A DNA stretch of 35,085 nt, taken from contig JAIKYR010000012.1 in NCBI GenBank assembly GCA_024682995.1, positions 1-35,085 of the forward strand, in the 5' to 3' direction. The DNA is from Bacteroidales bacterium. Its GTDB lineage: Bacteria > Bacteroidota > Bacteroidia > Bacteroidales > WCHB1-69. This document shows, one piece after another, positions 1 through 35,085 of this stretch; the stretch's first letter is position 1; each line of letters starts with the position of its first letter. Both the position numbers and the translations under genes were made by a program. Below the pieces are notes generated by a model. The model worked only from the letters and a program-made list of their open reading frames with translations, did no database searches and was not told the DNA's origin.

Positions 1-375
1 CTGAACAACTATCTGATTCCGATTTGCGGCATTGAAGGAGGCGCGTGGGCCACGTTGGGATCTAATGTTATCTATTACATCCTGTTATTGCTGTACGTCA
101 AGTGGCGGGTGGGCACCTATCCGTTCTCTATGGGTCAGCTCAAAGTGTTGGCGGTGGGCTTGTTGATGGTGGCCCTGAACTATCTGATGGTTTTAGCCGC
201 CGGAAAGATTGTGCCGGAGCCTACATTAGCCTTCCGTGTCGGGGAGGCGGTGGTGCGCACGGGCATTGTGTCGCTGGCTGGCCTGCTGGCGGTCTATTAC
301 GGGAAGGTCTCTGCGGATGTGAACCGGCTGATAAGGAAAGGTGTGAGGAAGGTGAAGAGGAAAAGGACTCAATAA
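1..375 (+). CDS. Wzx-like polysaccharide flippase, C-terminal part (5' end outside window)
   Basis: The reading frame is open from base 1 to the TAA at 373-375, giving 124 residues of a protein that starts before the window. Three hydrophobic segments are visible (about residues 19-34, 46-66 and 85-101), followed by a strongly basic cytoplasmic tail (RKGVRKVKRKR). The opening NNYLIPICGIEGGAWAT pattern (asparagine, then Ile-Pro, Gly-Ile, Gly-Gly-Ala, Ala-Thr) is typical of the late helices of the MATE/MurJ/Wzx superfamily, which moves lipid-linked glycan units across the inner membrane. Its place just before glycan biosynthesis genes fits O-antigen or capsule repeat export. The family assignment rests only on the tail, so a related polysaccharide transporter is possible. 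A second flippase lies at 23881-25197. Confidence 0.75.
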   Translation: MNNYLIPICGIEGGAWATLGSNVIYYILLLLYVKWRVGTYPFSMGQLKVLAVGLLMVALNYLMVLAAGKIVPEPTLAFRVGEAVVRTGIVSLAGLLAVYYGKVSADVNRLIRKGVRKVKRKRTQ

Positions 376-397
376 TCAGCAGTAATTATATGATATA

Positions 398-1651
398 GCT
401 GTAGCTGTTGGTGTTCCCAGCCATCCGTGGCTTGGCTTGGATGACATGACTTTGTTGGAGAAATTGGGAGGATATAGAAAAGACAGGGAGACGGGGAAAG
501 TGGGTTTTACTGTAGCAGGACTACTGATGTTTGGGAAATACGACTCAATCACAGACAATGCATGTACCCCTGATTTCTTTCCCGATTATCAAGAATGGCT
601 GGATGACGATCCTGATGCGCGGTGGTCAACAAGAATTTATCCAGATGGGACATGGGAAGCCAATCTTTTCCAGTATTATCGGAGAGTGTTGCCCAGGCTT
701 CAAAACTTTTTGCCTAATCCTTTCAAGCTAGAAGGTAATATACGCAAAGAGGAGACGTCGGCTCGTGTTGCTGTTCGTGAAGCATTTATCAATTTGTGCA
801 TACATGCTGATTTTACGGTGAATGCGAATTTGCTTGTAAAGCATGTCAAGAACAAATTTGTTTTTTCCAATCCTGGAACTATGCTTATCACCAAAGCCCA
901 GTATTACAAGGGAGGGCAGAGTGTATGTCGGAATAAATCCTTGCAAAAGATGTTTATGATGTTGGGAGCAGCCGAAAAAGCCGGTAGTGGGGTGGACAAG
1001 ATTTTAAAAGGATGGAATGACGCTAATTGGCGAACTCCGTATATAGATACAACCTGCCGTCCCGATATTGTCAACTTATATCTGCCAATGGTATCATTGC
1101 TTGATATGGACGTCAAGAATGGTTTGACAGGTATCTTGGGAAAGGAGATTGTTCATATCGAACATAACAGATTACTTACTTTGGCTCTTGCCTACACGGA
1201 AGGATATATCACCAATGAGCGATTAAGGTACGCTTTGAATATGCACAAGGCGGATATCTATCTTTTATTAAAGGACTTGTGTAACAAAAACTATCTACGG
1301 GCTGAAGGACATGGTAGGGGAACAAAGTATTGTCTTCCGATAGAAAATGTTGGAAGTATGGGAAGTATGGGAAGTAATATGGGAAGTAATGTAGGAAGTA
1401 TGGGAAGTAATGTAGGAAGTATGGGAAGTAATATAAAGAAGAGGATGAGTAAGGAAGAAATACGTGAGGAAATTATGATTACTTGTTCAGATTGGGTATC
1501 TCTTGATTATATTGCTGCAACTATAAAGAGGAATTCAGGTTATCTATTGGACTATATAATCCCTTCCATGTTAGAAGACGGATTGATTGAGCGCATGTAT
1601 CCAAAAGTGCCAAGACATCCTAAACAAAAATATAGAGCCAGACAGAAGTGA
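398..1651 (+). pseudogene. 5'-truncated AlbA_2-type ATP-binding protein
   Basis: The longest start is TTG at 437 (404 aa); the next Met is ATG 446. However, recognisable family sequence begins upstream of both, where the in-frame codons from 398 read HPWLGLDD just before MTLLEKLGGYRKD. This matches the linker after the AlbA_2 (Schlafen-like) domain of these proteins, and an in-frame TAG at 395-397 ends the match. The whole N-terminal AlbA_2 domain is therefore missing. What remains is the GHKL-like ATPase region (EAFINLCIHADF, then GSGVDKI), a Gly-Ser-Met/Asn repeat linker (1352-1432) and a C-terminal winged helix. The family is thought to act in accessory regulation or defence, without a settled role. 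A shortened protein might still be made, but I read this as a decayed gene. Compare the full-length homologue at 12172-13662. Confidence 0.7.
1352..1432 (+). repeat. In-frame GSM/GSN tandem repeat (9-12 bp units)
   Basis: Eight Gly-Ser-(Met/Asn) units, some separated by a single Val or Met codon, are encoded by near-identical copies of ggaagtatg or ggaagtaat. Unit lengths are multiples of three, so slippage would change linker length without shifting frame. The repeat sits between the ATPase-like region and the C-terminal winged helix of the truncated gene. Confidence 0.9.
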
Positions 1652-1691
1652 TTTGTGTTGAAGAGGGTTCTGCAGATAGCCGAATTTTTGA

Positions 1692-2180
1692 AAGCTCATA
1701 AATTTGTTTGTGCCTCGGCGAGAGGTGAATTTGCCTGCTTTGGTACTTGAATTAAAGTACAATACTACAGTTGAAACTGCCATCAACCAGATAAAAGCCA
1801 AACATTACACCAACTCTCTTGTGGACTATGTGGGGGAGGTGGTTTTGGTAGGTGTGAATTATGACAAACGTACTAAGAATCACCAGTGTAGCATTGAGCG
1901 GGTTATGAAGGGGTCCCAGACTTTGGGTAGGAATGTCCCTGAAAAAGACCTAGAAAAAGACCTAGAAAAAGACCTAGAAAAACTGACGGACAATCAGAGG
2001 AAGATTCTGGCAATCATGAAGGAAAATCCGTATGTTACTCAGAGTGAATTAAGTTCACTGATTGGCATTAATTCCAAAAACATACGCAATAATATAGCGA
2101 AACTAAAATCTACTGGCCGCCTCACCCGCGTCGGTCCCGACAAGGGCGGCTGGTGGAAGGTGGTGGAAACGGGAAATTGA
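1692..2180 (+). pseudogene. Chimeric remnant: PD-(D/E)XK nuclease fragment joined to a winged-helix tail
   Basis: The frame opens after a TGA at 1689-1691; the first usable start is TTG 1704 (158 aa). The N-terminal half reads LPALVLELKY, then a run ending in VLVGVNYDKRTKNH. It matches the C-terminal nuclease-like domain (DUF1703 type) of the large Bacteroidota AAA-ATPase-like proteins, whose ATPase part of several hundred residues is absent. After about residue 72 the protein changes character: an EKDL repeat (1941-1982) leads into a winged helix (TDNQRKILAIMKENP, then SELSSLIGIN) ending GPDKGGWWKV. Such tails belong to AlbA_2-type ATP-binding proteins. The ORF therefore looks like a deletion product that fused two unrelated accessory genes. 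Expression and function are unknown. Confidence 0.6.
1941..1982 (+). repeat. 12-bp in-frame tandem repeat encoding EKDL
   Basis: Three perfect copies of gaaaaagaccta plus a half copy encode EKDLEKDLEKDLEK. The unit is a multiple of three and lies directly before a winged-helix domain, as in the two other AlbA_2-related genes in this window. Confidence 0.92.
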
Positions 2181-2183
2181 AAA

Positions 2184-2549
2184 TTGCAAAAGGAAAAAAG
2201 TCGTAACGAAAAAATGCGTAATAGGGGATGGGTGATAGATAATGAGGATGTTGCCAACTGCCACATCAAAAATCGGCCAACTGCCATATCAAAATTTATT
2301 GAAGATACCAGGTTTTTAGAAATTATTCGTATCTTTATCACTTGGCACGGGGATTACAATGGTAAGGATGCGATTGAATCAAGAGTAGGGTCTGGTGATT
2401 TTTCCAAAACTGCTTATGATGATGGCCTCCACATACCTCCTTCATTTGATAAACGAATAATATATCTGCCATTGTCCGGTTGCAGGATAAATAAGGATTA
2501 TCGCAGTGCAGTTGCGATTGAAATGATGCGGAAAAAATCTGTCAAATAG
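2184..2549 (+). CDS. Doubtful small ORF of unknown identity
   Basis: A 121-codon frame starts with a non-ATG codon (TTG) at 2184, only a few bases after the chimeric remnant; the first ATG in frame is at 2214. I recognise no family. The composition is mixed, there is no signal peptide or membrane segment, and two imperfect direct repeats (2254-2271 and 2277-2294) fall inside it. It lies between decayed genes and the promoter of the phosphonate operon, so it is probably a remnant or a chance frame. It is listed so that the stretch is described. Confidence 0.2.
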
Positions 2550-2564
2550 AAGTCACAAAAGTTG

Positions 2565-2572
2565 TATCTTTG
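2565..2572 (+). promoter_or_regulatory. Probable -7 element of the phosphonate/glycan operon promoter
   Basis: TATCTTTG matches the Bacteroidota TAnnTTTG consensus, about 70 bases before the ATG of the PEP mutase gene. No good TTTG -33 element is visible at the usual distance. It is the only convincing promoter before the six-gene run that ends at 8918. Confidence 0.55.
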
Positions 2573-2643
2573 CAGCGGTAAAAACCTCCTTGAATTATCA
2601 GAGGCTGACGCGAAGAAAAAAAGAAAATAGAAAAAATAATAAT

Positions 2644-3960
2644 ATGGGAAAAAATAAAACGGTTTATGTCGGCATGAGTGCGGACATGATTCATCCAGGG
2701 CACCTTAACATTATTAAGGAGGCTGCAAAATTAGGAACGGTAACAGTAGGTGTGTTGACAGACGCTGCTATTGCCAGTTACAAAAGGTTGCCGTATCTTA
2801 CGTATGAGCAACGTGCCGAAATAGTGTCCAATATCAAAGGGGTTGATAAAGTTGTTCCGCAAACGACGCTGGATTATGTCCCGAATTTACGTGAATTAAA
2901 ACCTGATTTTGTAGTTCACGGAGATGATTGGAAAGAGGGTGTGCAGGCTAAAACTCGTCAACGGATTATTGAAGCAATGGCTGAATGGGGTGGTAAGGTG
3001 ATTGATATTCCATACACCCAAGGAATATCTTCTACTGCCATGAATCAGCACCTTAAAGAGATTGGTACCACTCCTGAAATTCGTCTCAAAAGACTTCGCC
3101 GTCTCATTAACGCTAAGAAAATTGTTCGTATTTTGGAATCCCACAACGGACTTACTGGTTTGATTATTGAGAACACCTTTGTTGAAGTGAACGGTGTAAA
3201 GCAAGAATTTGACGGCATGTGGGCCAGTTCCTTGACCGATTCCACTTCTAAAGGGAAACCCGATATCGAAGCGGTGGATATCACAACACGCCTTCATGAT
3301 TTGAATGATGCGCTGGAAGTGACCACAAAACCTATCATTTTCGATGGTGACACGGGTGGAAAGATCGAGCATTTTGTTTTTACCGTAAGAACATTGGAGA
3401 GATTAGGTATTTCTGCTGTCATTATTGAGGATAAAGTGGGGCTGAAACAGAACTCCTTGTTCGGAACGGATGCTGTTCAAACACAAGACACCATTGAAGG
3501 ATTCTGTTCCAAAATCAAAGCCGGCAAAAACGCACAAATCACGGAGGATTTCATGGTTATCTCCAGAATTGAGTCTTTGATTGCTGGAAAACCTGTGGAT
3601 GACGCCCTCGAACGGGCATTTGCATACGTGGCCGCTGGTGCGGACGGTGTCATGATTCACAGCAAAAACAAAGATGGGCAGGATATCAAGGAGTTCTGTA
3701 CGAGGTTCCGTCAACAAAATACAACAACGCCGATAATTGCAGTTCCAACCACATACAATCAGTTTACAGAAGATGAATTGGCTTCTTGGGGCATCAATGT
3801 GGTTATCTATGCCAACCACATGCTCAGAAGTGCCTATCCCGCCATGGTCAATTGCGCGAAGTCCATCTTGTCTCATCAACGGAGTTTGGAGGCTTCCGAA
3901 GAATATTGTATGCCCATCAAGGAAATTCTTGAACTCATTCCTGGAACTAAAAAGAAATAA
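2644..3960 (+). CDS. aepX: Cytidylyltransferase-phosphoenolpyruvate mutase fusion
   Basis: The product (438 aa) would convert phosphoenolpyruvate to phosphonopyruvate, the step that forms the C-P bond in nearly all known phosphonate pathways. Residues 1-135 are a nucleotidyltransferase fold with the HPGH motif at 17-20. Residues ~160-438 are the isocitrate-lyase-like mutase, with DGDTGG and the mutase signature [10 protein letters not shown] at 262-271. That signature separates PEP mutases from related lyases. ATG 2644 is chosen because the motif-bearing fold begins there; a longer TTG start at 2590 would add a basic, low-complexity leader. The next gene follows after 2 bases. N-terminal cytidylyltransferase fusions are known in phosphonate-glycan clusters, where they probably activate the phosphonate as a CMP derivative. 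Function of the mutase half is secure; the nucleotide used by the N-terminal half is inferred. Confidence 0.93.
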
Positions 3961-3962
3961 CC

Positions 3963-5090
3963 ATGCTGAGTCCAAAATTTTTCATTGACACCTTAGGTAA
4001 TAACGGCATTAACTTCTTTGCGGGAGTACCTGATTCATTGTTGAAAAACATCTGTGCCTATATTGCTGATAACTTGGATGATAAACACAATATCATTACA
4101 GCCAACGAGGGTGCGGCCGTTGCTTTAGCTGCTGGATATCATTTGGCCACAGGAAAAGTAGGTTGTGTCTATATGCAGAACTCCGGTGAGGGCAATGCAG
4201 TCAATCCGCTAGCTTCCTTGACAGACAAAGAGGTCTATCACATTCCTGTGCTGCTGTTAATCGGTTGGCGCGGCCGTCCTGGCATCCACGATGAACCGCA
4301 ACATGTCAAACAGGGGAAAATCACCACGGGTTTGCTGAACGTATTGGGCATCAACTACGAAGTTCTCAATAAAGAAGAAGATTTCGCCAAACGGCAGATT
4401 GACAAAGCTATCAATAGCATCCGAACCACAGGTGAAGCATTCGCGTTGGTTGTCGAAAAAGACACGTTTGACAGTTATACGCTCCAAAATGTCGTCAAAA
4501 ACGATTTGACCTTGGCTCGTGAGGAAGCTGTGCAGATGGTGGCTAAATCACTGGGAGAAAACGATGTGGTTGTCTCCACCACAGGGATGATTTCCAGAGA
4601 GCTCTTCGAATATCGTGAAGCGGCCGGAGAAGGCCATCACCGCGATTTCCTGACTGTCGGCTCGATGGGACATGCTTCGCAGATTGCCCTCGGCATCGCT
4701 CTGCAAAAACCTGATCGCAACATTTTCTGCTTCGAAGGCGACGGTGCCGTCCTCATGCATACGGGGTCCATGGCTGTCACCGCGTCCAAAAAGCCCGGCA
4801 ATTTCTATCACGTAGTGTTCAACAACGGGGCGCACGATTCTGTCGGCGGCCAACCCACAGTGGCATTGGACATCGATTTGCCGGCCATCGCCAAGGCGGT
4901 AGGGTATCTTTCCGTTTTCTCTATTGACAATGAGAACGATTTGGCGCAGTTGCTTCCGAAAATCACCTCTTTCCCCGCTCCCGTTTTTCTTGAAATCAAG
5001 GTCAAGAAAGGCAACCGCAAAGACTTGGGCCGCCCGACTACCACGCCGATCCAGAACAAGGAAGCGCTGATGGACTTTCTCCGCAAATAA
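3963..5090 (+). CDS. aepY: Phosphonopyruvate decarboxylase
   Basis: This 375-aa protein is a thiamine-diphosphate enzyme that makes phosphonoacetaldehyde from phosphonopyruvate and so pulls the unfavourable PEP mutase reaction forward. Visible features are the cofactor-activating glutamate in ANEGAAVALAAG (E49), the substrate-side GxRGxPGxxDEPQH region near residues 100-115, and the ThDP/Mg motif beginning GDG at 259-261 and ending NN at 287-288. The length is usual for this short decarboxylase family, which lacks the central domain of pyruvate decarboxylases. The ATG lies 2 bases after the mutase stop, so translation is probably coupled. Sulfopyruvate decarboxylase is the nearest alternative, but the neighbouring PEP mutase decides for phosphonopyruvate. 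Confidence 0.93.
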   Translation: MLSPKFFIDTLGNNGINFFAGVPDSLLKNICAYIADNLDDKHNIITANEGAAVALAAGYHLATGKVGCVYMQNSGEGNAVNPLASLTDKEVYHIPVLLLIGWRGRPGIHDEPQHVKQGKITTGLLNVLGINYEVLNKEEDFAKRQIDKAINSIRTTGEAFALVVEKDTFDSYTLQNVVKNDLTLAREEAVQMVAKSLGENDVVVSTTGMISRELFEYREAAGEGHHRDFLTVGSMGHASQIALGIALQKPDRNIFCFEGDGAVLMHTGSMAVTASKKPGNFYHVVFNNGAHDSVGGQPTVALDIDLPAIAKAVGYLSVFSIDNENDLAQLLPKITSFPAPVFLEIKVKKGNRKDLGRPTTTPIQNKEALMDFLRK

Positions 5091-5114
5091 CGCTATGCCA
5101 AAAACCGATAACCG

Positions 5115-6221
5115 ATGATACTGAATAGGATGACGAAGCAAAAGATACTGGCAGGGGCTCAAAATATAGAGTTGGCACTGAAGGAGATAAACAGTCGGAA
5201 CTATATGCTGGTTTGCGATTCATCATTCCCGTTTCTTCCGATAAAGGATATGTTCCGTACAGATGTGTTCTTCAACCAGTTTTCATCCAATCCGTTGTAT
5301 GAAGATGTGTGCAAGGGGGTGGAACTGTTCAATGCCAACCGTTGTGACACCATCGTGGCGGTAGGAGGCGGAAGCACCATCGATGTGGCCAAATGTATCA
5401 AACTTTACTGCAAGATGGATCCTGACCGGAATTATCTTCAGCAGGAATATACAGATAGCGGGATACCGCTCATCGCTGTGCCCACGACAGCCGGTACGGG
5501 GAGCGAAAGCACCCGCTATGCCGTCATCTATTTTGAAGGCAAAAAGCAGTCGGTGACCCATGATAGCATTATTCCCAACTATGCCATTCTGGAACCGAAG
5601 CTTCTCAAGTCATTGCCGCTTTACCAAAAGAAATGCACCATGTTGGATGCGCTTTGTCAGGGAATTGAGTCGATGTGGAGTGTGAACAGCACAGAGGAAA
5701 GTATGATTTTCAGCAAGATTGCCATTGATTTGATTATGCAACATTGGCATGGGTATATCGAGGAGAACAGCGAAGAAGATGCCGAATTCATCATGCAGGC
5801 TGCCAACTATGCGGGCAGGGCCATCAACATCACTCAAACCACCGCACCTCATGCGATGAGCTATAAACTTACTTCCATGTATGCTTTGCCGCACGGGCAT
5901 GCTGTTGCGCTTTGTCTGCCTGAGGTTTGGATGTATATGTTGGAACATCCTGAAAAATGCATTGATCCAAGAGGCAAAGAACATTTGGAATTTATTTTCG
6001 AGTGGTTGGGGAAAATCATGGGCTGCGACTCGCCTTATAAAGGTTTAATGATGTTTCGTGCTATGATTTTCTCTTTGGACATGCCTAAACCTGAAAGCAA
6101 GAATCGCGACGCAGAACTGGATATCCTTACCAAGTCTGTTAATCCAGAGCGGTTAAAGAATAATCCTGTGGCACTAGATGATTTTGTAATACATTGTATT
6201 TACAATAAAATAGTACTATGA
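5115..6221 (+). CDS. Iron-type alcohol dehydrogenase, probable phosphonoacetaldehyde reductase
   Basis: The 368-aa product belongs to the group III (iron-dependent) alcohol dehydrogenase family. It has the dinucleotide-binding GGGSTID at 84-90 and metal-site residues D178, H246 and H260, the last in PHGHA. From context it should reduce phosphonoacetaldehyde, made by the preceding decarboxylase, to 2-hydroxyethylphosphonate, as PhpC-type enzymes do. No aminotransferase is present that would divert the pathway to 2-aminoethylphosphonate. The position four residues after the metal aspartate, normally His, is Gln182 here (DALCQ). This may be a subfamily trait, but I cannot check it. The gene starts 24 bases after the previous stop and overlaps the next gene by 4 bases (ATGA). 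The reductase class is firm; the exact substrate is inferred from neighbours. Confidence 0.83.
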   Translation: MILNRMTKQKILAGAQNIELALKEINSRNYMLVCDSSFPFLPIKDMFRTDVFFNQFSSNPLYEDVCKGVELFNANRCDTIVAVGGGSTIDVAKCIKLYCKMDPDRNYLQQEYTDSGIPLIAVPTTAGTGSESTRYAVIYFEGKKQSVTHDSIIPNYAILEPKLLKSLPLYQKKCTMLDALCQGIESMWSVNSTEESMIFSKIAIDLIMQHWHGYIEENSEEDAEFIMQAANYAGRAINITQTTAPHAMSYKLTSMYALPHGHAVALCLPEVWMYMLEHPEKCIDPRGKEHLEFIFEWLGKIMGCDSPYKGLMMFRAMIFSLDMPKPESKNRDAELDILTKSVNPERLKNNPVALDDFVIHCIYNKIVL

Positions 6222-7036
6222 AAGAACTATCCATTGCAGAATTAAAACAACTTCAACTTGAAATTCTGTTGGTTATAGATGAGTTTTGCAGAAAGAATAG
6301 GATTGAATACTTCCTTGATTTTGGTTCTGCACTCGGTGCTGTTCGTCACGGTGGATATATCCCATGGGACGATGACATTGACATTGGCATGACACGTTCT
6401 AATTACGAACGTTTTGTTCATTCCTTTAATGGTTATAAAAATCATTTACAACTCTTCGCTCCCGAACTTGATTTGGATTACTATGCGACGTATGCGAATG
6501 TATGTGACAAGAGAACCTTATTGAATGAAGGTGCAAATGGACACCGAGGTTTTGAGATGGGTGTTAAAATTGATGTGTTCCCTATAGATGGTACCTCTTC
6601 TAACATGAAATTGTGTCTCCAACAACACAAATTCTTACGCATAATAATAAATATTATGTCAAGGAAACGAAGAATAATGTCTGATGTTTGGAAAGTTGAT
6701 AAAATTAAATTTTGTACTTGTTTAATTGTTCGTATTTTTACTTTTTTTGTTAGTTACCGAAATATGCAACGACTAGTTCGGTATCTTGCATTAAAACATT
6801 CATTTGAAAATAGTAAATATGCTGGCGATATTGTTAATCCTGCATATAGTAAACCTGCAATATGTTGCCGAGAAGTATTTGAAGAATGTATGGATATTTT
6901 ATTTGAGGGTAATAATGTTAGAATTCTTAAACGGTATGACGATTATTTGAAAGCCATCTATGGAGACTATATGCAACTCCCTCCTGAGTCTGAACGGGTA
7001 GGTCATCATGGTTTCACTGCTTATTGGAAAGACTGA
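6218..7036 (+). CDS. LicD-family phosphotransferase
   Basis: This 272-aa protein carries the LicD nucleotidyltransferase-fold core: GSALGAVRHGG at 36-46 and PWDDDIDIG at 49-57, which supply the Gly-Ser and metal-binding aspartates. LicD proteins transfer phosphocholine or similar phospho-groups from CDP-activated donors to glycans. Directly behind three phosphonate genes, with a 4-base ATGA overlap to the reductase, it is the obvious candidate to attach hydroxyethylphosphonate to a sugar, using the CMP derivative made by the cytidylyltransferase domain of the first gene. The central part (about 6600-6850) is very AT-rich and carries a hydrophobic stretch near residues 165-180. Attachment of another group such as phosphocholine is possible, but no choline genes are seen. 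Confidence 0.85.
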   Translation: MKELSIAELKQLQLEILLVIDEFCRKNRIEYFLDFGSALGAVRHGGYIPWDDDIDIGMTRSNYERFVHSFNGYKNHLQLFAPELDLDYYATYANVCDKRTLLNEGANGHRGFEMGVKIDVFPIDGTSSNMKLCLQQHKFLRIIINIMSRKRRIMSDVWKVDKIKFCTCLIVRIFTFFVSYRNMQRLVRYLALKHSFENSKYAGDIVNPAYSKPAICCREVFEECMDILFEGNNVRILKRYDDYLKAIYGDYMQLPPESERVGHHGFTAYWKD

Positions 7037-7038
7037 TT

Positions 7039-8199
7039 ATGAAAAAAATACTGCTTGTTTTTGGCACACGGCCAGAGGCCATTAAAATGTGCCCGTTGGT
7101 AAAAGAATTTCAGAAATATCCAGCTGAAATAGAAACAGTTGTATGCGTTACCGGTCAACATCGGGAAATGTTGGATCAGGTGCTGCATATTTTTGATGTT
7201 GTGCCAGATTTTGATCTTAATATTATGAAGCAAGGTCAAGATCTTTATGATGTCACCTATCGCGTTCTGACAGGAATGAGAGATATTTTACAAAATGTCA
7301 AACCCGATGTGGTTTTGGTTCATGGTGATACCACAACTTCCATGGCAGCAGCACTGGCATCGTTCTATCAGCAGATTCCGGTTGGACATGTGGAAGCTGG
7401 TCTTCGGACGCACAATTTATATAGTCCTTGGCCTGAAGAATTGAATAGACAAGTCACAGGTAGAATTGCAATGTTCAACTTCTCTCCAACCAAGCTCAGT
7501 CATGACAATTTGGTTGCCGAAAATGTCCCTGAGAATCATATTTATATTACAGGAAATACGGTTATTGATGCCTTGCATGTTGTTGTAAACAAAATCAAAA
7601 GCAGTCCTCAAGTTTCATCTGAATTATCTCAATTGCTGCTCAAGTCGGGATATGACACCGAGAGATTATCCAATGGTAAAAAATTAGTTCTTATCACGGG
7701 ACATCGTAGAGAAAACTTCGGCGAAGGCTTCATCAATATGTGTACTGCCATCAAGGATTTAACGAAAAAGTATCCAGAAGTCGATTTTGTTTACCCTATG
7801 CATCTGAATCCGAACGTGCGTAGGCCTATTCATGAGGTATTTGGTGAAGATTTAAGTCATCTTGACAATATGTTTTTCATCGAACCTTTGGAATATTTAA
7901 GTTTTGTGTTCTTGATGGACAAGTCATATCTTGTTTTAACCGACAGTGGTGGTATTCAGGAAGAGGCACCCGGATTAGGAAAACCCGTACTTGTTATGCG
8001 TGACACTACTGAACGTCCAGAAGCCGTTGAAGCTGGGACGGTGAAATTAGTGGGAACTGATTATTCTTTAATCGTAAGTGAAACAACACGATTACTTAAT
8101 GATTCCACGTATTATAATAGTATGTCACAGGCCGTTAATCCTTATGGGGATGGTCATGCTTGTGAAAGAATAGTGAATATTTTAAAACAAACGCTATGA
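7039..8199 (+). CDS. wecB: UDP-N-acetylglucosamine 2-epimerase (non-hydrolysing)
   Basis: The product (386 aa) interconverts UDP-GlcNAc and UDP-ManNAc, supplying ManNAc or its derivatives for surface glycans. Family marks run in order: FGTRPEAIKM near the N-terminus, HGDTTTS, HVEAGLRT, the HRREN segment near the middle, and DSGGIQEEAP near residue 315 for UDP binding. ATG 7039 is preferred over the TTG at 7024 because it gives the standard MKKILLVFGTRPE start and lies 2 bases after the licD stop. The next gene overlaps by 4 bases. No UDP-ManNAc dehydrogenase is seen in the window, so ManNAc itself or a modification made elsewhere may be the final sugar. Confidence 0.94.
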   Translation: MKKILLVFGTRPEAIKMCPLVKEFQKYPAEIETVVCVTGQHREMLDQVLHIFDVVPDFDLNIMKQGQDLYDVTYRVLTGMRDILQNVKPDVVLVHGDTTTSMAAALASFYQQIPVGHVEAGLRTHNLYSPWPEELNRQVTGRIAMFNFSPTKLSHDNLVAENVPENHIYITGNTVIDALHVVVNKIKSSPQVSSELSQLLLKSGYDTERLSNGKKLVLITGHRRENFGEGFINMCTAIKDLTKKYPEVDFVYPMHLNPNVRRPIHEVFGEDLSHLDNMFFIEPLEYLSFVFLMDKSYLVLTDSGGIQEEAPGLGKPVLVMRDTTERPEAVEAGTVKLVGTDYSLIVSETTRLLNDSTYYNSMSQAVNPYGDGHACERIVNILKQTL

Positions 8200-8918
8200 T
8201 TCCCAAAATCATCCATTATTGTTGGTTCGGAGGAAATCCATTGCCCGAATTGGCCATTAAATGTATAGAAAGTTGGAAAAAATTCTGTCCAGACTATGAA
8301 ATCATGGAATGGAATGAGAAGAACTTTGATTTGCATTATAATGACTACGTTTGGGAGGCCTATCAGGCAAGAAAATGGGCTTTCATTACAGATGTTGTCA
8401 GATTGTATGCACTGACACAATATGGTGGGGTTTATATGGATACCGATGTGGAAGTGATTAAGCCATTAGACCCATATCTTGATCATGTAGCTTTTAGTGG
8501 TTATGAAAATGAACATGAAATACCCACAGGTATCATGGCTAGTGAAAAAGGAGGAAAATGGGCGATGGACAACCTGCATTATTATGACAACAAACATTTT
8601 TTAAATCAAGACGGAACTTTTGATATGACAACAAATGTTGTTACTCTTACGAATTATATGCTTCCTCTTGGTTTGAAACAAAATAACACGTATCAGGATT
8701 TTCCCGGATTAATAACCTTCTATCCCAAAGATTTTTTCTGCCCAAAATCATATTTGGACGGAAAGATTTATCTGACAGAAAACACGGTCACAATACATCA
8801 TTTTGCGGGCAGCTGGCGCTCCACATCAAGCAAAATCAAACATAAGATTATGAAATTATTGGGACCTAGAATTTGTGGATGGTGGGAGAGTATGAAACAA
8901 ACTGTCAGAAGCAAGTAG
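8196..8918 (+). CDS. GT32-like glycosyltransferase (DXD sugar-binding type)
   Basis: The 240-aa protein begins MIPKIIHYCWFGG, the typical opening of capsular-polysaccharide transferases with the DXD sugar-binding region. The key segment FITDVVRLYALTQYGG is followed by YMDTDVEV, which holds the DXD metal/nucleotide-sugar motif. These enzymes add one sugar to a growing lipid-linked repeat at the cytoplasmic face of the inner membrane. Donor and acceptor cannot be read from sequence. The start overlaps the wecB stop (ATGA). It is the last gene of the + strand operon; beyond it come the convergent ORF6N cassettes. Base composition is low in G+C, as in licD and wecB, unlike the glycan genes after 17930. 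Confidence 0.87.
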   Translation: MIPKIIHYCWFGGNPLPELAIKCIESWKKFCPDYEIMEWNEKNFDLHYNDYVWEAYQARKWAFITDVVRLYALTQYGGVYMDTDVEVIKPLDPYLDHVAFSGYENEHEIPTGIMASEKGGKWAMDNLHYYDNKHFLNQDGTFDMTTNVVTLTNYMLPLGLKQNNTYQDFPGLITFYPKDFFCPKSYLDGKIYLTENTVTIHHFAGSWRSTSSKIKHKIMKLLGPRICGWWESMKQTVRSK

Positions 8919-8940
8919 GATTATTCCCCTCTCTCCCCCC

Positions 8941-8983
8941 CCTTCGTCACATTCCACCGGAACTGGATCAGCTTCCAGCCGCG
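8941..8983 (+). repeat. Direct repeat copy 1 (outer boundary of ORF6N cassette 1)
   Basis: About 43 bp starting ccttcgtcacattcc and ending ccagccgcg. It matches the 3' coding end of the GT2 glycosyltransferase gene at 11281-11324 and a further copy at 10119-10161. Here it is a detached fragment between the GT32-like gene and the first ORF6N gene. Confidence 0.9.
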
Positions 8984-9064
8984 ATTGCTTCTATGAGGTT
9001 CCGTTTGGCGCGTCCGCCCTCGCGAGCCTTAGTCCGCTGTTGCCGTCAATAATTGCTTTGGCGA

Positions 9065-10003
9065 TTACTTCAAAAACGACAACACCATCTCGGGAGTGAA
9101 ATCAACTTTAATGACAGTACAGAGCCCGTGGCCCATGTCTTTCACGGAGGCTCCGAGTAACCACACCTCATCGTCAATAATCAGGTAGCGGTCGTGGATG
9201 TGTAGTGAAAGCTGGATTTTCTTGATCTCTGCATTCTGCTCGTTATGTTTCTCAAAGTCCAATTCCGTCTGCTTGCTGAAGCGGGTATGGACAGTACATT
9301 CAACGCCAGCGGCTCGCTTGTCGAGCAAGAACAGGGTGCGCTCATCAACAAAGTTGTCAATAAGGATAATTCGGTGCTTTGCACGTCTCACCAGGCTGCT
9401 TAAGAAAGAGTAGGCATCCCAAACGCAGCCTGTGCCAAACAATTCTTCGGTTATTATTGCGGGCGAAAGTTCCTCAATCTTGTCTAACACCACGTCAAGT
9501 TTCTTGTCCGTTTCTATCTGCTTTCGTTCCAATGCGCCTACGCGTTGAAATAGTCCGGCGTTGGAGGTGATAAAACGGCGCATCGCCACAAAGGCATCCA
9601 TAATTCTCACGCTCGCTTCTTCTGCCACATCAGAATGAAGCACGGCACTTAACTGTGCGACACCTTGCTCTGTAAAAGCATAAGGGCATCTTCTCGCCCC
9701 CATCTTCAATGCATCAATCTCTTCCTGTGAGTAAATATTGGAGGTCACAATTTGTGACTTCCAATGCTCAAACTCTTCCTTCGTCAACTGAAACATAAAT
9801 CGCTCAGGGAAGCGTCTGATGTTACGTTTTACGGCCTGATTTAACGCCTTTGTTGCCACATGATATAGAATGGCCAAATCCCTATCCAGCATCACTTGGA
9901 CGCCTCGGACCATAAATATTCTGGCTTGTATCTCTGCAAGCGATACAGGCTGATTGTCGTGAAGCACAACGGCTTTTGTTTCATTTGTTCGATTTTCTTT
10001 CAT
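9065..10003 (-). CDS. ORF6N-domain protein with PLD-like C-terminus, copy A
   Basis: The 312-aa protein has an N-terminal ORF6N domain (residues ~20-140; VMLDRDLAILYHV, then RRFPERFMFQL and AFTEQGVAQLSAVL). This is a presumed DNA-binding domain first seen in phage and viral proteins. A short coiled-coil-like segment follows (ERKQIETDKKLDVVLDKIEEL, ~160-180), then a C-terminal domain with HDRYLIID near residue 270. That resembles the HxKx4D motif of phospholipase D-like enzymes, but arginine replaces the lysine. A related arrangement is common in Bacteroidota accessory DNA; its role is not settled. From residue ~139 to the end it is almost identical to copy B, while residues ~25-138 differ strongly. 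The - strand promoter lies in a conserved AT-rich palindrome just upstream. Confidence 0.85.
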   Translation of the reverse strand: MKENRTNETKAVVLHDNQPVSLAEIQARIFMVRGVQVMLDRDLAILYHVATKALNQAVKRNIRRFPERFMFQLTKEEFEHWKSQIVTSNIYSQEEIDALKMGARRCPYAFTEQGVAQLSAVLHSDVAEEASVRIMDAFVAMRRFITSNAGLFQRVGALERKQIETDKKLDVVLDKIEELSPAIITEELFGTGCVWDAYSFLSSLVRRAKHRIILIDNFVDERTLFLLDKRAAGVECTVHTRFSKQTELDFEKHNEQNAEIKKIQLSLHIHDRYLIIDDEVWLLGASVKDMGHGLCTVIKVDFTPEMVLSFLK

Positions 10004-10006
10004 AGC

Positions 10007-10068
10007 GCAAAAGTATAATTTTAATTTTATATAAAAAAGATTTTTCTATATAAAAAATTAACTTTTGC
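10007..10068 (-). promoter_or_regulatory. AT-rich inverted repeat and promoter upstream of ORF6N copy A
   Basis: The 62 bp run from gcaaaagt to its exact reverse complement acttttgc and enclose an imperfect palindrome centred near 10040 (tatataaaaaa opposite ttttctatata). On the - strand TACTTTTG (complement of 10008-10015) fits the -7 consensus, a few bases before the ATG. The same element occurs before copy B. It may be an operator for autoregulation or an element end. Confidence 0.6.
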
Positions 10069-10118
10069 TTCAAACTAATGTAGTCAACAGCTGACAACAA
10101 ACTATTTCCCCACCAACA

Positions 10119-10161
10119 CCCTCGTCACATTCCACCGGAACTGGATCAGTTTCCAGCCGCG
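10119..10161 (+). repeat. Direct repeat copy 2 (junction between the two ORF6N cassettes)
   Basis: A second copy of the GT2 3'-end sequence, ccctcgtcac through ccagccgcg. The sequence to its left (about 10080-10118) also matches the stop-codon region of the real GT2 gene. The 81 bp to its right (10162-10242) match 8984-9064. It joins cassette A to cassette B. Confidence 0.9.
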
Positions 10162-10242
10162 ATTGCTTCTATGAGGTTCCGTTTGGCGCGTCCGCCCTCG
10201 CGAGCCTTAGTCCGCTGTTGCCGTCAATAATTGCTTCGGCGA

Positions 10243-11166
10243 TTACTTCAAAAACGACAACACCATCTCGGGAGTGAAATCAACTTTAATGACAGTACAG
10301 AGCCCGTGGCCCATGTCTTTCACGGAGGCTCCGAGTAACCACACCTCATCGTCAATAATCAGGTAGCGGTCATGAATATGCAGTGGAAGCTGGATCTTCC
10401 TGATTTCGGCATTTTGCTTGTTATGTTTCTCAAAGTCCAATTCCGTCTGCTTGCTGAAGCGGGTATGGATAGTGCATTCAACGCCAGCGGCTCGTTTGTC
10501 AAGCAAGAGCAACGTGCGCTCATCCACGAAGTTGTCAATAAGGATAATTCGGTGCTTTGCACGTCTCACCAGGTCGCTCAAGAAGGTGTAGGCATCCCAC
10601 ACGCAGCCTGTGCCAAACAATTCTTCGGTTATTATTGCGGGCGAAAGTTCCTCAATCTTGTCTAACACCACGTCAAGTTTCTTGTCCGTTTCTATCTGCT
10701 TTCGTTCCAATGCGCCTACGCGTTGAAACAGTCCGGCGTTGGCGGTGATAAAACGGCGCATCGCCACAAAGGCACGCATGATGGAGATACTCACGTCGGC
10801 AGCTCTTTGGCTCTTGAGCACGGTGGCCAGCATGGCAACGCCCTGCTCTGTGAAGGCAAACATATCAGTGCCGCCAGTGTTGTAGCCAGGGGGTATCACA
10901 GTTTGTGACACCCCACTGGAAATCAATTGATTAGACTCGTCCTCAGATAATCGAAGCATAAAATCTTCGGGAAATTTGGCCGGATTTCGGCGTACGGCCT
11001 GCTTCAATGCACGGTTTTCCACGCCGTAAAGCAACGCCAAATCGCGGTCAATCATCACCTGCATATTTCTTACAGTGTAGATTCTGGCTTGTATCTCTGC
11101 AAGAAACACAGGCTGATTGTCGTGTATCACAACGACTTTTGTTTCATTTGTTCGATTCTCTTTCAT
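10243..11166 (-). CDS. ORF6N-domain protein with PLD-like C-terminus, copy B
   Basis: The 307-aa paralogue of copy A has the same layout: ORF6N domain (VMIDRDLALLYGV, KFPEDFMLRL, AFTEQGVAMLATVL), coiled-coil-like linker, and C-terminal domain with HDRYLIID and LGASVKDMG. The last ~170 residues differ from copy A at only about eight positions, and the first ~24 are also close. The ORF6N core between them is only about half identical. The mosaic suggests that duplication was followed by exchange or fast divergence of the DNA-recognition part while the C-terminal part and flanks stayed uniform. The start codon is followed by the same MKENRTNETK opening as copy A. Function is unknown; a regulator or phage-response role is a guess from the domain. 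Confidence 0.85.
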   Translation of the reverse strand: MKENRTNETKVVVIHDNQPVFLAEIQARIYTVRNMQVMIDRDLALLYGVENRALKQAVRRNPAKFPEDFMLRLSEDESNQLISSGVSQTVIPPGYNTGGTDMFAFTEQGVAMLATVLKSQRAADVSISIMRAFVAMRRFITANAGLFQRVGALERKQIETDKKLDVVLDKIEELSPAIITEELFGTGCVWDAYTFLSDLVRRAKHRIILIDNFVDERTLLLLDKRAAGVECTIHTRFSKQTELDFEKHNKQNAEIRKIQLPLHIHDRYLIIDDEVWLLGASVKDMGHGLCTVIKVDFTPEMVLSFLK

Positions 11167-11169
11167 GGT

Positions 11170-11231
11170 GCAAAAGTATAATTTTAATTTTATATAAAAA
11201 AGATTTTTCTATATAAAAAATTAACTTTTGC
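11170..11231 (-). promoter_or_regulatory. AT-rich inverted repeat and promoter upstream of ORF6N copy B
   Basis: Nearly identical to the element at 10007-10068, with arms gcaaaagt and acttttgc and the same inner palindrome. TACTTTTG on the - strand (complement of 11171-11178) is the likely -7 element. The element lies between the GT2 stop codon and the copy B start. Confidence 0.6.
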
Positions 11232-11264
11232 TTTAAACTAATGTAGTCAACAGCTGACAACAAA

Positions 11265-12167
11265 CTATTTCCCCACCAACCCCTTCGTCACATTCCACCG
11301 GAACTGGATCAGCTTCCAGCCGCGCTTCGGCGCACCTGCGAGCGTGTGCCCGACGCACAGCACAATAGAGGCCGCCCACTTGATTGCCTCTGACACGAGC
11401 CGCTTCACATATTTCCCCTTCCCAATATTCAATGTACGCATGCGTTCGCTCTTGCCGATGGAGTACGTCAGTCGGTCAAAATAGTCCTTGCTGAGCTTCT
11501 TCTCGGGGATAAGATGGTAGAGGATGGCCGTCGGGAGATAGTAGAAGCGCATTCCCAACGTTGTCATCTTGTCAAAAATATCCTTTTCTTCTGCCCCCAC
11601 CAGGCTGTCGCCCTTGCGGCCCAATTCCACGTTGAACAGACCCACTTTCTCAAAAACGGAAGCGCGGTAGGCTGCATTGCCGCCGCCGGGATAATCGTTT
11701 TTTGGAAACTCTTTTGCCTTATCACCCAAATACTTATATCCCGTAATCAGTGCTTTGGTAAAATGCGACATCCAAGCAGGTTCCTCGGTCTCGTATTGGG
11801 GGATAATCGGACCGCCGGCGGCCTCAATGTCCGGATGTTGTTCGAAAAAGTCGGCGTAGGTTTGCAGATACTCCTTATTGACTAATGCGTCGTCGTCCAC
11901 ATACACCAAAATATCCCCTTTGCTTTCCTTTATGCCCCGGTTGCGGGCGTGAGAGAGCCCTTGATTGGTTTCCACGAAGTAGCGGAATGTCACCTCGGGG
12001 AAATCCTTGACAAAACGGTCGCACTCGCTGTGCGTGTTGTCCGTACAGTTATTGTCCACGAGCACTATTTCGTACCGGTCAGGCGACAACTTGTTTTCGG
12101 CAAGGCTTTTCAGTACGTTATAGATGTACTTGTCGCGGTTATAGGTGCAGAGGATGACGGAGAGCAT
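11265..12167 (-). CDS. GT2-family glycosyltransferase
   Basis: The 300-aa protein has the family 2 (GT-A fold) pattern: MLSVILCTYNRDKYI at the N-terminus, LVDNNCTDNT near residue 36, NQGLSHARNRGI near 69, the metal-binding YVDDDA near 90, and GGGNAAYRASVFEKVG near 160. A likely catalytic acidic cluster, GAEEKDIF, follows near 190. It would add a sugar from a nucleotide donor to the lipid-linked glycan. A hydrophobic amphipathic stretch near 260-275 may hold it at the membrane. It lies 4 bases after the AlbA_2 gene on the - strand and is probably co-transcribed with it. Its 3' end (11281-11324) is the source of the direct repeats that bound the two ORF6N cassettes. Confidence 0.9.
   Translation of the reverse strand: MLSVILCTYNRDKYIYNVLKSLAENKLSPDRYEIVLVDNNCTDNTHSECDRFVKDFPEVTFRYFVETNQGLSHARNRGIKESKGDILVYVDDDALVNKEYLQTYADFFEQHPDIEAAGGPIIPQYETEEPAWMSHFTKALITGYKYLGDKAKEFPKNDYPGGGNAAYRASVFEKVGLFNVELGRKGDSLVGAEEKDIFDKMTTLGMRFYYLPTAILYHLIPEKKLSKDYFDRLTYSIGKSERMRTLNIGKGKYVKRLVSEAIKWAASIVLCVGHTLAGAPKRGWKLIQFRWNVTKGLVGK
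11281..11324 (-). repeat. Direct repeat copy 3 (parental copy inside GT2 gene 3' end)
   Basis: This is the original site: the sequence encodes part of the C-terminus of the GT2 glycosyltransferase (GWKLIQFRWNVTKG). Similarity to the other two copies stops at ccagccgcg; beyond it the GT2 reading frame continues, while the other copies run into the 81-bp cassette segment. Confidence 0.88.
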
Positions 12168-12171
12168 AATA

Positions 12172-13662
12172 TTAGGGATTAGTTCGTAGATATTCTTGGA
12201 GTTGCAGGCCTTTTTCGGTCAGCCGGTATTTCTGGGTGGGGCTATTCGGGGATTGGGGCTGGGTTTTCTCAATGAGAGTAAGTCGTAAGGCTTTGTTAAG
12301 AATATTCTGGTTAAAATGACTGTAATTGTTCAATTGCAGTATCTTCATTAGCTCAACCCTGGAACATTCACCATCCATAACCTTAATCATTTTTTGAAGC
12401 GTTGAACTTAAGTTCGAGAGCAATTGTTGGGAGGGTATTTTATTATCCGTTACTTGTGTGGTTACTTGTGTGGTTACTTGTGTGGTGTTTGCGCTTGCTT
12501 GTGTGGTATTCTGGCGTTGGATAACCACAGAGAACTGGTTCGCCGATTCGTTATCCACAAACGACATCTTTGCCCCCTCGTTCAAGGCACGAATTATCCC
12601 AGATCCCAAACCCCTGAAAATCATCGTTTTTCTACAAAATTCCGCAATTAGAGGATTTCGCTGATATGTTGCACCCGCTTTAATGTCTTCCACCGTCAGG
12701 TGGCCACCCAAGCAACCTGGACTGATGATTTCAACCCTGTCTTCAAATATGAGCAAACGAATGGCTGCAGGCCACAAATAATCACGGTGAACCAATGCAT
12801 TTTGCAATATTTCTTCTAACGCTATCTCAGAAATCTCCAAAATGCCAATGGAGTTGAAATTCTGTCCGTTTTGCAGACTGTGCAAATTTGATTTGAGGAA
12901 AGACATGCCTTGCTCGAACATCTCTGGAATCGTGCCGTCTATGTCTTTGCTATCCCGATATTGTGTTCCTCCAATGGAATTTCCATAAAAGGAGACAGCC
13001 TTAATCACAAATTGAGGCACGAACATCTGAGGTTCCCGTCCGAAAAACAGTAATCCCGCTAAAGTTAATTCACCATTAGCATTGATGATATGAAGATTTC
13101 GCAAAAGCCGGTCTTTGGGAACATCAATGGCATCGACCGGTCTCCCGTATGTTCTATTGAAGAATCGGTCTAACGCCTGAGTGTCAATGTCTTTTAGAGA
13201 CGTGTCAGGAACCCCTTGTAATTCTGGAAAATATTGTTGAGATTGTTGGAAGAGCCCTAATAGTTCTGCATTTTCCGTGATTCTTCGCTTATCAGAACCC
13301 TGTTTAATCCAAATTTGCCCTGTCAGATCCTTATAGGGCTTATTAATCCCTTCTTGGACAGTAACTGCCAATACGTGCTTTTCTTGAATCTTCACTACTT
13401 CTGTCTGCACATAGATAACAGGGCGAATCTGGTCATTTGCTAATGTGCTGATAACATGTGACAACTGCTGAATCTGCTCGAATGACAATCCGATTATTTG
13501 TGCAGTTTTGTCATCAATTCCAAATAAAAGAACACCTCCTTTGCTGTTGGAGAAAGCGACCAATTCTTCGGCAATTTGTTTGTTGGAAGTAAATTGCCGT
13601 TTGAACTGCACAGTGCTAGTTTCACCGCACAAGATAATTTCCTGTAATTGGTCAGCTGTCAT
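12172..13662 (-). CDS. AlbA_2 (Schlafen-like) ATP-binding protein, full length
   Basis: The 496-aa protein carries an N-terminal AlbA_2 domain (residues ~5-125; TVQFKRQF, then EELVAFSNSKGGVLLFGIDD), which in Schlafen-like proteins is linked to nucleic-acid binding or cleavage. A GHKL-like ATPase region follows (EILQNALVHRDY near 290, ISPG, then RGLGSGI near 350). Then come a TTQV repeat linker and a C-terminal winged helix (~425-490). This is the intact counterpart of the truncated gene at 398-1651. Such genes are frequent in Bacteroidota accessory regions and are often annotated as transcriptional regulators; defence roles are suspected for some. It lies between YfhO (24 bases upstream) and GT2 (4 bases downstream), so it may be read with the glycan genes. 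Its substrate is unknown. Confidence 0.85.
   Translation of the reverse strand: MTADQLQEIILCGETSTVQFKRQFTSNKQIAEELVAFSNSKGGVLLFGIDDKTAQIIGLSFEQIQQLSHVISTLANDQIRPVIYVQTEVVKIQEKHVLAVTVQEGINKPYKDLTGQIWIKQGSDKRRITENAELLGLFQQSQQYFPELQGVPDTSLKDIDTQALDRFFNRTYGRPVDAIDVPKDRLLRNLHIINANGELTLAGLLFFGREPQMFVPQFVIKAVSFYGNSIGGTQYRDSKDIDGTIPEMFEQGMSFLKSNLHSLQNGQNFNSIGILEISEIALEEILQNALVHRDYLWPAAIRLLIFEDRVEIISPGCLGGHLTVEDIKAGATYQRNPLIAEFCRKTMIFRGLGSGIIRALNEGAKMSFVDNESANQFSVVIQRQNTTQASANTTQVTTQVTTQVTDNKIPSQQLLSNLSSTLQKMIKVMDGECSRVELMKILQLNNYSHFNQNILNKALRLTLIEKTQPQSPNSPTQKYRLTEKGLQLQEYLRTNP
12450..12485 (-). repeat. 12-bp in-frame tandem repeat encoding TTQV
   Basis: Three perfect copies of a 12-bp unit (ttacttgtgtgg on the + strand) encode the TTQVTTQVTTQV linker, with a partial extra unit near 12500. 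The repeat joins the ATPase region to the winged helix. Copy-number change would keep the frame. Confidence 0.92.
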
Positions 13663-13686
13663 AGTGGGAAAATAGTGTAAGATGTA

Positions 13687-16179
13687 TTACTGTATTTCAC
13701 CTTTGTTGAAGCATTCTTTTTTCCCTTTCCGATAATACACCACCAAACTTCCCGCCAGGGCCAAAACAAACAGGATGGAGCAGATCACGGTGACCTTGTC
13801 CAGCTTGTGCATTAGTGGAGCTTCATTCTTGAACTCAATCTTGTGTTCGCCGGCGGGAATCACCATGGCGCGCAGGATGTAGTCGGCGCGGAAGTAGTCG
13901 GCCGGTTTGCCGTCGATGTAAGCGCGCCAGTCGGGGGCGTAATAGACTTCGGAGAAGACCGCCAACTGGTCCTTTGACGTCTTGGTCTTATATACCACAT
14001 AGTCCGGATTATAGGGCTTCTGATGTTCCATTACGATAACGGAATTGCTATCACGTTCCAGGTTTTTGCCCTGTACCATTGAAGCAAATCGTTTGTCGAT
14101 AATGGCTGTGTCTGCCGGATTGAAGTCGTTCAACGATAAGATTTCAGCATTAGGATCCTCCACCAATTGGTATGTGTCCACAAACCAGGCGTTACCCAAA
14201 GCCTCGGGGTTTCGCTGCACGATCGCCTGTCCATTCTGTCCGGGAACGACCACATAGCGGGCATTCAGCATGTTGAGCACATCGGTGTTTATATGGCGGG
14301 ACAGGTAGAAATCGATAAGGTCTTGATAACGGCGCAATTTGGCTGCGTTATAACCGCCAATCTGATGGTGGAAGGCGGAGGGGTAGGAGTCGTTGAAGGT
14401 GTTGACCGACAAGTCGAACACCCGGTAATCTTCATCGTTGAATTGGGCGGCATACTGATCCAGCGTCTGGTCGGTCTGCGAAGGTCTCAGTTTGGTTCGT
14501 TTTTCAGTTATGAAATTGGATTCGTTGAGGTAGCGACGGTCCACGCCCCAGAGGTCGAACAGCACCAGACATGTCAAAACGCCAATGATGATGCCGGACT
14601 GTTTGATTTTCTGATTGATGTAGAGCCACAAGAAGAGGGCGGAAATCAGGATCAGAATCAGCGAACGCCAGGAATCCGACATGAAGAGAGCCTTACGGTC
14701 TTTAATCAGCACATCCTGAATCATATCCCACTGGTTGCCATATTGCGCGGCCATCTGCACGTCGCTCACCCCAGAGAAGGAGAAACCACTGGAAACGACC
14801 ATCATCAGCAAAATAAAACCTACGGAGATGCCCGTGGAGATATAGAGTCCGAGATTCAGCTTTTTCTTGTCAATGGGATTCTCTTTGTCGAAAATAGCCT
14901 TCAGTGCCAGAATTGCCATAAAAATCATGGTCACATTCGCGATGACCAGGCTCATAGAAGGGGTGCGGAATTTGTTGTAAAGCGGAAGATGGTAGAACAG
15001 GAAGCTGTTGAATCCCATCAGATTTTTTCCCCATGACATGAGAATGGCCAAAATAGTGGCGAGAAGGATCCACCAGCGTTCGGGACCTTTCACCACAAAC
15101 ATACCCAACACGAACAGGAAGACGATGATGGCACCGAAATATACCGGGCCGGAGGTGAAGGGCTGGTCGCCCCAGTAGAGCGGTGCCTGTTTTTGACGGA
15201 AGTTCTTATAGAATTCGGAATCGGTGCCGACCATTTCGGCTGAGCCGCCGCCGTACGCACCGGGTACGAGCAGTGTGTAGGTCTCACCTTTGCCATAGCT
15301 CCAGCTGTAGGCGTAATCAATATCCAGGCCATTAGAGGCGGCGATGGATTTGGGCTCGCCATCTTTGTACAGGTCTTCGGGGGTTACTGTGATTTCGGAG
15401 CCGCCACGCATGGTGTATTTCACATACTCTTGATTGATGAACAGCAGACGGGCGTTGGCACCAACGGCAAATCCGACCCCAATCAGCATGACACCAACCC
15501 CTATTAACAGGGACTTAATTGCTTTGTCTTTAATGGCATAGACCAGATAGACAAGGCCAAGGATAAGAGCAATAAGCATGGTGTAATAGGTGATCTGGAT
15601 ATGGTTGCAGGCAATTTGGAGGCCCAATGCAACAGCAAAAAGAATGCCTCCCCAAAGATAATTTTTCCGTTGAAGGATTAAAAGCATACCGCCCAAAATA
15701 GGAGCGATCATGGACAAGGCCTGTGCCTTAGTGTTGTGACCGGCTTCAATAATGATGATATTGTAGCTCCCCAAACCAAAAGCCAAAGCACCCAAAAGAC
15801 TCAGCCAAGGAGAAAGCCCCAGTGCTAATAATGCAACATAAAACCCCAGCATATAAAGGAATAGGATACCAATGTTGCCTCCATAACCGAGATGGTATAG
15901 GAGGAAAACGCTTTTTATCTTACTAAAAACGGACTTGGAGGGCGGAGTGGTTACCTGATAGGATGGCATACCGCTAAACATGGAGCTGGTCCATGTGGTG
16001 TATTCGCCTGTTTTTTCTTGATAATCAACTTGTTCCTTGGACATGGCTTTCCATTTCAGGATATCTCCTTGTTGGATGACCTTGCCGTCGAAGGCGGGGG
16101 ACATATAGATGGCGGCCACCAGGAAGAAGAAGAGGACGATGCCGCAGTGGATTAAAGTTTTCTTGAGGACAGGTTTCAT
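13687..16179 (-). CDS. YfhO-family multi-spanning membrane protein
   Basis: The 830-aa protein opens with a membrane segment (residues ~9-27) followed by a periplasmic loop with the family-type IQQGDILKWK and SSMFSGMPSYQV stretches. About ten to twelve more transmembrane helices follow to residue ~560. A soluble periplasmic domain (~575-790) contains NMLNARYVVVPG and the conserved EVYYAPDWRAYIDG, and a last helix ends near 820. YfhO proteins are GT-C-like; the Gram-positive members glycosylate lipoteichoic acid, while Bacteroidota members lack a proven role. In this setting transfer of a sugar from a lipid carrier on the periplasmic side is plausible. The promoter is at 16214-16221 and the gene is the first of the - strand unit ending with GT2. 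Family call firm, function inferred. Confidence 0.88.
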   Translation of the reverse strand: MKPVLKKTLIHCGIVLFFFLVAAIYMSPAFDGKVIQQGDILKWKAMSKEQVDYQEKTGEYTTWTSSMFSGMPSYQVTTPPSKSVFSKIKSVFLLYHLGYGGNIGILFLYMLGFYVALLALGLSPWLSLLGALAFGLGSYNIIIIEAGHNTKAQALSMIAPILGGMLLILQRKNYLWGGILFAVALGLQIACNHIQITYYTMLIALILGLVYLVYAIKDKAIKSLLIGVGVMLIGVGFAVGANARLLFINQEYVKYTMRGGSEITVTPEDLYKDGEPKSIAASNGLDIDYAYSWSYGKGETYTLLVPGAYGGGSAEMVGTDSEFYKNFRQKQAPLYWGDQPFTSGPVYFGAIIVFLFVLGMFVVKGPERWWILLATILAILMSWGKNLMGFNSFLFYHLPLYNKFRTPSMSLVIANVTMIFMAILALKAIFDKENPIDKKKLNLGLYISTGISVGFILLMMVVSSGFSFSGVSDVQMAAQYGNQWDMIQDVLIKDRKALFMSDSWRSLILILISALFLWLYINQKIKQSGIIIGVLTCLVLFDLWGVDRRYLNESNFITEKRTKLRPSQTDQTLDQYAAQFNDEDYRVFDLSVNTFNDSYPSAFHHQIGGYNAAKLRRYQDLIDFYLSRHINTDVLNMLNARYVVVPGQNGQAIVQRNPEALGNAWFVDTYQLVEDPNAEILSLNDFNPADTAIIDKRFASMVQGKNLERDSNSVIVMEHQKPYNPDYVVYKTKTSKDQLAVFSEVYYAPDWRAYIDGKPADYFRADYILRAMVIPAGEHKIEFKNEAPLMHKLDKVTVICSILFVLALAGSLVVYYRKGKKECFNKGEIQ

Positions 16180-16213
16180 ATTTTAGTTGTTTTTATTTTA
16201 AATTTTAAGGCTG

Positions 16214-16221
16214 CAAAAGTA
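16214..16221 (-). promoter_or_regulatory. -7 element upstream of the YfhO gene
   Basis: On the - strand the sequence reads TACTTTTG followed by CAGCC, matching TAnnTTTG, about 35 bases before the YfhO start codon. No clear -33 partner is visible. Confidence 0.55.
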
Positions 16222-16276
16222 CGAAAAAATAACGGTTGTTGCGAATGATAAAAAACAGATCATACGACGAGTTTCT

Positions 16277-17224
16277 CTATATAGTATTCTCTCTCAAACG
16301 GGACAAACGTTCGCATATCATCTGCCAATAAGCCTCTTGATAATCCTTTGGGAGGAAAGAATCACGGATGGTCTGCTCCCACCCCAGATATTTCTTTTGG
16401 AATTTGCGGAAGATGTTCGAAATAACCCTATCGGAAATGCCAGCTCGTTGCATAGACTGATCGAAATCAGCAGGTTTGATTTTCTTTTTCCGCCCGTTAA
16501 GGGTAAGCGCCAGTTCCTCCTTGTCATTTGGATTGACCAATGCCGCATTCAGCAAATCGTAAGCAGGTGTCAGTCGAAACCCTTCGTCCGTGGGGTTATA
16601 TAGCGCGAAGTTTTTGAGGTGCATATCGTTGTTTCCCGTCAGCCAGCAGAAAATCAGCAGCTCGTAATAGCGCGTCAGGTCCATTTCAGGGAGGGAGGAG
16701 TACTCACGAATCACTTTCGCCACCTGCTCGTATGAACTTTTGTATTTGTACTCCGTCGTGCGCTTCGATAGTTGGCAAAAGTCTTCCATAGCGATTTTTT
16801 CGCCTGAAGGCAGCCGGTCGATGCGGCGGGTGATGTAGCATAATTCGCCATCTCTCATCCGGATGAGGGAATGAGGAACCACCGAAATGCCGAACTGTTC
16901 AGCAAGACACATTGTAAGCTGCTCCACTTCGGGCAAATATGGAAACATATCGGTTTGAGGTTTAAGAATGAACCCGCCCCAAAGTCCTACGATGGTCAGG
17001 CGGCTATTTCCTTTCTTTTCGTTAAGATGTAGCGAGATTTTGGGCTGGACTCCTGTCAGCGTTGTCTGGCTCTTTATGATTTCCGCTGCCAACGCATCCA
17101 TATCCGCTCGCGTGTAGTCAAAGGTCGGGGCAGGGGAAACACCAAAAAACTTCCGAGCGCAGGAATCGTGGAAATCCTGTTCGCCAGCCCCCAGTTCTTT
17201 ATTGCAATACAGACACTTACTCAT
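16277..17224 (-). CDS. hipT: HipT-type kinase toxin (C-terminal HipA half)
   Basis: The 315-aa product is a HipA-fold serine/threonine kinase lacking the first HipA subdomain, which is encoded separately by the preceding gene. Visible parts are an N-terminal C4-C7-H19-C22 cluster that could bind zinc, the TLTGVQPK glycine-rich loop at 55-62, the catalytic loop GNNDMHLKN with D200, and the metal-binding aspartate D223 in PAYDLL. All key kinase residues are present. In E. coli HipBST the toxin phosphorylates tryptophanyl-tRNA synthetase; the target here is unknown. ATG 17224 is chosen over the upstream frame start at 17248 because it overlaps the hipS stop by 8 bases, the same overlap as hipB-hipS, pointing to translational coupling. 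Confidence 0.88.
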   Translation of the reverse strand: MSKCLYCNKELGAGEQDFHDSCARKFFGVSPAPTFDYTRADMDALAAEIIKSQTTLTGVQPKISLHLNEKKGNSRLTIVGLWGGFILKPQTDMFPYLPEVEQLTMCLAEQFGISVVPHSLIRMRDGELCYITRRIDRLPSGEKIAMEDFCQLSKRTTEYKYKSSYEQVAKVIREYSSLPEMDLTRYYELLIFCWLTGNNDMHLKNFALYNPTDEGFRLTPAYDLLNAALVNPNDKEELALTLNGRKKKIKPADFDQSMQRAGISDRVISNIFRKFQKKYLGWEQTIRDSFLPKDYQEAYWQMICERLSRLRENTI

Positions 17225-17546
17225 CTTCTTCTGGAATTTCAACAACACTTAATGCACCGATACAGTCTTTGCAACAAAGCAGCAACAGCGACATCCTGTC
17301 CAATCTGCTGATGTCTGCGTTCCGTAGCGCTACATCCAACAGCCACCCTTCGGGAATCAGACCATCGAATGCCGGAAAAAGTACGGGACTTCCGTATGCA
17401 AGGTTCGATAGTGGCATTGTCAGGCTGACAGGTTGTGGGCAGCCAGACGACAAATACTCAGGTAGATACTCAAAGCGGTATCCTGTGTCGGTTTCGGTTA
17501 AAACACCAGCCAATTGGCTTTTATAAAAGATGTTGGCTCTACGCAT
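17217..17546 (-). CDS. hipS: HipS-type antitoxin (HipA N-subdomain 1 protein)
   Basis: This 109-aa protein equals the N-terminal subdomain 1 of classical HipA as a separate gene. It shows the HipA start pattern (YKSQLAGVLTETDTGYRFEY), the PVSLTMPL segment and LFPAFDGLIPEGWLLD. In the split HipBST systems this small protein, rather than HipB, neutralises the kinase. It overlaps hipB by 8 bases at its start and hipT by 8 bases at its end, so the three genes form one coupled operon. The stretch near its end with two cysteines (LLCCKDC) is uncommon-looking, though I cannot compare it here. The HipS role is inferred from layout and domain, which together are distinctive. Confidence 0.87.
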   Translation of the reverse strand: MRRANIFYKSQLAGVLTETDTGYRFEYLPEYLSSGCPQPVSLTMPLSNLAYGSPVLFPAFDGLIPEGWLLDVALRNADISRLDRMSLLLLCCKDCIGALSVVEIPEEDE

Positions 17547-17745
17547 GTTCTCTCTTTTGTGGTGTTAATTCATAATCAAAAAGGTTGAGAACTTTATTCA
17601 CCATATCTATCCGTTGTGAAGTTTTGCCCTGTTCCAATTCGCGGACAAAAAACAGACTGACACCAGAGCGATAGGCCAAGTCCTCTTGTGTGAGGCCGTA
17701 TTTTTTGCGTAACTCCTTTACGCATAAAGATAATCGTGTCTTCAT
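17539..17745 (-). CDS. hipB: HipB-type HTH (Xre family) regulator
   Basis: From ATG 17745 the product is 68 aa: MKTRLSLCVKELRKKYGLTQEDLAYRSGVS and the following FFVRELEQGK form the five-helix Xre DNA-binding domain, with almost nothing beyond it. A longer frame to 17805 would begin within the operator and add an unlikely hydrophobic leader, so the inner ATG is preferred. HipB proteins bind operators in their own promoter and, in HipBST, augment HipS. Its likely targets are the TTATATG/CATATAA inverted repeats at 17790-17809 and 17830-17849. It overlaps hipS by 8 bases. Confidence 0.87.
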   Translation of the reverse strand: MKTRLSLCVKELRKKYGLTQEDLAYRSGVSLFFVRELEQGKTSQRIDMVNKVLNLFDYELTPQKREHA

Positions 17746-17749
17746 AAAA

Positions 17750-17849
17750 TTATATGATATCGTCTGCAAAAATACACTTTTTTTGAATATTATATGCAAT
17801 AACATATAAAAATCATTTTACCATCGAAATTATATGGTTTTTCATATAA
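17750..17849. promoter_or_regulatory. hipBST operator array, 40-bp period
   Basis: Two perfect inverted repeats with identical geometry, TTATATG-6 bp-CATATAA, occupy 17790-17809 and 17830-17849. Their starts are exactly 40 bp apart. A third TTATATG half-site begins another 40 bp away at 17750, just before the hipB start, with only a decayed partner. The spacing is close to four helical turns, so the sites face the same side of the DNA. This resembles cooperative autoregulation by a HipB-containing complex; binding itself is inferred. Confidence 0.7.
17767..17774 (-). promoter_or_regulatory. -7 element of the hipBST promoter
   Basis: On the - strand TATTTTTG followed by CAG fits TAnnTTTG, 22 bases before the hipB ATG. 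The first operator (17790-17809) covers the expected -33 region, so a bound HipB complex would block RNA polymerase. Confidence 0.6.
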
Positions 17850-17882
17850 GCACATGATGGTTGTTTATGAATATTTACACTA

Positions 17883-17911
17883 TTTGTTAATTCAAAAAAT
17901 ACCTATCTTTG
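17883..17911 (+). promoter_or_regulatory. Promoter of the second glycan operon
   Basis: TTTG at 17883-17886 and TATCTTTG at 17904-17911 match the Bacteroidota -33 and -7 elements, with a 17-bp gap that is slightly short. The ATG of the GT4 gene lies 18 bases after the -7 element. The promoter is divergent from hipBST and begins 34 bp from the nearest operator. Confidence 0.65.
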
Positions 17912-17929
17912 CACCTTTAATTCATCTCT

Positions 17930-19051
17930 ATGAAAATCATCATTCTTGGAACCGCATACCCCTACCGCGGAGGGCTCTCCGCCTTCAACGAACGCATCGC
18001 CTACGAGTTTCAAAGTCAGGGACACGAGGTGGAAATCTACACCTTCACCCACCAATACCCAGATTTTCTGTTTCCTGGTAAAACCCAATACAGCACAGAA
18101 CCCGCGCCCGAAGGGCTGAAAATTGTACGCAAGGTACATTCCTACAACCCGTTCAACTGGATTAAGGTGGGACGCGAGATCAAGCGCAAGAGACCCGACT
18201 TGATGATCACCAAGTTCTGGCTTCCCTTCATGGCGCCCTGCTTCGGCACCATCGCACGCATCGTGCGCAAGAACAAACACACCCGACAGGTCTCCATCCT
18301 CGACAATGTCATCCCGCACGAGCACCGTCCCGGCGACAAGATGTTTGTGCGCTATTTCATCCGCCCCACCGACGGCTTCGTGGCCATGTCGAAGTCGGTG
18401 CTTGCCGACCTGAGACTGTTCACGACCGACAAACCCGCCGTCTTCAGCCCGCACCCGCTGTACGACCACTACGGGGAACGCTTAACACGAGAAGAGGCCC
18501 TTTCAATGCTGAATCTCAGTCCAGAGAATCGCTACGTGCTCTTCTTCGGGTTCATCCGCGGCTACAAGGGACTGGATCTGTTGCTGGATGCTTTCGCCGA
18601 CAATCGGCTGAAGGAGGCAGGAGTGAAGTTATTGGTTGCCGGCGAGTTTTACGGCGACCCCGAACCTTATCTCAAGCAAATCAAAGACTTGCAGATAGAA
18701 GACCGTGTAGTGCTCTGCACCGACTTCATCCCCGACAGCGAGGTAAACCGCTACTTCAGCGCGGCCGATATCGTGGCTCAGCCCTACAAGACCGCCACGC
18801 AAAGCGGTGTCACCCAAATCGCTTTTCACTTTGAAAAACCGATGCTGGTAACCAATGTGGGTGGTCTGCCGGAAATTGTTCCAGACGGCAAAATCGGCTA
18901 TGTCGTTGAACCCGATTCGAAGCAGATCGCTGATGCGCTGTGCCGTTTCTTCGCCGAAAACAAGCAGGCAGAATTTGAAGCCAACGTGGTAGAAGAGAAG
19001 AAAAAATATGCGTGGCCGAAATTCATCGAGGCGATTTGGGAGGTCTGTTAA
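17930..19051 (+). CDS. GT4-family glycosyltransferase
   Basis: The 373-aa protein has the GT-B layout. The N-terminal domain starts MKIIILGTAYPYRGGLSAFNE, with the Gly-Gly donor-side loop. The C-terminal domain contains FFGFIRGYKGLDLLLDAF (~205-222), LVAGEFYG and SAADIVAQPYKTATQSGV near 275-295. This last stretch replaces the usual glutamate motif region of GT4 and is followed by VTNVGGLPEIVPDG. It is probably an inverting or retaining sugar transferase acting on a lipid-linked glycan; donor unknown. It is the first gene after the promoter at 17883-17911. Its base composition is clearly richer in G+C than the phosphonate operon, similar to the following heptose genes. Confidence 0.88.
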   Translation: MKIIILGTAYPYRGGLSAFNERIAYEFQSQGHEVEIYTFTHQYPDFLFPGKTQYSTEPAPEGLKIVRKVHSYNPFNWIKVGREIKRKRPDLMITKFWLPFMAPCFGTIARIVRKNKHTRQVSILDNVIPHEHRPGDKMFVRYFIRPTDGFVAMSKSVLADLRLFTTDKPAVFSPHPLYDHYGERLTREEALSMLNLSPENRYVLFFGFIRGYKGLDLLLDAFADNRLKEAGVKLLVAGEFYGDPEPYLKQIKDLQIEDRVVLCTDFIPDSEVNRYFSAADIVAQPYKTATQSGVTQIAFHFEKPMLVTNVGGLPEIVPDGKIGYVVEPDSKQIADALCRFFAENKQAEFEANVVEEKKKYAWPKFIEAIWEVC

Positions 19052-19093
19052 AATCAGATCGTTGTAATCATGCCGCCAATTCAATATTTTTTA

Positions 19094-19161
19094 TACCTTT
19101 GCGCTCCTGATTTTTTATGAAAATCTGGAGTAAAACTCCTAAAAAAACAGAAAAATCAGGA
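19094..19161 (+). promoter_or_regulatory. Promoter element followed by a long-range inverted repeat
   Basis: TACCTTTG at 19094-19101 fits the -7 consensus. Almost at the expected start of transcription, TCCTGATTTTT (19105-19115) pairs perfectly with AAAAATCAGGA (19151-19161). Inside the loop a small GGAG/CTCC stem (19127-19139) can form. The RNA leader would therefore begin with a nested hairpin. It could be an attenuator, a 5'-end stabiliser or the relic of a small element. Downstream lie a decayed ATPase and hddA. Confidence 0.5.
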
Positions 19162-19194
19162 ATATAGATTATAGCTATTCTCATATAATCAATT

Positions 19195-19323
19195 ATGATT
19201 CAAAGAATTAAAAATATAGACATATAGGACGATAGTGTTTTTTTATTTGGAGGACGCCAAACAGGGAAAACCACGTTGCTTTCGGAGCGTTTCGGACAAG
19301 TAAAAACATACGACATAAAATAA
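19195..19323 (+). pseudogene. Remnant of a P-loop ATPase (AAA_14-like)
   Basis: From ATG 19195 to TAA 19323 one frame reads MIQRIKNIDI, a TAG, then VFLFGGRQTGKTTLLSERF and QVKTYDIK before the end. GGRQTGKTT is a Walker A motif in the setting typical of the N-terminus of AAA_14/DUF4143 ATPases, proteins of about 380 residues that are common in Bacteroidota. Only about 42 codons remain and they include an in-frame stop, so this is a fossil of a gene whose remainder has been deleted up to 6 bases before hddA. Confidence 0.65.
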
Positions 19324-19329
19324 GCAACT

Positions 19330-20352
19330 ATGATAATTCGCAGCAAAGCACCTCTTCGATTAGGCCTCGCCGGTGGCGGCACCGATGTTTCTCCGTTTTC
19401 CGACATCTACGGCGGCGCGATCCTGAATGCCACGGTCAACATGTATGCCTATACCACTTTGGAACCGTTGGACAATGGGCAGATTGTATTTGAGAATCCG
19501 GCCAAGGAAGAGTTGGGAGAAACCCTCTCTGCAACTGATTCTCTGACTCCCAAAGGCTACTTCATCCTGCACAAAGGCGTTTACAACCGTATTGTCAAAC
19601 AATTCACACACAAGCCCTTATCATTTAAAATCAGCACTTTCGTGGATGCGCCTCCCGGCTCCGGATTAGGCACCTCCTCCACTCTGGTGGTATCCATACT
19701 CGGCGCTTTTGTCGAATGGCTGAAACTGCCCTTGGGCGAATACGACATTGCCAAGTTAGCCTACGAGATTGAACGAGTGGATTTGCAGATGGCAGGCGGC
19801 AAACAAGACCAATACGCCGCCACCTTCGGTGGTTTCAACTATATGGAATTCATTGGCGACAACGTGATTGTCAACCCGTTGCGCATCCGTCAGCGCTATC
19901 TGGACGAACTGGCGCACAACCTCGTACTCTACCATACAGCGACGAGTCACGTTTCTGCCAAGATCATCGAAGAGCAGCAGAAAAACGTACAAAACAAGAA
20001 GCAAAAGTCCATCGATGCCATGCTGGCCCTCAAAGAGCAGGCCTTCCACATGAAGGAGGTGCTTCTAAAGGGCGACCTGGATGCCATTGGACAAATCCTG
20101 GATGAGGGTTGGAAGCATAAGAAGCAGATGGCCGACAGTGTCTCCAACGCCTTCATCGATGAGGTGTATAATGCAGCTAGACAGGCAGGCGCCACCGGCG
20201 GCAAGATATCGGGCGCGGGCGGCGGCGGTTTCATGTTCTTCTACTGCCCGTCCAACGCCCGCTACAAGGTCATCGACCGCCTCGCAGAATTCGGTGGCCA
20301 GTCGAAGCGCTACGAATTTGTGACCGAAGGCCTCAAAACCTGGACGATGTAA
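19330..20352 (+). CDS. hddA: GHMP kinase, D-glycero-D-manno-heptose 7-phosphate kinase
   Basis: The 340-aa protein is a GHMP-family sugar kinase. It begins MIIRSKAPLRLGLAGGGTD (substrate motif at 14-19), has the ATP-binding PPGSGLGTSSTL from residue 108, and the C-terminal GKISGAGGGGFMFF motif. This opening and length are typical of HddA, which phosphorylates heptose 7-phosphate at C1 on the way to GDP-D-glycero-alpha-D-manno-heptose. The following nucleotidyltransferase and gmhA complete most of that pathway, which strengthens the call. A fucokinase-like activity is the main alternative. The start is 6 bases after the decayed ATPase fragment. A REP-like hairpin follows the stop. Confidence 0.87.
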   Translation: MIIRSKAPLRLGLAGGGTDVSPFSDIYGGAILNATVNMYAYTTLEPLDNGQIVFENPAKEELGETLSATDSLTPKGYFILHKGVYNRIVKQFTHKPLSFKISTFVDAPPGSGLGTSSTLVVSILGAFVEWLKLPLGEYDIAKLAYEIERVDLQMAGGKQDQYAATFGGFNYMEFIGDNVIVNPLRIRQRYLDELAHNLVLYHTATSHVSAKIIEEQQKNVQNKKQKSIDAMLALKEQAFHMKEVLLKGDLDAIGQILDEGWKHKKQMADSVSNAFIDEVYNAARQAGATGGKISGAGGGGFMFFYCPSNARYKVIDRLAEFGGQSKRYEFVTEGLKTWTM

Positions 20353-20356
20353 GATT

Positions 20357-20398
20357 CCCCTTCTATGTAGAAGGGGTGCCCGCAGGGTGGGGTAGTAG
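20357..20398. repeat. REP-like palindromic intergenic element
   Basis: CCCCTTCTA and TAGAAGGGG (20357-20365 and 20368-20376) form a 9-bp stem with a 2-base gap, followed by a G-rich tail tgcccgcagggtggggtag. I recall similar palindrome-plus-tail units between genes in many Bacteroidota genomes. There is no T-run, so it is not a typical terminator, although it may affect RNA stability between hddA and the next gene. Confidence 0.6.
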
Positions 20399-20414
20399 AA
20401 AAAAGACACGAAAA

Positions 20415-21122
20415 ATGACAACAATGATACAAAAAGAAGCGATTATCCTCGCCGGAGGCTTTGGCACACGGCTGCAAGGTGTGGTCAAAGACCTGCCCAA
20501 ACCGATGGCACCCGTCAATGGGCGGCCCTTTCTGACCTATATTTTAGATTATCTGATAGAGTACCAATATGATAAAGTAATCCTTTCCGTGGGCTATCTG
20601 CACGAAAAGACTGAAGAGTACGTTGGCAGCCAATACAAAAGCTGGGCCATAGACTACGCTGTAGAGACCGAGCCATTAGGCACTGGCGGCGGCATTCTCT
20701 TTGCCATGTCAAAATGTACGACAGACGATGTTCTGGTAATCAATGGAGATACGATGTTTAAGGTGGATTTGGATGCTTTTGAACGGTTCTATCGTGAAAA
20801 GGGTGGCCTTCTGTCCATTGTGTTGCGTGAAGTGGATGATGTGTCGCGATACGGCAGTGTGGTTATTGGCGACAATAACTTGATTGTGCTCTTCTCGGAA
20901 AAAGAATCATCAGAAGGTAGCGGCCTCATTAATGGAGGTGTTTATCTCATCAACAGAAAATTGTTCGACAAATACCCCCAGCCTACGAAATTCTCGTTTG
21001 AAAAGGATCTGATGACCCGATATTACACAAAAGAGTTGTTTTTCGGGATGCCTTCCAGCGGTTATTTTATTGATATTGGCATTCCCAAAGATTACGCTCG
21101 GGCGCAGGATGAGCTGTTGTAA
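20415..21122 (+). CDS. hddC: Nucleotidyltransferase, probable heptose 1-phosphate guanylyltransferase
   Basis: From ATG 20415 the product is 235 aa. It has the sugar-nucleotidyltransferase signature LAGGFGTRL at 12-20, a conserved lysine-proline segment DLPKPMAPVNGRPF, the metal-binding INGDTMF near 98-104 and the C-terminal YFIDIGIPKDYARA. Its position between hddA and gmhA points to HddC, which makes GDP-heptose from heptose 1-phosphate. By sequence alone, mannose-1-phosphate or glucose-1-phosphate nucleotidyltransferases are possible. An upstream in-frame GTG at 20376 lies inside the REP-like element and is rejected as the start. The enzyme acts in the cytosol to supply an activated heptose to glycosyltransferases. 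Confidence 0.8.
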   Translation: MTTMIQKEAIILAGGFGTRLQGVVKDLPKPMAPVNGRPFLTYILDYLIEYQYDKVILSVGYLHEKTEEYVGSQYKSWAIDYAVETEPLGTGGGILFAMSKCTTDDVLVINGDTMFKVDLDAFERFYREKGGLLSIVLREVDDVSRYGSVVIGDNNLIVLFSEKESSEGSGLINGGVYLINRKLFDKYPQPTKFSFEKDLMTRYYTKELFFGMPSSGYFIDIGIPKDYARAQDELL

Positions 21123-21159
21123 CATTTTAGTAGATAAATCATAAACTCAAAATAGTATC

Positions 21160-21747
21160 ATGACAAATACTCGTATTCCCCAATCCATCCAGCAGTCCAT
21201 CGCCGCAAAAGAGGCGATACTGAACGACAATGACTTTATGGGCCGCATTGAGAATGCAGCGCAAATGATTACCGAGGCGCTGTGTGGCGGCGGTAAGATA
21301 CATTTCTGCGGCAACGGAGGCAGTGCCGCCGATGCGCAGCATCTTGCTGCCGAACTCTCCGGACGTTTCTACTTCGACCGTCCGCCCCTCAACGCCGAGG
21401 CCCTCCACTGCAACACCTCCTATCTCACCGCTGTGGGCAATGACTACGGCTACGACCTCATCTTCTCGCGCCTCCTGCGCGGTACCGCCAAGGCCGGCGA
21501 CGTCATCGTGGGCATCTCCACCTCAGGCAATTCCAAGAACATCCTAAAAGCTTATGAGATAGCCCAAGAGATGGGCGTGAAAATCATCGCCATGACCGGT
21601 GAGACCGGCGGCCTGATGAAAGACTATGCCGACATCCTGCTCAATGTGCCGTCAAAGGACACTCCACGCATTCAGGAAAGCCACATTATGATTGGCCACA
21701 TCATATGCGAACTCGTGGAAACCGCTATGTTCGGTGAAAAACGATAA
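21160..21747 (+). CDS. gmhA: Sedoheptulose 7-phosphate isomerase
   Basis: The 195-aa SIS-domain protein converts sedoheptulose 7-phosphate to D-glycero-D-manno-heptose 7-phosphate, the first step of heptose nucleotide synthesis. The substrate loop CGNGGSAADAQHLAAEL begins near residue 50, a second phosphate-binding segment GISTSGNSKN lies near 125-134, and the ending QESHIMIGHIICELVE carries the catalytic histidine region. The length equals that of known GmhA proteins. It lies 37 bases after the nucleotidyltransferase. Together with hddA and hddC it defines a GDP-heptose branch; the expected phosphatase GmhB is not seen in the window. Confidence 0.92.
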   Translation: MTNTRIPQSIQQSIAAKEAILNDNDFMGRIENAAQMITEALCGGGKIHFCGNGGSAADAQHLAAELSGRFYFDRPPLNAEALHCNTSYLTAVGNDYGYDLIFSRLLRGTAKAGDVIVGISTSGNSKNILKAYEIAQEMGVKIIAMTGETGGLMKDYADILLNVPSKDTPRIQESHIMIGHIICELVETAMFGEKR

Positions 21748-21806
21748 GCTTTCCCAAAATCTTATCAGTTTATCTCTTTTTGCCGACAATTTTGGCGTAT
21801 TTTTAC

Positions 21807-21814
21807 TATTTTTG
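21807..21814 (+). promoter_or_regulatory. Possible internal -7 element
   Basis: TATTTTTG in the 125-bp gap between gmhA and the next gene fits TAnnTTTG, about 60 bases before that gene. No well-spaced TTTG is present, so this is only a candidate for a second start in the operon. Confidence 0.35.
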
Positions 21815-21872
21815 CCGTGTGAATCTCGTTTCAGTAAGTTGAAAAGTCCGGGTACCTAAATCCTTTGCCATT

Positions 21873-22496
21873 ATGTACATGAACGAATCTCTTTTCAAAG
21901 ACTTTTTAAGTGACAGGGAAATACTATGGCTAGGCATCAACTTCTCACAGGCGAAATTCACACGTCAAGGGCTGGATTTCTCTCAGGAGATTATGCAGCA
22001 TTATTTTCAGGACTGGAACAGGCTGATTCTCAACGACCAGAAAAAATACGACATCCGCATGAGCTTCCGCAAGCCCATCATGCAGTACGATTTGTCGCTG
22101 GTGACCAAAATCAACAAGACTGCCAAAGCCTCCAACATTCTGGTGTCGAATCTGGGTCTTAGGGATATGCTGAGCGAGGATATGCTTCGCAAGTATGTCG
22201 CCCAGTATTCGTTCCCCACGACGCTCCGGTTCGCCCTCATCTTCGTGGTGGAGTCGTTCGACTCTATGGCCAAGACGGCCTCCATCTGGGTCATCATTCT
22301 CCAAACCGCCGATTCGGAAGTGGTGTTGTGCGAGAAATTCATGAAGACGCCCAGCGGCTTTGGAGCCCGGAACTATTGGGCCAGAACCTTCTACAACCTC
22401 CTTTTCGATATCAAAAACCACGACTATCTCCGTTGGGAGAACATGGTCAAGGAACAGGAACTCCAACATACGGACATCATTAATCCTATAATCTGA
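21873..22496 (+). CDS. Conserved-looking protein of unknown function
   Basis: I do not recognise this 207-aa protein. It has no signal peptide, membrane helix or catalytic motif that I can name. It starts MYMNESLFKDFLSDREILWLGINFSQAKF (in two pieces here: MYMNESLFKDF and REILWLGINFSQAKF) and contains a beta-rich centre with RFALIFVVESFD. It ends in an aromatic stretch with NYWARTFYNLLFDIKNHDYL. A second ATG at 21879 could be the true start. Coding character is good: the frame is open across its whole length with balanced composition, and it sits 8 bases before the phosphomutase gene. A role linked to glycan or heptose metabolism is suggested only by position. Confidence 0.7.
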   Translation: MYMNESLFKDFLSDREILWLGINFSQAKFTRQGLDFSQEIMQHYFQDWNRLILNDQKKYDIRMSFRKPIMQYDLSLVTKINKTAKASNILVSNLGLRDMLSEDMLRKYVAQYSFPTTLRFALIFVVESFDSMAKTASIWVIILQTADSEVVLCEKFMKTPSGFGARNYWARTFYNLLFDIKNHDYLRWENMVKEQELQHTDIINPII

Positions 22497-22504
22497 TTTT
22501 TAAT

Positions 22505-23848
22505 ATGGGTGCATTCAAAGCATACGACTTCCGCGGAATCTTCGGCCAGGATTTCGACTTGGACACAGTGTATAAATTCGGCTATTTCCTTCCATCGCTT
22601 TTAAAAACGGACAAGGTGCTCGTCGGGCGCGACATGCGCACCACCTCGCCGCAGATGTTTGAGGCCCTCTCTCGGGGCATCACCGATGCTGGTGCCGATG
22701 TCTATGACATGGGGCTGACCACGACACCGATGGTCTATTATTTCACTGCCCAGCACCATTTTGATGCTTCGGTGATGATTACGGCCTCTCATAACCCAAA
22801 GGACCACAATGGGTTAAAGGTTTCGACCACCAACGCTTTGCCCGTGGGCTTTGATTCGGGTCTTGGCGAGCTGGAGCGCCGCGTGAAGGAAGAACCCGTG
22901 ACGCCCGCCGCCACAAAGGGATGCGTTATCCCCCACGAAGTGAAGGACGAATACCTTGCCTTCCAAGCCCATTACCACCATGACCTCTCCAATCTCAACA
23001 TCGTCATGGATTGCAGCAACGGCATGGCCGCCATCCTGGTGAAAGATATTTTTGGCAATGATCCCACCTATCTGTTTGACACCCTCGACGGCACTTTCCC
23101 GAACCATGAGGCCAACCCGTTGGAACTGGAAAATGTGCTGCCCCTAAGTGAAAAGGTACGGGAAACGCATGCCGACATCGGGGTTATCTTTGACGGAGAC
23201 GCCGACCGTGTGATGTTCGTGGACGAACACGGCGACTTCATCCCTCCCGACCTGATGATTGCTGTTTTGGGACATTATTTCATAAAAGAGAAAAACTATA
23301 TCGGCAAGGTCATACAGGACATCCGTACCTCCAAATCCGTTTCCGAATATATTGCCAAGATGGGCCGCGAGGTCGAGATCTGGCGCGTGGGACGTGCCTA
23401 CGCCGCGCTGAAGCTGCGCGAGATTGACGGCGCCTTCGGCGGAGAGTTCGCCGGCCACTACTATTTCCGCGACTTCTTCTACTCCGACTCCGCTATGATT
23501 GCTGCTCAGGTGCTGCTTCACGTCTTCAGCGACATGAAGCGACAGGGCATCTCCGTGTCACAGCTCATCCGGCAAATCAAACAATATGCCAACTCTGGCG
23601 AAATCAATTTCACTATCCAGGATAAGAAAGGAGCCATGGAAGCCGTGCGCGAGCATTTCTGCGCTATAGAGGAGCCCACCACCTTGATGGATTTTGACGG
23701 CTACCGTATCGAATTCCGAGACTGGTGGTTCAACATACGTCCTTCCAACACGGAACCCTATCTGCGCCTCCTCATGGAAGCCCGCACCCCTGAGATGCTT
23801 CAGGAGAAACTCCGCGAGATGGAAGCCGTACTTAATCCATACCAATAA
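22505..23848 (+). CDS. manB: Phosphomannomutase/phosphoglucomutase
   Basis: The 447-aa protein belongs to the alpha-D-phosphohexomutase family. All four functional sites are present: the phospho-serine loop TASHNP with S95, the metal-binding DGDADR at 230-235, the sugar-binding GGEFAGHYYFRD near 318, and the phosphate-binding RPSNTEP at 412-418. It interconverts hexose 6- and 1-phosphates, most likely mannose phosphates for GDP-mannose. Glucose or glucosamine cannot be excluded. The N-terminal KAYDFRGIFG is typical of the ManB/AlgC branch. It starts 8 bases after the preceding gene and is followed within 32 bases by the flippase gene. Confidence 0.9.
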   Translation: MGAFKAYDFRGIFGQDFDLDTVYKFGYFLPSLLKTDKVLVGRDMRTTSPQMFEALSRGITDAGADVYDMGLTTTPMVYYFTAQHHFDASVMITASHNPKDHNGLKVSTTNALPVGFDSGLGELERRVKEEPVTPAATKGCVIPHEVKDEYLAFQAHYHHDLSNLNIVMDCSNGMAAILVKDIFGNDPTYLFDTLDGTFPNHEANPLELENVLPLSEKVRETHADIGVIFDGDADRVMFVDEHGDFIPPDLMIAVLGHYFIKEKNYIGKVIQDIRTSKSVSEYIAKMGREVEIWRVGRAYAALKLREIDGAFGGEFAGHYYFRDFFYSDSAMIAAQVLLHVFSDMKRQGISVSQLIRQIKQYANSGEINFTIQDKKGAMEAVREHFCAIEEPTTLMDFDGYRIEFRDWWFNIRPSNTEPYLRLLMEARTPEMLQEKLREMEAVLNPYQ

Positions 23849-23880
23849 TGTAATTGTATAATTCGCCGCCACCAAATCCA

Positions 23881-25197
23881 ATGTTCGACAAAATCCTCAA
23901 CACCTTCCTGACACGTGTCGTTTCCATGCTGATGATGTTCCTCGTGGTCATCATCAACACGAACACGTTCGGGGCGGAGGGTACTGGCACCATCGCACTG
24001 GTTATCCTCGGTCTCACCCTGTTGCAGGTACTGTCGAATTTCGTGGGCGGAACATCCTTGGTCTTCCTCACTCCCCAGAAAAACATCTTCCAACTGCTCT
24101 TCCTTTCCTACCTTTGGGCGATTGTCAGCAATTTGGGCGGCATCACCCTCTTGTACCATTTCAAGCTCATTCCCACCGAATATACGTTACATTTGCTTGC
24201 TATTACGTTGGTTTATAGTGTTTTCTATATTCATACCGGCATTATGCAGGGACGGGAGGATATCAAACAATTTAATATGCTCCAGCTGATTCAGGTGCTA
24301 CTGCTTATCCTTTTCCTCGGTGCCGCCATTCTGATCAGTCGTGCCTGCGGACATTTGCCAGTGGTGGATCTGTATCTGTATGCCTTCCTTTTTTCCTATC
24401 TGGTGCCCACGATTATCAGTTGTTTCTACATCGCCCGCCATGTTGGAAAACCCTGTTTCGACGGAATGGGCAGCCTATTGGCTGAGATGCTGAAGCTCGG
24501 CTTCTGGACCCAAATCGCCAACCTGACGCAGCTACTGACCTACCGGCTCAATTATTACCTCATTGAAGGGTTTGTCGGACGTAAATCATTGGGCCTGTAC
24601 GAGTTGGGAACTCGCATTTCGGAGGCGGTCTGGATTTTCCCCAAGAGCATCTGTTTAGTGCAGTATGCGCGCATTTCCAATAACCACGAACACGAATACG
24701 CCAAGAATCTGACTCTTGGTCTGTTCAAGATTGTGTTTGTGTTCGCCATGCTGGCTGTATTGCTCCTTTGGGCGCTGCCGGCCAGTTTCATCGCCTGGGT
24801 GTTCGGGCCGGAGTTCGCTGCTTCCAAGCCCGTCATCTGCAGCCTGTTGCCCGGCGTGGTCTTCTTAGCCTGCATGTCGGTGCTGTCGCATCATTTTGCC
24901 GGCTACGGTAAATATTGGATCAACGCGGTGGGCTCCCTCATCGGGCTGGCCGTCACGGCGGCGTTGGGATTCACGTGGCTGCCCGCCGCCGCGCACGCGG
25001 GTGCGCCCGAGGCTCTGCGTACCGCCGGCTGGATATCCTCCGCCGCCTATTTCGCCTCCTTTGTCTTCACGCTGATTTGCTTTATCTGCTACACTTCTGC
25101 CACATGGCGCGATTTCCTCATCACCCGCGCTGACTGGCTTCTTTTGAAAAATATTTTACACGAAAAACTCACCGCATACCGTACCCGTAAGAAATGA
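23881..25197 (+). CDS. Wzx-like oligosaccharide flippase
   Basis: The 438-aa protein is almost entirely hydrophobic, with about 12 predicted membrane helices, a short cytoplasmic start (MFDKILNTFLTR) and a basic end. Helix pairs with polar gaps such as LGLYELGTRISEAVWIFP near 230-250 follow the polysaccharide-flippase plan of the MATE/MVF superfamily. It would move the lipid-linked repeat unit from the cytosolic to the periplasmic face of the inner membrane. ATG 23881 is preferred to TTG 23854, which would add a proline-rich leader. The next gene overlaps by 4 bases. Near 24960-25020 the coding sequence becomes unusually rich in G+C (an Ala-Gly segment). Confidence 0.87.
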   Translation: MFDKILNTFLTRVVSMLMMFLVVIINTNTFGAEGTGTIALVILGLTLLQVLSNFVGGTSLVFLTPQKNIFQLLFLSYLWAIVSNLGGITLLYHFKLIPTEYTLHLLAITLVYSVFYIHTGIMQGREDIKQFNMLQLIQVLLLILFLGAAILISRACGHLPVVDLYLYAFLFSYLVPTIISCFYIARHVGKPCFDGMGSLLAEMLKLGFWTQIANLTQLLTYRLNYYLIEGFVGRKSLGLYELGTRISEAVWIFPKSICLVQYARISNNHEHEYAKNLTLGLFKIVFVFAMLAVLLLWALPASFIAWVFGPEFAASKPVICSLLPGVVFLACMSVLSHHFAGYGKYWINAVGSLIGLAVTAALGFTWLPAAAHAGAPEALRTAGWISSAAYFASFVFTLICFICYTSATWRDFLITRADWLLLKNILHEKLTAYRTRKK

Positions 25198-26321
25198 CCA
25201 TCCTGCATATCCCTTCCTGGTTTCCCAATCCGCAGAAGCCGTTGGATGGCAATTTTATCCTCCGGCAGATTGCCGCCGTGGCTCCGCACACACGCTCCAT
25301 CGTGCTGCACCATACGGAGCCGGCCTTTAAGGGTGAATTGGCTTCCCTGTTGGATGATGCGGTGATATTCTATCCTATAGATAACGTCTCCAGGCATACC
25401 AAATGGTCGCTCTTTCGCGCTTACGACAAAGCCTTCCGACACATTGTCCGCCAGTATGGGAAGCCTGACATCATCCATCTGCATGTGGCCCTGCCGATGG
25501 GAACGTTGGCTGCCTGGCTCAGTATCCGCTATCGTATCCCGCTGATTATCAGTGAGCACTGGTCTGTCTATCAGCCACAAAACCGTCATCAGCTCACATT
25601 TTTCCAGCGTCTGCAACTGCGGTTTACCTACCGTCGTGCCGCTTTGCTCACCACGGTGTCGGACGATTTGCACCATGCCATATCAGATACCGTAGGCCTT
25701 GCACGGAAGGTGCCTTGGCAGCACGTCAACAACGTGGTGGACACGGATCTGTTCACGCCGGGCCCCTCCTTGTTGCCCGACGACGGCCTGTACCATATTC
25801 TGCATGTCTCCTCGTTGGAGGATGTCTCCAAGAACGTTATGGGCATCCTTCGTGCCGTGCGCAAGCTGCGTGACGTACGGCAGGATTTTGTGCTCGATAT
25901 CATTCACGACCTGCAGAATATTGAGGTAGAGCATTTTATAGAAGAGAATAAAATGGGGGATTATGTGCGGTTGTTGGGTAAAATGGACAGTGCGGGCGTG
26001 GCGGAGCATGTCCGTCGGTGTGCGTTCATGCTGCAGTTTTCCAATTATGAGAACCAGCCCTGTGTGCTGATTGAGGCCTTTGCTGCCGGCAAGCCGGTGT
26101 TGGCCACGCGCGCGGGAGGCATCCCTGAAATCGTAATCCCTTCCCGAGGGCGGCTGGTTGCCCCGAAGGATGAGAACGGTCTTCTGGATCAGCTTCAGTA
26201 CATGCTGGACCACAGCCGCGATTTCGACGGCACCGCCATCCGCGACTATGCGGTCCGGAATTTCAGTGTCGAGACTGTCGGACGGGAGTTTTTGGGACAG
26301 TATGAGAGGATCGGGAATTAG
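25194..26321 (+). CDS. GT4-family glycosyltransferase
   Basis: The 375-aa GT-B protein starts MTILHIPSWFPNPQKPLDGNF, the pattern of GT4 enzymes with an N-terminal acceptor domain. It has IIHLHVALPMG near 92 and IISEHWSVY near 118. The C-terminal domain has LHVSSLEDVSKNVMGILRA near 205-222 and NYENQPCVLIEAFAAGKPV near 283-300; this includes the EX7E-like donor-binding region (glutamate in ENQPCVLIE). Sugar and linkage cannot be read. Its ATG overlaps the flippase stop. The stop codon overlaps the stop of the convergent pseudouridine synthase gene, so this gene ends the glycan operon. Confidence 0.88.
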   Translation: MTILHIPSWFPNPQKPLDGNFILRQIAAVAPHTRSIVLHHTEPAFKGELASLLDDAVIFYPIDNVSRHTKWSLFRAYDKAFRHIVRQYGKPDIIHLHVALPMGTLAAWLSIRYRIPLIISEHWSVYQPQNRHQLTFFQRLQLRFTYRRAALLTTVSDDLHHAISDTVGLARKVPWQHVNNVVDTDLFTPGPSLLPDDGLYHILHVSSLEDVSKNVMGILRAVRKLRDVRQDFVLDIIHDLQNIEVEHFIEENKMGDYVRLLGKMDSAGVAEHVRRCAFMLQFSNYENQPCVLIEAFAAGKPVLATRAGGIPEIVIPSRGRLVAPKDENGLLDQLQYMLDHSRDFDGTAIRDYAVRNFSVETVGREFLGQYERIGN

Positions 26322-27379
26322 TTCTCTTCCATCGGGCGGCTGATGACGTAGTCGCGCCACTTGTCCACCACCGCCTGGAAGTCCGCCGGCAGCTCGGACT
26401 CGAACAGCACATATTCGCCTTTGGTGGGATGCTTGAAGCCGATGGACTTGGCGTGGAGCGCCTGCCGCGGCATCAGCGCGAAGCAGTTGCGGATAAACTG
26501 CTGGTATTTGCTGAACGTGGTGCCCTTGAGGATGCGATGCCCGCCGTACGACTCGTCGTTGAAGAGCGGATGGCCGATATGCTGCATGTGCACGCGTATC
26601 TGGTGCGTGCGGCCCGTCTCCAACTGGCATTCCACTAACGTCACGTAGCCGAAGCGCTCGAGCACGCGCCAATGGGTGACGGCGTGCTTGCCCCGCTCGT
26701 CATCCTCCGGGAAGACGGTCATGATCATGCGGTCCTTGGGATGGCGGCCCACATTGCCCACGATGGTGCCGGAGTCCTCCTCAAAGTCGCCCCAGACTAA
26801 TGCCCAGTACTTGCGTTCGAGGTCGTGGTTGAAGAAGACCTTGGCCAAACGCATCTGGGCCAGCTCGTTCTTGGTGACCACCATGAGGCCGGAGGTGTTC
26901 TTGTCGATGCGGTGCACCAACAGGGGCTTCACGGGCGTGCCGTCGGCTTGCCGCTGGTCCTGAAAATAGTAGCACAGCGCATTGACCAACGTGCCAGTGT
27001 AGTTGCCGAAGGCGGGATGCACCACCATGCCGGGCTCCTTGTTCACAATCACGAAGTCGTCGTCCTCGTACATGATGTTGACGGGTATGTCCTCGGGATA
27101 GACCTCCGTGTCGCGGGGTGGGTTGGGCATCAGGATGGAGATCACATCGTTGGGATGCACCTTGTAGTTCTGCCGTACAGGATTCCCGTTCACTAAGATG
27201 CAGCCGGCCTTTGACGCCTGCTGGATCTTGTTGCGGGAGGTGTTGCGGATGAGGTTGAACAAATATTTGTCAATGCGGAGCAGCTCCGTGCCGGGATCGA
27301 CCACGAAACGGTAATGCTCGTACAGTTCGTCTTTGGGGTTTGTGCCCTCAGTTTCTGTGATTTGGCTTTCGTCTTTCAT
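26318..27379 (-). CDS. rluD: RluD-family 23S rRNA pseudouridine synthase
   Basis: The 353-aa protein has an N-terminal S4 RNA-binding domain (~34-90) and a catalytic domain with HRIDKNTSGLM. Its aspartate D159 is the universal nucleophile of pseudouridine synthases. Other marks are VVHPAFGNYTGTLVNAL and the C-terminal TGRTHQIRVHMQHIGHPL. RluD modifies helix 69 of 23S rRNA; RluC and TruC-like paralogues are similar, so the exact site is a best guess. The start is the ATG at 27379; a TTG directly before it is in frame. A -7 element (TATCTTTG on the - strand, 27398-27405) lies about 20 bases upstream. It is a housekeeping gene that marks the edge of the glycan region. Confidence 0.9.
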   Translation of the reverse strand: MKDESQITETEGTNPKDELYEHYRFVVDPGTELLRIDKYLFNLIRNTSRNKIQQASKAGCILVNGNPVRQNYKVHPNDVISILMPNPPRDTEVYPEDIPVNIMYEDDDFVIVNKEPGMVVHPAFGNYTGTLVNALCYYFQDQRQADGTPVKPLLVHRIDKNTSGLMVVTKNELAQMRLAKVFFNHDLERKYWALVWGDFEEDSGTIVGNVGRHPKDRMIMTVFPEDDERGKHAVTHWRVLERFGYVTLVECQLETGRTHQIRVHMQHIGHPLFNDESYGGHRILKGTTFSKYQQFIRNCFALMPRQALHAKSIGFKHPTKGEYVLFESELPADFQAVVDKWRDYVISRPMEEN

Positions 27380-27397
27380 CAAACAGTATTTTCAGCG

Positions 27398-27405
27398 CAA
27401 AGATA
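27398..27405 (-). promoter_or_regulatory. -7 element of the rluD promoter
   Basis: TATCTTTG followed by CG on the - strand matches TAnnTTTG, 18 bases upstream of the ATG. It lies in the short gap after the secreted-protein gene, so rluD has its own promoter. Confidence 0.6.
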
Positions 27406-27422
27406 GGAATTCGGAAATGAAC

Positions 27423-29873
27423 CTATTTGCAGGACTTGCAGATGATAGCGCGCACCGCCTCGTTCTCCAAGACGGAAACCGGCAGCTTGTCGAAGAGGCC
27501 GCACAGACGCGGGATGTCGCGCTCGGCAGCCATCTTCACGGCCTTCGTGAACATCGGACTCAGGTAGGTCTGCTCGCGGTGAGCGGCAATCGAGATATAG
27601 GAGAAGATGAAATCCTCCGCGATGTTCTTCTCGTCCAAGAAGGGATCCATCAACGAGAGCGCGTACGTGTAGTCATGCTTCTTCACAAAATAGGAGGCTA
27701 ACTTGTAAGCGTTCTGCCAGCTGTCCATCTTGGGATTGCGTATCTCTTTGATCTTGGCGAAGGTGGCAGCAGAAAGCGCAGCGGTTTCGGTCGTCACGGG
27801 AACCGTATCCAAATAGTTTATGATCTTAAGCTGGAACTCCATATTCAGGCTGTTGACCTTCTCTCTCGAGATGCCGGGAATGGCGTAGAGCTTGTCGATG
27901 TTGGCCTGTATCTTCGTGATGTCGGCGGTGGAGCGGATCGGGGTCTGGAACACGTCGCACACGGTAATGTTGAAGAGCAGCGGCTGGTTGGCCGGGTTAA
28001 GGTTATATACCGTGGTCATCTGCTTGGCGATGGAGGGAGTCATCTTAGTTTCGTCATAGTACTGCATGTAGAGACGGTTGTTGAGCAACGTCTGGAACTC
28101 CTTCTTCGTCGGGATGTTCATCTCCGAAAGCAGGTCGGCGGAGTAGTTGCCCTTCTCCATCTGGTCGATCATGTAGTTCTCGATGGCCATTGCAAGCCCT
28201 TTGTTCTTGTTGGCCATCGCGTTGTTGAACTTCCACGTGACGAATTTCTGTTCCTTGTCCTTGGTCTCGATCGGGTAGGTGACGTAGTATTTGATTTCGT
28301 AGAAGCGGCACGGGGCCAGATAGCCGCTGTCCAACACTTTCAGGGCGTAGCTGTCCGATTTCAGCTGCTTGGCTCCCTCCTCCAAGGTCAGGAAGCTGAG
28401 GTCGTAATACTCGCCGTGGTTTACAATATTCTTTTTAAAAAGCTCCCAGCAGAAATCGTAGGAGATGGTGATCTCCACGCCGGGATATTTGGTCATCATG
28501 CTCTTCTTCAGAAAATCGGCACGTTTCTGCTGTATCTTCTGATAGTTCACGTCTTTATAATAATTGGGCGAGTTGTGTGCGATGATTTCGATTTTCTTCA
28601 TCGTGTATTCGGGCACGTTCACGGTGGTCAGCAACGAGTCGAACGTGGCGCACGTGTAGTCGGTTTTCTTGTGCACGTAGGGGAAGGTGATGCTGAAGTC
28701 GCCGTCCTCCGTGGAAGGCACCCATTCGCCGGTACTCTTGATGCCCGTCATGTCCTTCAGGAAATTGATTTTCTCGGTGTAATCGGCATTTTTGGTCTCG
28801 ATATGTTTGGGGAAAATCGTGCGGCACACATAGTTACCCTCTTTTAGGACCAGGATGTAGATGTCCATATCCTGATTCAGCTCGATGGTCTCGGGCACGG
28901 ATCCGATCTTGGCCACCAGCTTGCCGGATTTCAGGTTGGCGTTTTCGTTTGCCTCGAAGATTTTTTCGTAGGTGATGGGTTTGGAGACGGTGCCGCGGTG
29001 TGCATGGTCGTAGTCCACGGTCAAGTCATCGCAGTCGTACTGGCTGTGTTGCACGTAATCAAGCGCGATGGCGTCGCCCTCTTTGCCAATGAGTTTCTTC
29101 AGGTTCTTATAGTCGTTGCAAGTCAGATACACATCGCCGTTCTTATTCACGCTGATGTATTCGGAAAGGACTTCCAGACCCGGTTCGGAGGAACATTTCT
29201 TACAGATTTTGTCGTCATAAGCCTTGAGGCCGGCCATGCCTTTGGTGTAGGGTAGGTCTCTGGCCCCGATGGGTGTTTTGTAGCCGAGGGTGCGGTCGTT
29301 GCCGAGGATGACGGAGAAATACATGCTCTTCATCATCTTGTCGGTGTTGAAGCCGATGCCCACCAGGGAGTACTGCTTGTCAAGGAGGATGTCTGCGGTT
29401 TTGACATTCTTGAGCAGGAGTTGGATGGTGGACAGGCAGAGGTCGTAGTAGGTGTATTCCACCTCGCCGAGATAGGCTTTGGTTTTCGCTACCAGTTCAA
29501 TGCCGTTACCCGCGAGACTGTATTTGCGCAGACGGTAGGGTAGTGTCTTGTAGGGGGGCACATTTTCCTCGGTCTTCTCGTCCTTCACAGCCTGATAGTC
29601 GGCCTGGAATTGTGCGGTGGAGTCCATTTGCTCGTTGTGTTCCAGAGGGGAGAGAAAGCGGTATTGTGCGCGGGCGAGATCCATCATGTCTGTCAGACAC
29701 TTGTACAGAATCTCGGGTTTGTAGTTGTTGGGTGCGAAATTGCGCGTGTATTGCGCATTTTGCTTCAGCGACGACGGGTCGAAGCCTGCGTATGGGTTTT
29801 CTGTTTGGGAAAAAGATATATTACTGAATATCAGAAATATAAAAACAAAAACAACCGACAATTTTTTATCCAT
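27423..29873 (-). CDS. Large secreted protein of unknown function (possible CAP-like N-domain)
   Basis: From ATG 29873 the product is 816 aa with a clear signal peptide (MDKKLSVVFVFIFLIFSNIS, cut near residue 23). The frame continues upstream to 30002 but that part is not peptide-like and crosses the promoter region. Residues ~40-200 resemble the plan of CAP/SCP secreted domains: an early helix with several Ala/Gln residues, a late IQLLLKNVKTADILLD segment and then YSLVGIGF. This is a weak match. Around residues 470-530 a stretch (KKIEIIAHNSPN and QQKRADFLKKSMM) recalls the OmpA peptidoglycan-binding fold in degenerate form. Cysteine pairs (KICKKC and a C-terminal CKSCK) may form disulfides. 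It lies convergent to nothing and upstream of rluD; role unknown. Confidence 0.75.
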   Translation of the reverse strand: MDKKLSVVFVFIFLIFSNISFSQTENPYAGFDPSSLKQNAQYTRNFAPNNYKPEILYKCLTDMMDLARAQYRFLSPLEHNEQMDSTAQFQADYQAVKDEKTEENVPPYKTLPYRLRKYSLAGNGIELVAKTKAYLGEVEYTYYDLCLSTIQLLLKNVKTADILLDKQYSLVGIGFNTDKMMKSMYFSVILGNDRTLGYKTPIGARDLPYTKGMAGLKAYDDKICKKCSSEPGLEVLSEYISVNKNGDVYLTCNDYKNLKKLIGKEGDAIALDYVQHSQYDCDDLTVDYDHAHRGTVSKPITYEKIFEANENANLKSGKLVAKIGSVPETIELNQDMDIYILVLKEGNYVCRTIFPKHIETKNADYTEKINFLKDMTGIKSTGEWVPSTEDGDFSITFPYVHKKTDYTCATFDSLLTTVNVPEYTMKKIEIIAHNSPNYYKDVNYQKIQQKRADFLKKSMMTKYPGVEITISYDFCWELFKKNIVNHGEYYDLSFLTLEEGAKQLKSDSYALKVLDSGYLAPCRFYEIKYYVTYPIETKDKEQKFVTWKFNNAMANKNKGLAMAIENYMIDQMEKGNYSADLLSEMNIPTKKEFQTLLNNRLYMQYYDETKMTPSIAKQMTTVYNLNPANQPLLFNITVCDVFQTPIRSTADITKIQANIDKLYAIPGISREKVNSLNMEFQLKIINYLDTVPVTTETAALSAATFAKIKEIRNPKMDSWQNAYKLASYFVKKHDYTYALSLMDPFLDEKNIAEDFIFSYISIAAHREQTYLSPMFTKAVKMAAERDIPRLCGLFDKLPVSVLENEAVRAIICKSCK

Positions 29874-29959
29874 AATCATATAATTTACGGGTTTTGCAAA
29901 ACGGAAGCAATAATAATAAAAATTTGCTTTGCCTCCACCTTGCAAAGAGTGCTTTTTCT

Positions 29960-29987
29960 CCCTGTTGAAAAAAATATTGCAACAGGG
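29960..29987. repeat. Perfect 8-bp inverted repeat next to the rpmH promoter
   Basis: CCCTGTTG (29960-29967) and CAACAGGG (29980-29987) are separated by 12 bp. The right arm ends one base before the probable -33 element of rpmH. The position suggests an operator, although a terminator relic for an upstream transcript is possible. Confidence 0.6.
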
Positions 29988-29988
29988 G

Positions 29989-30018
29989 TTGGTTGATTTC
30001 AAAAAAAGTGTATTTTTG
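29989..30018 (+). promoter_or_regulatory. rpmH promoter
   Basis: TTGG at 29989-29992 and TATTTTTG at 30011-30018 are 18 bp apart, a good match to the Bacteroidota -33/-7 arrangement. The rpmH ATG lies 39 bases downstream. Confidence 0.65.
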
Positions 30019-30057
30019 CAGCCCTTTTAAAAGAAGTAAAAATAAACATTAATAGAG

Positions 30058-30216
30058 ATGAAAAGAACATACCAACCTTCAAACACAAGACGCAGAAACA
30101 AACACGGTTTCCGTGAGAGAATGTCCACGGCAAACGGCCGCCGCGTGCTGGCTGCCCGTCGTGCAAAAGGCAGAAAGAAATTAACGGTTTCCGACGAAAG
30201 TCTGGGCAGAAAATAA
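30058..30216 (+). CDS. rpmH: 50S ribosomal protein L34
   Basis: A 52-codon gene encodes [19 protein letters not shown] followed by [20 protein letters not shown] and a short tail ending SLGRK. This is the unmistakable, highly basic L34 sequence, including the universally conserved MKRTYQPS start and the HGFRERM and RRxKGR segments. L34 is a small protein of the large ribosomal subunit. The gene has its own promoter (29989-30018) and an intrinsic terminator (30249-30274). No rnpA follows on the same strand, unlike the classic arrangement. Confidence 0.97.
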
Positions 30217-30248
30217 TTTCTGGAACCCATAAGCGTTTTAACAAGAGA

Positions 30249-30274
30249 AAGAAGGCAAATGTCTTCTTTTTTTT
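30249..30274 (+). terminator. Intrinsic terminator after rpmH
   Basis: AAGAAGGC and GTCTTCTT form an 8-bp stem (one G-T pair) with the 4-base loop AAAT, followed directly by six further T residues. It lies 32 bases after the rpmH stop and before the SurA-like gene. Confidence 0.8.
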
Positions 30275-30330
30275 GTATTTTCGCACCCTGTTTTTTCCAA
30301 TACCCCAAAGGTCTCCAAATGTTATATACA

Positions 30331-31689
30331 ATGAAAAGAATCATCTTCATCCTGCTTCTCTCCTGGTCCATTATGCCGCTTCTGGCCCAACCCAGGAGTG
30401 CGGGCACGACCGTGGACGGTATTGTGGCCGTCATCGGCAAGGAGATCATCATGCAGTCGGATCTGGAGAAGAACTATCTGGACTACACCTCCCAGTTCAA
30501 GACGGTGGAAGACCCTTTCGAGACCAAATGTTTCATTCTGGAGACCCTGATGTTCAACAAGCTGCTTGTCAACCAGGCTGAGTTGGACAGCATTGAAATT
30601 ACCGACGAGGAGGTGGACTACCGCATCAACGCGCGTATGTCCTATTTCCTCCAACAGGTGGGCGGCAATGAGAAATACATTGAGGAATATTTCCATAAAT
30701 CCATGGCGGAGATCAAGAAGGACCTGCGGGAGATGATGTACGACCAGGCCCTGATTGAGCAGGAACAGAGCAAGATCACGGGCAGCATCACGATAACCCC
30801 GTCGGAGGTGAAACAGTTCGCCAGCCGTCTGTCGCCCGACAGCATGCCGGTGGTGCCCACCAGCTACCAGTTCGGAGAGGTGGTCAAGATTCCGCCGGTG
30901 AGCGAGACGGAGATCCAGGATGTGAAGGATCGGCTGACCAGCTACCGCGAGCGTGTGCTCCGTGGCGAGAAGTTTTCCATGCTGGCACGCCTCTACTCCG
31001 ATGATCCGGGCAGCGCCTCCAAAGGCGGCGACCTTGGCTTCGTGGAACGCGGCACCCTTTATCCTGAATTTGAAGCCGCCGCCTTCAACCTCAAATCCGG
31101 TGAGGTCTCCCAGGTGATCAAGACACAGGCCGGCTACCACATCATCCAGATGATCGAACGTCGCGGTGAGTCCATCCATGTGGCCCACATCCTCATCCAA
31201 CCCAAACCCTCCACTGACGAGCAGGTGAAGGCCATCACCTATCTGGATAGTGTGCGCGCCATCATCCTCAATGAGAAACTCTCTATTGACGATGCCGCCA
31301 AACGCTTTTCGGAAGGCCCCACCCGCCTGAATGGCGGCCTCGTGGTGAACCCCTACACCAACTCCAACTATTTCGACCGCCAGTCACTCGACGATGCCAC
31401 ATACATCGCCCTCAACAAACTCATCCCCGGCGAGTATTCCGAGTGTGTGCCCTATGTCAACGAGGATGGTATCATGGGCTACCGTCTCCTCTATCTCAAA
31501 GAGAGAGTGAGCGAGCACAAGGCCAACATTGTGGAGGACTACGACATGATCAAAAACGCCGCCCTGGAGGAGAAACGCTATGACGCTCTGCAAAAATGGG
31601 TCGTGGATAAGGTGAAAGTGACCAGTATTAAGATAAATGAACAATATAAGGACTGTCCTTTCGTTAGCAAATGGCAGATACCGGAATAG
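30331..31689 (+). CDS. surA: SurA-like periplasmic peptidyl-prolyl isomerase
   Basis: The 452-aa product starts with a signal peptide (MKRIIFILLLSWSIMPLLAQ). A SurA-type N-domain follows (VDGIVAVIGKEIIMQSDLE, ~27-45), then two parvulin domains. The first (~185-280) has FSMLARLYSDDPGSASKGGDLG and a GYHIIQMIERRGE end. The second (~285-390) starts HVAHILIQPKP and has FSEGPTRLNGGLV. SurA helps fold outer-membrane barrel proteins in the periplasm. ATG 30331 is chosen because it begins the signal peptide; frames from 30259 would run through the rpmH terminator. It is followed by moxR after 34 bases, and envelope maintenance is a shared theme of this block. Confidence 0.9.
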   Translation: MKRIIFILLLSWSIMPLLAQPRSAGTTVDGIVAVIGKEIIMQSDLEKNYLDYTSQFKTVEDPFETKCFILETLMFNKLLVNQAELDSIEITDEEVDYRINARMSYFLQQVGGNEKYIEEYFHKSMAEIKKDLREMMYDQALIEQEQSKITGSITITPSEVKQFASRLSPDSMPVVPTSYQFGEVVKIPPVSETEIQDVKDRLTSYRERVLRGEKFSMLARLYSDDPGSASKGGDLGFVERGTLYPEFEAAAFNLKSGEVSQVIKTQAGYHIIQMIERRGESIHVAHILIQPKPSTDEQVKAITYLDSVRAIILNEKLSIDDAAKRFSEGPTRLNGGLVVNPYTNSNYFDRQSLDDATYIALNKLIPGEYSECVPYVNEDGIMGYRLLYLKERVSEHKANIVEDYDMIKNAALEEKRYDALQKWVVDKVKVTSIKINEQYKDCPFVSKWQIPE

Positions 31690-31723
31690 GGTACAGATTG
31701 ATTTTTAAGATAATAACTAAAAT

Positions 31724-32704
31724 ATGGACTTGAACACTAAATCCGATGTGGAAGCTATTGAGGCTTTCGTTGAAAAATACGCCGAACTGAAAAAGGAGAT
31801 TGCCAAGGTTATCGTAGGACAAGACGAGGTGGTGAAGAACATCCTGATGGCCATGTTCAGCCGCAGCCACGCCCTGCTGATTGGCGTGCCGGGCCTGGCC
31901 AAAACCCTTATGATTACCACCATCGCCAAGGCGGTGGACATGTCGTACAACCGTATCCAGTTCACCCCCGACCTGATGCCGTCCGACATCATGGGTGCGG
32001 AGATCCTGGACGACAGCCGCAACTTCAAATTCGTCAAAGGCCCCATCTTCGCCAATATCGTGCTGGCGGATGAAATCAACCGTACGCCGCCCAAGACGCA
32101 GTCGGCTTTGCTGGAGGCCATGCAGGAGCGTTCCGTCAGTATGAACGGTACCACCTACCAGCTGCCCGATCCGTTCTTCGTATTGGCTACGCAGAACCCC
32201 ATTGAGCAGGAGGGTACTTATCCGCTGCCGGAGGCCCAACAGGACCGTTTCATGTTCAACATCCTGCTGGATTATCCCACCAAGGACGAGGAGGTGCAGA
32301 TTGTGAAGAGCACCATCCACGGGGCTATGCAGGAGCCCAAGCGCGTGCTGACGGTGGAAGACATCATCTTCTATCAGAAGCTGTTGCAGAAAGTCCCCGT
32401 TCCTGAGAACGTCTATCGCTATGCCGTCAGTCTGGCCACGCTCACGCGTCCGGGCACGACAGGCGCGCACCCGTGGGCCAACGACTACCTCTCTTGGGGT
32501 GCCGGCCCGCGTGCCTCGCAGTTCCTCATCATCGGCGCACGCACACACGCCATCCTCAACGGCAAATACTCGCCTGACATCGAGGATGTGCGCGCCGTAT
32601 CCTACAACATCCTCCGACACAGAATCATCAAGAACTATAAGGCTGAGGCCGAAGGAATCACCGTCGAGCAGATTATCGACAAGCTGCTGGCCGCCGCCGA
32701 ATAA
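31724..32704 (+). CDS. MoxR-family AAA+ ATPase
   Basis: The 326-aa protein has Walker A GVPGLAKT (K60), Walker B VLADEIN (D116, E117), the MoxR-typical RIQFTPDLMPSDIMG between them, and sensor-1 LATQNPIEQEG near 157. The C-terminal lid has SWGAGPRASQFLI. MoxR ATPases act as chaperones, usually with von Willebrand factor A and DUF58 proteins encoded next to them. Here the usual DUF58/VWA (Bat-type) genes do not follow; the next gene is a sensor kinase, 12 bases downstream. The partner proteins are therefore not visible in the window. Confidence 0.93.
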   Translation: MDLNTKSDVEAIEAFVEKYAELKKEIAKVIVGQDEVVKNILMAMFSRSHALLIGVPGLAKTLMITTIAKAVDMSYNRIQFTPDLMPSDIMGAEILDDSRNFKFVKGPIFANIVLADEINRTPPKTQSALLEAMQERSVSMNGTTYQLPDPFFVLATQNPIEQEGTYPLPEAQQDRFMFNILLDYPTKDEEVQIVKSTIHGAMQEPKRVLTVEDIIFYQKLLQKVPVPENVYRYAVSLATLTRPGTTGAHPWANDYLSWGAGPRASQFLIIGARTHAILNGKYSPDIEDVRAVSYNILRHRIIKNYKAEAEGITVEQIIDKLLAAAE

Positions 32705-32716
32705 CCATCCCCTGCC

Positions 32717-34222
32717 ATGAACAAGGGTATTCAAAAGTCACACTGGAAATGGCTGCTCTTCATATCTGCAGCCATTGTCTTTGTGTTGATTATGGTTTAC
32801 TCCAACAAGCTCATCAAGAACATTGCCCAGGAGGAGCGCCAACGTGTGGAGATCTGGGCCGGGGCCATCTCCTACAAGGCTCAGATTGTCAATGAGACGG
32901 AGGCTTTCTTCAACTCCATCCGCGTGGAGGAGAGCAACAACGCCAAGATTCTCGCACGCGCCATCCGCAAGGTGACCGCCGCCTCCTTCGACGAGGACAT
33001 CACCTTCTACACGGACATCATCTCCATGAACACCAGTGTGCCGCTCATTGTGGCCGAGCCCAACGGCAACATCACTGCTGCCGTCAATGTGCCCGACACC
33101 GTAGCTGAGATGAAGAATGTGGACCAGTTGGGCGAGGCTATCGCCGATTACGACAGTGTGATTCTACCTTACTACGGACGGCATTTTGTGAAAGTCTATT
33201 ATCAGGAGGATCCCGTATATGTGGACCTGCACAGCGTCATTGACAATCTGATTCAGTCTTTCTTCCAGGAAACCGTCATCAACTCGGCTTCCGTGCCGGT
33301 CATCATCACCGATAGCACCCGACAGACGGTCATCGCCGCGGGCAACTTGGATACCAATCTGCTGAAAAATCCTTTGGGCCTCAAACAGGAACTCAAGCGG
33401 ATGAATGACGAAAACAATCCCATCGAACTTGACCTCATCGACATTGGCAAATGTTTTGTCTATTACGAGAATTCGCCTGTGCTGCGCAAATTGCGCATCT
33501 TCCCATATATCGAACTCGGCTTCCTTCTCGTCTTCATCATCATCGCCTACCTGCTGTTCAGCACGCAGCGCAGGTCGGAGCAGAATCGCGTGTGGGTGGG
33601 CATGAGCAAAGAGACCGCCCACCAGTTGGGTACGCCCATATCATCGCTCATGGCCTGGACCGAGCTGCTGAGGGAGATGCCCATTGACCAGTCCATCCCC
33701 ACTGAAATCGGCAAGGATGTACACCGGTTGGAGACTATCGCGCAGCGTTTCTCCAAAATCGGCTCGGCACCTGTGCTGGAGCCCACCGACCTGGTGGTCG
33801 TCATCGATGAGTTTTCCCAGTATTTGCAAAGCCGCATTTCCTCCATGGTGAAAATCCATTTCAACCCTCCAGAGGCTTCCTCCATCATCATCCCTCTCAA
33901 CCGCTATCTGTTTGAGTGGGTGATAGAAAACCTATGCAAGAATTCCGTGGATGCCATGGATGGCAAGGGGGTCATCAATATTGACATTTTAGAAGAGAAG
34001 AACAAGGTGTATGTGGATATTTCTGACACGGGTAAGGGTATTCCCGCTAAGATGCAAAAGCGCATCTTCTCGCCCGGCTACACGTCGAAAAGCAGGGGTT
34101 GGGGACTCGGCCTCACGCTGGCCCGCCGTATCATCAACGAGTACCACAAGGGCAAACTCTTCGTGAAATCCTCCGTCATCGACCACGGCACCGTCATGCG
34201 CATCCAGCTTCGGAAAGACTGA
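32717..34222 (+). CDS. Membrane sensor histidine kinase
   Basis: The 501-aa protein has a first membrane helix at ~12-28, a periplasmic sensor region of about 235 residues without a domain I can name, and a second helix at ~266-284. The kinase core follows directly without a HAMP-like linker. The H-box is SKETAHQLGTP with phospho-acceptor H302. The ATPase domain shows the N-box ENLCKNSVDAM, G1 DTGKGIP and G2 GWGLGLTLARR. No response regulator is adjacent, so it is an orphan in this window. Its place 12 bases after moxR suggests co-expression. A strong hairpin at 34229-34260 follows the stop. Confidence 0.92.
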   Translation: MNKGIQKSHWKWLLFISAAIVFVLIMVYSNKLIKNIAQEERQRVEIWAGAISYKAQIVNETEAFFNSIRVEESNNAKILARAIRKVTAASFDEDITFYTDIISMNTSVPLIVAEPNGNITAAVNVPDTVAEMKNVDQLGEAIADYDSVILPYYGRHFVKVYYQEDPVYVDLHSVIDNLIQSFFQETVINSASVPVIITDSTRQTVIAAGNLDTNLLKNPLGLKQELKRMNDENNPIELDLIDIGKCFVYYENSPVLRKLRIFPYIELGFLLVFIIIAYLLFSTQRRSEQNRVWVGMSKETAHQLGTPISSLMAWTELLREMPIDQSIPTEIGKDVHRLETIAQRFSKIGSAPVLEPTDLVVVIDEFSQYLQSRISSMVKIHFNPPEASSIIIPLNRYLFEWVIENLCKNSVDAMDGKGVINIDILEEKNKVYVDISDTGKGIPAKMQKRIFSPGYTSKSRGWGLGLTLARRIINEYHKGKLFVKSSVIDHGTVMRIQLRKD

Positions 34223-34228
34223 AAACAA

Positions 34229-34260
34229 CATCGGGGACACACATTTGCGCATCCCCGATG
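34229..34260. terminator. Probable bidirectional terminator
   Basis: CATCGGGGA (34229-34237) pairs with TCCCCGATG (34252-34260), a 9-bp GC-rich stem with a 14-base loop. It lies between the convergent kinase and lipoprotein genes. On the - strand it is followed by TTGTTTTC. On the + strand AAAATGTTTT follows, so termination is better supported for the - strand. Confidence 0.65.
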
Positions 34261-34299
34261 AAAATGTTTTAAAAAAAAGCCCACTAAATTTTTATTTTC

Positions 34300-35016
34300 C
34301 TAGTGCAACTCTTTGGTGTAGCTGTACAGGGTCATGCCACCATATAAGATAAAGGCTTTTATATAATAAACTTTGTTGGGATCCAGTTCCGTGAGTGTGC
34401 CGTTGAACGTTGTGTTGCCATACACATAATCCCATCCCACTACAACACGTTCAAAGGAGTTGAACTCCGGATCATCGGAATATATAAACCCACGTTGGTC
34501 GGAATACACGGTTTGCCAAGAATTGTCCCGGCCATATGTACATGAAACAGTCGCTTGAGTCGGTTGAGGCCTTGTACAAGTAATCCAAGTAATCGAGCCA
34601 CTGGGATTATTGCCGAAAGAATATTCTTTGTCCTCCCCATAGACTACACCTTTTTTTGTCTTGGCGAATGCACGGTAATGGATAGTACTGTGTGCGGGAA
34701 TATCTTTCAACACCGTGGTGAATGCTCCGGCACCTTCTCCATTGTATGTGACGTATGTATAACCCTCATGATGAGATAGTTGACCCGCATTTTCCAGACA
34801 AGGCATGGGGCGGGAACCGTAGCAGATGCCGCGCTGCAGCACAATGTTGTCACTCTTGGCTTCAATGGTGGCCGTACATTCCGTCAGTTCTGTTGAAGGG
34901 TACTGTATGTCACCGGTTATGACTTTCACCCGTGAATCTTCAATAATTTCTTTCGTACAAGAGGAAAGAAACAGTACACCGGTCATTATCATAAAAAATA
35001 GATATATCTTTTTCAT
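34300..35016 (-). CDS. Lipoprotein with fibronectin-like repeats
   Basis: From ATG 35016 the product is 238 aa: MKKIYLFFMIMTGVLFLSSC is a lipoprotein signal ending at a lipobox cysteine (LSSC). A start at 35025 would add three residues. Two repeats follow, each of the Bacteroidota surface-protein form with LQRGICYGSRPMP and later QRGFIYSDDPEF, then a closing IPAHSTIHYRAFAKTKKGVVYG or LDPNKVYYIKAFILYGG strand pair. This resembles fibronectin type III-like modules in outer-surface lipoproteins. The gene follows an outer-membrane barrel gene by 11 bases (2 bases for the longer start), so the two probably form one unit. Ligand unknown. Confidence 0.8.
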   Translation of the reverse strand: MKKIYLFFMIMTGVLFLSSCTKEIIEDSRVKVITGDIQYPSTELTECTATIEAKSDNIVLQRGICYGSRPMPCLENAGQLSHHEGYTYVTYNGEGAGAFTTVLKDIPAHSTIHYRAFAKTKKGVVYGEDKEYSFGNNPSGSITWITCTRPQPTQATVSCTYGRDNSWQTVYSDQRGFIYSDDPEFNSFERVVVGWDYVYGNTTFNGTLTELDPNKVYYIKAFILYGGMTLYSYTKELH

Positions 35017-35027
35017 AATTCGCATGT

Positions 35028-35085
35028 TTAAAAGGTGAAACCGATATTAAATACCATAAAACAGGCATGATGTATATTTGAGGTG
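35028..35085 (-). CDS. Outer-membrane beta-barrel protein, C-terminal end only
   Basis: On the - strand the frame is open from the window edge to the TAA at 35028-35030 and ends HHACFMVFNIGFTF. Alternating aromatic or hydrophobic residues closing with a C-terminal phenylalanine are the signature of the last strand of an outer-membrane beta-barrel, recognised by the BAM machinery. Only 18 complete codons are visible, so the family cannot be named. The stop is just before the lipoprotein start. Confidence 0.6.
   Translation of the reverse strand, partial: TSNIHHACFMVFNIGFTF

Follow-up and report, generated by a model that had tools for sequence, protein, structure and literature searches.

Comparison with described phosphonate loci

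Pnt (phosphonyl tailoring) clusters, as described by Rice et al. in 2019, contain PEP mutases fused to a PF01467 or a PF12804 domain, and the PF01467 fusions account for 23.6% of PEP mutases (PMC6697681). The operon considered here, from a rumen-type gut bacterium of the order Bacteroidales, has in common with these clusters the PEP mutase-PF01467 fusion, nucleotidyl activation, a LicD-like gene and a glycan context. However, the characterised clusters involve 2-aminoethylphosphonate (AEP), an aminotransferase and PF12804 enzymes (PMC6697681), whereas the window, by which we mean the whole analysed stretch of 35,085 nucleotides, has a reductase and a PF01467 domain. We classed it as a Pnt surface-tailoring cluster, with PEP mutase, a nucleotidyltransferase and a CDP-group transferase in a glycan locus.

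The Streptomyces fosfomycin enzymes Fom1, Fom2 and FomC share with the window the fusion of cytidylyltransferase and PEP mutase and, as predicted for the window, the steps from PEP to CMP-2-hydroxyethylphosphonate (CMP-HEP), the sequence compared being the Fom1 domain, whose cytidylyltransferase produces CMP-HEP in fosfomycin synthesis (PMC6697681). Instead of Fom3 or later genes of that pathway, the window operon contains LicD, epimerase and glycosyltransferase genes. A plasmid-borne glycan locus of Segatella copri DSM 18205 (L154) carries aepX, aepY and an annotated phosphonoacetaldehyde reductase 55.5% identical to that of the window, along with a CDP-glycerol glycerophosphotransferase family gene, a flippase and glycosyltransferases. 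Unlike that of the window, its PEP mutase is part of a triple fusion that includes PF12804 as an additional domain, and the HxGH motif of its PF01467 domain reads NSAH; a second nucleotidyltransferase domain in this protein may replace the NSAH-bearing one. The reductase is retained in S. copri despite this change. The actinomycetes Glycomyces and Stackebrandtia have HEP-bearing phosphonoglycans, which would be a like surface chemistry, judged by chemistry alone. Lastly, the sulfoacetaldehyde reductase BkTauF (6jko) belongs to the same family as the reductase of the window and has the same D/Q/H/H metal ligands (Zn ligands Asp192, Gln196, His261 and His275; PMC6616044). Its Thr257 has an equivalent in the window, and its Phe265 corresponds to Tyr there, but it serves a sulfonate pathway, and its pocket residue F252 is replaced by I in the window.

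Gene content of the operon

Our preferred reading, to which we assign a probability of about 0.8, is that the window holds a CMP-HEP supply cassette within a surface-glycan operon. The four genes at 2644-7036 were confirmed, all on the same strand (Table 1), and they are packed as tightly as the first-pass annotation had claimed, with 2 bp between the fusion gene and Ppd, 24 or 39 bp between Ppd and the reductase, depending on which of two possible starts is used, and an overlap of 4 bp between the reductase and LicD genes. The enzyme calls of that annotation also held, but it had overlooked the cytidylyltransferase at the N-terminus of the first gene, as well as two further members of the operon past 7036, where a UDP-GlcNAc 2-epimerase and a DXD glycosyltransferase follow directly downstream.

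Table 1. Positions of the predicted features in the window.
Feature	Position	Strand	Basis
TATCTTTGC, match to -7 promoter element TANNTTTG	2565..2573	+	70 bases upstream of first start codon
N-terminal cytidylyltransferase domain (Fom1 type) of fusion protein	2644..3066	+	PF01467, 59.8 bits
PEP mutase domain of fusion protein	3094..3960	+	TIGR02320 over cut-off; EDKxxxxxNS motif
Ppd (AepY), phosphonopyruvate decarboxylase	3963..5090	+	TIGR03297 over cut-off; GDG...NN motif
Metal-dependent alcohol dehydrogenase, predicted phosphonoacetaldehyde reductase	5115..6221 (start 5115 or 5130)	+	PF00465/PF25137
LicD-family phosphotransferase, predicted HEP transfer from CMP-HEP to glycan	6218..7036	+	PF04991; DDDID motif
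UDP-GlcNAc 2-epimerase (WecB), part of operon	7039..8199	+	TIGR00236 above its cut-off (512.5 bits)
Glycosyltransferase with DXD sugar-binding region, part of operon	8196..8918	+	PF04488, 65.6 bits

The first gene (2644-3960) encodes the cytidylyltransferase domain N-terminally and the PEP mutase C-terminally. The former has the motifs HPGH (residue 17), AIASYK (42), HGDDW (92) and GISST (127), and its top PDB match was 5x3d (E = 3.9e-60; 66% identity over 135 residues), which we take to be Fom1, the match being listed as phosphoenolpyruvate phosphomutase. The PEP mutase scored 413.9 bits with TIGR02320 (cut-off 319.55) and has the EDKxxxxxNS motif at residue 262. With an intact HxGH in PF01467, Fom1 as the closest of the solved structures and EDKxxxxxNS in the C-terminal part, the protein was classified as a Fom1-type fusion; the cytidylyltransferase would thus belong to the type that activates HEP in Fom1, and HEP is its probable substrate here. 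Ppd scored 499.2 bits with TIGR03297 (cut-off 312.5) and LicD 140.8 bits with PF04991 (cut-off 22.6), its DDDID motif being at residue 51.

The reductase exceeded the cut-offs of PF00465 and PF25137 and fell below those of all 16 NCBIfam models that it matched. It was not filed as PsrA because the best of these, TIGR03405 (PsrA, phosphonate Fe-ADH), gave 135.6 of the required 423.7 bits. The residues D173, Q177, H241 and H255, numbered from start 5130, correspond to the ligand set (D, Q or H, H, H) of a metal-dependent alcohol dehydrogenase that this analysis took as its own mark of a phosphonoacetaldehyde reductase of PhpC/FomC type. BkTauF was the top PDB sequence match, with 34% identity across 218 aligned residues, and the AlphaFold2 model was confident, with a mean pLDDT of 92.9. 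Among 95 reductase frames from the fetched loci (89 of them distinct), the ligands D, H and H as well as K139, T237 and Y245 were invariant, while the fourth ligand position held Q in 77 frames and H in the other 18. Ppd and reductase are naturally fused into a single protein of 751 aa at one locus (L108).

In the proposed pathway, the PEP mutase half of the fusion protein would convert PEP to phosphonopyruvate, Ppd would decarboxylate this to phosphonoacetaldehyde, and the metal-dependent reductase would yield 2-hydroxyethylphosphonate (HEP). The cytidylyltransferase half would then combine HEP and CTP to CMP-HEP, from which LicD would transfer the HEP group to a sugar as a phosphonate ester. 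Curated models establish the families of PEP mutase and Ppd; the substrates of the reductase and the cytidylyltransferase are those suggested by relatives, co-occurrence and the natural fusion. The HEP reading of the operon is well supported and ordinary in kind, its product and linkage being predicted, and LicD would be expected from its family and operon context to attach HEP to a glycan through a phosphonate linkage. Taken together, the gene set most likely makes an unusual C-P compound that is activated with CTP and passed to a surface sugar.

The cytidylyltransferase signature in related loci

To compare reductase and aminotransferase loci, we used an unbiased set of 34 fusion loci, including the window, that were picked by PEP mutase alone. 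Four loci with PEP mutases that have no fused domain (L039, L040, L041 and L059) stand outside this set, two of which (L039 and L040) contain an AEP aminotransferase, and L158, whose PEP mutase is cut by a contig end, was left out of the fetched loci. AIASYK was present in 23 of the 34 loci, of which 22 had the reductase, none an AEP aminotransferase and one, truncated by its contig end, neither. Of the 11 loci without the motif, one had the reductase and four neither gene; the remaining six were all of the aminotransferase fusion loci. Together with the 66% identity to Fom1, this puts the HEP prediction of the first-pass annotation on a firmer footing than it originally had. The association with the partner gene gave a Fisher p of 1.5e-5 for the 29 loci with either gene, uncorrected for kinship. 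At positions 12 and 13 (S12-A13), 22 of the 23 rows with the reductase read SA, as does Fom1, against none of the 6 rows with an aminotransferase. At the level of sequence, the cytidylyltransferase signature follows the reductase, not the AEP aminotransferase, among the relatives examined. The PF01467 domain alone is no proof of HEP since it also occurs beside AEP aminotransferases, with an intact HxGH in 5 of the 6 aminotransferase loci of the unbiased set.

A motif-keyed scan yielded 509 confirmed loci, of which the best 80, ranked by likeness to the protein of the window, were examined by tblastn: 77 have a same-strand reductase no more than 6.5 kb away, and none has an AEP aminotransferase there. 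A blastp count on the same 80 found the reductase in 68 and put 10 down as other, while in the last 2 no PEP mutase frame had been called; it is superseded by the tblastn count, which is independent of frame calling. The scan and the unbiased set have at least 8 contigs in common and their counts are therefore not independent. The 116 cytidylyltransferase domains, 108 of them different, gave a poorly resolved tree, with 10 of 105 inner branches starred. On this tree the reductase label required 6 changes, compared with 14.4 when shuffled, and the label of reductase versus aminotransferase alone required 2. Domain decay where the reductase is lost was seen at 3 of 10 loci. At two loci the pair of genes after Ppd had been guessed to be PntC and an aminotransferase. 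In L069 this pair instead codes for a metallophosphoesterase and an epimerase; in L066 one product is a DUF6564 protein and the other has no Pfam match. In a Treponema locus Ppd was not found, and it was not counted as a bearer of the cassette. Relatives that do carry it include Marinifilum sp. N1E240 and Ancylomarina sp. DW003.

Alternative products and acceptors

The first-pass annotation had a reductase standing in for the AEP aminotransferase, and this was borne out by the reductase at 5115-6221 and by the lack of an aminotransferase match in the window. In the whole assembly the AEP aminotransferase models TIGR02326 and TIGR03301 gave at best 35.6 and 46.5 bits against cut-offs of 400.8 and 360.8, so that the locus was not classed as an AEP biosynthesis cluster (aminotransferase, PEP mutase and Ppd). 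This is not proof, because the assembly is 87.75% complete, and a capsular polysaccharide of B. fragilis is known to carry AEP as its phosphonate (PMC6697681). Nevertheless, that AEP is the end product, made by an aminotransferase encoded elsewhere while the reductase has another role, is very unlikely given the different cytidylyltransferase signature of the aminotransferase loci and the joining of reductase and Ppd in one protein. HEP or CMP-HEP might also be an intermediate on the way to a further modified or secreted small phosphonate, a role that both have in pathways of fosfomycin and methylphosphonate type (PMC8158854, PMC8931226). With LicD, epimerase and glycosyltransferase genes next in line, and no radical SAM methyltransferase or oxygenase within the operon, we consider this highly improbable.

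It is also conceivable, though improbable, that CMP-HEP is made but LicD moves some other group, such as phosphocholine, and that another transferase places HEP on a lipid, a protein or a different glycan. LicD is the most variable member of the operon: its identity in two reductase-type loci of the genus is 45% (L052) and 31% (L068), and in a third (L067) it does not adjoin the reductase, a LicD-like gene lying three genes downstream on the same contig (L073), while both halves of the fusion protein are 96-99% identical in all three. Such variability is, however, also expected of an acceptor-specific enzyme, and the six operon genes gave no match to a choline kinase or choline transporter model. 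At many of the scan loci, the transferase is PF04464-like or none is recognised. In the 69 of the best 80 of 509 with a called reductase frame, the gene after the reductase was PF04464-like in 9 (E = 1e-6) and other, unmatched, on the opposite strand or beyond the contig end in 33, and neither type of transferase was detected within 6.5 kb in 52 of the 77 reductase loci of these 80 (E = 1e-10). On the other side, LicD overlaps the reductase gene in the window, and a LicD-like gene comes next in 27 of the same 69 loci (E = 1e-6). HEP transfer by LicD to a surface glycan remains our preferred reading.

Distribution and implications

The chemistry and logic of the cassette are already known, and its arrangement is not rare among the loci of the order sample: the reductase was present in 15 of 18 fetched PEP mutase loci and the aminotransferase in 1, which rules out rarity of the reductase branch. 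Rarity, as suggested by the first-pass annotation, is contradicted by these counts and by the reductase already annotated in S. copri. A class-level enlargement of the sample returned 1/395, the window's own genome alone. We lean slightly towards a broader proposition, namely that Bacteroidales which make phosphonates activate them mainly as CMP-HEP and not as CMP-AEP, that S12, A13 and AIASYK in the fused cytidylyltransferase serve as a barcode by which HEP and AEP loci can be told apart, that the acceptor enzyme (LicD or PF04464) is freely swapped and that HEP surface glycans, unreported in the literature searched, are common in rumen and gut bacteria.

If so, many rumen and gut Bacteroidales would coat their surface with hydroxyethyl phosphonate, and a sequence test could tell whether a given phosphonate locus is of the HEP or the AEP kind. 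The glycan would be anionic, not zwitterionic, since HEP is without the amine of the B. fragilis aminoethyl group; the charge pattern of glycans influences encounters with host and phage. The rumen would also have a possible additional source of C-P compounds.

Putative promoter

The operon may perhaps have a promoter of its own, as hinted at by the element at 2565, which resembles TANNTTTG, presumably the Bacteroidota -7 promoter element. The two-part pattern of -33 TTG and -7 element, searched with one spacing and at most 1 mismatch, had no match at this element. In the window as a whole, TANNTTTGC had 14 matches against 5.17 expected (sd 2.05).

A six-gene operon with a Fom1-type fusion

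Six genes form a tight run on the + strand of the window (2644-8918). The first-pass annotation had described the first four as an operon (2644-7036) predicted to make 2-hydroxyethylphosphonate (HEP) rather than 2-aminoethylphosphonate (AEP). These genes were confirmed, since the family models were over their cut-offs and the expected activity motifs were present (HPGH, EDKxxxxxNS, GDG...NN, DDDID and the metal ligands D, Q, H and H), while the cytidylyltransferase domain fused to PEP mutase and the last two genes had been overlooked.

Genes of the predicted phosphonate operon and their family matches
Product	Position	Strand	Family match
Cytidylyltransferase/PEP mutase fusion	2644-3960	+	PEP mutase: TIGR02320 over NCBIfam cut-off; PF01467 over Pfam cut-off
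Phosphonopyruvate decarboxylase	3963-5090	+	TIGR03297 over NCBIfam curated cut-off
Metal-dependent alcohol dehydrogenase	5115 or 5130 to 6221	+	Over Pfam cut-off
LicD	6218-7036	+	Over Pfam cut-off
UDP-GlcNAc 2-epimerase	7039-8199	+	TIGR00236 over NCBIfam curated cut-off
DXD glycosyltransferase	8196-8918	+	Over Pfam cut-off

The top solved-structure match of the fused domain was 5x3d (E 3.9e-60; 66% identity over 135 residues), which has the database entry name phosphoenolpyruvate phosphomutase and which we take to be the cytidylyltransferase domain of Fom1. In the available text of Rice et al. 2019 (PMC6697681), the N-terminal domain of Fom1 transfers CMP to HEP. Both PntC enzymes characterised in that study belong to PF12804 and favour AEP. 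The same text reports fusions to other domains, chiefly nucleotidyltransferases, for 59.5% of PEP mutases and a PF01467 fusion for 23.6%.

Association of the signature with the reductase

PEP mutase loci were gathered regardless of their neighbour genes from four samples, in which PEP mutase was present in 10 of 395 genomes (phylum), 19 of 393 (order), 8 of 104 (own family) and 10 of 92 (family of genome G143), the first three counts including the window's own genome. The 18 loci fetched from the order sample comprised 15 with a reductase, one with an aminotransferase, one cut by the contig end and one without the fused domain. For the phylum sample, two of the nine fetched loci had a reductase, four an aminotransferase and the fused domain, two an aminotransferase without the fused domain, and one neither gene.

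Of the 34 loci whose PEP mutase carries a fused PF01467 domain, the window's own among them, 23 had the Fom1-type motif AIASYK; 22 of these had a reductase, none had an aminotransferase and one, on a contig of 3,179 bases (L057), had neither. It was missing in 11 loci, namely one with a reductase (L054), six with an aminotransferase and four with neither. The Fisher p value for motif against gene type was 1.5e-5, with loci having neither gene left out and kinship uncorrected. In the same 34 loci, residues 12-13 were SA, as in Fom1, in 22 of 23 reductase rows versus 0 of 6 aminotransferase rows. In the reverse direction, GTDB genomes were scanned with D[KEA]AIASYK and [FY]VVHGDDW and the best 80 of 509 confirmed loci were kept. 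A reductase was located on the same strand within 6.5 kb in 77 of these 80, an aminotransferase in none, and neither gene in three, two of which had <2 kb of contig after PEP mutase.

An aminotransferase elsewhere, giving AEP instead, was looked for in the 87.75% complete assembly and none was over a family cut-off, the best matches being 35.6 bits for TIGR02326 (cut-off 400.8) and 46.5 bits for TIGR03301 (cut-off 360.8); within the window, none of the aminotransferases of the reference set matched. The single further reductase match in the assembly at E 1e-10 was 27% identical.

The reductase

The reductase was not filed as PsrA because it was over no NCBIfam cut-off. Its AlphaFold2 model was confident (mean pLDDT 92.9), and its best solved relative by sequence was 6jko (BkTauF). 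Phosphonoacetaldehyde has sulfoacetaldehyde as its sulfur analogue, and the likeness to BkTauF therefore supports, rather than proves, the predicted substrate class. The available text on BkTauF (PMC6616044) describes a sulfoacetaldehyde reductase with zinc on Asp192, Gln196, His261 and His275, the Gln being called atypical by its authors, in which T257A and F265A almost abolished activity. The window's reductase keeps the D/Q/H/H ligands and the Thr; Phe265 is replaced by Tyr and Phe252 by Ile. Among the 95 reductase frames of the fetched loci, 89 of them distinct, no variation was seen at D, H, H, K139, T237 and Y245, and the fourth metal ligand was Q in 77 frames and H in the other 18. In locus L108, a single 751-codon open frame carries the domain sets of both decarboxylase and reductase, linking the reductase to the product of the decarboxylase.

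Natural variants of the fused domain

The HxGH motif was unbroken in all 23 reductase loci of the 34. Among the 10 loci with neither AIASYK nor reductase, it was broken in three, reading HPGI in an aminotransferase locus (L058) and HPGL in two loci with neither gene (L066 and L069). It was unbroken in the other seven, five of which had an aminotransferase and the signature HHGH; because HxGH is intact beside an aminotransferase, these domains may well activate AEP. Between L069, from the window's genus, and the window, the PEP mutase half was 88% identical and the cytidylyltransferase half 53%. In L069 (8506-13817), PEP mutase and decarboxylase are followed by a metallophosphoesterase, an NAD-dependent epimerase and a LicD-like gene, and neither reductase nor aminotransferase was found in this segment.

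Segatella copri (L154) is evidence against the association: the catalytic motif of its PF01467 domain is changed to NSAH, yet a reductase is present. Its PEP mutase (7287-9296) is a triple fusion of PF12804, PF01467 and PEP mutase, and the PF12804 domain may have taken over from the NSAH-bearing one. A second PEP mutase locus of a genus-mate (L071, G786:C31, 1051-6788) has HRGH in the fused domain, no decarboxylase beside PEP mutase, and a metallophosphoesterase, a LicD-like gene, a DegT aminotransferase and an ATP-grasp-like protein as neighbours, which suggests a phosphonate branch leaving at phosphonopyruvate.

The transfer step

According to the available text of PMC6697681, the Lic pathway, home of LicD, attaches phosphocholine from CDP-choline to glycans, and CMP-HEP would therefore be a fitting LicD donor. 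Three reductase-type loci of the genus were 96-99% identical to the window in the fusion halves, 93-96% in the decarboxylase and 81-82% in the reductase, while LicD identity was 45% in L052 and 31% in L068, and in L067 LicD is not beside the reductase, a LicD-like gene lying three genes on (L073). In our reading, the supply module is constant and the acceptor module is swapped. Within the scan (best 80 of 509), a reductase frame was called in 69 loci, and the gene after it was LicD-like in 27 of them and PF04464-like in 9 (E 1e-6); at E 1e-10, neither transferase was within 6.5 kb in 52 of 77 scan loci. The predicted LicD transfer of HEP to a glycan is the least supported step of the pathway.

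In L043, the gene after a PF04464 transferase, and two genes after the reductase, encodes a 1012-residue YidC/Oxa1-domain protein (11698-14736); genes of similar size occur in L046, L047, L048, L050 and L053. An NCBIfam scan of three such proteins (L043, L046, L050) gave an N-terminal YidC/Oxa1 match followed by about 780 residues without a match. They are possibly export or assembly proteins of a phosphonate polymer.

Occurrence

Among the matches listed, relatives were MAGs from water-buffalo reticulum, sheep rectum, roe-deer rumen and other sets, and the cassette was present in records of Marinifilum, Ancylomarina, Lysobacter, Alteromonas, Paraglaciecola and Marinospirillum. Segatella copri DSM 18205 carries it on a 167-kb plasmid record, where the product is named phosphonoacetaldehyde reductase in public annotation and the reductase neighbours are a CDP-glycerol glycerophosphotransferase family gene, an O-antigen polymerase and a flippase. 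Every step is already known, the fusion has been counted in print and the reductase has its public name. A literature search thin on subscription papers, which included the available text of PMC8158854, PMC8931226, PMC12723261, PMC13302981, PMC9381506 and PMC8976061, turned up no description of HEP on a glycan from Bacteroidota. The locus offers a useful sequence signature and a plausible, predicted surface chemistry.

Other features of the window

Two tandem ORF6N-domain proteins on the - strand (9065-11166) have nearly identical C-terminal halves, and an identical 30-base stretch precedes each gene (10008-10037 and 11171-11200); judged by sequence, the pair is a recent duplication. Remnant-like open frames with TTG starts occupy 437-2180, one with RecG-C and Fic-like C-terminal matches but no AlbA match, another with a winged-helix match. 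A second glycan block (17930-25197) encodes a glycosyltransferase, a GHMP kinase, a nucleotidyltransferase, a SIS-domain protein, a phosphomannomutase look-alike and a flippase look-alike without a Pfam match, a gene set that resembles a GDP-heptose route.
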